From Lysobacterales bacterium (GTDB lineage: Bacteria > Pseudomonadota > Gammaproteobacteria > Xanthomonadales > SZUA-5), in NCBI GenBank assembly GCA_022844135.1, contig JALHMG010000012.1:1-64000 (forward strand): a stretch of 64,000 nt of DNA. The letters are read 5' to 3'. Positions 1 to 64,000 of the stretch are shown one piece after another. The notes beneath the pieces were generated by a model, which ran no database searches, was not told the DNA's origin, and was given only the letters and a program-made list of their open reading frames with translations. Positions within the stretch are counted from its first letter, which is position 1. Each line of letters begins with the position of its first letter. Made by a program: the position numbers and the translations under genes.

Positions 1-150
1 ACGGTAGAAAAACTGCAAACCGCAGCGCTCGATTTTCACGAGGCTCCAGGAGCGCGTGTCGATGAGCCACGCGAAGTAGTTCTTGAAGTCCTCGACCGAC
101 AATCGATCTGGACAGCGATTGAAAAACGCCGCCACGCGCCGCACTGCTGA
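1..150 (-). pseudogene. tyrosine recombinase (integrase) N-terminal fragment, runs off window
   Basis: Reading leftward, the minus strand encodes AVRRVAAFFNRCPDRLSVED followed by a segment containing YFAWLIDTRSWSLVKIE and CGLQFFYR. This resembles the SAM-like core-binding (N-terminal) domain of phage-type tyrosine recombinases, the kind that often travel with IS91-like elements. No start codon belonging to such a protein is present. The similarity simply begins where the RHS-like reading frame ends (about base 145), in a different frame. The catalytic C-terminal domain, if it exists, lies outside the window. I read it as a 5'-truncated gene joined to the RHS remnant by insertion or recombination. 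Confidence 0.6.
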
Positions 151-1264
151 GCACGCGGCCGACGGGGGTGTTGTCGATCCAGATGATCTCCTCGAAGCTG
201 AGGCTGGTGCCGCCGCGTAGCGTGGCGATGACCTGGCCGCTCTCATCGTACATCTGGCCGAAGAGTCCGCTGGTGGCCCAATCGCCGCTCGCGCTGGGCA
301 ATGCCGGCGCCGGGGCGCCGCTGCTGCCGAGCACGCGTTCGCCGCGGCCGTTGTAGTTCGCGCGCTGCTGCGCGCTGCCGCCGGTGCCGATGGCGGTCAG
401 GCAATTGCGCGCATCGAAGCTCGCCGTGTCGGTCTCGAAGCCGGGCACGCCGGTCAGTGTGTTGCCGACCGCATCGAAGCTGCGCGCCGCGCTGCCGACT
501 TGCGTCAGGCGATGGCTGGTGCCGGGATAGGTGTAGCTGGTGACCGTCGGCGTGCTGCCGGCCGGGAACGCGACGCTGTGGCTCAAGCGATTGCCGGTCG
601 CGTCGTAGGTAAACGCTTCGATCAGCGCAGCGTTCTGATCGCGCACTTCGTTCAAACAATCGAGCCGGTCGTAACCCAGGTTCTGCGTCCCTTCGCTGGC
701 GCTGGCCACTTGCGTGATGTTGCCCACCTCGTTGGTGCTGAAATCATAGTCCAGCGCCGTGCCTTGCACCGCATCCGGCCAGTAGTTCTGATCCCAGCTC
801 TTGGCTAAAGTTTGGCCGGGTAAGCTGATCTGCCCGATCGGGCCGAACGGCAGGTAGCTGACGCCGCTGACGAGCGTGAGCGCGAAGCTGTCGCGGCTTA
901 AGTTTACGCTGGCGATACGCCCTTGCGTGTCGCGGGTGTAGTCGACCACGAGACCTGAGGGATAGGTCATCGAGATCAGCCGATCGGCGCTGTTGTAGCG
1001 GTATTTCACGTACGGCTCGTACTCGATGCGCGTGATCGCGTCCGACGTATTCGGTGTGCCATCGACATTGGTGCGAACGGTGCGGCTCAGCAGCCGGCCG
1101 CGCGGGTGATACACGAGGGGCCAGGTGACGCTGGCGATGGAGACGTCGTAGCCGGACAAGATGTAGGTGAAGGTGTGTTTGTCGGTGCCGCGGGCGTGTT
1201 CGGATGACTTGGCCAAACCTCCGCTGGTTGATTTTGCAATCTTGGAACATCTCTTCAGCGCACG
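146..1264 (-). pseudogene. RHS/YD-repeat protein remnant (RHS core region)
   Basis: One minus-strand frame stays open for about 370 codons and shows RHS/YD-repeat features: YKYRYNSADRLISM-like and YTRDTQGRI segments, FTYDATGNRL, RSFDAVGNTLTG, SFDARNCLTAIG, NYNGRGERVL, QMYDESGQVIA and finally EEIIWIDNTPVGRV. In intact RHS proteins that last segment directly precedes the DHLGTPR-type core motif and a variable toxin tip. Here the core motif and tip are missing: the frame runs into a recombinase-like sequence at about 145. The 5' side has an in-frame stop at 1265-1267 and no plausible ATG, whereas RHS proteins are normally over 1000 residues. It is a fragment of a polymorphic-toxin gene, probably not expressed. 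Confidence 0.75.
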
Positions 1265-1574
1265 TCATCGCAAATTTGCGCCGACAGGCACCATCGCTGA
1301 GTCAAGAAGCGCATGCGCAAGCTGCTTGCGCAGCGATCATTGCCGTTTACCTGCAGACGATCCCAGCGTTGCGGGCGGTCGAAAGCAACCAGGGGCGGCG
1401 GATGCAGGCGTCTTCGACGCCCGCTGGGAACGACGCACCGCTGCTGTGCTGCAGCATCGTCAATCAATGGCACACGCCCTTCACGTACGCGACAGCCAGC
1501 TGGAATCGGGGTAGCCTGGGTCCCGGGGACTCAGGCTGCTCGGGTCGGTTGTGTTCGGATTGGGGGAGACGACG
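1265..1574. other. intergenic stretch, no gene recognised
   Basis: About 310 bases between the RHS remnant and the giant secreted protein. Open frames crossing it have no recognisable protein features. It should contain the promoter of the downstream gene, but no convincing -35/-10 pair could be picked by eye. A GGGGGAG ribosome-binding site lies at its right end (1562-1568). Confidence 0.4.
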
Positions 1575-4500
1575 ATGCGTGGTGCGATATCGGGGGATGG
1601 GTCTTGGGCGTTTGCCCGACGTGCGTGGTTGGTGTTGTTGTTATCGGTTGGTTCGACTGCATGGGCGCAGAACGTTACTGTCAACCCGGGCGCCGGTAGC
1701 TACGCGACGTTGGCGGATGCGTTCACCGCGATCAATGCGGGCACGCACACGGGCGCGTTGACGGTGAGCATCGTCGGCGATACGACTGAACCGGCGGCTG
1801 GCGCGATTTTGAACGCCAGCGGCAGTGGCGCGGCGTCATACACCAGTATTGCGATTACACCCACCGGCGCGCGGACGATCAGCGGCGCAGCAACAGCAGG
1901 CTCGCCGCTGATTGATTTGAATGGCGCCGACAATGTCACGATCGATGGCCTCAACAGCAGCGGCAATTCGCTGACCATCGCTAACACCACCGTCTCTAAC
2001 ACCTCCGGCACGTCGACCATTCGATTCATTGGTGGCGCGACCAGCAACACCATCACCAACGCGAATATCCAAGGTTCGGGGACGATGTCGGTGGCGAACA
2101 ACGGCGCGGTCATTTTCTTCTCGACCGATGCGGTTACCGCGAACGGCAACGACAACAACACGATCTCCAACAACAACATCGGTCCAGCCGGCGCCAATCT
2201 GCCGACCAAGGGCATCCTCTGCAATGGCAGCGCCTCGACGGCCGCGATCGGCAATAGCGGCAACATCGTCAACAACAACAATGTGTTCGATTTCTTCGGC
2301 GCTGCAGTCACCAGTTCCGGCATCGCCAGCAATGGCGGCTGCAGTGCCTGGACCATCACCAACAATCGCCTGTACCAGACCGCGACGCGAACCTGGACGA
2401 CCGGCTCGCTGCATGTGGGTATCGACATTCGGCCGGCCACCGCGACCAGTGGCGCGCAAGGGTTCACCATCACCGGCAATACGATCGGATTTGCCTCCAA
2501 TACCCAGACCGGCACTTACACGTTGACCGGCACCGGTACGGGCGCAAAGTTCATCGGCATCCTGTTCAATGGCATTTCGACCGGCGCCGCGACCACGATC
2601 AACAACAACACGGTGGCCGGCGTCAGCATGACCGGGGTCACGGGTTCTGGCACGAGCACCAGCAGCCCATTCACCGGCATCCTGTTCCAGGAAGGAAACG
2701 GGACGACCAATGGCAACACCATTGGCAGTTTGTCTGCGAGCAATTCGCTGGTGTTCTCGACAACCACGACCTCGGCAACGGATGTCTACGGCATCTACAA
2801 CTTCTCGTCCAACGCCTGGACCTCGAATAACAACAACATTGGTGGTCTGTCGGTGACCAACCTCGGCGCGTCTGGCACCTTCTTGGTGTGGGGAATGCGC
2901 GCAAACACCGGCTCGGCTGTGACGTGGACGGCGACCGGCAACACCATCGGCGGTACGCCGGCCAATTCCATCCAGCTCAGCGCGACCGGCACAGCATCGC
3001 AGTTGGTTGGTCTGTTTACCGGTAACGCGCCCGCTGTTTTGACCGCCAACACCGTCAGAAATCTGACGTCGAATATCGGAACGGGCACCACGTCAAGCGC
3101 TTCGGTCATCGGCATCAACATCACGGCGACCACGCCGAGTCACACGGTGTCACGCAACATCATCAGTACTTTGACCAACACCAATGGGAGCGCCGCATCG
3201 GTTGTGACCGGCATCCAATTCACCGGGTCGACCGCGAACATTGTCGAGCGCAATCTGATCTACGACCTGAGGGCCGCCACCAATTCGGCCTCTGGTGAGG
3301 TCAACGGCATCCGTGTTGCCGGCGGTACGACCAACTACCGAAACAATATGATTGCGCTGGGTGCCAATGTCGCCAACGCACTTGGCGCTGCCGCGACCAA
3401 CTCCAGTACCGCCGGCATCAACGGCATCAACGGCGCACTGGGCACCGATAGTTTCTTCCACAACAGCGTCTATATCGGCGGCACCGCCACCGCTGGGACG
3501 GGCGCCTCGTTTGCATTCAACGGCACGCAGACGGTCAACACGCGCAGCGTCCGCAACAATATCTTCTTCAATGCGCGCACCAACGCCGGTGCGACCGGCA
3601 AACACTACGCCGTGAAAATCAACGGCACGACGCCCAATCCAACGGGGCTGACGATCAACAACAACGTCTACTTCGCCAACGGCACCGGCGGCGTATTCGG
3701 TTTCTTCAACTCGGCGGATGTCGCCAACATCGCCGCGTGGCGGGTTGCCGTCGGCCAAGATTCGGGCAGCTTCGAGAGCAACCCACAGTTCAATGATCCG
3801 ACGAACGCCGTCCCTGACCTGCATCTGCATCCCACCAACCCCACCGTGGCGGAGAGCAATGGCACCGACGTCGGTGTTATCGATGATTTCGATGGGCAGG
3901 TTCGCAGCGGCTTGACGCCGGTCGATATCGGCGCCGACGCTGGTAACTTCAACGGCATCGATTTGGCCGGGCCGGCGATCAGCTACTCGGCGTTCGCCAA
4001 TACCCTGCTGACCAGCGATCGCACGCTGGCCGTGACCATCACCGACATCACCGGCGTGGCCACAGGCGGTCTGGCGCCGCGCATCTACTATCGCAAGAAC
4101 GCCGGCGCGTATTTCTCCCAAGCGTGTGCGCTCGCCAGCGGCACCGTCAACAACGGCAATTGGGACTGCACGGTCAATAACACTGACATGGGCGGCGTGG
4201 TCGCCTCCGATCAGATCGGTTATTTCGTGATCGCACAAGACACGCCGGGCAACGTCTCCTCCAATCCTGCTGGCGCGATTGCGGCCAACGTCAATACGGT
4301 CACCACACCGCCAACGCCCAACAGCTACCTGATCTCGCCGCCAATCTCAGGCATCAGAACCGTTTGCGCGGCAGGCTGTGACTTCACCAGCTTGACGGGC
4401 GCTGCCGGTGTGTTCAGGGCGATCAACGACAGCGTTGTGACTGGCAACGTCGAGATCCAGATCGCTGGCGATCTGGTCGAAGACGGCACGAACGGCCTCA

Positions 4501-7500
4501 ACGCGCTCGTTGAGCAGCCTGCTGCCAGCAATTTCACCGTGAGGATGTATCCCACCGGCGCACCGCGATCCATCACAGGCGCATTCAACGGCGCGTTGAT
4601 TCGCATGCGCGGTTCGAGCCGCGTCACCATCGATGGATCGCTGGGTGGCGTTGGAACCGACCGCAGTCTCACGATCACCAATACCAGCGTGACGACGCCG
4701 AGCGTCATTCTGTTCGGCTCTATCGGCACCGCGCCGATCACCGGTAACACGTTGAAGAACTGCGTCGTGATCAACGGCGTGAATACCAGTTCTGCCATCC
4801 TCATCTCGGATGCGACCACGGTCGGCAACGCCGGATTCTTCTCGAACATCACGATTCAGAACAACGACGTTCAGCGGGCTTTTGTCGGCGTCTTCGCAAA
4901 CGGCGGCAGCACGCCGCAGAACGGCTCGAATCTGGTCTACACGCAAAACAAGCTCGACACGACGGGCGCGAACGCGATCCGCAACGTTGGTCTGTACATG
5001 CAGGGCGTCAGCGGCGCGACGGTCAGCCAGAACACGGTTGGCAACTTCAGCAACGGCGAGGGCGAGAACGACACCGGAATCTGGTTGGCGACCGGAACTG
5101 GCAACGCCACGGTATCCGGCAATACCGTCACCAATCTGGGCATGACATTGACGTCGGCGTTCGCGCCGATTGGTATTCGCGAGTCCTCCGGGCTTGCCGC
5201 ATCCGGCAACAACATCGCAGGCAACACGATAACCAACCTGTCGACGACTGGCGGTTTCAATCTTCGCGGAATTGCCACCAGCAGCACGGGCATCACCATT
5301 CAAGGCAACCGGATACAGGGCATCCTCAACAATAGTACGGGCACCTTCGGCGCTTTCGGTATCGATGTGACCGCTGGAAACGACTTGGTGATCCGGAACA
5401 ATTTCGTCAGCGACGTGAATCACAATATGTCTGGCGGCGCGGCTTTCACTCCGGACTTCGGTGTCATCGGTATTCGCTTGGGCGCGGGGACAGGTCACCG
5501 CGTGTACCACAATTCGGTCAACCTCTTCGGTCCGCACCCGGGCACGGCGACAACGAGCCTGTTGTCGGCGGCGTTCTCCATCAGCTCGACGTCTCAGACC
5601 GGCATCGACGTCCGCAACAACATTTTTGCGAACAACATCACGGGCGGCACCACGTCCATTGCCCACGTATCTGTATTCCTGCCGAGTGGCGGGACCTCGG
5701 CGATGAATCTGACCTGGAACAACAATGCCTATTACTTCGGCACAGATGCCGCGCGGCAAGGTGTGGCACAGGTGGGCACTACTGCAGGAACCACCTTCTT
5801 CACGACGCTACCTGCCCTGACTGCCTACACCAGCACGCTGTCGGCGAGCGGAAACAACGACAATGCGTCCATTGCGGCGACATCGGCGGTGCCGTTCGTT
5901 TCCGCAACCGATCTCCACTTGTCGGCTCCATTGCCCGTGCAGGGCGTGCCTATCGCCAGTGTGCTGACCGATATCGATGGCGATCCGCGTTCCGCGACGG
6001 CACCGGACATCGGCGCTGACGAGTTGCCGAGAGGCAATCTCACGATCACGCCGAGCGCGGTGAACTTTGGCAATCAACTGGTCGGCACCACCAGCGCCGG
6101 TTTCACAGTCACGCTGGGCAACAATGGCGCCGCATCGCTGATTGTCGATCCGCTCACGGCCGCTGCTGCGCCGTTTGCGCGCTCGGGCGGCACCTGCAGT
6201 GCGCCGCCCATCACCATTGCAGCGGGTGCCAATTGCACGGTGATCTACACCTTCTCGCCGACCGCGACCGGACCGGCCGCGCAAAACTTGACGGTCACAT
6301 CCAGCGGTTCTGGCAGCGGCACGATTGCACTGTCTGGTGTGGGCATTCAAGGCAATCTGGTGATTGCTGGCAGCCCCGTGGCGTTCGGCAGTCAGTTGGT
6401 GGGAACCACCAGTGCCGCGCAAACGGTAACGCTGAGCAACACCGGCACAGCCAGCTTGCAGGTCACCGCGCTCACGGCGGCAACAGCGCCCTTCGCGCGC
6501 GACGGCGGTACCTGCTCGAGTGTGCCGATCACGATCGCCGCCGGCACCGAATGCACGCTCACATACACCTTCGCGCCGGCCGCAATCGGTCCTGCCAATC
6601 AGTTGCTCACTGTCACCGCCGATGCTCCGGGCAGTGGCACGATCGAACTCTCTGGCACCGGCGTGCAGGGCAATCTGACGATCGCGCCGAATGCGGTGAA
6701 CTTTGGCGATCAAGACGTGGGCACCACCAGCGCGGAGCAAACGGTGACCCTGGGCAACAATGGCACCGCGCCCTTGAACGTGACGACGCTGACGGCGGCA
6801 TCCGCGCCGTTTGCGCGCACCAACACGGGCACGTGTTCGGCGGTTCCGATCACGATCAATCCGGGTTCGACTTGCACGCTGACTTACACCTTCGCGCCGA
6901 CCGCAACCGGCGCGGCGAATCAATCGTTGACGGTGACTTCAAGCGGAACCGGAAGCGGCACGATCGCGCTCTCCGGCACTGGCGTGCAGGGCAATCTGAC
7001 GATCACGCCGAGCGCGGTGAATTTCGGCAATCAGGACGTCGGCACCACCAGCGCCGAGCAGACGGTCACCCTGGGCAACAACGGCACGGCGGCATTGAAC
7101 GTGACGGCACTGACTGCCGCGACAGCGCCGTTCGCGCGCACCAACAGCGGCACGTGTTCGGCAGTTCCGATCACCATCAACCCCGGCACGAGTTGCACGT
7201 TGACCTACACCTTCGCACCGACGGTGTCGGGGGCTGCAAACCAGTCGCTGACGGTGACCTCCAGCGGAACGGGCAGCGGTTCGATTGCGCTGTCGGGGAA
7301 CGGAGTGGCCGGCGCTTTCAGCGTGACGCCCAATCCGGTGGCGTTCGGCAATCAGTTGGTCGGAACCAGCAGCGCGACGCAAACCGTGACCTTGAGCAAC
7401 ACCGGTACCGGCTCGCTGCAGGTGACGGCATTGCCGGCGCCGACGGCGCCGTTCGTGCGCAGCGGGGGAACCTGCGGCGCGACGCCGTTTACGTTGACGC

Positions 7501-9965
7501 CTTCCGGCACCTGCACCGCGATTTACCGCTTCGATCCGACGGCGGCGGGGGCTGCAAGCCAGAACATTGCGATCGAGTCCATTCCAGGCGGCACGACCAC
7601 GCTGGTGCTTAACGGTACCGGCGTGCAGGGCAATCTTGCGATCACGGGTAGCCCGGTGAACTTCGGTAATCAATTGCTCGGCACAACAAGTGCTGCACAG
7701 ACTGTGACCCTGAGCAACACCGGTACGGCAAGCCTGGATGTCACCGCGTTGACCGCGGCCGCCGCACCGTTCGCGCGTGCTGGCGGTAGCTGCAGTAATG
7801 TGCCGATCACGATTGCGGCGGGCACCAATTGCACGTTGACCTACACGTTTGCGCCCACTGCATTGGGAGCAGCAAACCAGTCGCTCACTGTCACCGCTGA
7901 TTCTCCGGGCAGTGGCACGATCGAACTCTCTGGCACCGGCGTGCAGGGCAATCTGACGATCGCGCCGAATGCGGTGAACTTTGGCGACCAAGCCGTGGGC
8001 ACCACCAGCGCGGAGCAAACGGTGACCCTGGGCAACAATGGCACCGCGCCCTTGAACGTGACGACGCTGACGGCGGCATCCGCGCCGTTTGCGCGCACCA
8101 ACACGGGCACGTGTTCGGCGGTTCCGATCACGATCAATCCGGGTTCGACTTGCACGCTGACTTACACCTTCGCGCCGACCGCAACCGGCGCGGCGAATCA
8201 ATCGTTGACGGTGACTTCAAGCGGAACCGGAAGCGGCACGATCGCGCTCTCCGGCACTGGCGTGCAGGGCAATCTGACGATCACGCCGAGCGCGGTGAAT
8301 TTCGGCAATCAGGACGTCGGCACCACCAGCGCCGAGCAGACGGTCACCCTGGGCAACAACGGCACGGCGGCATTGAACGTGACGGCACTGACTGCCGCGA
8401 CAGCGCCGTTCGCGCGCACCAACAGCGGCACGTGTTCGGCAGTTCCGATCACCATCAACCCCGGCACGAGTTGCACGTTGACCTACACCTTCGCACCGAC
8501 GGTGTCGGGGGCTGCAAACCAGTCGCTGACGGTGACCTCCAGCGGAACGGGCAGCGGTTCGATTGCGCTGTCGGGGAACGGAGTGGCCGGCGCTTTCAGC
8601 GTGGCGCCAAACCCGGTCGCCTTCGGCGATCAGCTGATCGGCTCGCAAAGCAGCACGCAGACTGTGACGTTCAGCAATACCGGTTCTGGTTCGCTGCAAG
8701 TCACGGCGCTACCGGCGCCGACACCGCCTTTTGTGCGTACTGGCGGAAGCTGCGCGGCACCGCCATTCACCTTGAACGCCACACAGTCGTGTACAGCTGT
8801 TTATCGCTTCGATCCAACCGTCTCCGGGCCGGTTAGTCAGAACCTCGACATCGTGACCAGCCCCGGCGGTACGACCTCATTGGTGCTGACGGGAACGGGC
8901 GTGCAAGGCTTTCTCACGATCATTCCGAGCACCGTGGAGTTCGGCAATGAACCCGTGGGCACGACCAGCACACCCCAGACCGTGACGCTCGGCAACAGCG
9001 GCGACGCGAGTCTTGCTGTCACGGTACTCACGGCAGCGGTCGGGCCGTTCTCCAGGACCGGCGGAACCTGCGCCCTGGCGCCACCGATTACGCTGGCACC
9101 GGAGGCCAGCTGCACGTTGATTTACCGCTTTGCGCCGACAGCGACTGGCGCCGTCGGCCAGGTCTTGACCGTGACTGCCGACGCGCCGGGTAGCGGTACG
9201 ATAACCCTCAACGGCACTGGCACGCCGGCGGCCGACTTGTCGATCAGCAAGACCAGCAATGTGTCGTTGATCGAGTTCGGCTTGATGCAGTACACGCTGG
9301 TTGTCTCCAACACGGGGCCGAGTCCGGTCACCAGTGCCGTAGTGGTAGATAACTTCGCCAGCTCGCTCACCAATGTTGCGTGGAGTTGCGTGGGTGTTTC
9401 TGGCGGCACCTGTGCCGGCAATGGCGCCGGCAACATCAACCGAATGGTCGATTTGCCGGTGGGCGCCTCCGTGGTGTACTCGATCAGCGCGACCGTGGTG
9501 CAACCACTGCCGGCAACAATCAGCAACACCGCCACCGTTGCCGCGCCGTCGGGCGTTACCGAAATCAACACTGCGAACAACACCTCCACCGTCGTCAACA
9601 GCACGGCGCTTTTCAGCAACGGCTTTGAAGCTGCGTCCGTGATTGCCAACGCGGTTGCGCTGCCGAGTCGTGTAGGTGTGCTCTCGTCGCTGGTCATCGC
9701 CCCGGATCGAACGCAGCAGGCTGCGGCGGCGCCAATGCCAGGGGACGTGGCCTTGTATTCGGTGGACGGCTACCTGATCGCGATCCAGGCACGCCGCGTC
9801 GGCTCGCAGGTTCAGGTGCGCATGTTGATCGCGGACGCACGCCGCAATTGGCAGGTTGGCGATTGGTCGACTGTCGACGCCAGCCGCGGTTTGCGCCTCG
9901 AATGGCTGTCAAGACCAGCGGCGAACGGCGGCGTTGAAGTGGTTGCGCAGTTGAGCAACCCCTGA
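1575..9965 (+). CDS. giant secreted beta-helix / choice-of-anchor-D repeat protein
   Basis: About 2796 residues. The ATG at 1575 is preferred over an in-frame ATG 24 bases upstream because GGGGGAG (1562-1568) is well spaced from it. The N-terminus is a signal peptide ending ...GSTAWAQ. Residues about 30-780 and 930-1480 are Asn/Thr/Gly-rich with short NNTI/GNTI rungs typical of right-handed parallel beta-helices. They are separated by an Ig-like stretch. Residues about 1486-2550 are ten units of about 106 residues (VNFGNQLVGTTSA...TVTLGN...CTLTYTFAPTATG...SGSGTIALSG), matching choice-of-anchor-D / ASH-like beta-sandwich repeats. A DUF11-like domain follows (ADLSISKTSN...LVVSNTGPSPV), then LFSNGFE at about 2682 and a further 110-residue unknown tail. 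Probable cell-surface or extracellular adhesin or structural protein. Substrate unknown. Confidence 0.85.
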   Translation: MRGAISGDGSWAFARRAWLVLLLSVGSTAWAQNVTVNPGAGSYATLADAFTAINAGTHTGALTVSIVGDTTEPAAGAILNASGSGAASYTSIAITPTGARTISGAATAGSPLIDLNGADNVTIDGLNSSGNSLTIANTTVSNTSGTSTIRFIGGATSNTITNANIQGSGTMSVANNGAVIFFSTDAVTANGNDNNTISNNNIGPAGANLPTKGILCNGSASTAAIGNSGNIVNNNNVFDFFGAAVTSSGIASNGGCSAWTITNNRLYQTATRTWTTGSLHVGIDIRPATATSGAQGFTITGNTIGFASNTQTGTYTLTGTGTGAKFIGILFNGISTGAATTINNNTVAGVSMTGVTGSGTSTSSPFTGILFQEGNGTTNGNTIGSLSASNSLVFSTTTTSATDVYGIYNFSSNAWTSNNNNIGGLSVTNLGASGTFLVWGMRANTGSAVTWTATGNTIGGTPANSIQLSATGTASQLVGLFTGNAPAVLTANTVRNLTSNIGTGTTSSASVIGINITATTPSHTVSRNIISTLTNTNGSAASVVTGIQFTGSTANIVERNLIYDLRAATNSASGEVNGIRVAGGTTNYRNNMIALGANVANALGAAATNSSTAGINGINGALGTDSFFHNSVYIGGTATAGTGASFAFNGTQTVNTRSVRNNIFFNARTNAGATGKHYAVKINGTTPNPTGLTINNNVYFANGTGGVFGFFNSADVANIAAWRVAVGQDSGSFESNPQFNDPTNAVPDLHLHPTNPTVAESNGTDVGVIDDFDGQVRSGLTPVDIGADAGNFNGIDLAGPAISYSAFANTLLTSDRTLAVTITDITGVATGGLAPRIYYRKNAGAYFSQACALASGTVNNGNWDCTVNNTDMGGVVASDQIGYFVIAQDTPGNVSSNPAGAIAANVNTVTTPPTPNSYLISPPISGIRTVCAAGCDFTSLTGAAGVFRAINDSVVTGNVEIQIAGDLVEDGTNGLNALVEQPAASNFTVRMYPTGAPRSITGAFNGALIRMRGSSRVTIDGSLGGVGTDRSLTITNTSVTTPSVILFGSIGTAPITGNTLKNCVVINGVNTSSAILISDATTVGNAGFFSNITIQNNDVQRAFVGVFANGGSTPQNGSNLVYTQNKLDTTGANAIRNVGLYMQGVSGATVSQNTVGNFSNGEGENDTGIWLATGTGNATVSGNTVTNLGMTLTSAFAPIGIRESSGLAASGNNIAGNTITNLSTTGGFNLRGIATSSTGITIQGNRIQGILNNSTGTFGAFGIDVTAGNDLVIRNNFVSDVNHNMSGGAAFTPDFGVIGIRLGAGTGHRVYHNSVNLFGPHPGTATTSLLSAAFSISSTSQTGIDVRNNIFANNITGGTTSIAHVSVFLPSGGTSAMNLTWNNNAYYFGTDAARQGVAQVGTTAGTTFFTTLPALTAYTSTLSASGNNDNASIAATSAVPFVSATDLHLSAPLPVQGVPIASVLTDIDGDPRSATAPDIGADELPRGNLTITPSAVNFGNQLVGTTSAGFTVTLGNNGAASLIVDPLTAAAAPFARSGGTCSAPPITIAAGANCTVIYTFSPTATGPAAQNLTVTSSGSGSGTIALSGVGIQGNLVIAGSPVAFGSQLVGTTSAAQTVTLSNTGTASLQVTALTAATAPFARDGGTCSSVPITIAAGTECTLTYTFAPAAIGPANQLLTVTADAPGSGTIELSGTGVQGNLTIAPNAVNFGDQDVGTTSAEQTVTLGNNGTAPLNVTTLTAASAPFARTNTGTCSAVPITINPGSTCTLTYTFAPTATGAANQSLTVTSSGTGSGTIALSGTGVQGNLTITPSAVNFGNQDVGTTSAEQTVTLGNNGTAALNVTALTAATAPFARTNSGTCSAVPITINPGTSCTLTYTFAPTVSGAANQSLTVTSSGTGSGSIALSGNGVAGAFSVTPNPVAFGNQLVGTSSATQTVTLSNTGTGSLQVTALPAPTAPFVRSGGTCGATPFTLTPSGTCTAIYRFDPTAAGAASQNIAIESIPGGTTTLVLNGTGVQGNLAITGSPVNFGNQLLGTTSAAQTVTLSNTGTASLDVTALTAAAAPFARAGGSCSNVPITIAAGTNCTLTYTFAPTALGAANQSLTVTADSPGSGTIELSGTGVQGNLTIAPNAVNFGDQAVGTTSAEQTVTLGNNGTAPLNVTTLTAASAPFARTNTGTCSAVPITINPGSTCTLTYTFAPTATGAANQSLTVTSSGTGSGTIALSGTGVQGNLTITPSAVNFGNQDVGTTSAEQTVTLGNNGTAALNVTALTAATAPFARTNSGTCSAVPITINPGTSCTLTYTFAPTVSGAANQSLTVTSSGTGSGSIALSGNGVAGAFSVAPNPVAFGDQLIGSQSSTQTVTFSNTGSGSLQVTALPAPTPPFVRTGGSCAAPPFTLNATQSCTAVYRFDPTVSGPVSQNLDIVTSPGGTTSLVLTGTGVQGFLTIIPSTVEFGNEPVGTTSTPQTVTLGNSGDASLAVTVLTAAVGPFSRTGGTCALAPPITLAPEASCTLIYRFAPTATGAVGQVLTVTADAPGSGTITLNGTGTPAADLSISKTSNVSLIEFGLMQYTLVVSNTGPSPVTSAVVVDNFASSLTNVAWSCVGVSGGTCAGNGAGNINRMVDLPVGASVVYSISATVVQPLPATISNTATVAAPSGVTEINTANNTSTVVNSTALFSNGFEAASVIANAVALPSRVGVLSSLVIAPDRTQQAAAAPMPGDVALYSVDGYLIAIQARRVGSQVQVRMLIADARRNWQVGDWSTVDASRGLRLEWLSRPAANGGVEVVAQLSNP
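6625..7322 (+). repeat. near-identical direct repeat, copy 1
   Basis: About 700 bases nearly identical to 7903-8600, offset by exactly 1278 bases (426 codons), so the frame is kept. The only differences noticed in the core are GATCAAGACG versus GACCAAGCCG near 6707/7985. Identity breaks down just after the GGCGCTTTCAGCGTG segment. Confidence 0.9.
7903..8600 (+). repeat. near-identical direct repeat, copy 2
   Basis: Second copy of the block at 6625-7322 inside the same gene. The much higher identity here than between other repeat units implies a recent duplication or gene conversion. Confidence 0.9.
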
Positions 9966-9975
9966 GGCAATCAGG

Positions 9976-10006
9976 CGGGCCCGCCCGGATTGGGCGGGCT
10001 CGCCTC
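9976..10006 (+). terminator. strong hairpin after the giant secreted protein
   Basis: GGCGGGCCCGCCC and GGGCGGGCTCGCC form a 13-pair stem (one G-T pair) with loop GGATT, ten bases after the stop codon. No T-run follows, so it may act with Rho or mainly as an RNA 3'-end stabiliser. Confidence 0.6.
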
Positions 10007-10078
10007 GGCGTCAAGCGAGTTATCTGTTGTGGGCTTTTGCGTGTAGGTTATCGCGAGCCGATTCGCCATTTCCGACGC

Positions 10079-10885
10079 ATGCCGATCATCCTCACCTATC
10101 ACTCGCAAATCCTGAGCGGTAACGCGTATGCCAACAACGACCACGTCGCCCTTGCGGCGGATTTGGCGCTGCTGGGCGTGCTTGGTAGGCCCATCGTGCC
10201 ATTGGCGGCGTTGTTCGACGCCTTCGATGGGCGGCGCGATTGGGCCTCGCTGTGGGGCGCCGTGGTGTTGACGTTCGACGATGGCGCAGACTTGGATTGG
10301 CGCGATGTGGAGTATCCGGGTTTGGGCGTCCAGCCCGGTTTTGCTGGACTGCTGCGCGGGCATCGCCATACGACAGGACAGCCGGCGATGGCGAGCAGCT
10401 TTGTCATCGCATCACGCGCTGCGCGCGATGCGATGGATCGACGCTCGCTATTCGATCGCGGCTGGTTATCCGACGATTGGTGGCGCGAGGCGGCTGCTGG
10501 GGATGTCATCAGCATTGAGAGCCACGGCTTCGATCACGACCATCCGGATGTCAATCCAGACGATCCGGGTCGGGGAAACTTCTCGCGCATCGACGATGCA
10601 GCGCAATGTGCGGCGCAAATCGACGTGGCGAGCGCCGAGATCGAGCGACTAAGCGGCTTCGCGCCGCAGGCGTTCGCTTATCCGTACGGCCAGTCGAGCG
10701 CATTTCTGCGCCAGCAATACCTGCCGTGCGAGGGTCCGCGATTAGGCTTGCGCGGCGCGGTGTCGACCGAGCCTGGCATGGTGAGTTCGCAAAGCGACCG
10801 CTGGTGGTTGCCGCGCTATGTGTGCAATCGAGATTGGCGCAGCGTCGACGAATTGCGCGCACTGTTGGAGGGGCGCGGCGATTGA
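10079..10885 (+). CDS. polysaccharide deacetylase family protein
   Basis: About 268 residues if started at MPIILTYHS (ATG 10079), which gives the usual family N-terminus. An in-frame start at 10037 would add 14 unlikely residues. NodB-type motifs are visible: VVLTFDDGADL (motif 1, catalytic and metal Asp), SIESHGFDHDH (metal-binding His pair region) and AFAYPYG (motif 3 area). The family removes N- or O-acetyl groups from polysaccharides. No signal peptide is seen, so it is probably cytoplasmic or peripheral. Its 3' end overlaps the start region of the HD-domain gene, suggesting coupled translation. The substrate cannot be told from sequence. Confidence 0.8.
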   Translation: MPIILTYHSQILSGNAYANNDHVALAADLALLGVLGRPIVPLAALFDAFDGRRDWASLWGAVVLTFDDGADLDWRDVEYPGLGVQPGFAGLLRGHRHTTGQPAMASSFVIASRAARDAMDRRSLFDRGWLSDDWWREAAAGDVISIESHGFDHDHPDVNPDDPGRGNFSRIDDAAQCAAQIDVASAEIERLSGFAPQAFAYPYGQSSAFLRQQYLPCEGPRLGLRGAVSTEPGMVSSQSDRWWLPRYVCNRDWRSVDELRALLEGRGD

Positions 10886-11498
10886 CGCGGCTTTTCAATC
10901 TTCGTGGATTCGGGCCTGGGCCAATCTGGGCTCTGCGGCACCCGACGGCTTGTTTGAGCGATTGATGTCTGCCTACCGCGAATCGCATCGCAGCTATCAC
11001 ACGCTGCAACATCTGGGCGAATGCCTGGCGCTTTTTGCGGAAGCCATCGATCTCGCAGCGAACCCGGGCACGGTGGAACTCGCGCTGTGGTTTCATGACG
11101 CTGTTTACGCGCCGCGGTCCGGCGACAACGAGCGCCGTAGCGCCGAATGGGCGGTTCATGAGCTCGAAGCGGCGGGCGTGTCGAGCGACGTGCGCCAGCG
11201 CGTGTTCGATCTCATTCTCGCCACTTGCCACAATGCTGTCCCGGCCGATGCCGATGCGCAGTTACTGGTCGATATCGACCTGGCGATTCTCGGCGCGCCG
11301 CCGCATCGGTTCGCCGAGTACGATCGGCAGGTGCGAGAAGAGTACCGCTGGGTGCCGGGCTTTCTGTATCGGATCAAGCGCAAGCAGGTTCTGAATGCGT
11401 TCCTGGCGCGCGCTGAGATTTTCAACACACCGTACTTTCGCGCGCGATTCGAGGCGAGTGCGCGCGTCAATTTGCGTGGCGCGATCAACGCGGCTTAG
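10818..11498 (+). CDS. predicted HD-superfamily metal-dependent phosphohydrolase
   Basis: Motifs of the small HD family are in order: RSYHTLQHL, LALWFHDAVYAP (HD pair), LILATCHN and LLVDIDLAILG. The family are predicted metal-dependent phosphohydrolases of unknown substrate. The start is uncertain. The first in-frame ATG (10818) lies 68 bases inside the deacetylase gene and adds about 20 residues that homologues would not have. The expected start, just before AFQSSWIRAWANLG, has no ATG, GTG or TTG. An ATT at 10881 overlapping the deacetylase stop is the only codon at the right place. Converges with dapB. Confidence 0.75.
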   Translation: MCAIEIGAASTNCAHCWRGAAIDAAFQSSWIRAWANLGSAAPDGLFERLMSAYRESHRSYHTLQHLGECLALFAEAIDLAANPGTVELALWFHDAVYAPRSGDNERRSAEWAVHELEAAGVSSDVRQRVFDLILATCHNAVPADADAQLLVDIDLAILGAPPHRFAEYDRQVREEYRWVPGFLYRIKRKQVLNAFLARAEIFNTPYFRARFEASARVNLRGAINAA

Positions 11499-11612
11499 GC
11501 GCGATGGCGAAAGGCATGAAGCGCCCAATTCGATGCGGCGAGCAAAAGCCTGTGGGTGGTTCAGATCGACGACCTGGGCTGGCAGCAGTCGCCCAGACGA
11601 GCAACGCTAACG

Positions 11613-12413
11613 TCAACTCAGTGCGTCCCCCACCTCGTACCAACCTGGTCTTTGCCTCGCCAACCACGTTGCGCAGCGCACGGCGCCGGTGGCGAAGATG
11701 GCGCGTGAGTTGGCGCGATGAGTGAGCTCCAGGCGCTCGCCATTGGAGGCGAATACCACGGTGTGCTCGCCAACCACGTCTGCCGCGCGCATCACAGCAA
11801 AGCCGATGTGATGTTGTGCACGCGGCGACTCGCCAACGTGGCTCGGCATGCGCGCAACCTCGTCGAACACCTGGCCGCGCGCCTCGGCGATGGCATGGCC
11901 CAGCGCCAGTGCCGTGCCAGAGGGTGCGTCGCGCTTGAAGCGATGGTGGATCTCCAGGATTTCGGCTTCGAATTCCGGCCCCAAATGCGCCGCCGCCAGT
12001 GCGCTCATTTTCTTCAATAGCGCCACGCTCAGCGAAAAATTGGCGCTCCACAGCACCGGGATTCGCGCGGCGGATTCGCGCAGCGCTTGCATATGCGGAC
12101 GATCCAGACCTGTGGTGCCGCAAACGAAGGGGATGCGCCTCTGCACGGCGATCGCCAGCGCAGTGTCGAAAGCTTCCGGCGTGGAGAAGTCGATCAGCAC
12201 ATCGACATGCGTATCCGGATCGAGCGTGGCGCCGAAATCTATCGCTGGCGCGTTGCGGCCCAGCGCAACCGACAACGGTTCTCCGACCCAGCCGGAAGCG
12301 GCGCGCACAATGGCGGCAACAAGATCGCATTCCGGCTGCTGATGAACGGCTTTCAATAGCTCCACGCCCATGCGCCCGGCAGCGCCATTGATAGCCACAC
12401 GAACTGGCGTCAT
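11613..12413 (-). CDS. dapB: 4-hydroxy-tetrahydrodipicolinate reductase
   Basis: Catalyses the NAD(P)H-dependent reduction step of the diaminopimelate/lysine pathway in the cytoplasm. About 266 residues from MTPVRVAINGAAGRMG (ATG 12413). An in-frame ATG 27 bases upstream is less likely. The nucleotide-binding loop GAAGRMG is at the N-terminus, the substrate loop FVCGTTGL in the middle, and the signature EIHHRFKRDAPSGTAL with the catalytic His and Lys after it. Length fits the family. It is divergent from the subtilase gene, with about 90 bases between their starts, and convergent with the HD-domain gene. Confidence 0.95.
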   Translation of the reverse strand: MTPVRVAINGAAGRMGVELLKAVHQQPECDLVAAIVRAASGWVGEPLSVALGRNAPAIDFGATLDPDTHVDVLIDFSTPEAFDTALAIAVQRRIPFVCGTTGLDRPHMQALRESAARIPVLWSANFSLSVALLKKMSALAAAHLGPEFEAEILEIHHRFKRDAPSGTALALGHAIAEARGQVFDEVARMPSHVGESPRAQHHIGFAVMRAADVVGEHTVVFASNGERLELTHRANSRAIFATGAVRCATWLARQRPGWYEVGDALS

Positions 12414-12504
12414 TGCACGTCCTTCGATTTGCCGCGACAAGCGCGATCATCGCATGCGCCGGGCGCGGCTAGAATCGTGGAAACATCACCTGAGTGCCGG
12501 AGAT

Positions 12505-15500
12505 ATGCGCCCGATCGTTGCCGCTCTCGCGCTGGGATTCTGCGCCACCAGTTACGGCGAACATCGCCAACGTTACATTGTGGAGCTGTCCTCGCCGCCG
12601 GCGGCCGCTCTTGCCGACGGCGCGGTCTTCAACGCAAAGGCTGGCAAGGTCGCGCGTCACGTCGAAACGCTGGAGAACGAGCAGCGCCAATTGCTTTCGC
12701 GCTTCTCCGCCGCGACAAAGCGCCCCATCGAACCGCTGCATCGTTATCGGTACGTGCTCAATGGCTTTGCCGTCGAGCTGACGTCCGAGGAGGCAAATCT
12801 TTGGGCGCAATCGCCAGGCGTGCTGCGCGTGACGCCGGATGGCGTGGAGACGCTGCATACGGACGCGGGTCCGGCGTGGATCGGCGCTGCCGAAGCCTGG
12901 GCGGGCGTCCCGAACGCGACCGGCACGCGCGGCGAGGGCGTTGTTGTTGGTGTGATCGATAGCGGCATTAACGCCGCTCACCCGGCGTTTGCCGAAGTCG
13001 ATTCCACCGGCTATCGCCACCAAAATCCGCGCGCGCAGCGCTACGGCTTGTGCAATACCTCGGCGGCGAGCCGCTGCAACAACAAGTTGATCGGCATCCA
13101 TGACTTCACCACCGAGGGCGCGCGCGATGGCAGCGATGTCAATGGCCACGGAACGCACGTTGCGGGCACGGCCGTCGGCAATGTGCGCAGCAACACCCTG
13201 TCCGGACAAACTGCGAGCCTGAGCCTGACGCTGTCTGGCGTCGCACCGCGCGCCAATCTGATTTCCTACAAAGCCTGCAGCGACGACGGCGCCAGCGGCA
13301 CCTGTCCCAATAGCGCTACAGTGGCAGCGCTCGATCAGGCGGTCGCCGATGGCGTCGATGTGGTCAATTACTCAATCGGCGGCAGCGCATTCGATCCTTG
13401 GCCGGGATTGAGCGGCGGTTCGACGGCATCAATCCGCGCGATGGCCAACGCCGCACGCGCCGGGATCGCCATCGCGGTATCGGCCGGCAACGACGGCCCG
13501 TCGCCCGCGACGATCAGCTCCCCGGCCAACTCGCCGTGGGTGTTGGCAGCTGCTGCGGCCACCAGCAATCGGCGCATCGCCAACGTATTGACGGACTTGT
13601 CGGGCAGTGTGGCGGCGCCCGCCGCGCGTTTTATCGGCGCTGGCCTGGCGGGCGGCGTGGGGCCGGTGCGCATCGTGCTTGGTGAAAGCGTGGGGTCGGC
13701 ACGCTGCAGTCAGGGCGACGGTCTCGATAGCCCGCCCACCGGTGCCTCGAATCCATGGGCCGGGCAGGTGTTCAGTGGCGAAATCGTGGTTTGCGATCGC
13801 GGCGTACAGGCGCGTGTGGCGAAAGGCTTCAACGTGCAGCGTGCCGGCGGTGGCGGCATGGTGCTGGTCAACACCGCCGCCGAAGGCGACAGCATCGTCA
13901 GCGACGATCATTTTCTGCCGGCCACGCACTTAGGATTCCGCGACGGCGAGGCGCTGAAGAACTGGGTGCGCGCCAGCCAAGGTACGGCGCGCGGGCGTTT
14001 GGCTGGCGTCAGCGCGGTGCTGGACGATAGCTTTGGCGATGTGCTCGCGAGCTTCAGTTCGCGCGGGCCCGATCCCAATCTGACGGGCATTCTGAAACCC
14101 AACATCTCGGGGCCAGGCGTCAGCATCCAGGCACCGGCGCACAACTCCGCTGGCGAGCGTACGCTCAGCGGTACATCGATGTCCTCGCCGCATATGGCCG
14201 GCGCGCTGGCGCTGCTCAAGAGTCGCCGCCAGGGCTTGCTCGCGGGCGAGTTGTTTTCGGCATTGCAGCTCACCGCAGCGCCTGGATCGCGGATACAGGA
14301 CGGCACGACGCCTGCGACGGCGCTGGATGTGGGCGCCGGGCGCGCGCGGGTCGATCGCGCGCTCTCGGCCGGTTTGGTGATGCCGATTACGCTGGCCGAC
14401 TTCGAGCGCGAGAATCCGCGCAGCGGCGGCGATCCATCGCGCCTGAATCTGCCGAATCTGTATCGCGACAGCTGTCGCGCGCGATGCACATTCACGCGAA
14501 CGTTCCGGGCGTTGCGTGCGGCGACCTATACCGTACAGGATGCCTCGACGGGTGTCGTCGTCAGCGCCTCACCCGCCAGCTTTTCCTTGAGCGCCGGGCA
14601 AACGCAAAGCGTGCAATTTGTGGTCGATGTCAGCGCCCCGGGCGTGCTTGGCCGAATCGCGCACGGCCTGGTGCTGATTCGCGCCAGCGATACGACGATT
14701 CCCGACAGTCGTTTGCCGGTGGTGATGCGCTCGTTGGCCGGCGATGTGCCGAGTTCGATCTCCATCAGCGCCGATGCCGATCGCGGTCGCTTCGATGCCA
14801 ACATCGCCAATATGGTCGCCGTCGGGCAACTGAGCTACCGGCTGTTCGGTCCGATCGAGCCCAGACGCGAGCGCCCGAGCGTGATCGCCGACAGCACCCC
14901 GAACGACGCTTACGACAATAACAATGGCACGGCGACCTTCCTGGTCGATCTGAGCGCCGTCGGCAGCATCCGCGCCGATGTCGTATCGAGCAGCGCCAAC
15001 GATATCGACTTGTTTGTAGGTCGCGACGAGAACAACGACGGTGCGGCGGCACCGGGAGAGGAGCGCTGTCAGGGGATCGGCAGCGGGCCGATTGAGCGTT
15101 GTACGCTGAACGATCAGCCGCCGGGCCGTTACTGGGTGCGTATCCAGAATGCCAACGGAAGCGCAGCCGGTAACGAGGTGGAGTTGGAGATGGCTGCATT
15201 GCCCTACGAGGATCCCAATCGCCGCGGTCACGCTCAAGGCACCACGCGCATTGCCGAAGGCGGCGCGCTTCCAGTCGCAATCCACTACGATCTGAACGGA
15301 CTCTTCATCGGACAACGTGCGTTCGGCATTCTGGAAATGCGTGCCGGATCGAGCGCCAATGAGGCTTTTGCGCGCGTGCCGTTGACCTTCCTTCGCACCG
15401 GCGCCGCAGAGCAGGGCGCACGCTTTCTGGCGGACGGCGTCACTTACGGCTTTCTACTGGCGCCGGGTAGCCAGCACGATCGACTGGTCATCGACGTTCC

Positions 15501-16509
15501 GCAAGGCGCATCGCGTCTGCTTGTCGAGCAGCGCGGCGCGATTGGCAACGCCTCGCTCTATCTGGCCCGGGCCAACACAACCGGCGGCCCGGATGTGCCA
15601 GCGGCACCCGGCGTCGGCGAAGCCATCGTCGTCGTAGACAGCGCCGACTCCAACGAAACGCTGGCACTCGAAGCGCCGCAATTGACACCCGGTCGCTATT
15701 ACGTGGTCCCGCGCAACGCGGGTGTGGGTGCCGCGCCGGTGTCCCTCACTGCGCGGCTGACTACGGCCCCATTGCCACCTTTTGCGGCGGAGATCTACTA
15801 CAACCCCGCGCGCGACGGCCACGGCGTGCTGTTCACGCGCGCCGGCAGTGCCGTGCAAATGGTGTGGTACACCTACGACAGCGATGGGCAGTCGACATGG
15901 TATCTGGCGTTTCCAGACGGCTTGGCCGAAGGGCGCGGGCACGTGCGCGCCGATCTGTATCGCTATCACTGGCTGGGCAATGTCGCCGATGGCCAACGCG
16001 TGGGCGAGGTGGTGTTGGTGCGGCAGAACGATCGTTTGATGCTGAACTGGGAAATCGATGGCCGCAGCGGCGGCGAACCCTTGCAACTACTTGCCAGCAG
16101 CGCCTGCGTGCAAAGCGCAGGACAGGATGTCGATCCCACGGGACTTTGGTTCGAGCCGGCGCGCAGCGGCTACGGTGCGAATTTCTTCACCCGGCCCGGC
16201 ACCGATTTCGGCGTGTTGTATTTGTATGACGGCAACGGTCGGCCGCGTTGGTTGCTCGGCACCCAGAACGCGTTCAACTCGGCGCCGTTGAATCTGCAGC
16301 AGTACACGGGCTTCTGTCCAAGTTGTGCGGCGGTTGCGGTGAGTAACCGGAATGTGGGTCAGTTCGCCCGCGTGTTCGACGCACCGGCAGCGAACCTCAC
16401 CGGACGCTGGTCTTTCAGCGCCGACTTCCAAGCGCCGCTCAGCGGTCAGTTCTCGGCCAACAACGTTGCGGTGCAATTGCTCACTGCGCGTAAGCCATGT
16501 GGGGGATAA
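12505..16509 (+). CDS. secreted subtilisin-like S8 serine protease, multidomain
   Basis: About 1334 residues from ATG 12505, chosen because a signal peptide follows at once (MRPIVAALALGFCATSYG). An in-frame ATG further upstream would bury it. RYIVELSSPPAA begins an I9-type propeptide. The catalytic triad is clear: Asp152 in VVVGVIDSGI, His215 in NGHGTHVAGT, Ser558 in GTSMSSPHMAG. A protease-associated (PA) domain is inserted before the Ser (EIVVCDRGV...GGGGMVLVN). Fn3-like and PPC-like beta domains follow (DIDLFVGRDENNDG). The last 250 residues carry two copies of a WY-rich module (VWYTYDSDGQSTWYLAFPD; GLWFEPARSGYGANFF...LYLYDGNGRPRWLLG). Likely an extracellular protease exported by Sec and a type II-like route. 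Confidence 0.93.
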   Translation: MRPIVAALALGFCATSYGEHRQRYIVELSSPPAAALADGAVFNAKAGKVARHVETLENEQRQLLSRFSAATKRPIEPLHRYRYVLNGFAVELTSEEANLWAQSPGVLRVTPDGVETLHTDAGPAWIGAAEAWAGVPNATGTRGEGVVVGVIDSGINAAHPAFAEVDSTGYRHQNPRAQRYGLCNTSAASRCNNKLIGIHDFTTEGARDGSDVNGHGTHVAGTAVGNVRSNTLSGQTASLSLTLSGVAPRANLISYKACSDDGASGTCPNSATVAALDQAVADGVDVVNYSIGGSAFDPWPGLSGGSTASIRAMANAARAGIAIAVSAGNDGPSPATISSPANSPWVLAAAAATSNRRIANVLTDLSGSVAAPAARFIGAGLAGGVGPVRIVLGESVGSARCSQGDGLDSPPTGASNPWAGQVFSGEIVVCDRGVQARVAKGFNVQRAGGGGMVLVNTAAEGDSIVSDDHFLPATHLGFRDGEALKNWVRASQGTARGRLAGVSAVLDDSFGDVLASFSSRGPDPNLTGILKPNISGPGVSIQAPAHNSAGERTLSGTSMSSPHMAGALALLKSRRQGLLAGELFSALQLTAAPGSRIQDGTTPATALDVGAGRARVDRALSAGLVMPITLADFERENPRSGGDPSRLNLPNLYRDSCRARCTFTRTFRALRAATYTVQDASTGVVVSASPASFSLSAGQTQSVQFVVDVSAPGVLGRIAHGLVLIRASDTTIPDSRLPVVMRSLAGDVPSSISISADADRGRFDANIANMVAVGQLSYRLFGPIEPRRERPSVIADSTPNDAYDNNNGTATFLVDLSAVGSIRADVVSSSANDIDLFVGRDENNDGAAAPGEERCQGIGSGPIERCTLNDQPPGRYWVRIQNANGSAAGNEVELEMAALPYEDPNRRGHAQGTTRIAEGGALPVAIHYDLNGLFIGQRAFGILEMRAGSSANEAFARVPLTFLRTGAAEQGARFLADGVTYGFLLAPGSQHDRLVIDVPQGASRLLVEQRGAIGNASLYLARANTTGGPDVPAAPGVGEAIVVVDSADSNETLALEAPQLTPGRYYVVPRNAGVGAAPVSLTARLTTAPLPPFAAEIYYNPARDGHGVLFTRAGSAVQMVWYTYDSDGQSTWYLAFPDGLAEGRGHVRADLYRYHWLGNVADGQRVGEVVLVRQNDRLMLNWEIDGRSGGEPLQLLASSACVQSAGQDVDPTGLWFEPARSGYGANFFTRPGTDFGVLYLYDGNGRPRWLLGTQNAFNSAPLNLQQYTGFCPSCAAVAVSNRNVGQFARVFDAPAANLTGRWSFSADFQAPLSGQFSANNVAVQLLTARKPCGG

Positions 16510-16570
16510 ACAACTTACCAATGCGCGCAATTAGGCATATCGTCAGCTACCCATCGTATGGAGCCGAACC

Positions 16571-16990
16571 GTGAGCAATCCTTACCAGGCGCCGAGTGCC
16601 CGAGTGGCCGATTTCGATGGTGGCATCAACAACTCAGGCGGCGGCAGCGGCATCGTTGTGCCCGAAGAAGTCAAGGGCTGGTCGTGGGGCGCGTTTCTGC
16701 TGAACTGGATTTGGGCCATCGGTAACCGTACCTGGATCGGACTGCTGGCGCTGATACCTTATGTCGGCTTTCTGATGACGATTTACCTCGGCATTAAGGG
16801 CCGCGAAATGGCTTGGCGCAACAATCGCTGGGATAGCATCGAGCACTTCAATCGGGTCCAGCGCAGCTGGTCGAAGTGGGGCGCCATCATCTTTTTCGGC
16901 ATCATCGGCATCGCCATTCTTGCAGCGGTCATGATGCCTGTCGCCAACGACTACACCTCGCGGGCCGAGCAGGCCGAGCAGAGCGAATAA
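16571..16990 (+). CDS. small inner-membrane protein of unknown function
   Basis: 139 residues from a GTG start. The N-terminus (MSNPYQAPSARV) and the segment VPEEVKGWSWGAFLLNWIWA are typical of a small membrane protein family common in Lysobacterales. Two or three hydrophobic segments are visible: WSWGAFLLNWIWAIG, WIGLLALIPYVGFLMTIYLG and AIIFFGIIGIAILAAVMMPV. The C-terminus is acidic. It heads a run of three same-strand genes with the VOC protein and the M48 protease. Function unknown. Confidence 0.75.
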   Translation: MSNPYQAPSARVADFDGGINNSGGGSGIVVPEEVKGWSWGAFLLNWIWAIGNRTWIGLLALIPYVGFLMTIYLGIKGREMAWRNNRWDSIEHFNRVQRSWSKWGAIIFFGIIGIAILAAVMMPVANDYTSRAEQAEQSE

Positions 16991-17003
16991 GAGCGAGCAC
17001 TTC

Positions 17004-17588
17004 ATGCGAATCTTTGCATTCTTGCTATGCGGCGCCACGCTCGCATCGCCAGCGCGCGCCGAACCAGTGCCCGAGTCCGAACGCATCCCAGTCGATGTAC
17101 GTCGCACCACGCTATTGGTGCGCGATATCGACAAGTCCCTGCCGTTGTATCGAGATGCGCTTGGCCTCACTGTTGTCTACGACGAGCGCCTCGGCGGCGG
17201 TAAGCAAGAAGACGGCAGCGAGAAGCCGCCGACCACGCGGCTGGTGTTGATGCGCGCCAACGACACCTTTATCGGCGCGCTGGGCCTGATGCAGCGGCTG
17301 GATGATCCAAACCCGCCGTCGCCAGAGAACAAGCGCCCGATGGCAGGCGACAGCATCGTTGTCATCAACGCCAAAGACTTGGACGAGCGCTGGGCCAAAG
17401 TTGCAGCCGTTCCGGGCGTTACAGTCCATACCGAACCCAAGCGTATTGAGTATCCAGGGCCCGGCGGTAAAGGCGTGATCCCGGTCATGTTCAGCGCGAT
17501 CTACGATCCCGATGGTTTCTTCATCGAGATCAATCAGATACTGGGCGCGCCTGCCGGAACGCAGGCCAACGAGGATGACGAGCCATGA
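17004..17588 (+). CDS. exported VOC (glyoxalase/dioxygenase-fold) family protein
   Basis: 194 residues with a signal peptide ending ...SPARAEPVP. The VOC beta-alpha-beta-beta-beta signature is seen: RRTTLLVRDIDKSLPLYRDA and LGLTVVY at the start of the first module, SAIYDPDGFFIEINQI at the end of the second. The glutamate in FFIEINQ is at the usual metal-ligand position. Export is unusual for this fold, which is mostly cytoplasmic. Thirteen bases after the upstream membrane-protein gene, and its stop overlaps the ATG of the M48 protease by four bases, so these are probably one operon. The substrate is unknown. Confidence 0.8.
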   Translation: MRIFAFLLCGATLASPARAEPVPESERIPVDVRRTTLLVRDIDKSLPLYRDALGLTVVYDERLGGGKQEDGSEKPPTTRLVLMRANDTFIGALGLMQRLDDPNPPSPENKRPMAGDSIVVINAKDLDERWAKVAAVPGVTVHTEPKRIEYPGPGGKGVIPVMFSAIYDPDGFFIEINQILGAPAGTQANEDDEP

Positions 17589-18421
17589 TCGGCCAACCGC
17601 GACGCGGCGGCGGCATCCGTTGGTTGCCGATTCTGCTGTTCGGCGGGTACTTCCTGTACTACTACTTCGCCAATCAATCCGAAGTGCCTTTAACCGGCCG
17701 CTCGCAGTTAGTGGACATCACGCGCGATCAGGAAATGGCGCTGGGATTTGAGGCGTACCAGCAAGTGCTGCAAACCGAGCGCGTTGTGACGCAGGGCCAG
17801 GTGCCGCAGCAAGTGCGCGCCATCGCCATTCGCCTGATCGAAGCTGTGCGCAAGCTCGATCCCAAGGCTGATCCGGGTTTCGAGTGGGACGTCAACGTGA
17901 TCGAGTCGCCACAGGCCAATGCCTTTGCGATGCCCGGCGGAAAGATTGCGGTTTACACCGGGATCTTGCCGATCACCGCTAACGTTAATGGATTGGCAGC
18001 GGTCATGGGCCATGAAATCGCACACGCCATCGCGCGCCACGGCGCCGAGCGCATGGCTTATCAAAAGCTCGTGCAGATGGGCTCGATGGCCGCTGGTATG
18101 GCGATCTCGGATATGGATCCCGGCACGCAGCGCAATGTGATGGCGGCGCTCGGAGCGGGGAGCAAGTTTGGCGTGTTGTTGCCTTTTTCGCGCGATCACG
18201 AATCGGAAGCCGATCGTATGGGTCTGATGTTCGCTGCCGCTGCGTGTTTCGATCCGACGGAGGCACCACGCTTGTGGGAGCGCATGGCTGCGGCAAGCAA
18301 AGGTTCGCCGCCCGAATTCGCGTCCACGCACCCAAGCCACGACACGCGCATTCGCCAGCTCAACGAATGGATGCCTGAGGCACTGAAGATTCGCGAGCAG
18401 TTCTGCACAACGCAGCGCTGA
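17585..18421 (+). CDS. M48-family zinc metalloprotease
   Basis: 278 residues. An N-terminal hydrophobic segment (WLPILLFGGYFLYYYFA) should anchor it in the inner membrane with the catalytic part outside. The zinc motif is VMGHEIAHAIARHG (HExxH), and the third ligand is in RDHESEADRMGL. AFAMPGGKIAVYTGIL is the conserved strand before the active-site helix. Architecture matches the single-TM M48 (LoiP/YcaL/BepA-related) proteases linked to envelope quality control. No TPR domain is present. The start ATG overlaps the stop of the VOC gene (ATGA), indicating translational coupling. A terminator hairpin follows ten bases after the stop. Confidence 0.9.
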   Translation: MIGQPRRGGGIRWLPILLFGGYFLYYYFANQSEVPLTGRSQLVDITRDQEMALGFEAYQQVLQTERVVTQGQVPQQVRAIAIRLIEAVRKLDPKADPGFEWDVNVIESPQANAFAMPGGKIAVYTGILPITANVNGLAAVMGHEIAHAIARHGAERMAYQKLVQMGSMAAGMAISDMDPGTQRNVMAALGAGSKFGVLLPFSRDHESEADRMGLMFAAAACFDPTEAPRLWERMAAASKGSPPEFASTHPSHDTRIRQLNEWMPEALKIREQFCTTQR

Positions 18422-18430
18422 ACGCCTCCC

Positions 18431-18457
18431 GCCGACGCTGTGTCGGCAGCTTTTTTT
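18431..18457 (+). terminator. Rho-independent terminator immediately upstream of dodecin
   Basis: GCCGAC / GTCGGC stem with loop GCTGT, then CAGC-like bases and a run of seven T (18451-18457). The dodecin ribosome-binding site AAGGAG starts at the very next base, so there is no space for a promoter between terminator and gene. Confidence 0.8.
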
Positions 18458-18469
18458 AAGGAGCAGAAC

Positions 18470-18703
18470 ATGAGCGTCGCCAAGATCATCGAGATTTCGT
18501 CGTCGTCGCCTAAAGGCTTTGAAGACGCCATTCAGCATGGAATTTCGCGGGCATCGGAAACAGTGAAGAACATCCAGGGCGCCTGGGTATCCGAGCAGAA
18601 AGTGGTCGTAGAAAAGGGTAAGGTGGTCGACTACCGCGTGACCTTACGGCTGACCTTCTTGTTGGAGGAAGCCAAGCCTGAAAAGCCGGCGAAGAAAAAG
18701 TAA
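18470..18703 (+). CDS. dodecin family flavin-binding protein
   Basis: 77 residues from ATG 18470, chosen for the AAGGAG site seven bases upstream. MSVAKIIEISSSSPKGFEDA and GISRASETVKNIQGAWVSEQ are characteristic of dodecin, which forms hollow dodecamers that store and sequester flavins (or CoA) in the cytoplasm. The conserved Trp that stacks on the flavin is W42-equivalent in GAWVSEQ. The tail is Lys-rich (EKPAKKK). Read-through of the terminator or a promoter inside the M48 gene must drive it. Confidence 0.92.
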   Translation: MSVAKIIEISSSSPKGFEDAIQHGISRASETVKNIQGAWVSEQKVVVEKGKVVDYRVTLRLTFLLEEAKPEKPAKKK

Positions 18704-18836
18704 CAGGTCGACCTGAGTGCGGCGATTTCGATGCTGAACGATGTGCTTATGGGTTCCAGGTATCGATGGCACGCCGCAGTGACTTAGCTCGTGGGTCTCA
18801 GTGTGATACCAGGGTCACGCTCAAAAGGGGAAGGCA

Positions 18837-19244
18837 ATGAAGTTCATTCGCGCAAGTGTGTTGGTCTGGTCGATGTTGCCAGCCTGTGCAATGGCCACAG
18901 GGATCGAGTCCGTCACTTTGATGGCTGACAACGAAGGCAAGCCCGGCGAGACCGTGGAGCTGTTCGTTCCTTCGGACTTGCAACAGCATTTTTCGATCAA
19001 GCTGGATGAGCTGAAAACGGGCAATCACCAGTTCGTGGTCGAGTTTTGGTCGGCAGACACGACGGCTGGGAAAAACATCAAGATCACCGAAGTCGTCAGC
19101 AGCGGGCTGCTTGCCAACACCATCACCGCGCGAGTGTCGCTACCGCGCGAATGGCCGGTCGGCGTCTATCGAATGGATGTGAAGATGGATGGCAAATCCA
19201 TCGGCACATACGAATACGAAGTCGCTGAGCCAGAAGGCGAATAA
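18837..19244 (+). CDS. small exported protein of unknown function
   Basis: 135 residues with a signal peptide (MKFIRASVLVWSMLPACAMA) and a strong GGGGAAGG site just before the ATG. The mature part is beta-rich and has the ring of an Ig-like carrier domain (ELFVPSDLQQHFSIKLDE; WPVGVYRMDVKMDGKSIGTYEYEV). No family could be named. It is probably periplasmic. Confidence 0.65.
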   Translation: MKFIRASVLVWSMLPACAMATGIESVTLMADNEGKPGETVELFVPSDLQQHFSIKLDELKTGNHQFVVEFWSADTTAGKNIKITEVVSSGLLANTITARVSLPREWPVGVYRMDVKMDGKSIGTYEYEVAEPEGE

Positions 19245-19356
19245 CCGGAGAACGCGCATCGCGCGCGACCGAGCAAGAAAAGCCAACCGCGTCGCGACCG
19301 AAACGCGACGCGGTGCGGCATCATCTGATGCAACCCAACTTGCCGCCCTGAGCCCG

Positions 19357-19824
19357 ATGAACAAGTCACTAGTCGTATGCGTTGCATTGTGTTTAGCGCA
19401 ATGGGTCAGTGCGGCGCCTGATCCCACGAACTGCGACACCCTTGATCCCGCGCCGCTCGACGCCAGCGTCGAATACGAGGCGGTGATCCAGGCCATCTTC
19501 ACCGGCGGCCCCACGCAAGACGCGAAGTGCACCGCGTGTCACTCGCCAAACACCTCCGGCGCGCTGTCGCTGGCGCCCGCCAACTCCTTCGCGGCGCTGG
19601 TCAACGTCGACTCAGCGCAAGACGCCACCATCAAGCGCGTGCTGCCTTTTTCGGCCACCAATAGTTTGCTGTTCCGCAAAGTCAATTGCGCCAACCCCGG
19701 CGTCGGCCAACGAATGCCACGCAATCGCCCGCCGCTCAGTCTCGACGAGCAACGCCTGATCCGCGACTGGATCGATCAAGGCGCGGTTTTCCGTCAGCGA
19801 GTGTTGGTGAACGGGTTCGAGTAG
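19357..19824 (+). CDS. exported monoheme cytochrome c-like protein with terminal NGFE
   Basis: About 155 residues from ATG 19357, the start that gives a signal peptide (MNKSLVVCVALCLAQWVSAA). One CxxCH heme site (CTACHSP) sits at about residue 60. RMPRNRPPLSLDEQRLIRDW is the usual place of the distal Met and last helix of planctomycete-type or class I cytochromes. The protein ends VLVNGFE, the same terminal motif as two other secreted proteins here. Probably a periplasmic or exported electron carrier, or a heme-bearing domain of unknown partner. The 3' end is directly followed by the palindromic repeat array. Confidence 0.75.
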   Translation: MNKSLVVCVALCLAQWVSAAPDPTNCDTLDPAPLDASVEYEAVIQAIFTGGPTQDAKCTACHSPNTSGALSLAPANSFAALVNVDSAQDATIKRVLPFSATNSLLFRKVNCANPGVGQRMPRNRPPLSLDEQRLIRDWIDQGAVFRQRVLVNGFE

Positions 19825-19847
19825 GGCACGTTCATCTTTGGGCCTTC

Positions 19848-20154
19848 GGCAGCCCTGCTGCCGCTTTCCACTTCTACTCTTGGACTGCGGCAGCCCTGCT
19901 GCCGCTTTTCCACCTCTACTCTTGGACTGCGGCAGCCCTGCTGCCGCTTTTCCACCTCTACTTTTGGACTGCGGCAGCCCTGCTGCCGCTTTTCCACCTC
20001 TACTTTTGGACTGCGGCAGCCCTGCTGCCGCTTTTCCACCTCTACTTTTGGATTGCGGCAGCCCTGCTGCCGCTTTTGGCCTCTATAGAGGAGGTCTTTG
20101 TCAACTGGCTTCAGCAGCAGGGCTGCTGAAGGCAAAGCGGCAGCGGGCTGCCGC
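19848..20154. repeat. REP-like palindrome array, 42-bp unit, next to RAYT
   Basis: GGCAGCCCTGCTGCC (6-bp arms, 3-base loop) occurs at 19848, 19889, 19931, 19973, 20015 and 20057, with spacing 41, 42, 42, 42 and 42. The linker TTTTCCACCTCTACTTTTGG is well conserved. After a 50-bp gap, a different palindrome (TTCAGCAGC/GCTGCTGAA, 20110-20130) and an inverted copy of the unit (20137-20154 plus flanking AGTCCAAAAA) follow. A head-to-tail cluster closed by an inverted copy, abutting a RAYT gene, is the arrangement of REP/BIME elements. Confidence 0.85.
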
Positions 20155-20182
20155 AGTCCAAAAAAAGCGGCGGTCCACGAGT

Positions 20183-20761
20183 TCAATCGCCGTCTTCGGC
20201 TGCGATCTCGTCGTACTTGAAACTCGCGATGGTTTTCAGCCACGCCGGTGAGACGGAGGCCTTGAACTTTCCGGCACTGCACCATGGCCACTCGGAGCCG
20301 ACACGCGCCAGGCCGTGATGCACTGCATTTTGATGGACATAGTTCAGGCGTGCCAGATAACTTCGCTGGTAGGTCAAATGCGTCTCACGGTAGTTCTGCC
20401 ACAATCTGCTTCGCCCGGAAACTTGCTCGCGTCGATTCGATTCCTTGGTCGTTAAACTGTGGAGCTTTTGCAGCAAAGGGCGAAGCGATACGGCTGAATC
20501 GCCATTGGCCGGGCTATGCGCGACAAAACGGTAGTGATTCGATAGCACGCACCACGCTTCGATCTGCCAGCCGAATGCGCCAACAAGTTCGAGCAAGTGC
20601 AATTCGAACCATGTCTTCAATTCGTCATCGGCAAGCACGTGCAAGCGATCGCGAGTGCGAGCAGTGACGAAATAGACGCCGCTCTGAGCCAGTCGGTGTG
20701 GAGGCGCGTGCGGCCAATCGCGCGTCCCAAGCACCGACTGCTCAGAATTCGGCAGATCCAT
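20183..20761 (-). CDS. REP-associated tyrosine transposase (RAYT, Y1_Tnp)
   Basis: About 192 residues from MDLPNSEQSV (ATG 20761). The IS200-like Y1 transposase fold is recognised by HRLAQSGVYFVTARTRDRLH at the N-terminus and SYLARLNYVHQNAVHHGL, which carries the expected nucleophilic Tyr region. It also has the SEWPWCSAGKF C-terminal signature. RAYTs are single-copy domesticated relatives that cut REP palindromes in single-stranded DNA. The HUH metal motif, normally NHYH, reads SNHYRFV: the second His is Arg (codon CGT). This could abolish metal binding, so the gene may be inactive. Its 3' end lies about 29 bases from the palindrome array. Confidence 0.85.
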   Translation of the reverse strand: MDLPNSEQSVLGTRDWPHAPPHRLAQSGVYFVTARTRDRLHVLADDELKTWFELHLLELVGAFGWQIEAWCVLSNHYRFVAHSPANGDSAVSLRPLLQKLHSLTTKESNRREQVSGRSRLWQNYRETHLTYQRSYLARLNYVHQNAVHHGLARVGSEWPWCSAGKFKASVSPAWLKTIASFKYDEIAAEDGD

Positions 20762-20774
20762 TGTTCGGCTTAAC

Positions 20775-21950
20775 TCACAACACCTCAATCGCAATGGCCG
20801 TCGCCTCACCACCACCGATGCACAACGAAGCGACGCCGCGCTTACCGCCGCGGTCTTTGAGGGCATGGATCAAGGTGACGATCAGGCGTGCGCCACTGGC
20901 GCCGATGGGGTGACCGAGCGCACAGGCACCACCGTTGACGTTGACTTTTGCATGGTCAATGCCTAGCTCGCGGATCGGCGCCATGGCGACAACGGCGAAG
21001 GCTTCGTTGATCTCGAAAAGATCGACATCGCCAACAGCCCAGCCGGCTTTGGCGAGCACTTTCTGGATGGCGCCGACGGGCGCGGTGGTAAACCACTCGG
21101 GTTCCTGCGCGTGTGTGGAGTGGGCGACGATGCGCGCCAGCGGTGTCAGACCTTTGGCGCTGGCGACCTCGCTGCGCGTGACGACCAACGCAGCCGCGCC
21201 ATCGGAAATTTTCGATGAGCTGGCTGCAGTGACTGTGCCGTCTTTTTTGAAAGCGGGGCGCAAACTGCCGATCTTGCCGATATCGCAGGCGGGCGGCTCT
21301 TCATCGCTGCTGATCACCACGTCGCCCTTGCGCCCGGCGACAGTCACCGGCGCGATTTCAGCCGCAAACTTGCCGTCGGCCTGGGCGGCCAGTGCGCGGC
21401 GCACGGACTCGGCGGAGTAGGCATCCTGCTCTTCGCGCGTGAACGTGTACTTGCTGGCGCAAAGCTCAGCGAACTCGCCCATTGCTTTGCGATCGGCGGC
21501 GTTCTGCAGGCCATCGAGTGCCATGTGATCGAGCACCTCGCTATGGCCGAAGCGATAACCGAAGCGCGCCTTGCTGAGCAGGTAGGGCGCGCGTGTCATC
21601 GACTCCAGACCGCCAGCGACAACGATGTCCGCGCTTCCGGCTTTGAGGATATCGTGCGCGAGCATTGTCGCTTTCATGCCCGAGCCGCAGACCTTGTTGA
21701 TCGTGGTGCAACCGGTCCCGACCGGGACACCGGCTTTGAGCGCGGCCTGACGAGCGGGCGCTTGACCCACACCCGCGGGCAGTACGCAGCCCATGATCAC
21801 TTCCGAAACATCGGCGGCAGCGACCCCGGATTGTTCGAGCGCCGCCTTGATCGCAGTCGCACCAAGATCGGGCGAGGGCACATCGGCAAACACGCCGTTG
21901 AACGACCCAATGGCAGTGCGTTTGGCACCGACGATGACGATATCGGACAT
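20775..21950 (-). CDS. acetyl-CoA C-acetyltransferase (thiolase)
   Basis: 391 residues, the standard biosynthetic thiolase length. Condenses two acetyl-CoA to acetoacetyl-CoA, or cleaves it, in the cytoplasm. The first active-site Cys is in INKVCGSGMKA, the His in NGGACALGHPIGASG and the second Cys in VASLCIGGGEA. The substrate-loop sequence FEINEAFAVV is intact. It resembles AtoB/PhaA types rather than FadA. No beta-oxidation or phaB partner is adjacent, so the pathway role (ketone body, PHB, fatty acid or leucine catabolism) stays open. Confidence 0.93.
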   Translation of the reverse strand: MSDIVIVGAKRTAIGSFNGVFADVPSPDLGATAIKAALEQSGVAAADVSEVIMGCVLPAGVGQAPARQAALKAGVPVGTGCTTINKVCGSGMKATMLAHDILKAGSADIVVAGGLESMTRAPYLLSKARFGYRFGHSEVLDHMALDGLQNAADRKAMGEFAELCASKYTFTREEQDAYSAESVRRALAAQADGKFAAEIAPVTVAGRKGDVVISSDEEPPACDIGKIGSLRPAFKKDGTVTAASSSKISDGAAALVVTRSEVASAKGLTPLARIVAHSTHAQEPEWFTTAPVGAIQKVLAKAGWAVGDVDLFEINEAFAVVAMAPIRELGIDHAKVNVNGGACALGHPIGASGARLIVTLIHALKDRGGKRGVASLCIGGGEATAIAIEVL

Positions 21951-21998
21951 GGCAATTCTCCCTCTGGAAAAGGCCGCGAAGTATAGCGGCGCCGGGCG

Positions 21999-23900
21999 TC
22001 AATCTTCGGCAAGCACGATAATCATGTCGTTCGCTGCGAACTTGACGATTTCATCCTTGCGCGGATTGAGCTTGACGCCATAGCCGCGCTCGGCATCGTC
22101 GCTGTACTGCATTCGCCGGTAGCCGATCGCGGTTTCGCCGCGCCGGGCTGCGGCTTCGAGCACCGTGTAGAAGTTCACCGGCCGATCGACCTCGATGTAA
22201 TCGCCGATCGGGCGGATGTAGATCTCCGAACCATCGGCGCTGAACAACACACGCAGCACCTTATCGAGCGCGCGATTCTCGGCGAGCTGGCTCAGCATCA
22301 GGCTCACCAGCTTGTCGCTGACGATAAAGTCGTCCGCCTTGGCGACCTGCGCCAGTGCGCGATTGCGCAAGTCCATCATTTCGCTGACGATGTTCAAGTC
22401 GACGTTGTGTTGCTCGGCGATGTTGCGTAGATGCAAGAGTGTGATGAGTGTTTGCGCGTCCGCCTCCTGGATAGGCAGGTCGTTGTAACTGAGGAGGATG
22501 ATGTGGTCGTAGCTCGGCACGTTCAGCGCATCCAGCCGGGCGCGATTACTGGCGTCGCCGCGCGCAAAGCGTAAGCGTTGGCGTTGCATCGATTTCGACA
22601 GCGCCAAGAGCGTGTCGCGTACGTCGCGATCGCACATTACGACAAGCTCTGAGCCTGTCGCCACGTAGTTATCGAGCTCCCGGATGATCGATTCAGCCTT
22701 GGCGTTCCAGCCCAGCAACAACGTGCGCTCAGGCTTCGCCGTGCGCGGCGTACCGCGTGCGATAGCGGCCATATCCGGGGCCGGCGGCTGATGCTGATCG
22801 AGCACCAGCGTGTCGTCGTCTTTGCTGATGGCGATGATCGAGTCGCTGGGGCGGCATAGCAGCACCATCGGTGGATTGATCAGCACTTCGCCATCGCTAC
22901 GCATCAGCCCGATAACGGTCGAGTCCTTGTAGGCTGCAATGGCGTGGCGGAATGGTTTGCCGGCAAGGTTCGGTTCTGGCTTGATGTAGATTTCGGCGCC
23001 ATCGAAGTCCAACAGTTCCGTGTAGACCACGCTTAATCCCGACTGGCGACAGGTCTGCGCCGTCACCCTTGCGATCAGCTCTTCGCCGCGCACGTAAATC
23101 GCCTCGCCGTTGCCGACCAGTTCCGCGGCTTCGAGATTTTTCTGGTCGCGAATCTCGGCAACGATGTGGAACGGCTCTTTGCGGCGATTCGGGTTATTGG
23201 TCAACGCCAGAACCGATTTGATCACGTGGATATCGGGGTTGTCGCCCTCGGGCGCCAGAATCACCACCGAGCGTGCGTAATTGGGCGAGACCACGGCGAG
23301 ATCGTCGAGATCGAGGGGATCGCCGGAGCGACAGATCACGCGCGTGTTTTTGGTCGATGAAAACTTGGCGCGAATGTCGTCGTCCATTTCCACTTTGTCG
23401 CGATCGGCGAGGATCACGATACGCGGCGCTTTCTGGTTCTCGTTGGCGACGATCAATTCGCCGATGAGCGAATACACCTTGCTCGACCAACCCAGGATCA
23501 GGGTGAAGTCTTGTTCGATGACCCGCGAGCGGCCTTTGCGCAGTTCGGTGAGCTTGTTGTCGAGGCCGGCGGTGATCGTGCCGATCAAACTCGACACGAT
23601 AAAAATGCCGCCGATCGTCACCAGTAGCATCAGGCCGCGCAGTGCCCAGCCGGAATCGCCAGCGAGCGTTCCCGCATCGAGGGCATGCATCATGCTCTGC
23701 CAGGCGCCCTCGAAAAATCCATATCGCGACGCCGGGTCGTTGGGATCGGTTCCCAGTCCAAAAGCCACCAGCGCGATCGCCGCCAGCAACACAATGATCA
23801 GAGACACCAACGCAAGCCAGCCGATGATTGCTACCGTGCCACGCGCCAGCGTGTTTTCGAATCGATAGCGCCATCGATCGCGCCAGTGGATGTTGTTCAA
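21999..23900 (-). CDS. CASTOR/POLLUX-like ion channel with RCK/TrkA-N domains
   Basis: About 633 residues from a TTG at 23900 (AAGGA upstream), which gives the family-like start near NNIHWRDRWRYRFENT. An ATG at 23987 in the same frame is possible. Segment 1 is TVAIIGWLALVSLIIVLLAA. A pore-like segment follows, then LRGLMLLVTIGGIFIVSSLI. Two TrkA-N/RCK-type Rossmann regions come next (TLILGWSSKVYSLIGEL; TLLLGWNAKAESIIREL). This is the layout of bacterial homologues of plant CASTOR/POLLUX channels, which are ligand-gated cation channels in the inner membrane. Lies 90 bases after the gene at 23991-25091, same strand. Confidence 0.85.
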   Translation of the reverse strand: MNNIHWRDRWRYRFENTLARGTVAIIGWLALVSLIIVLLAAIALVAFGLGTDPNDPASRYGFFEGAWQSMMHALDAGTLAGDSGWALRGLMLLVTIGGIFIVSSLIGTITAGLDNKLTELRKGRSRVIEQDFTLILGWSSKVYSLIGELIVANENQKAPRIVILADRDKVEMDDDIRAKFSSTKNTRVICRSGDPLDLDDLAVVSPNYARSVVILAPEGDNPDIHVIKSVLALTNNPNRRKEPFHIVAEIRDQKNLEAAELVGNGEAIYVRGEELIARVTAQTCRQSGLSVVYTELLDFDGAEIYIKPEPNLAGKPFRHAIAAYKDSTVIGLMRSDGEVLINPPMVLLCRPSDSIIAISKDDDTLVLDQHQPPAPDMAAIARGTPRTAKPERTLLLGWNAKAESIIRELDNYVATGSELVVMCDRDVRDTLLALSKSMQRQRLRFARGDASNRARLDALNVPSYDHIILLSYNDLPIQEADAQTLITLLHLRNIAEQHNVDLNIVSEMMDLRNRALAQVAKADDFIVSDKLVSLMLSQLAENRALDKVLRVLFSADGSEIYIRPIGDYIEVDRPVNFYTVLEAAARRGETAIGYRRMQYSDDAERGYGVKLNPRKDEIVKFAANDMIIVLAED

Positions 23901-23990
23901 CCTGCTTTTCCTTTTTGATCTGGTTGGGCGGTGGATGGCAGCGAGAAGCGTGCAGATTCTTTTGTGGGTCCGACCCCAAACCGACAACGA

Positions 23991-25091
23991 CTACAGTTTC
24001 CGATCCCCAGCAATAAACGCCGCCAGCTCGCCGCGGGGTGCGCCGTGCGTTTCTGGCGTGTACGACGCCAGATCGAAGCCTGTGTCGACCGTGACTTTCG
24101 ATGCCAGCAATCGCGTGGCACGGATGCCCAACTCTTCTGGCTCGCTGAGTGGCGAGTGCATGCTGAAGACCAATGCGCCGTGCGCCAGCAGTTTCACAGT
24201 GTGTTGGCCCCACAACATGCGCTGACTCCAGGTTGCGGCTTCGCGTTGGGCGTTCCATGTCGGCCCCATGTCGCCAGTGCTGAAGCTGGGTTGGCCGGTG
24301 CTGTTGAGCCGAGTCACATCCGTTGCCAGCGCAGCCACGTTGCCTGGCGCCAGATACCCAGGTTCAAATGCCACTCTCACGAACCATGCCTGCTTCGTAG
24401 CCATGTCCACCTTGGTGTGCGTGATCCATCCAAGCTCGCCTGGCATGGGGTTGAGTTTGTGCAAACTAGCCAGCACTCCTGTTTGCTGCACCGGCAGGAA
24501 GCGATACTGGCCTGGCAGATCAATGCTGACATTCGCCGACGGCAAAACGATCTTTCCCGATTGCGGCTGCAATACGTCCGCGGCGGCCTTGAGTTGGGCC
24601 GCCAGCGCCTTCGCGCGCGCCGCATCTTCGGCAGCCTCAGCCACACTCTCCGGGCTTGGCGCTTCGACATAGGTCGGGGTCGATGACTCGTAGGCGCCCG
24701 GCCCTTCGCTATACATAGCCTCCTCGATCGGCACGTCCTCGCCTCTCGCTTGCGCCGCCATCATCATGCTCTCCAGCCGATCGGCTTCTTTAGGGTCGGC
24801 TTGGCGCACATACGCTATGTACTCTGGCGTCAGCACGGTGGCCTGATGCTGGATGTCCTGCGCCTTGCTATAGGCGAGCCAGCCGAAAACCAGCATCAGC
24901 GCGAACGGAATGCGGATATCGCTGCCCTTGACGCCCCAGTTCTGGATCAACGCGATTGCGGTTGCGGGCCAAAAAAAGAAGCAGGCAATTGCCAACCCTT
25001 TGCTTTCGCGCCAGGTCAAGATAACGATCCACAACAGCAGGATCATGCAGATAAGGTAGTAGCCACCAAGCTTGATTACCGAATCGAGCAT
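23991..25091 (-). CDS. DUF2167-like membrane protein
   Basis: 366 residues. Two or three N-terminal hydrophobic segments (YYLICMILLLWIVILTW; LAIACFFFWPATAIALI; FALMLVFGWLAYS) are followed by an Ala/Glu-rich linker. The soluble part includes IDLPGQYRFLPVQQTGVLA and WFVRVAFEPGYLAPGN, which resembles DUF2167 proteins. The match is by eye only. Same strand as the channel gene downstream and the small exported protein upstream (3-base gap), suggesting one operon, possibly related to ion or envelope homeostasis. Function unknown. Confidence 0.6.
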   Translation of the reverse strand: MLDSVIKLGGYYLICMILLLWIVILTWRESKGLAIACFFFWPATAIALIQNWGVKGSDIRIPFALMLVFGWLAYSKAQDIQHQATVLTPEYIAYVRQADPKEADRLESMMMAAQARGEDVPIEEAMYSEGPGAYESSTPTYVEAPSPESVAEAAEDAARAKALAAQLKAAADVLQPQSGKIVLPSANVSIDLPGQYRFLPVQQTGVLASLHKLNPMPGELGWITHTKVDMATKQAWFVRVAFEPGYLAPGNVAALATDVTRLNSTGQPSFSTGDMGPTWNAQREAATWSQRMLWGQHTVKLLAHGALVFSMHSPLSEPEELGIRATRLLASKVTVDTGFDLASYTPETHGAPRGELAAFIAGDRKL

Positions 25092-25094
25092 CGC

Positions 25095-25439
25095 CTATCT
25101 CCGACTCGCGCTGTTGATCGACGCCCGCGGCACTTCTAACTCCGCCCGGCCGCCGTGGAGCTTGGTGACGATGGTGACATTCTGGGCGTCGACCGACTTA
25201 ATCGTGCCGCGCCGTTCGCGCCCGGTATCGAGCAAAAAGGTGACGTCCTCGCCAATATGCTTGCCAAGATCGGAAAGGGCTATCGCAACCGTTTTGGGTG
25301 CCACGCGCTGCACAATGGGCGCAGGCGCTTCAACAATGCGTACGCCTTGCATGTGGCGTTCAATCCACGCCTCATCGTCGAGCGCCAGCGCCGGAAGGGC
25401 CGCGGAAAGGCTGAAAACAGCGAAAAGAAGTCGGTGCAT
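25095..25439 (-). CDS. small exported protein of unknown function
   Basis: 114 residues with a signal peptide (MHRLLFAVFSLSAALPALAL). The middle reads IGEDVTFLLDTGRERRGTIK, then SVDAQNVTIVTKLHGGRAEL, a small beta-barrel pattern reminiscent of Sm/SH3-like modules. No family named. First gene of the minus-strand run towards the channel gene. Its upstream side holds the hairpin mosaic at 25526-25654. Confidence 0.6.
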   Translation of the reverse strand: MHRLLFAVFSLSAALPALALDDEAWIERHMQGVRIVEAPAPIVQRVAPKTVAIALSDLGKHIGEDVTFLLDTGRERRGTIKSVDAQNVTIVTKLHGGRAELEVPRASINSASRR

Positions 25440-25525
25440 ACGGTCCGTTCACATCGTTCACGAACCGAAAACATAGCAGGACATCGTCGAACGGTCGATT
25501 TTCGAGCGGATGCCTGCGACCGGCC

Positions 25526-25654
25526 GCGAACCATGGATGGTTCGCACATTGATCAAGCACGTAAGTGTTTGATCAATGGAGAGCGAGTCCGGACATGCGC
25601 CGGACTCGCGACTTGAGAAACGCACAGGAAGTGCGTTTCTCAACATCGTGCTAG
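25526..25654. repeat. CTAG-ended palindrome mosaic, full copy
   Basis: Four consecutive hairpins: GCGAACCAT/ATGGTTCGC (25526-25545); CATTGATCAAGCAC paired with the run to GTTTGATCAATG (25547-25578); GCGAGTCCGG/CCGGACTCGC (25583-25609); TTGAGAAACGCAC/GTGCGTTTCTCAA, 13 bp perfect (25613-25643). Then CATCGTGCTAG, one base from the redoxin stop. Related copies: 34925-34991 (shorter) and 54546-54654 (inverted). Confidence 0.85.
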
Positions 25655-25655
25655 A

Positions 25656-26252
25656 TCAATACTTCACGCTGCAACCGTAGGGCTTGGTGGTCGCCACGCT
25701 GACCGGCTTGCCGTCCTTGATCTCGCCAAGCGCCTGGGTCACGTATTGCGTAGCTTTGGGAATATCGGCCTGATCGGCGCTCGGAATCGAATCGATGGCG
25801 CCGTTGTATGCGAGCACGCCGTTGGCGTCGATCACGTACATATGTGGCGTGGTTTTGGCGCCAAAGGCCTGGCCCACCTTGCCGTCGGCGTCGAGCAAGT
25901 ACGCGGTGCTCTTGTGACCATTCTTGGCCATCACGGCGTTGGCGCCAGCGCCATCGACATGGCCCTGCTTGCCAGCAGCACCGGAGTTGATGCTGAGCCA
26001 CACCACGTTGTCGCCGGTTGCTGCTGCTTGCTGCTGTTGCATGTTGTTGGCGCCGTAGTGTTTCACCACAAACGGGCACTCATGGTTGGTCCACTCGAGA
26101 ACCACGGTCTTACCTTTGAAATCGGCCAGGCTGTGCGTGTTGCCATTGGAGTCGGTGAGCGTAAAGCCCGGTGCAGGTTGGCCGACGGTTGCGGCGAATG
26201 CCGCGCCCGACAAGCCGACAGCGAGCAAGGTGGATAACACGGTCTTCATCAT
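25656..26252 (-). CDS. exported redoxin / thioredoxin-fold protein
   Basis: 198 residues with a signal peptide (MKTVLSTLLAVGLSGAAFAA). The mature start VGQPAPGFTLTDSNGNTHSL and WTNHECPFVVKHYG place it in the AhpC/TSA-redoxin group of thioredoxin-fold proteins. Only one Cys is present at the active-site position (ECPFV), so it is not a CxxC oxidoreductase. A late Cys is at PYGCSVKY. Starts two bases after the dsbD stop on the same strand, so it is probably co-transcribed and may receive electrons from DsbD in the periplasm. That last point is inference from position. Confidence 0.85.
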   Translation of the reverse strand: MMKTVLSTLLAVGLSGAAFAATVGQPAPGFTLTDSNGNTHSLADFKGKTVVLEWTNHECPFVVKHYGANNMQQQQAAATGDNVVWLSINSGAAGKQGHVDGAGANAVMAKNGHKSTAYLLDADGKVGQAFGAKTTPHMYVIDANGVLAYNGAIDSIPSADQADIPKATQYVTQALGEIKDGKPVSVATTKPYGCSVKY

Positions 26253-26254
26253 GA

Positions 26255-28357
26255 CTACATCTCCGTAACGAATGCCGCGTCAGGGTTGCGGCGGGCTGGG
26301 TCGACTGATTCCAGAGCATCCAGAACGATGTCCGGTGTCAGCAATTGTGGTAACACTTGCGGGGCGCGATTGCCGCCGGGATAGAGCACGTACAGCGGCA
26401 CGCCGGTGCGCTGGAATTGCGCCAGATAGCGTGTGATAGCCTCGTCGCGGCGCGTCCAGTCGCCCTTGATATAGGTCACACCTTTTTCGCGCATCGCCGA
26501 CTGCACCGCGTCCGTACTGAGGGCAACGCGTTCGTTCGCCAGACACGTGATGCACCAGGCAGCCGTCATATTGACCAGCACGGCCTCGCCGCCGGCAACG
26601 CGCGATTGCAAATCGGTGGCGTCGAAAGCGACGCTCGAAGACGATTCCAAGGCAACCGCAGGTTCGTGCGCCACGGCACGCGATAGCGCGTAGCCGCCAG
26701 CACCCAGCGAGAGCAATGCGATCGCCACCGACACACGTCCGCTGTGTGGCGATCCCAAAAGCCATAGCGCCATCGCCAGCGCAACGGCACCGGCGAGCAC
26801 CTGACCCATCGCCATCGCGCCCTGCTGCTCGCCGAAAACCCATACCAACCAAACGGCGCTCAGGTACAGCGGAAACGCCAGAAAGTGCTTGAAGCGATCC
26901 ATCCATGGCCCTGGGCGGGGCAGCCGCGCCGCGAGCGCCGGACTCATTGTGAGCGCGAGATACGGCAGCGCCAGGCCGAATCCGAGCGCTGCGAAGATCG
27001 CCAGCGAAATCGGGGCCGATTGCGTTAGCGCGTAGCCGAGTGCCGCAGCCATCAATGGCGCGGTACATGGGCTCGCCACCACCGCCGCCAGAACGCCGGT
27101 GAAAAACGCCGCACGATCGCTCTCGCCGTCGGTGAGCGCCTGGCCTATGCCCATCCAGCGCTCGCCCACCGTGAACACGCCCGACAAGCTCAAGCCCATT
27201 GCGAAAAACAGGTAGGCGAGCAATGCGACCAGCCAAGGCTCCTGCAATTGAAAGCCCCAACCGAGCGCTTCACCCGATGCGCGCAACGCCAGCAACACAC
27301 CCGCAAGGAGCAGGAAACTCAGCACGACGCCCAGTGTGTAGAACACGCCGTGGCGTGGATGCGCTCCGCCCTGCAGGCTCAGCGCTTTCAACGCCAGCAC
27401 CGGAAACACGCAAGGCATCAAGTTCAAAACCACGCCGCCCAGCAGCGCAAACAGCAGCGCCAACGCAAAGCCCATCGGCGCTTCAGGGGGAGCGTTCGGT
27501 GTGCCCGCCGTCGCATTCGCGGCCGCGACTGCGAGGTTCACGACTTTTGCATCGATCTGCCATGAGCGCGACTGCGGCGGCTTACCCTGTGTGACGACGA
27601 AGTTCACTTGCTCCGGCGCTTTCTGGAAATAGTCGCTGCGCGGCGCGGTCCAGCGCAGAAGGCCGTTGCCCACAGTTGCCGTACCCGGCACATTGGACAG
27701 AATCTCGGTTTGCACTGGAAACAAATCGAACGGCTCGTCGGCAACGAAGCCGTTCGGCAATTCCGACTCGATGGTCACCGAATCGGCGGCAATTTGCGTG
27801 CTGGCGTTAACAACGCTGAAGCTTGGCCAGCGAGCTTTGGCCGCAGCAAAATCCGCTGCGTAGGGTCCAGGTTCGGCGCTCGCTACCACTGGAACTGTCA
27901 AGGCCAACGTGGCCGACCCAGGGATACATTCTTCCTTACAGACCAGCCAATCGATCTTCAATGAAACCGGCAGACTTTCCGCTGTGTAGCCGGCCGGTAC
28001 TCGAACCTCGATCGGCAAGAGCTGGCGGTCGTGATATCCGAAGTTGTACAGCCCCGACAGCTCGAAGCGTTCTGGATGCGGCCATGCGATCTCGCTCGCC
28101 GTGACGCCTTCCGGCAGCGTCCACGTCAGCTTGGTCGGCAGTCCCGAATCGCCAGGATTCAGCCAGTACGTGTGCCACTGCGGCGCATGTTCGAGCAGCA
28201 CGCCCAGCCACAGCGGCTGCCCGCGGGCGTCGGAGATCTCGCGGACCAAGCCCGACTCCGCCACCAGCGTAACCGCAAGCTCTGGCGTCTCCGCACGCTC
28301 TACGGCTCCCGCTGCAAGCGGCAGCAGCAACGACAACGCCACACAAAACGCTTTCAC
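26255..28357 (-). CDS. dsbD: DsbD/ScsB-type thiol:disulfide interchange protein
   Basis: About 700 residues from a GTG at 28357 that is followed directly by a signal peptide (VKAFCVALSLLLPLAAG) and preceded by AGGTGGGG. The N-terminal periplasmic domain carries WLVCKEECIPG. The membrane core begins LLGGVVLNLMPCVFPVLALK (conserved Cys) and has about eight hydrophobic segments with a second Cys in VASPCTAPLM. The C-terminal thioredoxin domain has AAWCITCLANE. This passes electrons from cytoplasmic thioredoxin across the inner membrane to periplasmic thiol proteins. The large N-terminal domain favours the ScsB-like branch over classical DsbD. Confidence 0.9.
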   Translation of the reverse strand: MKAFCVALSLLLPLAAGAVERAETPELAVTLVAESGLVREISDARGQPLWLGVLLEHAPQWHTYWLNPGDSGLPTKLTWTLPEGVTASEIAWPHPERFELSGLYNFGYHDRQLLPIEVRVPAGYTAESLPVSLKIDWLVCKEECIPGSATLALTVPVVASAEPGPYAADFAAAKARWPSFSVVNASTQIAADSVTIESELPNGFVADEPFDLFPVQTEILSNVPGTATVGNGLLRWTAPRSDYFQKAPEQVNFVVTQGKPPQSRSWQIDAKVVNLAVAAANATAGTPNAPPEAPMGFALALLFALLGGVVLNLMPCVFPVLALKALSLQGGAHPRHGVFYTLGVVLSFLLLAGVLLALRASGEALGWGFQLQEPWLVALLAYLFFAMGLSLSGVFTVGERWMGIGQALTDGESDRAAFFTGVLAAVVASPCTAPLMAAALGYALTQSAPISLAIFAALGFGLALPYLALTMSPALAARLPRPGPWMDRFKHFLAFPLYLSAVWLVWVFGEQQGAMAMGQVLAGAVALAMALWLLGSPHSGRVSVAIALLSLGAGGYALSRAVAHEPAVALESSSSVAFDATDLQSRVAGGEAVLVNMTAAWCITCLANERVALSTDAVQSAMREKGVTYIKGDWTRRDEAITRYLAQFQRTGVPLYVLYPGGNRAPQVLPQLLTPDIVLDALESVDPARRNPDAAFVTEM

Positions 28358-28472
28358 CCGAACCCCACCTTTGCCTTCATCTGCCAACAGACCGTAAATA
28401 CGGTACGAAGTTGACAGATCAAGCGTCGTTTCAGCGTGTGCGGCGGGCGGCTGGGCGTTTCTGAGCTTGCCG

Positions 28473-28501
28473 CTTGAAACCCCGGATCGCGCCCCCACCA
28501 T
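28473..28501 (+). promoter_or_regulatory. sigma-32 heat-shock promoter of htpG
   Basis: CTTGAAA at 28473-28479, 13-base spacer, then CCCCACCA at 28493-28500. This matches the sigma-32 consensus CTTGAAA / CCCCATnT closely. The predicted start of transcription falls near 28507, leaving a leader of about 20 bases before the htpG ATG. Confidence 0.8.
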
Positions 28502-28528
28502 GAGCGCATCTCACATCCGCCTACCGTC

Positions 28529-30403
28529 ATGACCCAAGAAACGCGCGCTTTTCAGGCAGAAGTCCAGCAGGTACTGAACCTCGTCATCCACTCGTTGTAC
28601 TCGAACAAAGAGATTTTCCTTCGCGAGCTGATTTCGAATGCCTCTGATGCGCTCGACAAGCTGCGCTTCGAGGCGATATCGCAACCCGAATTGCTGGCCG
28701 GCGATCCGGCGCTGAAAATCGAAATCGAAACCGATGAGACAGCCAAGACGCTGACGATTCGCGACAACGGCATCGGCATGGGTTTCGATGAAGTGGTCGA
28801 GAACATCGGCACCATCGCGCGCTCGGGCACGCGCAAGTTCCTGGAAAGCCTGTCGGGCGATGCGCGCAAGGACGCGCAATTGATTGGTCAGTTCGGCGTC
28901 GGCTTTTATTCTGCCTTCATCGTTGCCGACAAGGTCACATTGACGACGCGCCGCGCCGGTGCGGACGCGAGCGAAGGCGTTCGCTGGGAATCGGATGGCA
29001 AGGGCGAGTACCAGGTCGACGCGATCGAGCATGCGCCGCGTGGCACCGAGATCGTGCTGCACTTGAAGCCTGAGGAAGCTGAGTTCCTGGCAAGCTGGCG
29101 CCTGCGTTCGCTGATCAACAAGTTCTCCGAACACATCGCTTTCCCGATTCGCATGCGCGGTGTGGCCGAGGAGGAAGGTAAGCAAGCCGAGTTTGAGACC
29201 GTCAATCAGGCTTCGGCTTTGTGGGTGCGGCCGAAGTCGGAACTCAAAGACGAAGATTACCAGGGCTTCTTCAAGCACCTGACTCATGGCGATGGCGAGG
29301 CGTTGACCTACACGCACAACAGGGTTGAAGGTAGTCAAAGTTACGTCACGCTGCTGTACGTGCCGGCCAAGGCGCCGTTCGATTTGTTCGGCGCGCAGCG
29401 CGACGAACGCCATGGCTTGAAGCTCTACGTCAAACGCGTCTTCATCATGGACGCTGCCGAACAGTTGTTGCCCTCGTACCTGAGGTTCGTACGCGGCGTG
29501 GTCGATTCGGACGATTTGCCGCTCAATGTGTCGCGCGAGCTATTGCAGGATCACAAGCTCACGCAACAGATCCGAGCGGCCGTGATCAAGCGTACGCTCG
29601 ACATGCTGGAAAAGCTGGCCCAGGACGATGCCGAGAAGTACGCCAAGTTCTACGAGGAATACGGTCAGGTTCTCAAGGAGGGCCTTACCGAAGATTTCGC
29701 CAATCGAGAGCGTATCGCCAAACTGTTGCGCTTCGCTTCCACCAGCACCACCGGGCCCGCGCCGACCGTGTCTTTGGCCGACTATCTGGCCCGTCTGCGA
29801 CCCAACCAGACGGCGATCTACTACATCACCGCCGAAAGCCATCTGGCCGCACGACATTCGCCGCATTTGGAACAGTTCGCCGGCAAAGGGGTAGAGGTGC
29901 TGCTGGCGTCCGATCGCATCGACGAATGGGCGCTGTCCTACGTGCATGAGTTCGATGGCAAACCGTTTGTGTCGGTTGCCAAGGGAGATGTCGACCTGGC
30001 GGCCATCGACGATTTGCCGGGTGCGAACAAGCCAGAGTCGGTTGAACTGCCGGAAGGGTTGGCTGATCGGGTCAAGTCGGCGCTGGGCGACAAGGTCAAG
30101 GCGGTCCGCGGATCAAGCCGCCTGCGCGATTCGGCCGCCGTATTGGTCGTGGATAAACACGAGTTATCGCTGCACACGCAGCGCTTGCTCAAGCAGGCGG
30201 GGCAGGCGGCCGGTGCGGGCGCGCCGAATTTAGAGTTGAATCCCTCCCATCCATTGACGCTGCGCCTGCAGAACGAGACCGACGAGCAGCGCTTCGGCGA
30301 TCTGGCAAGGCTGGTCTTCGAGCAGGCCGTGCTCAGCGAAGGTGGCCAGCTCGAAGATCCCAGCGGCTTCGTGAGACGCCTGAATACGCTGATGTTCGGA
30401 TAG
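28529..30403 (+). CDS. htpG: molecular chaperone HtpG (Hsp90 family)
   Basis: 624 residues, normal bacterial Hsp90 length. N-terminal ATPase motifs of the GHKL fold: LISNASDALDKLRFEA, IRDNGIGMGFDEV, GTIARSGTRKFLE and IGQFGVGFYSAFIVAD. Middle domain: LYVKRVFIMDAAEQLLPSYL and LPLNVSRELLQ with the catalytic-loop Arg. C-terminal dimerisation domain ends FVRRLNTLMFG. Cytoplasmic ATP-dependent chaperone for late folding. The heat-shock promoter upstream explains its control. Divergent from dsbD. Confidence 0.98.
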   Translation: MTQETRAFQAEVQQVLNLVIHSLYSNKEIFLRELISNASDALDKLRFEAISQPELLAGDPALKIEIETDETAKTLTIRDNGIGMGFDEVVENIGTIARSGTRKFLESLSGDARKDAQLIGQFGVGFYSAFIVADKVTLTTRRAGADASEGVRWESDGKGEYQVDAIEHAPRGTEIVLHLKPEEAEFLASWRLRSLINKFSEHIAFPIRMRGVAEEEGKQAEFETVNQASALWVRPKSELKDEDYQGFFKHLTHGDGEALTYTHNRVEGSQSYVTLLYVPAKAPFDLFGAQRDERHGLKLYVKRVFIMDAAEQLLPSYLRFVRGVVDSDDLPLNVSRELLQDHKLTQQIRAAVIKRTLDMLEKLAQDDAEKYAKFYEEYGQVLKEGLTEDFANRERIAKLLRFASTSTTGPAPTVSLADYLARLRPNQTAIYYITAESHLAARHSPHLEQFAGKGVEVLLASDRIDEWALSYVHEFDGKPFVSVAKGDVDLAAIDDLPGANKPESVELPEGLADRVKSALGDKVKAVRGSSRLRDSAAVLVVDKHELSLHTQRLLKQAGQAAGAGAPNLELNPSHPLTLRLQNETDEQRFGDLARLVFEQAVLSEGGQLEDPSGFVRRLNTLMFG

Positions 30404-30404
30404 T

Positions 30405-31241
30405 TCAGCCCTTCGAGCGAATCGATTTCAGGAACCAGCGACCGTCGATCCGGCGCATCTCCGCTTTGCCGGACATTGCGCCGGACTCGCTGCGACCTGT
30501 GAAGTCGATGAAGGCTCGATCGCCATCGACGCTGCCGCCGCTGACGTTTGCGTCCTGCGGCGCCATGGTGCGCATCATGCCGATGCGCATGGCGCGATCT
30601 TGGTCCGACATGTTTTCCAGTTGTTGCCGCGCTTCGGGCGGCAACAACGGGAGAAGCTTCGCCGCCTCGGCACTCGCGAGCGCTGTCGTATAGGCGAGGA
30701 AGGCTTTGGCCGCCGCATGCCCGTCTCCGGCGAACGCCGTGCCGCGAACGACAGGTGCCAGCGTGGATTGGACAGGGACGTCGAACTGGATCTGCAGCGA
30801 ATCGCCCGATTCGGACCGCGCCGACAGTGTTCCGGCGAGCCGCGTCTTACTCGTCGTCGACAGCGCCAGCTGGATATCGTCGCAAAATTCCGATCGGTCG
30901 AAGCCACGGCGCAGTTTCACGCAGAACAATGGGCTTCCGTTATCGTCGACCGTCAAACGCAGTACGGGCATTTCGCTGGATGCGATGATCATCGTGTCCG
31001 ACGCGTCGAGCATGCCGTCTTCGGCGAATCGTTCCCAGTCGAAGGCGGCGGTGCTGGCGTAGATCTCCGCACCAAATGCGTTCGGTACCGCCAGGATGTC
31101 GATAATTGCCTGCGGCTTGCCATCAATGCTCAGATGGCCCGACACGCTGCGCGTGTCGTCGGCGATTGCGGCAAAGCTTAAGGCAATGCCCATCAAGGTT
31201 GCTGCGGAGTGTTTATAAATCATAGACTTAGTTATCGTCAT
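30405..31241 (-). CDS. exported protein of unknown function
   Basis: About 278 residues from ATG 31241, or 272 from ATG 31223. Both give a signal peptide (MIYKHSAATLMGIALSFAAIAD). A longer upstream frame adds 70 unlikely residues. The mature part is beta-rich (RSVSGHLSIDGKPQAIIDIL). It ends FIDFTGRSESGAMSGKAEMR then WFLKSIRSKG, a pattern of small lipocalin/NTF2-like domains where a C-terminal strand reports on secretion-associated DUFs. Family not named. Converges with htpG with one base between stops. Confidence 0.65.
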   Translation of the reverse strand: MTITKSMIYKHSAATLMGIALSFAAIADDTRSVSGHLSIDGKPQAIIDILAVPNAFGAEIYASTAAFDWERFAEDGMLDASDTMIIASSEMPVLRLTVDDNGSPLFCVKLRRGFDRSEFCDDIQLALSTTSKTRLAGTLSARSESGDSLQIQFDVPVQSTLAPVVRGTAFAGDGHAAAKAFLAYTTALASAEAAKLLPLLPPEARQQLENMSDQDRAMRIGMMRTMAPQDANVSGGSVDGDRAFIDFTGRSESGAMSGKAEMRRIDGRWFLKSIRSKG

Positions 31242-31362
31242 TGGGTTTGCCGTCGAGTCGACGGGGTAGTCGTCAATTCGTACGTAATGGCTCGAAGAAT
31301 GGGGCCACATCAGGCATTCCAACGCTATGCTTGCAGGCTGACTCATTGACGGATGAAAGCCG

Positions 31363-32562
31363 ATGCCAGGATTGGCAACACGAATGAGCCGCGCAGTTCC
31401 GAGCGCGATCATGGCCGTGGCAGAAAAAGCCAAAGCGCTCAAAGCGCAGGGCCGCGACATCATCAGTTTTTCGATTGGCGTGCCGAATTTCCTCCCCGGC
31501 GAGCACGTCTACGCGGCTGCGCATCAAGCGCTCGATCGGGACAGCGGCAATTACGGGTCGAATCGCGGTCCGGACGGATTGCTGGATGCCTTCCTGGCGC
31601 ACTTCAAGCGCAATGGCTTCGATGGCTTCGAGCGCAAGAACTTGTGCGTGGGCGTGGGCGCCAAGCATGTGATTTTCAATGTGATGTACGCGATCCTGGA
31701 AGAAGGCGATGAGCTGATTCTTCCGGCGCCGTATTGGACGAGCCACATCGACATTGCGCGTATCCTCGGCGCCGACATCAAGGTCGCGTATTGCGGTAGC
31801 GAGCAGGACTACAAACTCACGGCAGCACAACTGGACTCGTTGATTTCACCGCGCACGAAGTTGCTGGTTCTGAACAATCCGGGCAACCCGACCGGTATGG
31901 TGTACACGGAAGCCGAAATCCGCGCCCTGGGCGATGTGCTGAGCAAACACCCGCACGTGTGGATTTTGTCGGACGACATCTACAACCAGATGATCTTCGA
32001 TGGCCTGGGCTGGCATCACCTGCTGAAGACACATCCGCACTTGCGTGACCGCGTCATCTTGCTCGATTCCTTGAGCAAGACCTACGGTATGCCTGGCTGG
32101 CGCGTCGGTGTTGCTGCCGCGCCTGTGGAGCTGGCCCAGGCATTGGTCACTCTGAATTCGAACCACATCACGAATTTGCCGGAGGTGGTGTGCGCGGCGG
32201 CTATTGCAGCGCTGACCGGCCCGCAGGATATTCCGCAAAAAATGGCCGGCGAGTTCATGGCCAAGCGCGACGAAGTGATGGCCACGTTCGCACGCATCCA
32301 AGGACTGAGTTGCCCGCGGCCGCAAGGCGCTTTTTATGCGTTTCCGGATGTCTCGTTCGCGTTCGGAAAACGGCATGGCGCGGCAACGATCGCGGACGAT
32401 GTCGACTTCTGCAACGCGCTGCTGGACGCCAAGGGCGTGGCCTGCGTTCCTGGAAGCGCTTTCGGAGAACCCAAAGCATTACGCATTTCCTATACCTGCA
32501 AAGCGCAAGAGTTGACTGAGGGATTAAAGCGCTTTGAAGAATTTTGCTCAGAGCTTCACTAA
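31363..32562 (+). CDS. PLP-dependent class I aminotransferase (aspartate aminotransferase-like)
   Basis: 399 residues. Fold type I landmarks: [27 protein letters not shown] (Asp that binds the pyridine N, and Tyr), [14 protein letters not shown] with the Schiff-base Lys, and SYTCK after the Arg that holds the substrate carboxylate (ALRISYT). The family transfers amino groups to 2-oxoacids, most often aspartate/2-oxoglutarate. mdh lies 32 bases downstream, and oxaloacetate links the two enzymes, which supports an aspartate role. Substrate not proven. Confidence 0.9.
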
Positions 32563-32594
32563 CTGCCGCGTTTGTTCATAAGGAATCGAGACCC

Positions 32595-33578
32595 ATGAAA
32601 GCTCCCGTTCGCGTCGTCGTCACTGGCGCTGCCGGCCAGATTGGCTATGCCTTGCTGTTTCGCATTGCTTCGGGCGACATGCTCGGCAAAGATCAACCGG
32701 TGATTTTGCACCTTCTTGAAGTCACGCCAGCGTTGCCCGGCCTGGCCGGTGTGGTGATGGAGCTGAACGACTGCGCGTTCCCTTTGCTGCATGGCGTGGT
32801 CGCCACGGACGATGCCAATGTGGCCTTCAAGGACGCCAACTATGCGCTGCTCGTGGGTGCGCGTCCGCGCGGGCCGGGCATGGAACGCAAGGACCTGCTC
32901 GAAGCTAACGCTGCGATCTTCTCGGTACAGGGCAAGGCGATGGACGCCCACGCCGCGCGCGACATCAAGGTGCTCGTGGTCGGCAATCCGGCGAATACCA
33001 ACGCGCTGATCGCCCAACAGAACGCGCCAAGTATTCCGGCTGGGCAGTTCACCGCGATGATGCGTCTCGATCACAACCGCGCGATCAGTCAGCTCGCCGA
33101 GAAAACCGGCGCACTCAACACCGATATCCAGCGGATGATCGTCTGGGGCAATCATTCGGCGACGCAGTATCCGGATATTCACCACGCCGTGATCAAGGGC
33201 CAGCCGGCGGCAGGGCAGGTCGATTCGGCATGGTATCGCGACACCTTTATCCCAACCGTGCAACAGCGCGGCGCTGCGATCATCAAGGCACGCGGTGCGT
33301 CATCGGCGGCCTCTGCTGCTGGCGCTGCCATCGACCATATGCGCAACTGGGCGCTCGGCACCGACAGCGGCGATTGGGTGACCATGGCGATTCCATCGGA
33401 CGGCAGCTACGGCATCGCTCCGGGCGTGATCTATGGCTATCCGGTGACCTGCGCCGGCGGGAGTTACGCCATCGTGCAAGGTCTCAACATCGACGATTTC
33501 TCGCGCGAGCGCATGGCCGCCACCGAGAAGGAGTTGCGCGAAGAGCGCGCGGCGGTGGAGCATTTGTTTCCGCGCTGA
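32595..33578 (+). CDS. mdh: malate dehydrogenase
   Basis: 327 residues from ATG 32595 (AAGGAATC upstream), the size of the cytoplasmic-type bacterial enzyme. NAD-binding loop [17 protein letters not shown], substrate Arg pair in [32 protein letters not shown] and the catalytic His in [12 protein letters not shown]. Converts malate and oxaloacetate with NAD in the TCA cycle. Likely one transcript with the aminotransferase upstream. Confidence 0.97.
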
Positions 33579-33587
33579 GACGAAAGC

Positions 33588-33668
33588 GGTGGATGGTGAA
33601 TCGTCGATGGTCAATAGAGAGCCGATCGGCTTTCCCGTTGACTAACTGCTATTCACTATTCACTCTGC
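33588..33668. repeat. imperfect inverted repeat of GTGAAT-type simple motifs
   Basis: GGTGGATGGTGAATCGTCG and GATGGTCAAT on the left face GTTGACTAACTGC and ATTCACTATTCAC on the right around an AGAGCCGATCGGCTTTC centre. It lies just after mdh and may serve as its transcript end. The motif is degenerate and I am unsure of its status. Confidence 0.45.
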
Positions 33669-33701
33669 TCCAAGACAACCACAACGAACCCCGATCGACG
33701 A

Positions 33702-34115
33702 ATGTCAGACACCTACTTCATCACGCTGGAACAAGATCTCGATGAGATCGACATGATGCCGAGCGCCAAGGCGCTGGCGAAAATGATGGACAAGATCGAT
33801 GAGATCACCGACGAAATCGGCGTCACGCGCTTCTCGGATTTCATCGCCGGGAGCGACGGCAGCGACGATCTGTCTGAAATCGCCGAGCAGGAAGGCTGGG
33901 ACATGGGCGGTTTCGGCGCCGGCGGCAGCGGACAGCAATGGTTCGATTCTGGCGATGGCCTGGATACCGTGCGTGCGGTGGCTGGCTACATCGAGTCCGA
34001 TCCCGACTCTATCAAGCGAGCAAAGACCATCCTGGAAGAGCTGAAAGCCTTCGAGAAGGTTCTCGAAGCCGCGCAATCGCACAACGTCCGGTTTCGGTTG
34101 GAAGCAGACTACTAG
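33702..34115 (+). CDS. acidic protein of unknown function
   Basis: 137 residues, strongly acidic (TLEQDLDEIDMMPSAKALAK; GSDDLSEIAEQEGWDMG), with no signal peptide. The C-terminal half looks helical (SDPDSIKRAKTILEELKAFE). I recognise no family. It stands alone after mdh, with a small membrane-protein gene downstream. Confidence 0.6.
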   Translation: MSDTYFITLEQDLDEIDMMPSAKALAKMMDKIDEITDEIGVTRFSDFIAGSDGSDDLSEIAEQEGWDMGGFGAGGSGQQWFDSGDGLDTVRAVAGYIESDPDSIKRAKTILEELKAFEKVLEAAQSHNVRFRLEADY

Positions 34116-34322
34116 TTGGTCGAATTCGCCAATGCCAGGGCGGCGAGCGGTGCTTGATCCCGCCGGTGCTTGACGCCGCTCTGACTGCTCGGCACCACCG
34201 GTCGAGGCCCCACGGCGGCGATAGGCCGCCGCGCGCCAGATTGGACCCAAACATTACTCGAATGTTCGAGTTGGCACAGCGATTGCAAAACTCCGGTTAT
34301 CCACATCGGAGGGAATTGCAAC
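34116..34322. other. intergenic region, nothing recognised
   Basis: About 200 bases rich in GC dyads (for example GGCGGCGATAGGCCGCCG). A good ribosome-binding site for the next gene (CGGAGGG) is at its right end. No gene or element was identified. Confidence 0.4.
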
Positions 34323-34556
34323 ATGGGTCAAGGCTCACTCGGCAACATCATTGCGGCGTTGGCCAGTTTCTTCATTGCAGGTCTCGGCCAATTGATCCAG
34401 GGGCGCTTTCTCAAGGCTGTCGTCATGTTTGTGCTTGCGGCCATGCTTTGGTTGGTTTGGCTGGGGTGGATCATCCATTTGTGGTCGATCCTCGATGCCG
34501 CGCTGTTTGAGACACCCGAACACCGCTATCGCCGCGCGTACTACGATTGGCGATAG
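34323..34556 (+). CDS. small hydrophobic membrane protein
   Basis: 77 residues. NIIAALASFFIAGLGQLIQG and AVVMFVLAAMLWLVWLGWII are two membrane segments. The first has the GLGQL turn typical of a widespread small two-TM family. RBS GGAGGG is nearby. Function unknown. A hairpin at 34578 may end its transcript. Confidence 0.7.
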   Translation: MGQGSLGNIIAALASFFIAGLGQLIQGRFLKAVVMFVLAAMLWLVWLGWIIHLWSILDAALFETPEHRYRRAYYDWR

Positions 34557-34577
34557 CTGGGCAAACTCTGCGACACC

Positions 34578-34597
34578 GGGCGCGATGAATCGCGCCC
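34578..34597 (+). terminator. hairpin after small membrane protein
   Basis: GGGCGCGA / TCGCGCCC stem with loop TGAA, 21 bases after the stop codon. A weak T-rich stretch (TTGATGTTCTTG) follows. Likely terminator or 3'-end stabiliser. Confidence 0.5.
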
Positions 34598-34665
34598 CTT
34601 GATGTTCTTGCGCGCGTGGGCGTCATTCTCGGCGCCCATGCGGTCGGCGCGAATGTCCTGCCGTA

Positions 34666-34902
34666 CTAGTGTGGTGTCCCAAAAATAACTGGAATTATGT
34701 CCGCGTCTTTCGACCCGAATGCTACGTTGCTCGTCGTCGCCATAGCGCTGCTATGACGCCCGGCCCGGCGGCGCAGCCGCCGGGCGTTCAAGTCGGCTCG
34801 CGGCATGCCGCGAAAGCAGCCGACTTTCACCCTTCTCGCGCCTTGCCTCGGGCCGAAATCCATCGGACATTTCTTCCAGTTATTTTTGGGACACCACACT
34901 AG
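34666..34902. mobile_element. CTAG-bounded structured MITE-like element, copy A
   Basis: 237 bases with perfect 29-bp terminal inverted repeats (34666-34694 and 34874-34902) that start and end in CTAG. Inside is a second stem TTTCGaCCCGA / TCGGGcCGAAA (34708-34718, 34848-34858). Also present are the conserved strand GTTGCTCGTCGTCGC (34726-34740), a small hairpin CATAG/CTATG (34741-34755), and CCTTCTCGCGCCTTGCC (34831 on). About 80 extra bases at 34758-34830, relative to copy B, form two palindromes of their own. No coding capacity. CTAG is the known target of IS630-type transposases, but no such gene is present. Confidence 0.8.
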
Positions 34903-34991
34903 CAGGCTGTTGAGAAACAGCCTGCTAGCGCGAACCATGGATGGTTCGCGCATTGATCAAGCACGTAAGTGTTTGATCAACATCGTGCTAG
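34899..34991. repeat. CTAG-bounded palindrome mosaic, short copy
   Basis: CTAGCAGGCTGTT/AACAGCCTGCTAG (34899-34928) shares its first CTAG with element A. Next come GCGCGAACCAT/ATGGTTCGCGC and the TTGATCAA hairpin, ending CATCGTGCTAG at 34991. The last 60 bases match 25526-25578 plus 25644-25654, that is, the long copy without its two middle hairpins. Confidence 0.8.
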
Positions 34992-35077
34992 AACCGCCGA
35001 GCCCGAACTGCGGATCTTCGCGCCGAACCGAGTCGCGGCTTTGATGGAAGACGGCTGCAAGGCGTTATTCTTCGTCG

Positions 35078-36271
35078 ATGCCACCTAATTCACGCGGTCT
35101 GATCGTTCTGCTCGCCGGTTTGTCGATGATCGGCCCGTTCGCGATCGATACTTTTTTCCCGGCGTTTCCGCTGATGGCCAAAGAGCTGTCGGCGACGCCG
35201 TTTCAGATGCAGCAGACGCTGAGCGTGTACCTTGCGGCTTACGGCTCGATGGCGTTGCTGCATGGCGCGTTGTCGGACGCTATTGGCCGGCGTCCGGTGA
35301 TCATCGGGTCGCTGGTAGTGTTTACGCTCGCATCGGTGGGCTGCACGTTTGCGCGTTCCTTCGATGAGCTACTGGCGTGGCGCGCGTTGCAAGGGTTGAG
35401 CGCCGGCCCTGGCGTCATCGTCGGCCGCGCCATCGTGCGCGATTGCTTCGAGGGTACGCAGGCGCAGCGCGTGATGAGCGGCATCAGCATGCTCTTCGGC
35501 ATCGCCCCGGCCATTGCGCCGATCGTCGGTGGCTACCTGCTCGCGTTCGGCTGGCGCGCGTCGTTCGTGTTTTTGACGTTGTTGACCGGAGTCTTGTTGT
35601 TGGCATGTTTGCGCTACTTGCCTGAGTCTCACCCGCCGAGTGCGCGGGTACCGCTGCGCATCGGTTCGTTGGCAAGCGGCTATGCCTCGATCCTGAAGAG
35701 CCGCAAATTCGTGCTGTTGGCGTTCGCGGCCGGATTCAACTTCTCAGCGATCTTTTTGTACATCGCGTCGGCTCCGGTGTTCGTGTTCGAGCATCTGGGT
35801 ATGAACGAGCGCCAGTTCGCCGCGTTTTTTGTTCCTACGATCGGCGGCATGATTTTCGGCTCGTTCCTGAGCGGCAAGCTGGCCGGGCGGGCAGACTCGG
35901 CGAAGGTGCTTGCCTATGCGTACCTGGCCATGCTCGCGGCGGGGGCGATCAACGTTGCCTACACGCAATTGTTCGAGTTGGCCTGGCCGATGGCGGTGGT
36001 GCCGATCATGCTGGTGGCAGCAGCGGTGGCGCTCAGTTTTCCCCAGCTATCGATCATGTTGTTGGACTTGTTTCCCGAGCGCCGCGGCAGCGCCAGTAGC
36101 TTGCAGATGTTTTTGAGTCTGATCGTCAATGCGCTTGTCGCCGGCATGATGGCGCCCTGGCTGCAGCACAACGCGGCGCACCTGGCGTTGGGTGCGCTGG
36201 CGTTGACCGCCAGCGGCGCGGTGTTGTGCGTGCTGGCGTTGCGCACTCGGATACTCGGAGTGGGCCACTGA
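35078..36271 (+). CDS. Bcr/CflA-family MFS drug efflux transporter
   Basis: 397 residues with about twelve membrane segments. MFS motif A is in HGALSDAIGRRPVI and an N-terminal FAIDTFFPAFPLMAKEL is typical of the Bcr/CflA group of drug:proton antiporters. WRALQGLSAGPGVIVGRAIV is motif C-like in TM5/4. Exports drugs such as bicyclomycin or chloramphenicol, or natural metabolites; the substrate is unknown here. Its promoter must lie in or near the hairpin elements upstream. Confidence 0.9.
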   Translation: MPPNSRGLIVLLAGLSMIGPFAIDTFFPAFPLMAKELSATPFQMQQTLSVYLAAYGSMALLHGALSDAIGRRPVIIGSLVVFTLASVGCTFARSFDELLAWRALQGLSAGPGVIVGRAIVRDCFEGTQAQRVMSGISMLFGIAPAIAPIVGGYLLAFGWRASFVFLTLLTGVLLLACLRYLPESHPPSARVPLRIGSLASGYASILKSRKFVLLAFAAGFNFSAIFLYIASAPVFVFEHLGMNERQFAAFFVPTIGGMIFGSFLSGKLAGRADSAKVLAYAYLAMLAAGAINVAYTQLFELAWPMAVVPIMLVAAAVALSFPQLSIMLLDLFPERRGSASSLQMFLSLIVNALVAGMMAPWLQHNAAHLALGALALTASGAVLCVLALRTRILGVGH

Positions 36272-36447
36272 AGCGGCCCGTTACTCGCCCATCGAAGCAG
36301 GGGCGAGGGGATGGGGCTGGGGCGAACGTCGTTCTCCGAGCAGGCACCTTCGCGTCTGTTGCCTGAGCGCCAGCTGGGCCAGGTAACGGCGAACAAGCGT
36401 GGCCCTTGCCCCTCGCTCCGCCCCTTGCGGAAATGACGAGAATGAGA

Positions 36448-39400
36448 TCAGGTTTCGACGACCGGCGCGACCGCCTTGGCTGGCCAGCCGCCGCCGCTGT
36501 TGAGCGCGATCCACGCAAGCTTGATCCAACGCACCAGCGAGGCCGCCAGCCATAACGCAAAGGCCAGCATCAGCGCCTTGTACCACCAGATCGAGACGCT
36601 CCAGGCGCTGGCTTGCGGCAATTCACCGATGCTGCGATCGGCCAGCCATGTGAGTCCGCGTTGGCTGCCTTCGATCAACATGTCCGGCGAACCCAGCAGG
36701 CCGTATGGAATGGACACGACGACGGCGATAAAGGTGAGCGCTACCCAGCCGCCGAGCGCCAGTTGTGCGAGCGAGAATTGCCAGGCGCGCAAATTGCCCG
36801 GCAAGTAACGGCGCCTGGCATCAAGCGCGATAAAGGCCACGATCACCATTAGCAAGGCTTCGAGGCTGACCGCCGAAAAACCGATCACCAGCAACAGCCA
36901 ATCGCGCACGCCCAAAAGTGCGCGGCTGCTGCGGCCGAGGCCGTACCCGATCGCGAGCAGCACGATCAGCGTCGACCAATACAGCACGGCCGGGCCAACG
37001 ATCGGGCCGGCCAGCCGCAGCACCCAGCGGTCTGCCGGTAGCGCCAGCGACAGGTTGACGTTGGCCGCCTCCATGCCCACATCCATCGCAGGCGTGAAAC
37101 TATGCAGCGCCACCGGTACGTCTTCGCGCCAACTGAGCGCGATGGTCTGTAAGCCGGGTTTGATCGGCACGCCAAGCGCTCCCTGATCGGGGCGCAGGTT
37201 CATCGCCTGACCGTCGATCTCAAGCGACAACAGCTCCGCCTCGGGTGGCAAGTGCAGCGTATGGCTGCCGCCTTGCGTGGCGCGCACGGTCAATCTCAGC
37301 GTGTGCGTGCGCGTGCGCTTGCCGATCTCTGTGAACAGCGTCAGCGCGTCGGCTACCATGGTGGCCCCAGGCACTGCCGCCGGGCGCGACAGTTTCAGGG
37401 TCAACGTTTCGCCCGGCAGCGGCTGGAACTGGCTCACCCAAAGCTCGTTGTCGTTGATCCCACCGTCGGGCTCCGAGGCCGGCACGCCGCTGTGCGCGAG
37501 GGAGAAACTCGGGCCGACGACCACACGCCAGATTTCACTGCGCGCGGACTGGTCGGGTGCGGTGAGGCTCAGGCTGTCGAGCCGCTCAAGTCGAGAACTG
37601 AACGTGTACTGGAGTTCGCCGGGCGGCAGCGGGACCTCTACCGAACCATCCTCTACCTTCAGCGCCGTATCTTGCAACTGTTCGCCATCAATCAAGGGCA
37701 CACGCACGGAAAAGCCGCCATCGGCGGGCGCCACACGTTCGATACGCGTTTCCACAGTCCAGTCGAGTTCGAAGCGCAGTTCGCGCACCACGCGCACGAA
37801 GGGCCTGATCGGTACACGGACGGCACTGCCGATCGCGCCTTCTGACGTCGCTTCGCGGACCAACTCCAGGCGATCCGCCAACAGGCGGCCGTCGCGCACA
37901 CCGCCGCTGGTCCAGCCAGGCGCGTCGATGGCGATCGATCCCGGCGGCAACGCGAACTCGAGCGTGAGGCCTTCGCCGCGAATCTCGCCAGACAGCACCG
38001 CGCGGTGCACGCCACGCTCAAAAGGCGCGACGCCCTCGCCGGACAGCGGCGCTGGGGCGCCATCGATACTCAGGCTCACGTTCGCCAGCGCCGTGTCGTC
38101 GAGCGGTAGCGGCACCAGTACGCGCTCAGCGGCGTGGACGTCCAACGTCAACTCAAATCGATCGCCGCTGATCCGCGCTACGGCCTCGGGAATGCTCGCG
38201 CATTGACCCGCGCATGTGGGCGGCACAGTCAGGCGCGCGTGGTACTCGGTCAGCAGCTCCGGCGAAGGAATGTCGCTCGCTTGCGCGGGGCTCATGATCA
38301 GCGCCAGCGCGCCGAGCAGCGCCTTGCTGGGGCGATGCGTGCGCCACAAATGCAACGCGATCCATGCCAGCGCTACGATGAGCAGCCAACGCCACAGCGC
38401 GGTCATCCACGGCGGCGAAAGCCACAGGCGCAGCGATTGGTCCTTGGCGATTGGGCCATCGAAGCGTAACCATGCCGAGGCCCAGGTCCAGGTGGGGCGA
38501 GCATTGCCGGCTTGGATCACAGCGTCCTTGGCGTAGCGTTCCACTTTGCGCCCCACGCGCGAGCGCTCGATATCGATACCTTTCATGGCGCTTTCGACAA
38601 CGTTCTGCTGAAAGGCATCCGCGGTCGGCGGCGGTGGCGGCGGTGGCGGTGGCGGGGCTCCCGGCATCGGAGCAGCCGCGGGGTCTGACTGGCCCTGCCA
38701 CGGCGCGATGATCGCGCTACTCGCCAACTGCGGATGCAACGCATAGCGCGCCTGCGTCATCGCGAACGACATCGCGAACAACACAAATGGTATCGAGAGA
38801 AGTGCGCACAAGCCCAACGTCAGTGCGCGGAGTCTTCCAGGGGCCAGAGCGCGCAGCGCCAGCAGCGCCAGCAACAACGCGATCAAGCTGTAGCGTGGCA
38901 CACCCGGCTCGTGCGCACCGAGCACGGTCAAAGCACCCACGCCAAGCGCCAGCATGGGGCCGCCCACGCGCCATGCCAGCACGGTGAGGAACGCAGCAAT
39001 GAAAACCGTGTAGATGCTCCACTGCGCGATCCAGGCGTTGCCCACGGCATCCGGGCCCGACGCGTGCAGCAATCGATAGCCCGGTGGCAAATTGAGATTG
39101 ATCGACAATGCATCCAGGCGCTCGCTCCAGCCATGCGCCGGCATTCTGGCCAGCTTGCCGAGACGCGCTGTTGTGCTCACATCCAACCACGGATAGCGCA
39201 CCTCAATGCCTCGATTGTCTGGGGCGCCCGTCACCAGAAGTGGCTCGCCGCGCTCCGATGCGCTGGATAACTCGAAAGGCGATGCCAGATCGAGACGAAA
39301 GCCTTCGCGCATCGAGCCGCTGAGGCGATCGACCACGGTGTATCCGCTACCGTCGAAATCGAGCCACATGTCGCGACTGAGCGACAAGCGATTGCTGCTC

Positions 39401-40392
39401 TGGCCGAAGCCGCGACTGCGTTCGGTGAGACTGAGCGCATCACTGTTCTGAATGGTGAAAGCGGGAAATGCCCGCCAGTCATCGGGCACACTGGCTTGCG
39501 CCGGATCGATGGGCGCCGCGCCGGTCACGTCGACCACCCGCAGTCGCGGATTCGCCTCGAAACTCCAGACTTCGGTGTCCGGCCAGTTTTCGTCCGGAAA
39601 CTCGAAGCGCAATTCGTTGCGGGGCGCCAGTGCACGGGTTTGGACATCCAGCGTGTAACTTCCTGCCGTGGCCTGCACGCGCAGCCGGCGGTCGGGTTCC
39701 ACAACAACCGGCAAATCGCCGCCGATCGACATCAGCTCGAAATCCTCGGGCCACGCCGGACCCAGCCGGATTTCGCGCGCCTTGCCGGCTACGTGCAATG
39801 TGAGTTGCGTGGTCAGTTGCTGCGGTTGGCGATCGCTCCATAAACGATGAACTTCAAGTTCCAGCGCATCGCGTTCGGTGGCGATCTCAGCGCGCGACAG
39901 CCATAGCGTTGTGCCTTCGCGGTTCAACGGAAAAACCGGGCTTCCATCTACGAGCAGTTGAATCAGGCGGTATTGATCTGGCACCTGCAGCGACTCAAAG
40001 CCGCCGCTGGGCGCCGGCAGCTCATAGGTCAGTGTGTAGCGACCGGCAGCCAGCCAGGTCTTCGCGCTTTCGAGCACTGCGGCGGTGCCGTTTACCTTCA
40101 GATCGCGAGCGCTGCGCTCGGCGCCGATCAAAGGCACATAACCGCTTGCATACAACCAGACTTCGCTCTCGATGCGCGCGTCGCCATCGATACGAATAGT
40201 GGTCGCGCCGGGTAAAACACAGGCGACTTGCGTCTCGTCCAGCGGCGATCGATTGGCAAAGAAGGGACAGGTTCGCCACGGCTCCGCATGCATCACCCAT
40301 TCGCGCCACTCGGCCAGCGAGGCCGGTGCGCGCGGCTCGGCGGCGCATAGCGACAGCGACCAAAACAACAGCAACCACGGCGCGAGACGCAT
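36448..40392 (-). CDS. large multipass membrane protein of unknown function
   Basis: 1314 residues with a signal peptide (MRLAPWLLLFWSLSLCAAEP). A 440-residue periplasmic part precedes a membrane block (WSIYTVFIAAFLTVLAWRVG; YSLIALLLALLALRALA; LGLCALLSIPFVLFAMSFAM), then a proline run (ten Pro in PGAPPPPPPPPPPTADAF). After that come one more membrane segment, a second large periplasmic beta-rich part, and about six C-terminal membrane segments. Two exported halves separated by membrane blocks suggest an envelope assembly or sensing role, but no domain could be named. The Pro run should need EF-P for translation. Ends convergent with the efflux gene. Confidence 0.75.
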   Translation of the reverse strand: MRLAPWLLLFWSLSLCAAEPRAPASLAEWREWVMHAEPWRTCPFFANRSPLDETQVACVLPGATTIRIDGDARIESEVWLYASGYVPLIGAERSARDLKVNGTAAVLESAKTWLAAGRYTLTYELPAPSGGFESLQVPDQYRLIQLLVDGSPVFPLNREGTTLWLSRAEIATERDALELEVHRLWSDRQPQQLTTQLTLHVAGKAREIRLGPAWPEDFELMSIGGDLPVVVEPDRRLRVQATAGSYTLDVQTRALAPRNELRFEFPDENWPDTEVWSFEANPRLRVVDVTGAAPIDPAQASVPDDWRAFPAFTIQNSDALSLTERSRGFGQSSNRLSLSRDMWLDFDGSGYTVVDRLSGSMREGFRLDLASPFELSSASERGEPLLVTGAPDNRGIEVRYPWLDVSTTARLGKLARMPAHGWSERLDALSINLNLPPGYRLLHASGPDAVGNAWIAQWSIYTVFIAAFLTVLAWRVGGPMLALGVGALTVLGAHEPGVPRYSLIALLLALLALRALAPGRLRALTLGLCALLSIPFVLFAMSFAMTQARYALHPQLASSAIIAPWQGQSDPAAAPMPGAPPPPPPPPPPTADAFQQNVVESAMKGIDIERSRVGRKVERYAKDAVIQAGNARPTWTWASAWLRFDGPIAKDQSLRLWLSPPWMTALWRWLLIVALAWIALHLWRTHRPSKALLGALALIMSPAQASDIPSPELLTEYHARLTVPPTCAGQCASIPEAVARISGDRFELTLDVHAAERVLVPLPLDDTALANVSLSIDGAPAPLSGEGVAPFERGVHRAVLSGEIRGEGLTLEFALPPGSIAIDAPGWTSGGVRDGRLLADRLELVREATSEGAIGSAVRVPIRPFVRVVRELRFELDWTVETRIERVAPADGGFSVRVPLIDGEQLQDTALKVEDGSVEVPLPPGELQYTFSSRLERLDSLSLTAPDQSARSEIWRVVVGPSFSLAHSGVPASEPDGGINDNELWVSQFQPLPGETLTLKLSRPAAVPGATMVADALTLFTEIGKRTRTHTLRLTVRATQGGSHTLHLPPEAELLSLEIDGQAMNLRPDQGALGVPIKPGLQTIALSWREDVPVALHSFTPAMDVGMEAANVNLSLALPADRWVLRLAGPIVGPAVLYWSTLIVLLAIGYGLGRSSRALLGVRDWLLLVIGFSAVSLEALLMVIVAFIALDARRRYLPGNLRAWQFSLAQLALGGWVALTFIAVVVSIPYGLLGSPDMLIEGSQRGLTWLADRSIGELPQASAWSVSIWWYKALMLAFALWLAASLVRWIKLAWIALNSGGGWPAKAVAPVVET

Positions 40393-40451
40393 GGCAATCC
40401 TCCAGACGAGCTGCTGGCTGGCATGCTACGCCGTCGCAAGGAGGCGTTCGC

Positions 40452-41390
40452 ATGCCCTACACTGAATTTATTCCGGAAAGCCCCGCGCCCTCCGTGGCGC
40501 TCGTCCTCGGCGCTGGCGGTGCGCGCGGGCTGGCGCATATCGGCGCGATCCAAGTGATCGTGCAGCGCGGGTATCAGGTGGCCGGTATTGCCGGATCGTC
40601 GATGGGCGCGCTCGTGGGCGGGATTTATGCTGCGGGTAAACTGGCCGACTATGCCGCATGGGCGCAAGCGCTCGAGCGCAGCGATGTCATTCGATTGCTC
40701 GACTTTACCTTCGGCTCTCCCGGCTTTATCCGCGGCGAGCGAGTGATCTCGGCACTGCGCGCGCTGGTGGGCGAACACGACATCGAGAAGTTGCCGACAC
40801 CCTTCGTTGCCGTCGCCACCGATCTACGCAGTCAGCGCGAAATCTGGTTGACGCGCGGCTCGCTGTTCGAGGCGATTCGCGCCTCGATCGCAATTCCGGG
40901 TGTGTTTACGCCGCATACCATCGGCAGTCGAGAGGTGGTCGATGGCGGGCTGCTCGCGCCAGTGCCGATCACCGCCACGCGGTTTTTTCATGCCGATATC
41001 GTCGTTGCTGTGGACGTCAACAGCGCTCCATTGCCGCCGGCGCTCCGCCGCCCACGCGTTACGCAACCAGCGCCGGTTGCCGCAGGGCTTGAAGGCAAAG
41101 CCGAACACGACAGCTTGCGTGCCCGCATCGAATCTTTCCTGGCGCGCATGGTTGAGCGCAAGCCGGCAGTCGATCAGCCTGGATTGATGGAGCTGTTGTC
41201 GCGCTCGCTCGACACTGTGCATGCGCGCATCAGTCAGATGCAATTGGCGCTTGATCCGCCCGACGTACTGATCCAGGTACCGCGCGATGCCTGCTTCTTT
41301 TACGAATTCTGGCGCGCTGGCGAGATGATCGCGTTGGGCCGCGAGGCGGCTGCGGCGGCGCTGGATCGTTATGAGGCGTTGGCGAAGTAG
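40452..41390 (+). CDS. patatin-like phospholipase (RssA/NTE-like)
   Basis: 312 residues from ATG 40452. Oxyanion loop GAGGARGLAHIGAI, nucleophile elbow AGSSMGALVGG (GxSxG) and the dyad Asp in VVDGGLLAPVP are all present, so the Ser-Asp dyad is intact. The family hydrolyses phospholipids or acyl-CoAs. No signal peptide, so it is cytoplasmic or peripheral. Divergent from the large membrane protein gene (59 bases between starts). Confidence 0.9.
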   Translation: MPYTEFIPESPAPSVALVLGAGGARGLAHIGAIQVIVQRGYQVAGIAGSSMGALVGGIYAAGKLADYAAWAQALERSDVIRLLDFTFGSPGFIRGERVISALRALVGEHDIEKLPTPFVAVATDLRSQREIWLTRGSLFEAIRASIAIPGVFTPHTIGSREVVDGGLLAPVPITATRFFHADIVVAVDVNSAPLPPALRRPRVTQPAPVAAGLEGKAEHDSLRARIESFLARMVERKPAVDQPGLMELLSRSLDTVHARISQMQLALDPPDVLIQVPRDACFFYEFWRAGEMIALGREAAAAALDRYEALAK

Positions 41391-41495
41391 TCGTGAGTCC
41401 GGCTATCGCCGATCCAACGCGCAGGTATTTCGTAGCGCGCAAGGACTGAAGTGCGACGACTGGCTGCAATGTCGTCAGCGGTGTAGTGTCTCCGC

Positions 41496-43694
41496 ATGCC
41501 TAAAAAACTCGCCGCTGCACCCAATCCAACCCAGGTTCTGGCTTTTTTGCAGGCCAAAGGGCAGCTCATGAAGGCCGAGGCGATCGCCGATGAACTCGGC
41601 CATAAGTCGGCCGACGGGATCGAGGCGATGCGCCAGTTGCTCGACGAGCTGGTCGGGCAAGGGCGATTGCTGAAGAACCGGCGCGGCGGCTATGGCATCG
41701 CTGCGCGCATGGATTTGATCGCCGGTACCGTGATCGCCAACGCCGAAGGTTTCGGATTTCTAAAGCCGGATGAAGGGCAGGGCGATATCTATTTGCCGCC
41801 GAACACGATGCGCCAGGTGTTGCACGGCGATCGCGCGCTGGTCAGCGTGGTCGGTCGCGATCGTCGCGATCGACCGGAGGGCGCCATCGTGTCGATCCTG
41901 TCGCGGCGCTCGCCGCGCGTTGTTGGGCGTTATTTGGAAGAGGCCGGCTTCGGCGTTGTCGCGCCAGACGACCGGCGCATCCATCAGGATCTGCTGATTC
42001 CCAAAGGCGCCGCAGGCGGCGCGGCTCCGGGCGATGTGGTCGTTGCCGAAATCACCGAGCCACCTACTGCGCACCGTCAGCCTGTGGCCAAAGTCGTGCG
42101 CGTACTTGGTGAGGAAGTGGGTACCGCTTTGGCCGTGGATATGGCCATCGAAAGCCACGGCTTGCCGCACGAATGGCCTGAGGCGGTGCTCAAACAGGCG
42201 GCCAGGATTTCCGACACCGTCAAGCCGGCTCAGCGCAAAGATCGCGAGGATCTGCGCGAGATGCCGCTCGTCACCATCGATGGCGAAGACGCGCGCGATT
42301 TCGACGACGCGGTTTGGTGCGAACCCACGCGGGGCGGCGGATTTCGTTTGATTGTGGCGATTGCCGATGTTGCCAGCTACGTGATTCCCGGCACGCCGCT
42401 CGACGATGAGGCGCAGGCGCGTGGCACCAGCGTTTATTTCCCGCAGCGCGTGGTGCCGATGCTGCCCGAGAAACTCAGCAATGGCATTTGCTCGCTGAAA
42501 CCTGACGTCGATCGTTTGTGTTTGTGTTGCGAGATGCGGGTCGACAAGAACGGCGAAGTTACGCGCTCGCGCTTCTTCAGTGGCGTGATGCGCTCGGCAG
42601 CGCGGCTCACCTATCGGCAGGTCTGGCAGGCCATCGGCGAAAAGCGTGCCGAAGTACGCGAGCACCTGCAGAAGGTGCTGCCGCAGATCGAAAACTTGTA
42701 TGCGCTCTATCAGCGCTTTGCAGCGCGGCGCGCGGCGCGCGGTGCGCTCGATTTCGAAGGTCAGGAAGTCCGATTTGTGTTCGACGTCGATGGCAATATC
42801 GATGCCGTCAAGCCGTACGAGCGCAACCCGGCGCACAAGCTCATCGAGGAGTGCATGATCGCGGCCAACGTCGCGGCAGCGAAATTCCTGAAGCGGTCCA
42901 AGATTCCCACTCTGTATCGGGTCCATCCGCGCCCGCCGGTCCACAAATACGAAGAATTGGTGGCGTTTTTATCGTCGGTAGCGATCACCATTCCGGCCTA
43001 TGAAGATTTGACGCCCGCGGATCTGATGCTGGTGCTCGAAAAAGCGCGCAAGCGACCCGACGGCGCACTCATTCATGCGGTGGTATTGCGCTCGCAGAGC
43101 CTGGCGACTTACACCCAGGCGTGCGATGGGCACTTTGGTCTGGCGCTCGGCGCCTATGGGCATTTCACCTCGCCCATTCGCCGTTATCCGGACTTATTGG
43201 TCCATCGCGCGATCTACCACGCCCTGGCCAAGGGCAAGCCGGATGACTACACCTATAGCGATGCGCGCATGGGCGATCTCGGTCGGCATTGCTCGGCCAC
43301 CGAACGGCGCGCCGACGAGGCCAGTCGCGACGTTGTCGATCGCTTGAAGTGCGCGTACATGGAGCGGCACTTGGGCGATGAGTTCGAAGGCGTGGTCACG
43401 GGCGTGGCGACGTTTGGTCTGTTTGTCGAAATCCCGGAGACCAAGATCACCGGGATGGTTCACGTCACGCAGTTGCCGAACGACTACTACCACTACGACC
43501 AGCGCCGTCACGTGCTTGTCGGCGAGCGGCAGGGACTCAAGTTCCAGCTCGCCGATCGTGTCAAGATCAAGGTGCTGCGCGTCGACGCGGTCGATCGCAA
43601 GATCGATTTCAAGCTGGCTGGAGACGAGCCGACGCGGGCCGATACTGGCGGTCGCCAGCAGTTCGGCGATCGCGGCAAGCGGCGGCGACGTTGA
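41496..43694 (+). CDS. rnr: ribonuclease R
   Basis: 732 residues. Winged-helix N-terminus (KAEAIADELGHKSADGIEAM), cold-shock OB domains (GTVIANAEGFGFLKPDEGQG), the RNB catalytic domain with TIDGEDARDFDDAVWCE holding the metal Asp cluster and GHFTSPIRRYPDLLVHRAI, then an S1 domain (FEGVVTGVATFGLFVEIPE) and a basic tail (GKRRRR). Processive 3'-5' exoribonuclease that degrades structured RNA in the cytoplasm. Usually followed by rlmB, which is not the case here. Confidence 0.97.
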   Translation: MPKKLAAAPNPTQVLAFLQAKGQLMKAEAIADELGHKSADGIEAMRQLLDELVGQGRLLKNRRGGYGIAARMDLIAGTVIANAEGFGFLKPDEGQGDIYLPPNTMRQVLHGDRALVSVVGRDRRDRPEGAIVSILSRRSPRVVGRYLEEAGFGVVAPDDRRIHQDLLIPKGAAGGAAPGDVVVAEITEPPTAHRQPVAKVVRVLGEEVGTALAVDMAIESHGLPHEWPEAVLKQAARISDTVKPAQRKDREDLREMPLVTIDGEDARDFDDAVWCEPTRGGGFRLIVAIADVASYVIPGTPLDDEAQARGTSVYFPQRVVPMLPEKLSNGICSLKPDVDRLCLCCEMRVDKNGEVTRSRFFSGVMRSAARLTYRQVWQAIGEKRAEVREHLQKVLPQIENLYALYQRFAARRAARGALDFEGQEVRFVFDVDGNIDAVKPYERNPAHKLIEECMIAANVAAAKFLKRSKIPTLYRVHPRPPVHKYEELVAFLSSVAITIPAYEDLTPADLMLVLEKARKRPDGALIHAVVLRSQSLATYTQACDGHFGLALGAYGHFTSPIRRYPDLLVHRAIYHALAKGKPDDYTYSDARMGDLGRHCSATERRADEASRDVVDRLKCAYMERHLGDEFEGVVTGVATFGLFVEIPETKITGMVHVTQLPNDYYHYDQRRHVLVGERQGLKFQLADRVKIKVLRVDAVDRKIDFKLAGDEPTRADTGGRQQFGDRGKRRRR

Positions 43695-43696
43695 CG

Positions 43697-43787
43697 GCGG
43701 TTCAGGGTTGTCGGTTCTTGGTGCTTGGAAAGATCAAAGGCAACGGCTTGCACCTGACAAAGCCAAGAACCATCAACCAAGAACCGC
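43697..43787. terminator. long imperfect inverted repeat between convergent genes
   Basis: GCGGTTCAGGGTTG and GGTTCTTGG (43697-43721) pair with CCAAGAACCATCAACC and AAGAACCGC (43763-43787), about 21 of 26 positions, around a 40-base loop. It sits between the stops of rnr and the NTF2-like gene and so could end both transcripts. The GGTTCTTGGTT motif recurs at 60640-60788. Confidence 0.55.
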
Positions 43788-43788
43788 T

Positions 43789-44187
43789 TCAGCGCACTTG
43801 GCGTAGCCACTCCTGCAAATTGTAGTAATTGCTCACGCGGCTGATTTTGCCGTTCTCGATATCGAAGAAGGCGCCGCCTGGCAGGCGGTATTGCTGGCCG
43901 CTGGCGGCAGGGAGGCCTACATCGGTGGTCAGGTATTGACCGATCACGACGTATTCCGCCGCCGCGTGTTTGCCGTCGCTTGCGGCGAGAATGCGGATAT
44001 CGGTCAGGCGCTCGTTGTAGCTCACATTCATTCGCTTAAGGAATTCGGCGAAAGCGGCACGGCCGACTTCCCGCGGGCCCTGATTCAGATCGTGCGCGAC
44101 ATTGTCTGCAAGCAGCGCCAGCATGCCGTCCCAATCGGTGCGGTTGAAAGCGTCATAGTAGCGAGCAATCAATTCAGCGGACACCAT
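43789..44187 (-). CDS. NTF2-like / ketosteroid isomerase-related protein
   Basis: 132 residues. LIARYYDAFNRTDWDGMLAL then LADNVAHDLNQGPREVGRAA and GGAFFDIENGKISRVSNYYN are typical of SnoaL/NTF2-like cone-barrel proteins. Cytoplasmic, no signal peptide. Separated from the PfkB kinase gene by 9 bases on the same strand, so the two are probably co-transcribed. Ligand or reaction not deducible. Confidence 0.85.
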   Translation of the reverse strand: MVSAELIARYYDAFNRTDWDGMLALLADNVAHDLNQGPREVGRAAFAEFLKRMNVSYNERLTDIRILAASDGKHAAAEYVVIGQYLTTDVGLPAASGQQYRLPGGAFFDIENGKISRVSNYYNLQEWLRQVR

Positions 44188-44196
44188 CGACTCCGG

Positions 44197-45138
44197 CTAT
44201 TCGAATGAGTAACCAAACTCCTCCAAGAATCGTGCCTTGAAGTGCGTCAGGTCGAAGCGCTGGTTTTGAGTGCCGGCGTGCTCGATCTTGATCGCGCCCA
44301 TCAGCGAGGCGATGCGACCCGTCGTGTCGAAGTCGAAATCGTTCATCAGACCGTAAATCAGCCCCGCGCGATAGGCATCGCCGCAACCGGTGGGGTCGAG
44401 CACTTGCTGTGCCTTGGCCGAGGGAATGTCGATCGCGCCATCGCGTGTATACCAGCGCGATCCTTCGGCGCCGCGGGTCACGATGTACGCCGTCACCCTG
44501 GAGGCAATCTCCGCTGGCGACCAGCCCGTGCGTTCGCTGAGTAGCTGTGACTCATAATCGTTCACCGACACGTACGTCGCCTGCTCGATGAAGGCGCGGA
44601 ACTCCTCGCCATTGAATAGCGGTAGTGCCTGCCCTGGATCGAAGATAAAGGGGATGCCCATCGCCTTGAACTCGGCGGCGTGCTGCAGCATCGCATCGCG
44701 GTTGTCCGGCGCCACAATCCCGAACGCTGCGCCGCGCACATCTTTGACGTGCGCGCCATGGCTTTGCGTCATCGCGCCCGGATGGAAGGCGGTGATCTGG
44801 TTGTCGTCGAGATCGGTGGTGATGTACGCCTGCGCGGTGTAGTGATCGGGCAACTCGCGCACGCACCGAAGATCTATTCCCATCGCCTCGAAATGCTGCC
44901 GATAGGGCTCGAAATCGCGCCCGACCGACCCGAAGGGCACAGGATGCCCACCGAGAAGCTTCAAGTTGTAGCTGATGTTGCCCGCGCAACCGCCAAATTC
45001 GCGGCGCAATTTCGGCACGTAAAACGCCACGCTCAGCATGTGCACCTTGTCGGCGAGGATGTGGTTCTTGAAGCGATCCTCGAAGACCATAATGGTGTCG
45101 TACGCGAGCGAGCCGCAGATCAGGGCTTGTTTGGGCAT
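44197..45138 (-). CDS. PfkB-family carbohydrate/adenosine kinase
   Basis: 313 residues. PfkB signatures: REFGGCAGNISYNLKLLGG near the N-terminus, then VLDPTGCGDAYRAGLIYG with the catalytic Asp and anion hole. ALICGSLAYDTIMVFEDRF is the family start. Phosphorylates a sugar or nucleoside in the cytoplasm. The sequence is closest in feel to bacterial adenosine-kinase-like members, but that is a judgement by eye. Confidence 0.9.
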   Translation of the reverse strand: MPKQALICGSLAYDTIMVFEDRFKNHILADKVHMLSVAFYVPKLRREFGGCAGNISYNLKLLGGHPVPFGSVGRDFEPYRQHFEAMGIDLRCVRELPDHYTAQAYITTDLDDNQITAFHPGAMTQSHGAHVKDVRGAAFGIVAPDNRDAMLQHAAEFKAMGIPFIFDPGQALPLFNGEEFRAFIEQATYVSVNDYESQLLSERTGWSPAEIASRVTAYIVTRGAEGSRWYTRDGAIDIPSAKAQQVLDPTGCGDAYRAGLIYGLMNDFDFDTTGRIASLMGAIKIEHAGTQNQRFDLTHFKARFLEEFGYSFE

Positions 45139-45169
45139 AGGTGGGCAGTTAGGTCGAGTTTGGCGGAGA

Positions 45170-45332
45170 CTAGTGTAGTGCTTCGCTATTAGCGGGACTA
45201 AGATTTCCGATGGATTTCGGCCCGAGGCAAGGCGCGAGAAGGAGACATAGCTCTTCTATGGCGACGACGAGCAACGCAGGATCGGGTCGAAGACGCGGAA
45301 AATGTTCCGACAATAGCGAAGCACTACACTAG
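45170..45332. mobile_element. CTAG-bounded structured MITE-like element, copy B (inverted)
   Basis: 163 bases with perfect 21-bp terminal inverted repeats (45170-45190, 45312-45332) ending in CTAG. The ends differ in sequence from copy A, yet read on the minus strand the interior matches A closely: stem TTCGACCCGA/TCGGGCCGAA, conserved GTTGCTCGTCGTCGC (45261-45275), CATAG/CTATG hairpin (45246-45260) and CCTTCTCGCGCCTTGCC. It lacks the extra palindromes of A. Non-coding. Confidence 0.8.
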
Positions 45333-45384
45333 CAGGGTGTCGCACGCCGTGTCGGACTCGAGGACTGCGATGCAGAGCAGGCCC

Positions 45385-45450
45385 GCTATTTCGAATTCCC
45401 GGTCATCGATATGCCGCGCGCCGTCGCGTTCTACGAGCAGGTATTCGGCG
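45385..45450 (+). pseudogene. VOC-family protein fragment
   Basis: The frame reads YFEFPVIDMPRAVAFYEQVF then GDRL, a typical first beta-alpha unit of VOC/glyoxalase proteins. No start codon or second module follows, and similarity is lost after about 22 residues. It lies some 50 bases right of element B and looks like the relic of a gene damaged by deletion or insertion. Confidence 0.5.
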
Positions 45451-45577
45451 ATCGGCTCACTGGAAGCGACGCTGGGCAACTGGATTGCCTTGCACCAACC
45501 GCGTTTGTAGCGCGGTTGTCGAAACTCCGTGAATCGCGCGTTATGATCCGGCTATCTGCAAGCCGGGGATAAGCTCG

Positions 45578-47620
45578 ATGTCGTGGGGACTTCAGACGAG
45601 CAGGGGGCTTCAAGTTGCGCTTTTTGCGCTGACGCTGACGGCGTGCGGCGGTGGCAGTGGCCCTGACACCGCGGGCACCGCGCCGCCCCCAGCAACGGCG
45701 CCGCCGCCGGGCTGCACGGGATCGTGCGCCAATGCGCAGTCGTTCCTGACTGCAGCCGAGGTCAATACCGTCATCGCCCAGGCGGTAGCCGAAGCCACGG
45801 CCAACAGCGCGCCCGCAACCATCGCGGTGGTCGATCGCGTCGGCAATGTGCTCGCGGTGTATCGCATGACGGGTGCACGAGCGCTGGTCAATATCAACTC
45901 CAACCGCAATGTTGTGGGCGGGCTGGAGAACTTGAACGTGCCGAGCGAATTGGCCGCGATCGCCAAAGCGATTACTGGTGCGTATCTTTCCAGCGAAGGC
46001 AACGCCTTCTCGACGCGCACTGCCAGCCAGATCGTCCAGGAGACGTTCAATCCCGGCGAAAGCAATGCGCCTTCGGGGCCGCTATTCGGCGTGCAGTTCA
46101 GCCAATTGCCGTGCTCGGATTTCATGCAGCGCTTTACAACAGGGCAGGCACCGGGCGTAGGCCCGAAACGCTCGCCACTCGGATTGTCCGCAGATCCGGG
46201 CGGTTTTCCGTTGTACAAGAACGGCGTACCGGTGGGCGGCGTTGGGGTGGCCGCCGATCCCTTGTACACCTTGGATCGCCGTATCCTGGATCGCGATCGA
46301 GACATCGACGAAATGATCGCGCTGGCGGCCACGTTTGGCTTCGGTGCACCCGCAGACCGTCGCGGCGATGTGATTACGGCAGATGGCAAAACCTTTCGCT
46401 ATACCGATGTCGAATATGCCGAGTTGGCGAGGGCGCCGGGTAATGCGCCGGCATTGACACCGGCCAATGGCGGATTGATCCGCGTGCCCGCCTATGCCGA
46501 TGCGGTCGTGCGCGACGGCACGGCCTTCGGACAGCCGGCATCGGGCATTCGCGCGGCGGACAGCAATCTCTCGGACCTCGACGCGTTCATCATCGTCGAT
46601 GCCAATAACCAGAACCGATTCGCCCCGCGCGGTGGCACCGAAGGTTCCGGTGCGCTCACCGCGAATGAGGCGCTCACCGTGCTGCGCGAGGCGCTCAAAG
46701 TCGCCAATCGAGCCCGAGCGCAGATTCGCCAACCCTTTGGTAGCCAGGCGCGCGTCAGTTTCTCGGTCGTCGATACGCGGGGCACGGTTCTGGCGCTGGC
46801 GCGGACGCGCGATGCGCCGGTGTTCGGCCTGGATGTGAGTCTGCAAAAAGCACGCTCGGCGGCGTTTTTCTCCAACGCGGCCGCTGCGGCTGATCTGGCC
46901 AGTCTGCCGCCCGCAACCTATTTCGGGTCGGCGCTGAATGCGCAAGGTCTGCAGTTGACCACGGTGGGAAGCACCACGCTCGCCTCGTACACAGCACGAA
47001 CGCGCGACTTCCTGGGATCGCCCACTGCGTTAGGCGACGGTGCAGTCGCTTATGCCAATCGTTCCGTGGGCAATCTGGCGCGACCTTTCTATCCGGATGG
47101 GATCATCGGATTGCCGGCAGGTCCCTTGTCGAACGAGTTCGATTCCTGGAGCCCATTCGATGTCGGCATCCAATTGGATCTGGCTTACAACCAGTTGGCG
47201 TTGCATGTCGCGCACTACATCAACCAGCTGGGCCTGGCGCTGTTCCTCGATGGCCGCCCGCTGGCGCCGGCCCCGACGGCACAAAACCCCGTGCCGCTGC
47301 CCGATATCGGCTTTAGCTGTACGGGATTGCCGCGCATCGCGAACGGCATCCAGATCTTTCCCGGTAGCGTGCCCATTTATCGCGGCGAGCAATTGGTCGG
47401 TGCGATCGGCATTTCCGGCGATGGTGTCGATCAAGACGACATGATCGCCTTCCTTGGCCTGCACAACGCCGGCCTTGCGTTAAATGGCGCGATCGGCAAT
47501 GCGCCGCCGGGGCGGCGTGCCGATCAGCTGGTGCCGCGCGGTGCACGACTGCGTTACGTGCAGTGCCCACAGGCACCCTTCATCGATAGCAACGAGCAGA
47601 ACGTCTGCGGGGGCAAATGA
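45578..47620 (+). CDS. lipoprotein with two HbpS/GlcG (DUF336) domains
   Basis: 680 residues. A lipobox ALTLTACGGGS predicts a lipid-anchored protein, followed by a Pro/Gly linker. Domain 1 (about 55-260) has LTAAEVNTVIAQAVAEA, IAVVDRVGNVLAVYRM and PLYKNGVPVGGVGVA. Domain 2 (about 350-660) has NEALTVLREALKVANRA, FSVVDTRGTVLALARTRDA and VPIYRGEQLVGAIGISGDGV. These are the HbpS/GlcG fold, members of which bind heme or act in redox stress sensing. First gene of a five-gene run with one-base or overlapping junctions. A heme- or redox-related role beside the cytochrome is inference from context. Confidence 0.82.
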   Translation: MSWGLQTSRGLQVALFALTLTACGGGSGPDTAGTAPPPATAPPPGCTGSCANAQSFLTAAEVNTVIAQAVAEATANSAPATIAVVDRVGNVLAVYRMTGARALVNINSNRNVVGGLENLNVPSELAAIAKAITGAYLSSEGNAFSTRTASQIVQETFNPGESNAPSGPLFGVQFSQLPCSDFMQRFTTGQAPGVGPKRSPLGLSADPGGFPLYKNGVPVGGVGVAADPLYTLDRRILDRDRDIDEMIALAATFGFGAPADRRGDVITADGKTFRYTDVEYAELARAPGNAPALTPANGGLIRVPAYADAVVRDGTAFGQPASGIRAADSNLSDLDAFIIVDANNQNRFAPRGGTEGSGALTANEALTVLREALKVANRARAQIRQPFGSQARVSFSVVDTRGTVLALARTRDAPVFGLDVSLQKARSAAFFSNAAAAADLASLPPATYFGSALNAQGLQLTTVGSTTLASYTARTRDFLGSPTALGDGAVAYANRSVGNLARPFYPDGIIGLPAGPLSNEFDSWSPFDVGIQLDLAYNQLALHVAHYINQLGLALFLDGRPLAPAPTAQNPVPLPDIGFSCTGLPRIANGIQIFPGSVPIYRGEQLVGAIGISGDGVDQDDMIAFLGLHNAGLALNGAIGNAPPGRRADQLVPRGARLRYVQCPQAPFIDSNEQNVCGGK

Positions 47621-47621
47621 C

Positions 47622-49412
47622 ATGAGCCTGTGCTTATCGCTTGCCCTCACCGCCGCCGGCCTTTGCCCGCCGGCACCCAATGCCGATCTCATGGCGATGG
47701 AGACGCTGATCGGCGGATCGCTGCCGGCGTATCTGTACGACCCTGACGAAGTCAAGATCGTTCGTCGCCGGCCTGGGCATCCGCCCCCGAAGTCGCGGCA
47801 TCGTCCGGATCAAAACGTCACCAACGCCGATCCGGCGCCGATTGATGCGGTGGGCGACTTTATTCCAGTGCCAGATCGCTGGCGCATCATGGAGTCGTTG
47901 GGTTTCAAACATCCATGGTACGACCCGTACAACCAGAACATCTGGAAAGGCGACAAGCCAATCCATGACGACGACTGGTTTCTGAGTCTGCTGGCGATCA
48001 GCGACACCGTGCTTGAGCCGCGTTCGATCCCGACGCCGGTCGGACCGCAAGCGTCGGAGAACCCCGGCGCGGTGGATATTTTTGCCGGTGGCGATCAGAC
48101 CATCCTGTCGCAAACGGTACTGGCGGGTCTGGTCTATTACAAAGGCAACACCACGTTCAAGCCCCCGGCGTACGAGTACCGGCTTACGCTGGCGCTCAAC
48201 TACAATCGCGTCGACATCGACGATGTGCGTGGTCTCAATATCGACCCGCGTCTTGGCAACACGCGCGACGATGGCTTTATCGCGTTGCAGGAAGTGTTCG
48301 CCGATATTCACTTGCGCGACGTTTCGCCGCGCTACGATTTCGACGCGATCCGCTTCGGTATCCAGCCGTTCTCAAGCGACTTCCGCGGTTTCCTCTTCCA
48401 AGATCTGCAGTTCGGCGTGCGCCTCTTCGGCAATCGCGACAACAACAAGAAGCAGTACAACCTGGCGTGGTTCCGCCGCGTCGAGAAGGACCTCAATTCC
48501 GGTTTGAATGATGTCGCGGAAGGCTTGCGCGACGACGACATCCTGATCGCCAACTATTACTGGCAGGACCTCGGCATCGTCGGTTTCACCTCGCAAGCCA
48601 CGCTGGTCTACAACCGCAATCGCGAGACCGATCTCTTCTTCGATTCGAACGGATTCATCCAGCGCCCGTCATCCTTGGGCACCGAACGGCCGCGCGAATA
48701 CGATGTGGCTTACCTTGGCTACAACGGCGATGGCCGCATCGGCTGGTTGAATCTGTCGGCCAGCGCTTATTACGCCTTCGGCAACAATGATGGCACCTTC
48801 ACCGGCCGCGACAGCGACGTGCGCGCCGGCTTTTTCGCGGCTGAACTGTCGCGCGATTACGACTGGATTCGCCCACGTCTGTCGATCGCTTACGCCAGTG
48901 GCGATGATGATCCTTTCGACGATCGCAGCAATGGTTACGACGCGATTTTCGAGAACCCGATTTTCGCCGGGGCGGATACCAGCTATTGGATTCGGCAGAA
49001 CGTGCCGCTGATCGGTGGTGGCGGTGTGACCTTGGCGTCGCGCAACGGCATCTTGAACTCGATGCGTTCGTCGAAAGAGCAGGGTCAGTCGAACTTCGAC
49101 AATCCGGGTCTGCGCCTGATCGGTTTCGGCGCCGATTTCGACCTCACGCCAGAGTCGCGCGTGTCGTTCAACGTCAATCAATTGTGGTTCGACGAAACGG
49201 CCGTGCTGGAAGCCGCACGCAATCAGGCGCCCATCGATCGCGAAATCGGTACCGATGTGTCTGTTGCCTGGATCTGGCGCCCGTTCATGACCCAGAACAT
49301 CGTCTTCCGACTGTCTGGCGCAGCGCTTGAGCCGGGCGACGGTATGACCGATTTGTTTGGCGACGACGACACCTACTACACGGTGTTGGGCAATGTGATT
49401 TTTACCTACTGA
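47622..49412 (+). CDS. outer-membrane beta-barrel protein (porin/alginate-export-like)
   Basis: 596 residues from ATG 47622, one base after the upstream stop. A short hydrophobic start (MSLCLSLALTAAGLC) may be a signal peptide. From about residue 170 on there are alternating amphipathic strands rich in Tyr, Phe and Asp (YRLTLALNYNRVDIDD, DAIRFGIQPFSSDFRGF, GWLNLSASAYYAFGNND). It ends YYTVLGNVIFTY, with the terminal aromatic of Omp85-inserted barrels. The number of strands (roughly 16-18) was not determined. By position it could be the pore that houses the cytochrome next door, as MtrB houses MtrA, but it is smaller than MtrB and shows no obvious MtrB/PioB likeness. Confidence 0.8.
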   Translation: MSLCLSLALTAAGLCPPAPNADLMAMETLIGGSLPAYLYDPDEVKIVRRRPGHPPPKSRHRPDQNVTNADPAPIDAVGDFIPVPDRWRIMESLGFKHPWYDPYNQNIWKGDKPIHDDDWFLSLLAISDTVLEPRSIPTPVGPQASENPGAVDIFAGGDQTILSQTVLAGLVYYKGNTTFKPPAYEYRLTLALNYNRVDIDDVRGLNIDPRLGNTRDDGFIALQEVFADIHLRDVSPRYDFDAIRFGIQPFSSDFRGFLFQDLQFGVRLFGNRDNNKKQYNLAWFRRVEKDLNSGLNDVAEGLRDDDILIANYYWQDLGIVGFTSQATLVYNRNRETDLFFDSNGFIQRPSSLGTERPREYDVAYLGYNGDGRIGWLNLSASAYYAFGNNDGTFTGRDSDVRAGFFAAELSRDYDWIRPRLSIAYASGDDDPFDDRSNGYDAIFENPIFAGADTSYWIRQNVPLIGGGGVTLASRNGILNSMRSSKEQGQSNFDNPGLRLIGFGADFDLTPESRVSFNVNQLWFDETAVLEAARNQAPIDREIGTDVSVAWIWRPFMTQNIVFRLSGAALEPGDGMTDLFGDDDTYYTVLGNVIFTY

Positions 49413-49915
49413 TGAAAACGCGATACCCCATGGTTCGGCAGCCGAATTCGGTTCCTAATGCCTTTGGCGCCGAGTTCCCGGTAGAGCGAACTAGGCAATT
49501 CGATAACGGCCGGTCGCGTCCAAACCGCGCTCGCCGCAACGTTGAATTTGCGCGGCACCTGCGCCGCTATATGACCGACCCGGAGCGAGTGCTGTGGCGC
49601 GTTCTCAGGAATCGCTGGTTTTCTGAACTCAAGTTTCGTCGCCAGCACCCGTTCCCGCCTTACGTACTCGATTTCGTTTGCATTGAACGCAAGCTCATCG
49701 TTGAACTCGACGGCGGAAGACATGCCTTGACCAGGCATCGCGACGCAAAGCGCGATGCGTTTTTCGCCGAGATCGGATTCACGACGCTGCGGCTTTCGAC
49801 CAACGATTTGTACCAGCGCCGCGATGATGTGTTGAACGTCATTTGGGTCGCGGCCTATGGCCAGTCAAAACACTTCCCGCCTATCCAGCATGGCGAGATT
49901 CTGAGGTACACATGA
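49412..49915 (+). CDS. DUF559 endonuclease-fold protein
   Basis: 167 residues. RYMTDPERVLWRVLRNRWF, KFRRQHPFPPYVLDFVCIER and KLIVELDGGRHALTRHRD are the conserved DUF559 (Vsr-like, PD-(D/E)xK) core with the D...ExD metal residues. IGFTTLRLSTNDLYQRRDDV closes the domain. Such genes are usually lone accessory genes. Here the start shares one base with the barrel stop and the stop overlaps the cytochrome start (ATGA), so it sits inside the operon without a gap. A 45-residue N-terminal extension precedes the domain. Why a nuclease belongs here is unclear. Confidence 0.88.
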   Translation: MKTRYPMVRQPNSVPNAFGAEFPVERTRQFDNGRSRPNRARRNVEFARHLRRYMTDPERVLWRVLRNRWFSELKFRRQHPFPPYVLDFVCIERKLIVELDGGRHALTRHRDAKRDAFFAEIGFTTLRLSTNDLYQRRDDVLNVIWVAAYGQSKHFPPIQHGEILRYT

Positions 49916-52900
49916 CAATCGCTCGACGCACATCACTACTTGTGGTTCTGCTTCTGATCGCCCCACTCGCCCACGCTGCCGACGAGTTGATTCCAGTCGA
50001 GCGTGACTACGTGACGGCGCCGGATGCGCCGGCGCACCAAACGTGGGCGCAAGCCGATGCAAAGAGCGCTGGCTGCATGAGCTGCCATTCGGCGGTGGAT
50101 CAGAAGACGATGCATGCCTCACCTGCGGTCGTCCTGGGATGCACCGACTGCCACGGCGGCGATGCGAATGTCGTTGGTCCCAAAGACCACAAGGGCCACG
50201 TTGCGGTCGCACCAGGTCACGGCGCAGATGCCGATGTCGGTCACGATCACAGCAGCTACGCGCCCGATTACCTGGCGGCGATGGAAAAAGCGCACGTGTT
50301 GCCGCGCTATCCGGAGGCCTGGCATTACCCGCGGTCGAGCAATCCCGAGCGGACCTACACGCTGCTCAACAAGGAAGCGCCCGAGTTCACGCGCTTCATG
50401 AATCCCGGTGATTTGCGCATCGCACACGAGGCCTGCGGTGCGTGCCATATGCCAATCATCGAAGCGGCCAAACGTTCGATCATGGCCTCGTCGGCGATGC
50501 TCTGGGGCGGCGCCGCATACAACAACGGTATTTTGCCGTACAAGCGCTACATTCTCGGCGAAGCGTATACACGCGAAGGCGAGGCGGCGACGATCACCTC
50601 CCTGGTGCCGGTGACCCCGGAGATGCAAGTGCGCGGCGCGCTGCAGCAATTAGTGCCATTGCCGGCGTGGGAAGTCATTCCGCCGGGCGATATTTTCCGC
50701 GTTTTCGAACGCGGTGGACGCAACATCAACACCACTTTCCCTGAAACCGGTTTGCCCAACTCTTTGGGGCAGATTCAGCGCCTGGAAGAGCCCGGGCGCC
50801 CCGACATCAAGCAGTCCAACCGTGGTCCGGGCACCGGACAGCGCATTGCGGTGCCGGTGATCAATATTCTCAAGACGCGTCTGAATGACCCGAACATGTG
50901 GTTCCTGGGCACCAACGATCAGCCCGGCGATTTCCGCAATTCGGGCTGCACCGCGTGCCACGTGCCGTACGCGAATGATCGCGATCCGCGCCACTCCGGG
51001 CCGTACGTCAATGCGGGCCACATGGGCCAGAGCCAGCAGGTCGATCCGACCATTCCCAAAGACCGCCCCGGCCACCCGATCAAACACGCCTTCACGCGCT
51101 CGATCCCGACCAGCCAATGCATGATCTGCCACATGCATCAGCCGAATATGTTCGTCAATACCTTCCTTGGCTACACGATGTGGGACTACGAGTCCGATGC
51201 GCCATTCATGTGGCCCGAGAAGCAGCAGTACCCGAGCCACGTGGAGATGCGTAAAGCACTCGATCGCAATCCTGAGGAAGCCGTGATTCGCGGCAAATGG
51301 GCGGATCTGGAGTTTGTCAAAGATGTCGCCAAGCTCAATCCGCAGCTCAAGGACACGCAGTTCGCCGACTATCACGGCCACGGTTGGAACTTCCGCGCCA
51401 TCTTCAAACGCGATCGCAAAGGCAACTTGCTGGACGCCGGTGGCAATCTGGTCGACGACAACGATCCGAAGAAGTTCGAGAAAGCGGTCCACATGTCGTC
51501 GATTCACGTCGACGTCGGAATGCACTGCGTCGACTGCCATTTTGCGCAGGACATGCACGGTAACGGTCACGTCGTTGGCGAGGTGGCAGCGGGCGTCGAG
51601 ATCGGCTGCAAGGATTGCCACGGCACGCCAGACAAATACCCGAACCTGATCACCTCTGGCCCGATGGCGAGCAAGCAAGGTCGCAACCTATTGGATTTGC
51701 GCAACCCGGATGGCAAGAAGCGCTTCGAATGGATCGGCGATAAGCTGATCCAACGCTCGATCATGACGCCAGGTTTGGAGTGGGAGATGTCGCTGGTCAA
51801 GGACACTTCCAATCCGAGCAGCGCAGCGTACAACGTCGTGGCGGATCGCGCGCACACCATGAGCCGCGACACCGCCAGTCAAGCCTTCGGTATTGATGTC
51901 AAGCCCGCCGACTACGCGCATGGCGAAGACAAAATGCTGTGCTATTCGTGCCACACCAGTTGGACCACCAGCTGCGGCGGCTGTCATTTGCCAATCCAGG
52001 CCAACTGGAAAACCGAACGTCATCACTACGAGGGTGGCGTGACGCGCAATTACGCCACGTATAACCCCCAAGTCGCGCGCGACGACGTATTCATGCTCGC
52101 GAAGCACGGCGAGGTCAAGGACTACAAGATCGCCCCGTTGCGGTCCAGCTCGGCGCTGATTTTGTCGAGCACCAACAGCAATCGCGAGAAGATTTACATT
52201 CAGCAGCCGCCGATCGCGGCCTCCGGCTACTCAAGTCAGGCTATGGCGCCGCACTATCCGCACACTGAGCGGCGCACCGAGACCAAAACCTGCACCGATT
52301 GCCACGTCTCCAAGGACGGCGATAACAACGCGATCATGGCCCAGCTGCTAGGTCACGGTACCAAGTTCATGGACTTCCTGGGCTACAACGCCTGGGTCGG
52401 CGGCAGCGGCGAAGTCAGTGCGATTCGCGTGACCGAATGGGAAGAGCCGCAAGCCGTGATTGGCAGCTTCCTGCACAAATATGCCTACCCCGACTGGTAT
52501 GCCGAACACCAGGAGCGTGGCAAACAGCTCAGCGAGGCTTACCAGCACAGCGCCGGGGAGGCTAACTGCATTCAGTTGCGTGGTGAGTATTTGTACGTCG
52601 CAGAAGGCAGCAAGGGCATGCGGGTTTACGATGTCGCCAGCATCGCCAATAAAGGCGTCAGCCAGCGCATCATCACCGCGCCGTTCTCGCCGTTGGGCCA
52701 CGACACACACATCCCAACGAAGAACGCGACGTGCGTGGTCCTGCCGACGACGCAGCCGGTTCAACCTTCGCGCAATGAGGGTGATTTGATGCGCAAGGAA
52801 AACCTCGAACAGCCTGCCGCGGCGATTTATCGCTATGCCTTCATCACCGACAGCGAAGAGGGTCTGATCGTTATCGACATCGACTCGCTGTACGATGGCG

Positions 52901-53781
52901 AGCCGCGCGACAATTTCCTCGAACGGACGATCACCTGGAACGACAACGGCGTGCTGAACGGCGTGCGGCACCTGGCGATTGCCGGCAACTGGTTCTACGC
53001 GACCACGCCGCGGGGGGTTGAGGTCATCGACATGACCGATCCGCTCAAGCCGCGCCACGTGCGCTCAGTCGCTTTGCCCGATGCGCGCGCCAGTCAGCAG
53101 CAATTCCGCTACCTGTTCGTTACCACTGGCCGCGGGCTCGAAGTGCTCGATATCACTCATCCAGACAAAGCCTACGTTGTGCCCGACGCATTCATCGCCG
53201 TCGCTGACGCGCACAAGTTGCATGTTGCCCGCACCTTCGCCTACGTCGCGGCTGGTGCCGAAGGTTTGGTAATCGTCGACGTCACCAAGCCGACGCGCCC
53301 CACGCTCTATCAACGCTTCAACGGCGATGGCGCGATCTCCGACGCGCGCGACGTGACCGTGGCTTCAACCAACGCATCGTTGTATGCCTATGTGGCCGAC
53401 GGCAAAAACGGCTTGCATGTCGTGCAGTTGACCGGCCCCGAGAATCAGCCGAAGTTCTATGGCTACAGCCCCGATCCAAAACCGGTGCTGATCGCTTCGC
53501 GCCAGACCGCGAAACCCGCGCTGTCGTTGTCGCGCGCGTTGGAACGCGATCGCGCCGTCGATGAAACCGGCGGTCAGATCGCCGTGCTCGGTCGCGTCGG
53601 ATCGCGCCCATTCACCGGCGAGGAGCAGCGCGCGTTCTATCTCGACGCCAATGGCAATCCCTGGACCGTCAGCGACAAAGTCGACGGCCCGCGCGGCATT
53701 ACGACCAAACCGTTGCCGTTCAAAAACAACCGCATTATGGAAATGCAGCGCGGCACGCAGAGCGCCGGGATGCCGCATTGA
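49912..53781 (+). CDS. decaheme cytochrome c fused to LVIVD beta-propeller
   Basis: 1289 residues from ATG 49912, with a signal peptide (RTSLLVVLLLIAPLAHAADE). Ten CxxCH heme sites at about residues 55 (CMSCH), 77 (CTDCH), 175 (CGACH), 346 (CTACH), 403 (CMICH), 539 (CVDCH), 566 (CKDCH), 677 (CYSCH), 688 (CGGCH) and 794 (CTDCH). From about 880 to 1230 there are six or so LVIVD-type blades: YLYVAEGSKGMRVYDVA, AFITDSEEGLIVIDID, YATTPRGVEVIDMTDP, FVTTGRGLEVLDITHP, YVAAGAEGLVIVDVTKP and YVADGKNGLHVVQL. The long spacers between hemes differ from the compact MtrA fold. Likely periplasmic or surface electron carrier. The propeller may dock a partner or substrate. Confidence 0.92.
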   Translation: MTIARRTSLLVVLLLIAPLAHAADELIPVERDYVTAPDAPAHQTWAQADAKSAGCMSCHSAVDQKTMHASPAVVLGCTDCHGGDANVVGPKDHKGHVAVAPGHGADADVGHDHSSYAPDYLAAMEKAHVLPRYPEAWHYPRSSNPERTYTLLNKEAPEFTRFMNPGDLRIAHEACGACHMPIIEAAKRSIMASSAMLWGGAAYNNGILPYKRYILGEAYTREGEAATITSLVPVTPEMQVRGALQQLVPLPAWEVIPPGDIFRVFERGGRNINTTFPETGLPNSLGQIQRLEEPGRPDIKQSNRGPGTGQRIAVPVINILKTRLNDPNMWFLGTNDQPGDFRNSGCTACHVPYANDRDPRHSGPYVNAGHMGQSQQVDPTIPKDRPGHPIKHAFTRSIPTSQCMICHMHQPNMFVNTFLGYTMWDYESDAPFMWPEKQQYPSHVEMRKALDRNPEEAVIRGKWADLEFVKDVAKLNPQLKDTQFADYHGHGWNFRAIFKRDRKGNLLDAGGNLVDDNDPKKFEKAVHMSSIHVDVGMHCVDCHFAQDMHGNGHVVGEVAAGVEIGCKDCHGTPDKYPNLITSGPMASKQGRNLLDLRNPDGKKRFEWIGDKLIQRSIMTPGLEWEMSLVKDTSNPSSAAYNVVADRAHTMSRDTASQAFGIDVKPADYAHGEDKMLCYSCHTSWTTSCGGCHLPIQANWKTERHHYEGGVTRNYATYNPQVARDDVFMLAKHGEVKDYKIAPLRSSSALILSSTNSNREKIYIQQPPIAASGYSSQAMAPHYPHTERRTETKTCTDCHVSKDGDNNAIMAQLLGHGTKFMDFLGYNAWVGGSGEVSAIRVTEWEEPQAVIGSFLHKYAYPDWYAEHQERGKQLSEAYQHSAGEANCIQLRGEYLYVAEGSKGMRVYDVASIANKGVSQRIITAPFSPLGHDTHIPTKNATCVVLPTTQPVQPSRNEGDLMRKENLEQPAAAIYRYAFITDSEEGLIVIDIDSLYDGEPRDNFLERTITWNDNGVLNGVRHLAIAGNWFYATTPRGVEVIDMTDPLKPRHVRSVALPDARASQQQFRYLFVTTGRGLEVLDITHPDKAYVVPDAFIAVADAHKLHVARTFAYVAAGAEGLVIVDVTKPTRPTLYQRFNGDGAISDARDVTVASTNASLYAYVADGKNGLHVVQLTGPENQPKFYGYSPDPKPVLIASRQTAKPALSLSRALERDRAVDETGGQIAVLGRVGSRPFTGEEQRAFYLDANGNPWTVSDKVDGPRGITTKPLPFKNNRIMEMQRGTQSAGMPH

Positions 53782-54299
53782 AAGCGCACCTGGTTGCTGG
53801 AATGGTCGCGATCGTTTGGTCGCCGCTCGTATTGGGAAATGAAGGGCCGAAACTGGGCGAGATCACCGAAATAGCGTTGCAAACGCTTCGGGAATCGACG
53901 CGAATGACAGTGATGCGCCTTGAGCGTCGACACAAAGATCCAGAAGTGCGGTGTTGGGGACTTTGTGTCAAGACACGAACAGGCGACTACCATGTGTCCA
54001 GCATGGCGGAGATAGATCGCGGCCATGCCATGGGCGTGCTGTCCGACGATCTTCGCGCATTGCTTGGGCCCGAGCGTCGAAACGATGGCTATTCGCTTTG
54101 TTTCGAGCCTGCCCACGCCATCCGTGTGCAATCGCCAACAAGAACGGTCGAGTTCATTGTCTGCTTCAGTTGCGAAAACTTGGACATCGTCATCAACAAC
54201 GAGCCACTTTATGACGGCGTCGTAAGTTTTCAAAAAGGCGAATCCCAGGAGATCTGGGAAGCGGTCTATGAGCGAATTGGGCTGGCGAAGACGCACTAG
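53778..54299 (+). CDS. small exported protein of unknown function, cytochrome operon
   Basis: Up to 173 residues from a TTG overlapping the cytochrome stop (TTGA). ATG 53802 is an alternative. The N-terminus looks like a signal peptide (HLVAGMVAIVWSPLVLGNEG). Four Cys occur in the mature part (RCWGLCVKT; YSLCFEPA; FIVCFSCENLD), which could form disulfides or bind metal. No family recognised. The stop TAG lies inside the CTAG that begins element C, so the original C-terminus may have been cut by that insertion. Confidence 0.6.
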   Translation: MKAHLVAGMVAIVWSPLVLGNEGPKLGEITEIALQTLRESTRMTVMRLERRHKDPEVRCWGLCVKTRTGDYHVSSMAEIDRGHAMGVLSDDLRALLGPERRNDGYSLCFEPAHAIRVQSPTRTVEFIVCFSCENLDIVINNEPLYDGVVSFQKGESQEIWEAVYERIGLAKTH

Positions 54300-54549
54300 C
54301 CCGCATATTTCATGAGGTCGCGATGAAATGGCTTAGTTTCGTTGTTACAGCCCGGAAATCATCGAGTTGGTAGTACTGACAAAGTGTTCGCTGCCATTTC
54401 CTCGCTAACACGGCCCTCGCTCGTTCTTTGCGCCGGACTCTTCGTTGCTCGTCGTCGCAATGGAACAACCATTCCTTCTCCTCCCGCCTCGATTCCGGCG
54501 CAAAGCCCTTCGCGATCTTCCGTGTTCCCTCATGAAATATGCGGGCTAG
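54296..54549. mobile_element. CTAG-bounded structured MITE-like element, copy C
   Basis: 254 bases with perfect 22-bp terminal inverted repeats (54296-54317, 54528-54549) beginning and ending CTAG. Next come AACACGG/CCGTGTT, stem TTGCGCCGGA/TCCGGCGCAA (54428-54437, 54494-54503), conserved GTTGCTCGTCGTCGC (54444-54458), hairpin AATGG/CCATT (54459-54473) and CCTTCTCCTCCCGCCTCG. Stem positions match those of copies A and B, but bases differ on both sides together. Confidence 0.75.
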
Positions 54550-54654
54550 CTCGATGTGAGAAACGGCGTTTTTCAAGTCGCGAGTCCGGCGCAAGTCCGG
54601 GCTCGCTCTGCATCGATCAAACGCCGTGCTTGATCGATGTGCGAACCGTCCATG
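54546..54654. repeat. CTAG-ended palindrome mosaic, inverted diverged copy
   Basis: On the minus strand this is the same order as 25526-25654: CCATGGACGGTTCGC, CATCGATCAAGCAC...GTTTGATCGATG, GCGAGCCCGG...CCGGACTCGC, TTGAAAAACG...CGTTTCTCA, CATCGAGCTAG. The second hairpin has matching changes on both arms relative to the 25.5-kb copy (TTGATCAA to TCGATCAA, with TTGATCAA to TTGATCGA). Shares its CTAG with element C. Confidence 0.75.
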
Positions 54655-54747
54655 GCGACGCATTCACGCTTAGCGTCGTCCTGCGATTGATGAGTCGCGG
54701 GCGCAACGTCGGCATACTGCGCTGCTTCGCGCGCTGATCGAATCGCT

Positions 54748-55689
54748 ATGTCCGCAAACTGGTCCGACTATTGGGCGCAAGGTGCCCTGCATTCCTGCGT
54801 TGGCAGCTTTAAGGGCAACTATGGCGGCGCCATAGCGTCGTTTTGGAACGAGGTTTTTGTCGGGCTGAAGCCGGGCGCGCGTGTGCTCGATATCGCCACG
54901 GGCAATGGCGCCTTGCCCGCGTTGCTGATGGCCGCACGCGAGGCAAATGTGACTTGCGAGGCGATTGATCTGGCGACGATCAAACCGCCCTTTGCGATTT
55001 TGCCCGAGTGGCGCGAGCGACTGGTTTTTCGCAGTCAAATAGATTGCTCAGCGCTGCCGTATTCCGACAGCACGTTTGATCTCTGCATCAGTCAGTACGG
55101 CATCGAGTACGCCGGCCTTGCCGCGGCGCGCGAAGTTTCGCGGGTGCTGAAACCTGGAGGAGAGATCGCGCTTGTTGTGCATCATGTTGACTCGCTGCCG
55201 GTGCGGATTGCGCAGGAGGAAACACGGCACGGGAACTTTCTGCTCGCGCCCGATGGCTTGTTCGCCAGCGCAGCCGCTATGTTGGAACCGCTGTCGTTGC
55301 TGGGTCAGCCCGGCGGCGCAGAGCGATTGCGCGGCAACGCCAAAGCTGAGCGCACGCGCAATCGATTCAACCAGGCGATGCAGGCGCTGGAGCTTCGCGC
55401 GGCGAGCAGCGGAACGCCGGATCTCTTGCACGAGCAGCAAGCGCAGATCGGCGAACTTTGTCGGGCCACGCCGCGCCTTGGGATGATTGCCGCCAATTTG
55501 CGACTGAAGGCCATCCGCACTGCGCTCGACGCTCACCTGGCGCGCCAGATCGATCTCGCGTCGGCAGCGAAAACGACCGAGGGTCTGGCTCAACTGGTGG
55601 AGGCGTGCGGCTGCGCAGCGACCTCCGTTGAGGCTCTGCATGTCGACGGCGCGCTATTCGGTTGGGCGGTTTTGGGCCGAAAGCATTAA
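54748..55689 (+). CDS. class I SAM-dependent methyltransferase
   Basis: 313 residues. SAM-binding motif I ARVLDIATGNGALPALLMAA, motif II/III region FDLCISQYGIEYAGL and VLKPGGEIALVVHH (post-II strand). The C-terminal 130 residues are helical and specific to this protein. Cytoplasmic. The substrate is unknown. It stands alone after the hairpin elements, with about 90 bases upstream that carry no clear promoter. Confidence 0.88.
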   Translation: MSANWSDYWAQGALHSCVGSFKGNYGGAIASFWNEVFVGLKPGARVLDIATGNGALPALLMAAREANVTCEAIDLATIKPPFAILPEWRERLVFRSQIDCSALPYSDSTFDLCISQYGIEYAGLAAAREVSRVLKPGGEIALVVHHVDSLPVRIAQEETRHGNFLLAPDGLFASAAAMLEPLSLLGQPGGAERLRGNAKAERTRNRFNQAMQALELRAASSGTPDLLHEQQAQIGELCRATPRLGMIAANLRLKAIRTALDAHLARQIDLASAAKTTEGLAQLVEACGCAATSVEALHVDGALFGWAVLGRKH

Positions 55690-55767
55690 GCAAAGTTCAG
55701 CCTCACCCTGCGCAGTTTTCATAAACGCAGGACTACACTCGCCACAGTTCGACAAGCGAGAGAGTTC

Positions 55768-56145
55768 ATGAAGAATGCAATGGGCAGAGCTTTGATCGCA
55801 GCCATGGCGCTTTTCAGCGCCGGCGCGATGGCAGCCGACAAGGGCACCGTAACCAGCGTTTTGTCGCGAGACAGCGAGCGCTACTACGCGGTGAATTTCA
55901 TCAGCGTCGATGGCGAAAACTTGCCGGCAGGACAGAGTCTGCTGAATCTGGCGCCGGGCAAGCGGCGCATTGGCATTGTGGCGTTGATCGAGAGCAGTAA
56001 CGCGATCAAGACCATCTCTCGCCGCGATCGCTCACCGCCGCGCTATGTTGAGATCGAAGTCGTCGCAGGAAAGCGCTACCGCGTCGGCGCCAAGGTCTCT
56101 GATGTGGTCAATCAGACCTGGGCGCCGGTGATCGAGTATCGATGA
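55768..56145 (+). CDS. small exported protein of unknown function
   Basis: 125 residues, signal peptide MGRALIAAMALFSAGAMAAD. The mature part has PAGQSLLNLAPGKRRIGIVA and RDRSPPRYVEIEVVAGKRYR, suggesting a small beta-sandwich like those of lipid- or metal-handling periplasmic proteins. No family named. Converges with the next gene (four bases between stops). Confidence 0.6.
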   Translation: MKNAMGRALIAAMALFSAGAMAADKGTVTSVLSRDSERYYAVNFISVDGENLPAGQSLLNLAPGKRRIGIVALIESSNAIKTISRRDRSPPRYVEIEVVAGKRYRVGAKVSDVVNQTWAPVIEYR

Positions 56146-56149
56146 ACGA

Positions 56150-56644
56150 TCAGCGAATCCGCTTGACCAAGGTCGAGCGGTTCGCGCCCTCAACCTTCAA
56201 GCGCCAGGATCCGAACGCGCCGGGCGTGATCGTTACCTCTGGCGACTCCGCAGTGAACGGGAAACGATCCTCTTCGGTTTGCTGCCACACCTGGCCATTG
56301 TCGAGCACGAATTCGGTCTTGCCGAACCAACCTTTGAAAGTGCCGTTAATGCGGCTCACAACCTTGTCTCGCCGTGCGTTCTCGAATCCTACAGTGTCGG
56401 TATTGACGCCAGGCGCGACCGGCGCTGCGGCGGCTTGAGCGGCGAGCGCCGGGTCGGCGAGGCGCACGTTGCGTTCGATCCAGGCGTTGAGCGTGCGCAA
56501 TTCTTCGTCCGACAACTTGTCCAGGCCTGCCTCGCGAAAGTCTTTTGCGGTCATGCGCTCTTCCAAAGAAGAGAACGACTGGCTTTGCGCGAACGCAAAG
56601 GTCGAGAAGGCGAGAGTGGCGAACGCGAAAGTGAGAGACCGCAT
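56150..56644 (-). CDS. exported protein of unknown function (Lysobacterales type)
   Basis: 164 residues, signal peptide MRSLTFAFATLAFSTFAFAQ. The N-terminal MTAKDFREAGLDKLSDEELR and LNAWIERNV form a short helical hairpin. The C-terminal half is beta (INGTFKGWFGKTEFVLDNGQ, VTITPGAFGSWRLKVEG), resembling an SH3-like barrel. I recall similar small secreted proteins in xanthomonads, but no function is known to me. Confidence 0.7.
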   Translation of the reverse strand: MRSLTFAFATLAFSTFAFAQSQSFSSLEERMTAKDFREAGLDKLSDEELRTLNAWIERNVRLADPALAAQAAAAPVAPGVNTDTVGFENARRDKVVSRINGTFKGWFGKTEFVLDNGQVWQQTEEDRFPFTAESPEVTITPGAFGSWRLKVEGANRSTLVKRIR

Positions 56645-56721
56645 GGCTTTCCTGGCAGAGATTGCAAGCCTCTAAGTCTATCGCTTACAGCCGCGCCTCG
56701 TCGCTTGGCGCTAATGCCGAT

Positions 56722-57648
56722 TCAGCTCGGCTTGCGCGGCATCGCGACGCCCGGCGCGGGGCGTTCATGAAGCACTTCCCGACGGAAAGCGTACAAGCTC
56801 GCCGGACGTCCGCGATGGCCGCGCACGGACGCACCAACGGGGGTGACCAGTTGCGTATCGGCCATGAGGCGCCGGAAGTTTTGTGTGTGCAGAGCGCGAC
56901 CGGCCAGCGCCTCAACGCACGACTGCAACTCGCTGAGCGTGAACTGTGCCGGCAGCAGCTCGAATACCACAGGCCGATACTTGAGTTTGCCGCGCAATCG
57001 GCCCAGCGCTGTTGCCAACATGCGTCGGTGATCGGCAGCCATTGGTGTGCCGATGCCGGTCGCCGAACCGTTTTCGGCGAGCAAGCCGCCTTCCCACATC
57101 AACTCATAACGTTCAAGCACGCGCTCGCGATCCCAAGGTCGCCCGGCGAGCCCGAAACATTGCGCCAGACGCTCTGAGCGCGCTGCCTGGCCGTGTGCCC
57201 AGCGATCCAGCGTCGAGACGATGCTTGTGGCGATAATCTCAGGAGGGCCGTCGCGCCAATCTTCCCAGGGCAAAAACTCATAGATATCGCGCCAGGCGGC
57301 GCCGGGTAGTGTTGCTGCGCCCTCGCGCATCAACGCCAGATACGCGATCGACAAGGCGCGCGGTCCCGCGGCGATACGCGCGCGATCGCCGAAGGTGTAC
57401 AACTGCTCGACATAGCCCAGCGCCAATCCCGCCTGTTCGGCGACGAACTGGCGGATACCGCGCTCAAGCGTAGCGTGCCGATCGACATCGAGCGGGCCGG
57501 ATGGCAAACGGTCGCCATCGACCGTGAGTACACGTGGCGCGCCGTTGGTCACGGCGACGATCAGTGCGTCGAGCGTTACCGCAATTTGCGTCTTTGTTTC
57601 GTCAACGTGCACGCGTAAACTCCGCGCCCCCGATTTGGTGGTGGCCAT
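56722..57648 (-). CDS. Nudix-domain NrtR-like NAD regulator
   Basis: 308 residues from ATG 57648, or 296 from GTG 57612. N-terminal Nudix-like domain: VTLDALIVAVTNGAPRVLTV, FVAEQAGLALGYVEQLYTFG and LSIAYLALMREG. A catalytic Nudix box (GX5EX7REUXEEXGU) is not intact, as is usual for regulators. The C-terminal winged-helix part reads FELLPAQFTLSELQSCVEAL then HTQNFRRLMADTQLV. This layout fits NrtR-type repressors of NAD biosynthesis genes, sensing ADP-ribose. Divergent from the endonuclease gene with very little space between starts. Confidence 0.8.
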   Translation of the reverse strand: MATTKSGARSLRVHVDETKTQIAVTLDALIVAVTNGAPRVLTVDGDRLPSGPLDVDRHATLERGIRQFVAEQAGLALGYVEQLYTFGDRARIAAGPRALSIAYLALMREGAATLPGAAWRDIYEFLPWEDWRDGPPEIIATSIVSTLDRWAHGQAARSERLAQCFGLAGRPWDRERVLERYELMWEGGLLAENGSATGIGTPMAADHRRMLATALGRLRGKLKYRPVVFELLPAQFTLSELQSCVEALAGRALHTQNFRRLMADTQLVTPVGASVRGHRGRPASLYAFRREVLHERPAPGVAMPRKPS

Positions 57649-57654
57649 TTGCCG

Positions 57655-59915
57655 ATGTCTTTCTCTCGCCTGTTTCTCGCGCTCGGTATCGTCGCCGCCG
57701 CAACCGCCCACGCCGATACAAACTACCATGCGCTCAGCGGTGGACCCTATGCGCAGAACTGGTCGAATGTCGATCTCATTACCACCGACGATATCTGGTC
57801 GGGTGTGCCTAGCATGGAAGGTTACCGGGGCGACAATCTGACGTCCGCCCAGGGCGCCGATCCACAAACGATTCTCGTGTTCGGTTCCAGTCCACTGGAC
57901 GTCAATGCCAATCGCACCGACCCGTCGGCGTTCAACACCGGTGGTGTAGTCGAAGTGCAAGGCGGCACCGAGATCGCCGGCAATCCCGTGGTTGGCTTCC
58001 AGGGCAGCAACACCGCTGATGCGCCGTTCTTGCTGCTGCGCCTGAACACGCAAGGCTGCGGCGCGATCAGCGTCAGTTACCTGCTGCGCGACATCGACAC
58101 CGCAGACAACGCGGTTGCCGGACAGCCGGTGGTGCTGCAAGCTCGGAGCGGCGAGAGCAGCGACTTCAGCAATGTGGCCAACACTTTCATTCAGACGGCG
58201 AATAACGGCGCAACCAGCAGCTTCAATGTCACACTGGATAGCGCCTTTCAAAACCAACCGCAGGTGCAATTGCGTTGGCTGACCACCAATGCTGCCGCCA
58301 GTTCTGACGCGCTGATCGGTGTCGACGACATCAATGTCAGCTGCGGCGGCGGCACCGACTTGCCACCGACCGTGAGTTCCACGCAGCCGGCTAATCTCGC
58401 CTCCAATGTCGGGCGCGATGCGAACATCGTCGTGCAATTCAGCGAACCGGTGCAAACCAACGGTACCTGGTTTGCCCTTAATTGCGCCAGCAGCGGCTCG
58501 GTGGCTTTCACGGTGTCAGGCGTCGGCAGTTCGCGAACGATCGATCCCACGTCCACGTTGGCGTTTGGCGAGCAGTGTACGGCAACGATTACGGCAGCGA
58601 ACGTCGTCGACCTCGACGGCACTCCGGATGCTATGGCCAACGACTTCAACTTCTCTTTTGCCACCGTCGCCGACCTGGCGCCGACGGTCGCCAGCACGAT
58701 CCCGGTCGACAACGCCGGCAATGTACCCATCGGCACTAATGTCACAGTGAACTTCAGCGAACCGGTGACCACCAGCGGCTCCTGGTATCAGATTCAATGT
58801 TCGGTGTCTGGCGCGCGCACCGCGGTCGCCAGCGGTGGCCCCCCAGTTACACGCTCGATATCAACGGAGATCTGCAGTTCGTCGAGAACTGCGTTGTGAC
58901 GCTGGAGGACACGCTGATCGTCGATCAGGATGGCGTTCCGAACGCGCTGACCAGCGACTACGTATTCGACTTCACCACGGCGATGTCGGGCGCCAATTAC
59001 TACTCGAGCGTAGACCCGACCAACGCAACCACATTGCGCACCACGTTGCATGCGCTGATCGACGATCACACGGCCTATCGCTACTCCATCGGCACCAATA
59101 CCTGCAACCTGCAGGCGCCCAGCACGGCATTGTGCGATGTCTGGGACATTCTCGAAGCCGCCGATCAAGATCCGGCAAACCCGGCCCGTGTGCTGGACGT
59201 TTACCGCAATCGGTCTTACGCCAAGATCACCGATCGCTCTGGCGCCACCGGCCCCACCACCTATAACCGCGAACACACCTGGCCAAACTCGTTAGGTTTC
59301 AACGATTTGTCGGGCGTCGATGCCAACAACAATCCGTACTCGCCATACGTCGATGCGCACATGCTGTACGCCTCGGCATCGGACTACAACTCCAATCGAG
59401 GCAACAAGCCCTACGACAATTGCGGCGCAGGAACCTGCGCAGGCACTGAAAATCCGACGGATATCAACAACGGTGGCGGTGGTGGCACGGGTAGCTACCC
59501 TGGCGAATCGAACTGGCAACTCGGCACGGATGGCAATACCGGCAGCTACGAGGTCTGGCAGGCCCGCAAAGGCGATATGGCGCGCGCCATTCTTTACATG
59601 GATGTGCGCTACGAAGGCGGCACGCACGCCAACTCGCAGCCCGAGCCTGATTTGATTGTCACCAATAACCGCAGCCTCATCAACAACACGCCTTCGGGGC
59701 AGGTGCCGACGGAAGGTTATATGGGTGTGTTGTCGACGTTGATCGCCTGGCATCTCGCCGATCCGCCGAACGCACAAGAGGTTTTGCGTAACGAGGTGGT
59801 CTTCAGCTTTCAGGGCAATCGCAATCCGTTTATCGATCATCCCGAGTGGGTTGCGTGCCTCTGGCAGAATCAATGTGCGCTTCCCGAAACGGTGTTTGCG
59901 AACGGCTTCGAATGA
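57655..59915 (+). CDS. secreted endonuclease I family protein, frameshifted at a C run
   Basis: Two overlapping frames join into one protein of about 752 residues. The first (57655-58840) has a signal peptide (FSRLFLALGIVAAATAHA), a beta-sandwich and two Big_5/SbsA-like Ig domains (PPTVSSTQPANLASNVGRD; VVQFSEPVQ). The second (to 59915) continues with YTLDINGDLQFVENCVVTL, then the endonuclease I domain: TYNREHTWPNSLG (catalytic His), DAHMLYASASDYNSNRGN and KGDMARAILYMDVRYEG. It ends PETVFANGFE. The frames meet at a run of six C (58839-58844), where seven would keep the frame. Sequencing error, slippage or a real mutation are all possible. Extracellular nuclease if expressed. Confidence 0.85.
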
Positions 59916-59922
59916 GAACGAG

Positions 59923-60297
59923 CTATCGACCGATCAGGAAAGCGCCAAGCACCGCACGCCCCTCGCCGCTGAGGACGTTGTAAGTGCGCGCTGCGGCGTC
60001 GGTGCTCATGGCTTCAAGGCCAACGCCCGCGCGCAGCACGTGCGCCTGCAGCGTGGGCGGTGCAAGACGGTGTTTGCGGCCCGTGCCAAGCAAGATCACG
60101 TCGGGCTTCAATGCCAAAAGCGGATCGATTGCGCTCGTTGTGAGTTCATCGAACGCAGCAATCGTCCATTCTCCTTGCTGTTGGCCGAAAACCCAAAAAC
60201 TCTTTTCGATCCAAGTATTGCCGATCCGCACGCGCTCGCCATCTACCCCCGTGACGCTCAATGCGTGTTCCGGCTGATGCCAGGTCAATCCACTCAT
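59923..60297 (-). CDS. Mth938-like domain (DUF498/NDUFAF3-type) protein
   Basis: 124 residues. ALKPDVILLGTGRKHRLAPP, then GLEAMSTDAAARTYNVLSGE and GRAVLGAFLIGR are the conserved core of the Mth938-like fold, shared with the mitochondrial complex I assembly factor NDUFAF3. The bacterial role is unsettled. Cytoplasmic. Overlaps the stop of yhbY by four bases (ATGA), so translationally coupled. Confidence 0.87.
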   Translation of the reverse strand: MSGLTWHQPEHALSVTGVDGERVRIGNTWIEKSFWVFGQQQGEWTIAAFDELTTSAIDPLLALKPDVILLGTGRKHRLAPPTLQAHVLRAGVGLEAMSTDAAARTYNVLSGEGRAVLGAFLIGR

Positions 60298-60590
60298 GTC
60301 GGCAACATGAGCTTCGGAGCGTCTGCGTTGCGGCGATACAAGGCGACCACATGCCCGATTTCCTGCACCACGATGGCGCCAGTTTGTGCAACCATGTCGG
60401 CGATTAGCGCCTTGCGCGCTGCGCGATCCTCGGCGGTCACCCGCACTTTAATCAGCTCGTGCACATCCAGGGCGATCTCGATTTCCTTGAGCACTGTTGG
60501 CGCCAGTCCGCGTTCCGCAACCATCACCACGGGTTTGAGCGCATGCGCCGACGAGCGAAGAAAGCGTTTTTGAGCAGCGCTGATGGGCAT
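60294..60590 (-). CDS. yhbY: ribosome assembly RNA-binding protein YhbY (CRM domain)
   Basis: 98 residues. AQKRFLRSSAHALKPVVMVA, then ERGLAPTVLKEIEIALDVHE and LIKVRV form the CRM fold with its GxxG-type loop. Binds pre-50S particles in the cytoplasm. As in many gammaproteobacteria it is divergent from rlmE-ftsH. Confidence 0.95.
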   Translation of the reverse strand: MPISAAQKRFLRSSAHALKPVVMVAERGLAPTVLKEIEIALDVHELIKVRVTAEDRAARKALIADMVAQTGAIVVQEIGHVVALYRRNADAPKLMLPT

Positions 60591-60795
60591 GGCGAATGGC
60601 GCGTGTGGGGCGGGGAGGGGGAGGCTATCATGCGGCAGTTTTTGGTTGCTGGTTGTTGGTTCAGGCGCAAACTCTGAACATTAGAAGCAGAGGCACCTGA
60701 TCGCCGTTTTCGCGGGAATGACGAGATCCTGAAATCTGCGACCGCATTCTGGAACCAAGTTTCAATAAAGACCCAATAACCAAGAACCGAAGAGA
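60591..60795. promoter_or_regulatory. yhbY / rlmE divergent intergenic region
   Basis: About 200 bases that must hold promoters for both directions. Degenerate GGTT-rich repeats (60643-60662) face their complement AACCAAGAACC (60778-60788). No confident -35/-10 could be assigned; a heat-shock promoter was looked for because ftsH is in this operon, but none was convincing. Confidence 0.4.
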
Positions 60796-61443
60796 ATGCC
60801 GCGCAGCAAATCGAGCGCCCGATGGTTAGCTGAGCACTTCCGCGATCCCTTCGTGAAGCGAGCGCACGTTGAGGGAATGCGCTCGCGCGCGGCGTATAAG
60901 CTTGAGGAGCTTTTGGAACGCGACTTGCTTCTGAAGCCTGGCATGAGCATCGTAGATCTGGGCGCGGCGCCGGGCGGGTGGAGCCAGGTGGCTGCCGATC
61001 GGTTGCGCGGCAAGGGTCGGGTGGTGGGCCTGGATATCTTGCCTATGGCGGAATTGCCGGGTGTGGAATTCTTGCAGGGTGACTTCACCAGTGACGAAAC
61101 CCTGAATCGATTGCAGAGTACGCTCGGTAGTGAGAAGGTGGACCTTGTGATGTCGGACATGGCCCCCAACATGAGCGGCGTAGGTGCAGTCGATCAGGAC
61201 CGATCGATGGTGCTGGTAGAACTGGCGTTGGATTTCGCCAGGCAAACGCTCAAGACCAAGGGTGCTTTCTTAGTAAAGGTGTTTCAGGGTGAGGGCTTTG
61301 ACGCTTTGGTGAAGGAACTTCGCGCAGACTTTGCGCGAGTGTTGATCCGAAAGCCTAAGGCGTCGCGGTCGCGGAGTCGCGAGGTGTATATCCTCGCCAT
61401 GGATTTCAAAGCGCGAGCCGGACTTGCGCCAGGAGCGAAGTAA
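60796..61443 (+). CDS. rlmE: 23S rRNA 2'-O-ribose U2552 methyltransferase RlmE
   Basis: 215 residues. The FtsJ fold is clear: [20 protein letters not shown] (catalytic Lys), [20 protein letters not shown] (SAM loop), [13 protein letters not shown] (catalytic Asp) and [15 protein letters not shown] (catalytic Lys) with final Glu in [15 protein letters not shown] tetrad intact. Methylates U2552 in the A loop of 23S rRNA. One base from ftsH. Confidence 0.97.
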
Positions 61444-61444
61444 A

Positions 61445-63346
61445 GTGAACGATCTTGCAAAGAACCTGCTGCTGTGGGTGGTCATTGGACTGGTGCTGCT
61501 GGGCGTGTTCAGGAGCTTCGGGACAACCGCGCCCGCTCAAGCCATGTCGTACTCGGATTTCCTGGCCAAGGTCGAGCGCGATCAAATCCAGGAAGTTCGC
61601 ATCGATGCGGACCGCAAGATGAGCGGTAAGCAACAAGACGGCACCGGATTCGAGCTTTACGCACCGGACGACCCACGTCTCGTCGAAACGCTGATCGCCA
61701 ACAATGTCAAAGTGACGCAAGCGGCGCCGGAGTCGGGCTTTACGCTGGTCGGACTGCTGCTGAACCTCTTGCCGGTGTTTTTGTTGATCGGTTTTTGGAT
61801 TTTTGTGATGCGCCAGATGCAAGGCGGCGGCGCCGGTCGCGGCGCGATGTCCTTCGGCAAGAGCCGAGCGCGCCTCCAGGGCGAAGATCAGGTCAAGATT
61901 ACGTTTGCCGATGTCGCCGGTGTGGATGAAGCCAAGGGCGAGGTCAGCGAGCTGGTTGATTTTCTGCGCGACCCCGGCAAGTTTCAGAAGCTCGGCGGCA
62001 AGATTCCGCGTGGCGTGCTGATGGTCGGCCCGCCGGGCACTGGCAAGACGCTGCTGGCCAAGGCCATCGCTGGCGAGGCCAAAGTGCCGTTCTTCATCAT
62101 CTCAGGCTCAGACTTTGTGGAGATGTTTGTCGGCGTCGGCGCCAGCCGCGTGCGCGATATGTTTGAGCAGGCCAAGAAACACGCGCCATGCATCATCTTC
62201 ATCGACGAAATCGACGCCGTTGGTCGCCATCGTGGCGCAGGTTTAGGCGGTGGACATGACGAGCGCGAACAAACGCTCAACCAATTGCTGGTCGAGATGG
62301 ATGGCTTTGAGGGTTCCGAAGGCATCATCGTGATTGCCGCAACCAATCGCCCGGACGTGCTCGATCCGGCGCTGTTGCGCCCTGGTCGCTTCGACCGTCA
62401 GGTTGTGGTTGGCCTCCCCGATGTACGCGGCCGCGAGCAGATCCTCAAAGTCCACATGCGCAAGGTGCCGTTGGCTGATGACGTTCGTCCGGTGTTGATT
62501 GCGCGCGGAACGCCGGGGTTCTCCGGCGCCGATCTGGCGAATCTGGTCAACGAAGCTGCGCTTTTTGCCGCGCGCGAAAATTGCCGCGATGTGGCAATGA
62601 CGCACTTCGAGAAAGCCAAAGACAAAATCATGATGGGCGCCGAGCGGCGTTCGATGGTTATGAGCGAGAAGGAAAAGCGCCTGACCGCATATCACGAAGC
62701 CGGCCATGCGATCGTCGGGCGCCTGGTGCCCGATCACGATCCGGTCTACAAAGTTACGATCATTCCGCGCGGTCGTGCGCTGGGTGTCACCATGTTCTTG
62801 CCCGAAGGCGATCGGTATTCGATGAACAAGGTCGAGATCAACTCCAAGCTGTGCTCTACCTACGGCGGTCGCATCGCCGAAGAGATCATCTTCGGCGCCG
62901 AGAACGTCACCAACGGCGCGTCGAGCGATATCGACTATGCGACGCGCCTGGCGCGCACAGCGGTCACGCAGTGGGGCCTCTCTAATCTGGGTCCAATTCG
63001 CTTCGGCGAGCAAGAAGAAGAGGTGTTCCTGGGTCGCTCGGTCACGCAGACGCGCGGTGTGTCTGGCGATACCGCCAGACAAATCGACGCCGAAATCCGG
63101 CGCATGCTGGACGAGGCCTACAACAGAGCGCGGGATCTGCTGAAGGCGAACACCGATAAGCTGCACGCGATGGCCGACGCGTTGATGAAGTATGAAACCA
63201 TCGATGTCACCCAAATCGATGCGATCATGGAAAACCGTGAAGTCCCGCCGCCGGCCGATTGGAAAGACGACGGCGGTGCGCCGTCGAGTCCAGGTCCCGG
63301 CACACCCGGCCCAGTGACCATCGCGGCGCCGGTGCCGCAGACCTAG
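61445..63346 (+). CDS. ftsH: ATP-dependent zinc metalloprotease FtsH
   Basis: About 633 residues from a GTG (61445) with AGGAG upstream inside the end of rlmE. Two N-terminal membrane segments ([33 protein letters not shown]) flank a periplasmic domain. AAA ATPase: Walker [18 protein letters not shown] (about residue 196), pore [15 protein letters not shown], Walker [12 protein letters not shown], second region of homology [20 protein letters not shown]. Zinc motif [11 protein letters not shown] (about 416). Ends Pro-rich. Inner-membrane hexamer that degrades misfolded membrane proteins and regulators such as LpxC and sigma-32. Confidence 0.98.
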
Positions 63347-63362
63347 AATCCAAACGCCAGCC

Positions 63363-63686
63363 GTGGAGTACGTTTTCGCGGCGATGCTGTCCATCGGCCC
63401 AATCGCACTTGTGGTTGGGCTGGTGGTTGCGTTTTGTTCGGTGTTGTTATTGTTGCCGGGCTCGAACGGGCAGCAAATGCTGGCCAGGACTTCGGCGGTC
63501 GTAGTCGCCGCAGCTGTCGGTTATGTTGTTGGGGCAGCGGGTGGAATGTTCGGATTCTGCCTTATGTGCTCATGCGGCAACTTGTGCGGCCTGGGTGCGC
63601 TCTTTGGAACCGGACCGCTTGCCGCTGGCCTTTGTATGACGGCAAAAGGATTAGCTTTTGCCAAGCAGTTCCACAGCGGCCTCTGA
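63363..63686 (+). CDS. small Cys-rich membrane protein of unknown function
   Basis: 107 residues from a GTG start between ftsH and folP. Hydrophobic segments VFAAMLSIGPIALVVGLVVA then FCSVLLLLPGS, AVVVAAAVGYVVGAAGGMFG and LGALFGTGPLAAGLC. Four Cys are close together in FCLMCSCGNLCGLG, a possible metal or disulfide site. No family recognised. It is unusual as an insert in the otherwise standard ftsH-folP order, so it may be lineage-specific or not a gene. Confidence 0.5.
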   Translation: MEYVFAAMLSIGPIALVVGLVVAFCSVLLLLPGSNGQQMLARTSAVVVAAAVGYVVGAAGGMFGFCLMCSCGNLCGLGALFGTGPLAAGLCMTAKGLAFAKQFHSGL

Positions 63687-63723
63687 TTTCAACCGACCCA
63701 TCGGCCTTAAGGATTGCTTTCCA

Positions 63724-64000
63724 GTGTTCGAGGCGCCGCGACGCTTGTTAGATTGCAGAGGCCGGATTCTCGACCTCGAAACGCCGGCCATCGTCGGCAT
63801 CATCAACGTCACACCAGATTCCTTCAGTGATGGTGGTGAAGCGCTCAGTGTCGACGCAGCTGTAGCGCGCGGCACGGCGATGATTGAGGCTGGGGCCCAC
63901 GCGCTGGATATCGGTGGCGAGTCGACCCGGCCTGGTGCACAAGCGGTCGACGAACACGAAGAGTTGCGCCGCGTGATTCCGGTGATCGAGGCGCTGGCCG
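63724..64000 (+). CDS. folP: dihydropteroate synthase (5' part, truncated by window edge)
   Basis: GTG start at 63724. IVGIINVTPDSFSDGGEALS holds the pterin/pABA signature 1, and HALDIGGESTRPGAQAVDEH signature 2 with the phosphate loop. Joins dihydropterin pyrophosphate to p-aminobenzoate in folate synthesis; target of sulfonamides. The remaining two thirds are off the window. Gene order ftsH-folP is the conserved gammaproteobacterial one. Confidence 0.95.
   Translation, partial: MFEAPRRLLDCRGRILDLETPAIVGIINVTPDSFSDGGEALSVDAAVARGTAMIEAGAHALDIGGESTRPGAQAVDEHEELRRVIPVIEALA

Follow-up and report, generated by a model that had tools for sequence, protein, structure and literature searches.

What does a bacterium gain from a single protein chain in which ten c-type heme sites are joined to an LVIVD beta-propeller, and is such a chain a genuine and stable product? 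The gene in question lies in a stretch of 64,000 nucleotides from a Lysobacterales bacterium (GCA_022844135.1, contig JALHMG010000012.1, positions 1 to 64,000), which was analysed as a whole and is referred to here as the window. The gene and its parts are as follows.

49912..53781, + strand: decaheme-LVIVD cytochrome (c0), 1289 residues, ten CXXCH motifs and LVIVD
49912..49977, + strand: putative c0 signal peptide, assigned by eye, ending in AHA and without a lipobox
50074..52305, + strand: c0 heme region, ten CXXCH, residues 55-798, homologous to stand-alone ExtM-related cytochromes
52378..53550, + strand: c0 beta-propeller, LVIVD repeats, residues ~823-1213

The frame ending at 53781 opens at a TTG codon (49843; 1312 residues), and the ATG at 49912 gives the product of 1289 residues with its signal peptide. 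There are exactly ten CXXCH motifs, at residues 55, 77, 175, 346, 403, 539, 566, 677, 688 and 794, and none of the variant motifs CXCH, CX3CH or CX4CH was found in the sequence. Pfam returned LVIVD (PF08309) at 69.4 bits (cut-off 20.2, E 1.6e-19) in four stretches, together with Cytochrome_C7 (27.6 bits, cut-off 24.8) and Cytochrome_C554 (24.3 bits, cut-off 20.8). The original prediction of ten c-type heme sites and an LVIVD propeller in one 1289-residue chain is borne out by the agreement of frame, motif count and Pfam, and the measured spacings of the sites (22, 98, 171, 57, 136, 27, 111, 11 and 106) reproduce the uneven gaps of 11 to 171 that it described. Its statement that this arrangement is unlike the compact MtrA and OmcA types holds for MtrA but not for OmcA, as the c0 density of approximately 74 residues per heme is near that of MtrC and OmcA, and unlike that of MtrA. 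The protein matches only itself in its own genome, and a search of solved structures gave a single weak match (6lod_A, E 0.0071).

Conservation in homologues rules out chance fusion or annotation error as the origin of c0. Among 53 aligned homologues, which share 60-81% identity with the window protein, none departs from it at any Cys or His of the ten CXXCH sites (53/53), and the fusion is for that reason not a product of chance. A profile search for proteins carrying both heme sites and LVIVD had been suggested, and both are present in all 53 aligned members (LVIVD by Pfam in 27/27 and 26/26). The count of extra conserved His, also suggested, yielded 13 invariant residues as candidate distal ligands (68, 128, 388, 392, 409, 488, 490, 532, 549, 670, 781, 784 and 866 in window numbering; n=53). 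At the level of genes, 88 of 93 scanned loci have a single open frame of at least 1150 residues with ten CXXCH (one with an undetermined residue), the five others being a copy cut by a contig end, one locus read in the wrong frame (L036) and three proteins that are ExtM-like and lack LVIVD. Two of these three have 12 hemes; the third, L151, has ten CXXCH in one frame, as 89 of the 93 loci do, and without it the count is 88. The heme-LVIVD fusion is genuine and stable. Occurrence of the halves as separate genes had been named as evidence against the idea, and this was found in part: the cytochrome half does exist alone elsewhere, but within the c0 family the two stay joined.

The stand-alone relatives indicate where the heme half comes from. 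A profile search with c0 across 398 genomes of the phylum gave any match in 20, of which 11 were full-length and nine partial. Of the partial matches, five lie in the heme half and four are confined to the propeller. Four of the heme-half matches (L150, L152, L153 and L154) are 12-heme proteins of 783-854 residues and the fifth, L151, has ten sites; LVIVD was not found by Pfam in any of the five. In a nine-sequence alignment each c0 heme site falls on one of the twelve of the four 12-heme proteins, the two sites missing from c0 lie just before its fourth site and at the C-terminus, and five of the extra His (128, 392, 532, 549 and 784) are common to all nine sequences. Since every c0 site has its counterpart in ExtM-related 12-heme cytochromes that lack LVIVD, the uneven spacing is, as judged from the alignment, inherited from ExtM-like relatives and not special to the fusion, and on the same comparison the propeller is what sets c0 apart from them. 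Against the ExtM equivalog profile (NF040943, cut-off 800), L150, L153 and L154 score 225.5-237.9 bits and c0 scores 52.4 bits, below the cut-off; by heme count, too, c0 stands outside that equivalog, with ten sites rather than twelve. The MtrC/MtrF domain II/IV family PF22113 is above cut-off in four of the five ExtM-like relatives and matches 11 of the 53 c0 homologues at E <=0.001, suggesting a possible remote link of c0 to the OmcA/MtrC superfamily, although the window protein itself matches neither PF22113 nor TIGR03507 at E up to 1.

An AlphaFold2 model covering c0 residues 24-1223 (mean pLDDT 70.4, pTM 0.76) is most reliable in the propeller; 27 of the 39 ten-residue blocks between model residues 801 and 1190 exceed 85, and much of the heme half is lower and modelled only moderately. 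The best structural match of the propeller (model residues ~800-1190) is 1l0q, a YVTN propeller from an archaeal surface-layer protein (Z 28.9, rmsd 2.2, 274 aligned). The second-best match is a designed protein titled seven-bladed, and 1l0q is presumably also seven-bladed. The LVIVD repeats had been expected to form about six blades; the repeats are present, but the blade number is less certain, with four stretches in Pfam and a structural match titled seven-bladed. In its LVIVD score and its structural match the domain resembles LVIVD/YVTN surface propellers, from which it differs in being fused to a decaheme cytochrome. The invariant candidates for metal ligands in the propeller region of the 53 homologues are one His (866) and two Cys (886 and 941), and no larger conserved metal-ligand set was found there. 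This makes docking likelier than catalysis, and the propeller probably docks. A catalytic copper or heme propeller of the N2O reductase or cd1 type was considered and rejected for want of a conserved His set in the propeller; in the Foldseek ranking cytochrome cd1 (1aof_B) comes 48th, surrounded by numerous other propellers. Of the earlier phrase "dedicated docking or catalytic module", the word dedicated fits the conserved gene set in which c0 is found, and docking would be favoured over catalysis.

The operon partners of c0 had not been seen in the original prediction. Those upstream of c0 in the window, with the gene that separates them from it, are listed below.

45578..47620, + strand: HbpS-like (PF03928) protein (c2) by Pfam matches, with a lipobox-like LTAC
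47622..49412, + strand: outer-membrane barrel (c1), 596 residues, modelled as an 18-strand AlgE-like porin
49412..49915, + strand: DUF559 gene between barrel and cytochrome, probably outside the system

The barrel has no sequence-family match in Pfam. Its model (pLDDT 79.0) has approximately 18 strands, counted by eye, and finds its best fold match in the alginate exporter AlgE (5d5d, Z 28.6, rmsd 3.0, 365 aligned, 15% identity), with OprD-type channels among the other top matches; the barrel is thus predicted to have an AlgE/OprD-type 18-strand fold, a membership assigned by fold alone. The gap between barrel and c0 is <=72 bp in 77 of 79 measured loci. The HbpS protein carries a lipobox pattern in 46 of 76 loci, the misses being truncated frames in some and plain signal peptides in others. 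An Mtr-type conduit formed by the barrel was considered and rejected, in view of the missing Pfam match, the AlgE-like fold and the absence of PF11854 (MtrB/PioB), which gave 0 matches in the genome itself under a weak control (a match in one of 14 genomes, and none above cut-off). In Mtr systems 26-28 strands surround a decaheme plug. With approximately 18 strands in the model, and not the 26-28 of MtrB, an Mtr-like plug of the size of c0 appears doubtful, and a heme wire through the barrel would be conjectural. The cytochrome c0 may lie outside, sit in the barrel or stay in the periplasm, and it lacks a lipobox; a lipobox-like pattern precedes the first heme in only 2 of 92 homologous loci.

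The inner partners are seen in Parahaliea maris (L037), in which a flavoprotein with Pyr_redox, two cNMP-binding and several 4Fe-4S domains is accompanied by a decaheme cytochrome and a cytochrome-b-like protein with a weak match to cytochrome b561 (19.0 bits against a cut-off of 30.1); c0 is followed there by a C554-type protein, PP2C and FHA. In the window genome the flavoprotein, cytochrome-b-like protein and second decaheme sit together on another contig (C5), and in the genus mate G001 the inner genes are likewise on another contig. The second decaheme of the window genome has 35% identity to its L037 counterpart and a sub-threshold FHA match (17.4 against 20.7 bits), and the cytochrome-b-like protein of that genome has no Pfam match. 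Across 61 copies of the second decaheme, ten further His are conserved in at least 95% (invariant in 27), that is, one per heme. Four Cys sets are present in each of four flavoproteins inspected; the alignment of the family has no Cys at 95%, probably owing to truncated frames. An NRR..F.R-type motif, considered as a sign of preference for NADPH over NADH, occurs in 23 of 67 flavoprotein copies, including that of the window genome, and either cofactor may serve. All 55 copies of the C554-type protein longer than 400 residues have four CXXCH together with a CX4CH, and in one of them there are two CX4CH.

The gene set to which c0 belongs is a stronger finding than the fusion. When 84,980 genomes, one for each species, were scanned, there were at least 594 pattern matches, at least 586 of which encode a c0 relative; the best 80 of these were kept. 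Their titles name Alpha-, Beta- and Gammaproteobacteria along with a small number of other groups. Titles of metagenome bins are not always reliable, and Bordetella parapertussis appears in those of two loci and Klebsiella pneumoniae in that of one. Genes on the c0 strand were counted in the 54 of the 80 loci in which the sequence upstream of c0 extends to 9 kb or more. The HbpS-domain protein and the barrel are present in 54/54, the second decaheme and the cytochrome-b-like protein each in 53/54, the FAD-cNMP-Fer protein in 51/54, the C554-type protein in 31/54, PP2C in 14/54 and FHA in 13/54, counts that lean to close relatives since the 80 loci are the best-scoring ones. Where both flanks are long, only L025 lacks the decaheme and cytochrome b. 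Some loci and genomes share one assembly (e.g. L021 and L005, whose contigs both measure 58355) and are therefore partly non-independent.

Co-occurrence was also followed genome by genome. Of 61 relatives, 21 have c0 (E 1e-257 or better, leaving out five genomes in which the match is weak and partial), 22 have the barrel and 21 have the second decaheme (leaving out a weak match in G036); all three occur together in 20. One genome (G038) has c0 and the barrel on a contig of 8991 bases and no decaheme match. Another (G019) has the barrel, HbpS and the inner module without a c0 match in the assembly; its contig ends 333 bases past the barrel gene, with no start of c0 encoded in them, so that the genome may be a true exception, in which c0 was either lost or displaced into unassembled sequence. 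Of the 398 phylum genomes (limits of 0.001 for c0 and 1e-20 for both barrel and second decaheme), 11 have full-length c0, 12 have the barrel and 15 have the second decaheme, and 11 have all three. The barrel genomes are those 11 and G019; the decaheme genomes are the same 12 and G061, G093 and G210. In the stretches examined from these last three, the flavoprotein and cytochrome b accompany the decaheme, and both c0 and the barrel are absent. The inner module can thus serve other ends.

Gene content, co-occurrence, spacing and motifs are as observed above and the folds as predicted, and from them we infer an electron path, its direction and a docking role. The reading that we hold to be moderately probable is a two-module envelope electron system with c0 as its large subunit on the outer-membrane side. 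The outer module would consist of the AlgE-like porin barrel, the HbpS-domain protein and decaheme-LVIVD c0. Three proteins would make up the inner module. The first is a flavoprotein of the cytosol that would use NAD(P)H and FAD; it has two cNMP-binding domains, and its four Cys sets would hold [4Fe-4S] clusters. The second, which is cytochrome-b-like, would sit in the membrane, and the third is a decaheme anchored to the membrane, with an N-terminal region that is FHA-like. In loci that have it, the C554-type protein is likely to act as a carrier in the periplasm. Electrons would most likely pass from NAD(P)H to FAD, FeS clusters, b hemes, the anchored decaheme and c0, and c0, held at the barrel, would hand them on, with the propeller as its putative docking face; the acceptor would lie at the outer membrane or outside it. 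The cNMP, FHA and PP2C domains suggest signal gating, and the flow is probably outward. Weighing against this reading are the AlgE-like 18-strand barrel, the missing lipobox of c0 and the patchy occurrence of one in the HbpS protein, the genome G019, the three phylum genomes with the second decaheme but neither c0 nor barrel, the placement of the inner genes on other contigs in the window genome and G001, the bias of the gene-set counts and the moderate quality of the heme-half model.

The nearest described system is the extHIJKLMNOPQS cluster of Geobacter sulfurreducens, which the present set, on sequence comparison, resembles in outline without being a member of it. As described in two reports (PMC5877670, PMC6148476), that cluster encodes the porin ExtI, 12-heme ExtM, 10-heme ExtN, an FeS protein, a rhodanese-like lipoprotein, several multiheme cytochromes and an inner-membrane cytochrome b. 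An outer-membrane porin, multiheme cytochromes, a cytochrome b and an FeS protein are common to both, and the heme half of c0 is distantly related to its counterpart. Unlike the ext cluster, the present set has a c0 with ten hemes, not twelve, and an added LVIVD propeller, HbpS in place of the rhodanese, an AlgE-like barrel without a sequence-family match, an NAD(P)H-cNMP flavoprotein and an FHA-decaheme.

In an alternative reading, c0 is itself a terminal reductase for a soluble oxyanion or small periplasmic oxidant and the porin only admits the substrate, a role that has been proposed for ExtI in the case of selenite. In its favour are the fold matches of the barrel, the best of which are AlgE and OprD-type channels, and the distant relation of the heme half to ExtM (52.4 bits, with three ExtM-like relatives at 225.5-237.9); loss of ExtI lowers selenite and tellurite reduction (PMC5877670). 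However, neither Pfam nor NCBIfam places c0 in an enzyme family above cut-off, and its ten canonical CXXCH and 13 invariant His, enough for two His per heme, would argue weakly against a catalytic heme, so that this alternative is considered unlikely.

More improbable still is an inward chain, in which c0 oxidises an extracellular or periplasmic donor and the electrons are finally taken up by NAD(P)+ or the quinone pool, as happens in porin-cytochrome systems that oxidise iron. Reduction of NAD(P)+ from mild donors needs energy input, which counts against this direction, and no coupling subunit was found among the recurrent families mapped in the loci; the cNMP and FHA domains, moreover, would suit a valve on NAD(P)H outflow. 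The parts alone nevertheless leave the direction of flow unfixed, and electron-uptake porin-cytochrome systems are described in PMC6831781 and PMC12016527. A complex mainly for heme handling or redox sensing, its cytochromes reporting redox state, would account for the HbpS-like domains (HbpS-type proteins are named for heme degradation) and for the cNMP-binding domains, as well as for the PP2C and FHA domains that some loci have, but it is very improbable, as approximately 25 heme sites in three cytochromes and an FeS flavoprotein seem too many for a sensor.

The proposed two-module envelope system also shares features with established porin-cytochrome conduits. As in Mtr, Mto and Pio, a gene for an outer-membrane barrel adjoins decaheme cytochrome genes; unlike in those systems, the genome has no PF11854 match (by the weak control above) and the barrel is an 18-strand model, and c0 differs from the Mtr cytochromes in lacking a lipobox and any OmcA/MtrC family match. 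It is likewise unlike the OmcA/MtrC outer-surface cytochromes in having no lipoprotein anchor, as judged by eye. The Pcc conduits of Geobacter (OmbB-OmaB-OmcB and ExtABCD) are closer in barrel size, with 18-22 predicted strands reported for conduit barrels in PMC4245776 and 18 for ExtB in PMC6148476, compared with 18 in the present model, and their separate periplasmic and outer cytochromes are counted as a further shared feature. Unlike the Pcc proteins, c0 is not a lipoprotein and has a propeller, and an NAD(P)H module belongs to the same gene set.

No description of the gene set was found in the literature searched, a scope outside which most subscription journals lie, nor was any paper on a multiheme cytochrome with LVIVD found there; titles and opening lines of abstracts in the LVIVD literature point to none concerned with multiheme cytochromes. 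PMC6315138 reports an LVIVD-bearing PQQ-domain protein of Methanosarcina barkeri that is up in direct interspecies electron transfer, and PMC12175321 reports mtrCAB-like genes in Woeseiaceae. The present cluster may be among the 440 novel multiheme gene clusters announced in PMC11475568.

It is tentatively proposed, with less assurance than the two-module arrangement, that a widespread and undescribed form of NAD(P)H-driven electron export exists in Alpha-, Beta- and Gammaproteobacteria, in which a signal-gated inner module (cNMP, FHA and sometimes PP2C) feeds an AlgE-like porin and a decaheme propeller cytochrome. If so, it would provide a route for redox chemistry outside the cytoplasm, e.g. 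with metals, metalloids, oxygen or polymers, and Proteobacteria would commonly possess an envelope path for electrons that has a cytosolic NAD(P)H entry and signalling domains of its own (at least 586 stretches with a c0 relative). It would, in addition, offer a candidate ready for knock-out for extracellular or periplasmic redox activities that lack known enzymes, and a test case for propeller docking of a multiheme cytochrome. Hosts of c0 relatives include the culturable Parahaliea, Haliea, Limnobacter, Steroidobacter and Pseudoteredinibacter, and also Sphingobium, and named isolates with the fusion span three classes (Limnobacter, Parahaliea and Sphingobium). Several of the named hosts are regarded as ordinary heterotrophs and not as metal respirers.

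Two minor observations bear on the organisation of the genes. The flavoprotein and cytochrome b form one open frame (1118 and 1122-1123 residues) in two genomes of one genus, which counts in favour of the two-module reading. Thirteen plasmids, twelve from Sphingobium and one from Sphingopyxis, have a match to c0 that covers 80% or more of the protein, and in the one plasmid opened, pMSHV of S. herbicidovorans, the partners are present too, with the inner ones on the other strand.

The genes for the outer-membrane barrel protein and the decaheme-LVIVD cytochrome are separated by 72 bp or less in 77 of the 79 loci measured, and by 19 bp in a genus mate (L156). In the window, one gene lies between the two, with a few-base overlap with each:

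49412-49915, + strand, DUF559 gene

Given the short gap elsewhere, this gene looks like a neat insertion. In G019, a relative carrying the barrel, HbpS and the inner module, the place after the barrel expected for the cytochrome (L157 12054-12386) holds short sequence running to the contig end, without a cytochrome start.

Homologues of the cytochrome occur on 13 large plasmids of Sphingobium and Sphingopyxis, and 3 of the 15 matched records are typed conjugative, suggesting that the system may travel on plasmids. One plasmid with a homologue is pMSHV (L158) of Sphingobium herbicidovorans.

Cytochromes related to the Geobacter cytochrome ExtM also stand alone, lacking LVIVD (L150, L151, L152, L153 and L154), with twelve CXXCH motifs in four of the five and ten in the other. 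The one in L154 has neighbours that were identified by eye as bc1-like genes and as a protein with five CXXCH. Two genomes in which the decaheme-LVIVD cytochrome was not found carry the flavoprotein-cNMP-ferredoxin and cytochrome-b-like proteins as a single frame, followed by a decaheme-type cytochrome:

L160 5850-9203, fused frame
L161 3052-6420, fused frame

Other frames of the window include the following:

26255-28501, - strand, DsbD-like thiol:disulfide protein carrying a domain for cytochrome c biogenesis
36448-40392, - strand, 1314-aa open frame without a Pfam match at E 1e-5
1551-9965, + strand, 2804-aa frame with many matches to ASH/HYDIN-type Ig-like domains

The HbpS gene lies 17 kb from the DsbD-like gene. 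ASH/HYDIN-type domains are better known from cilia proteins.
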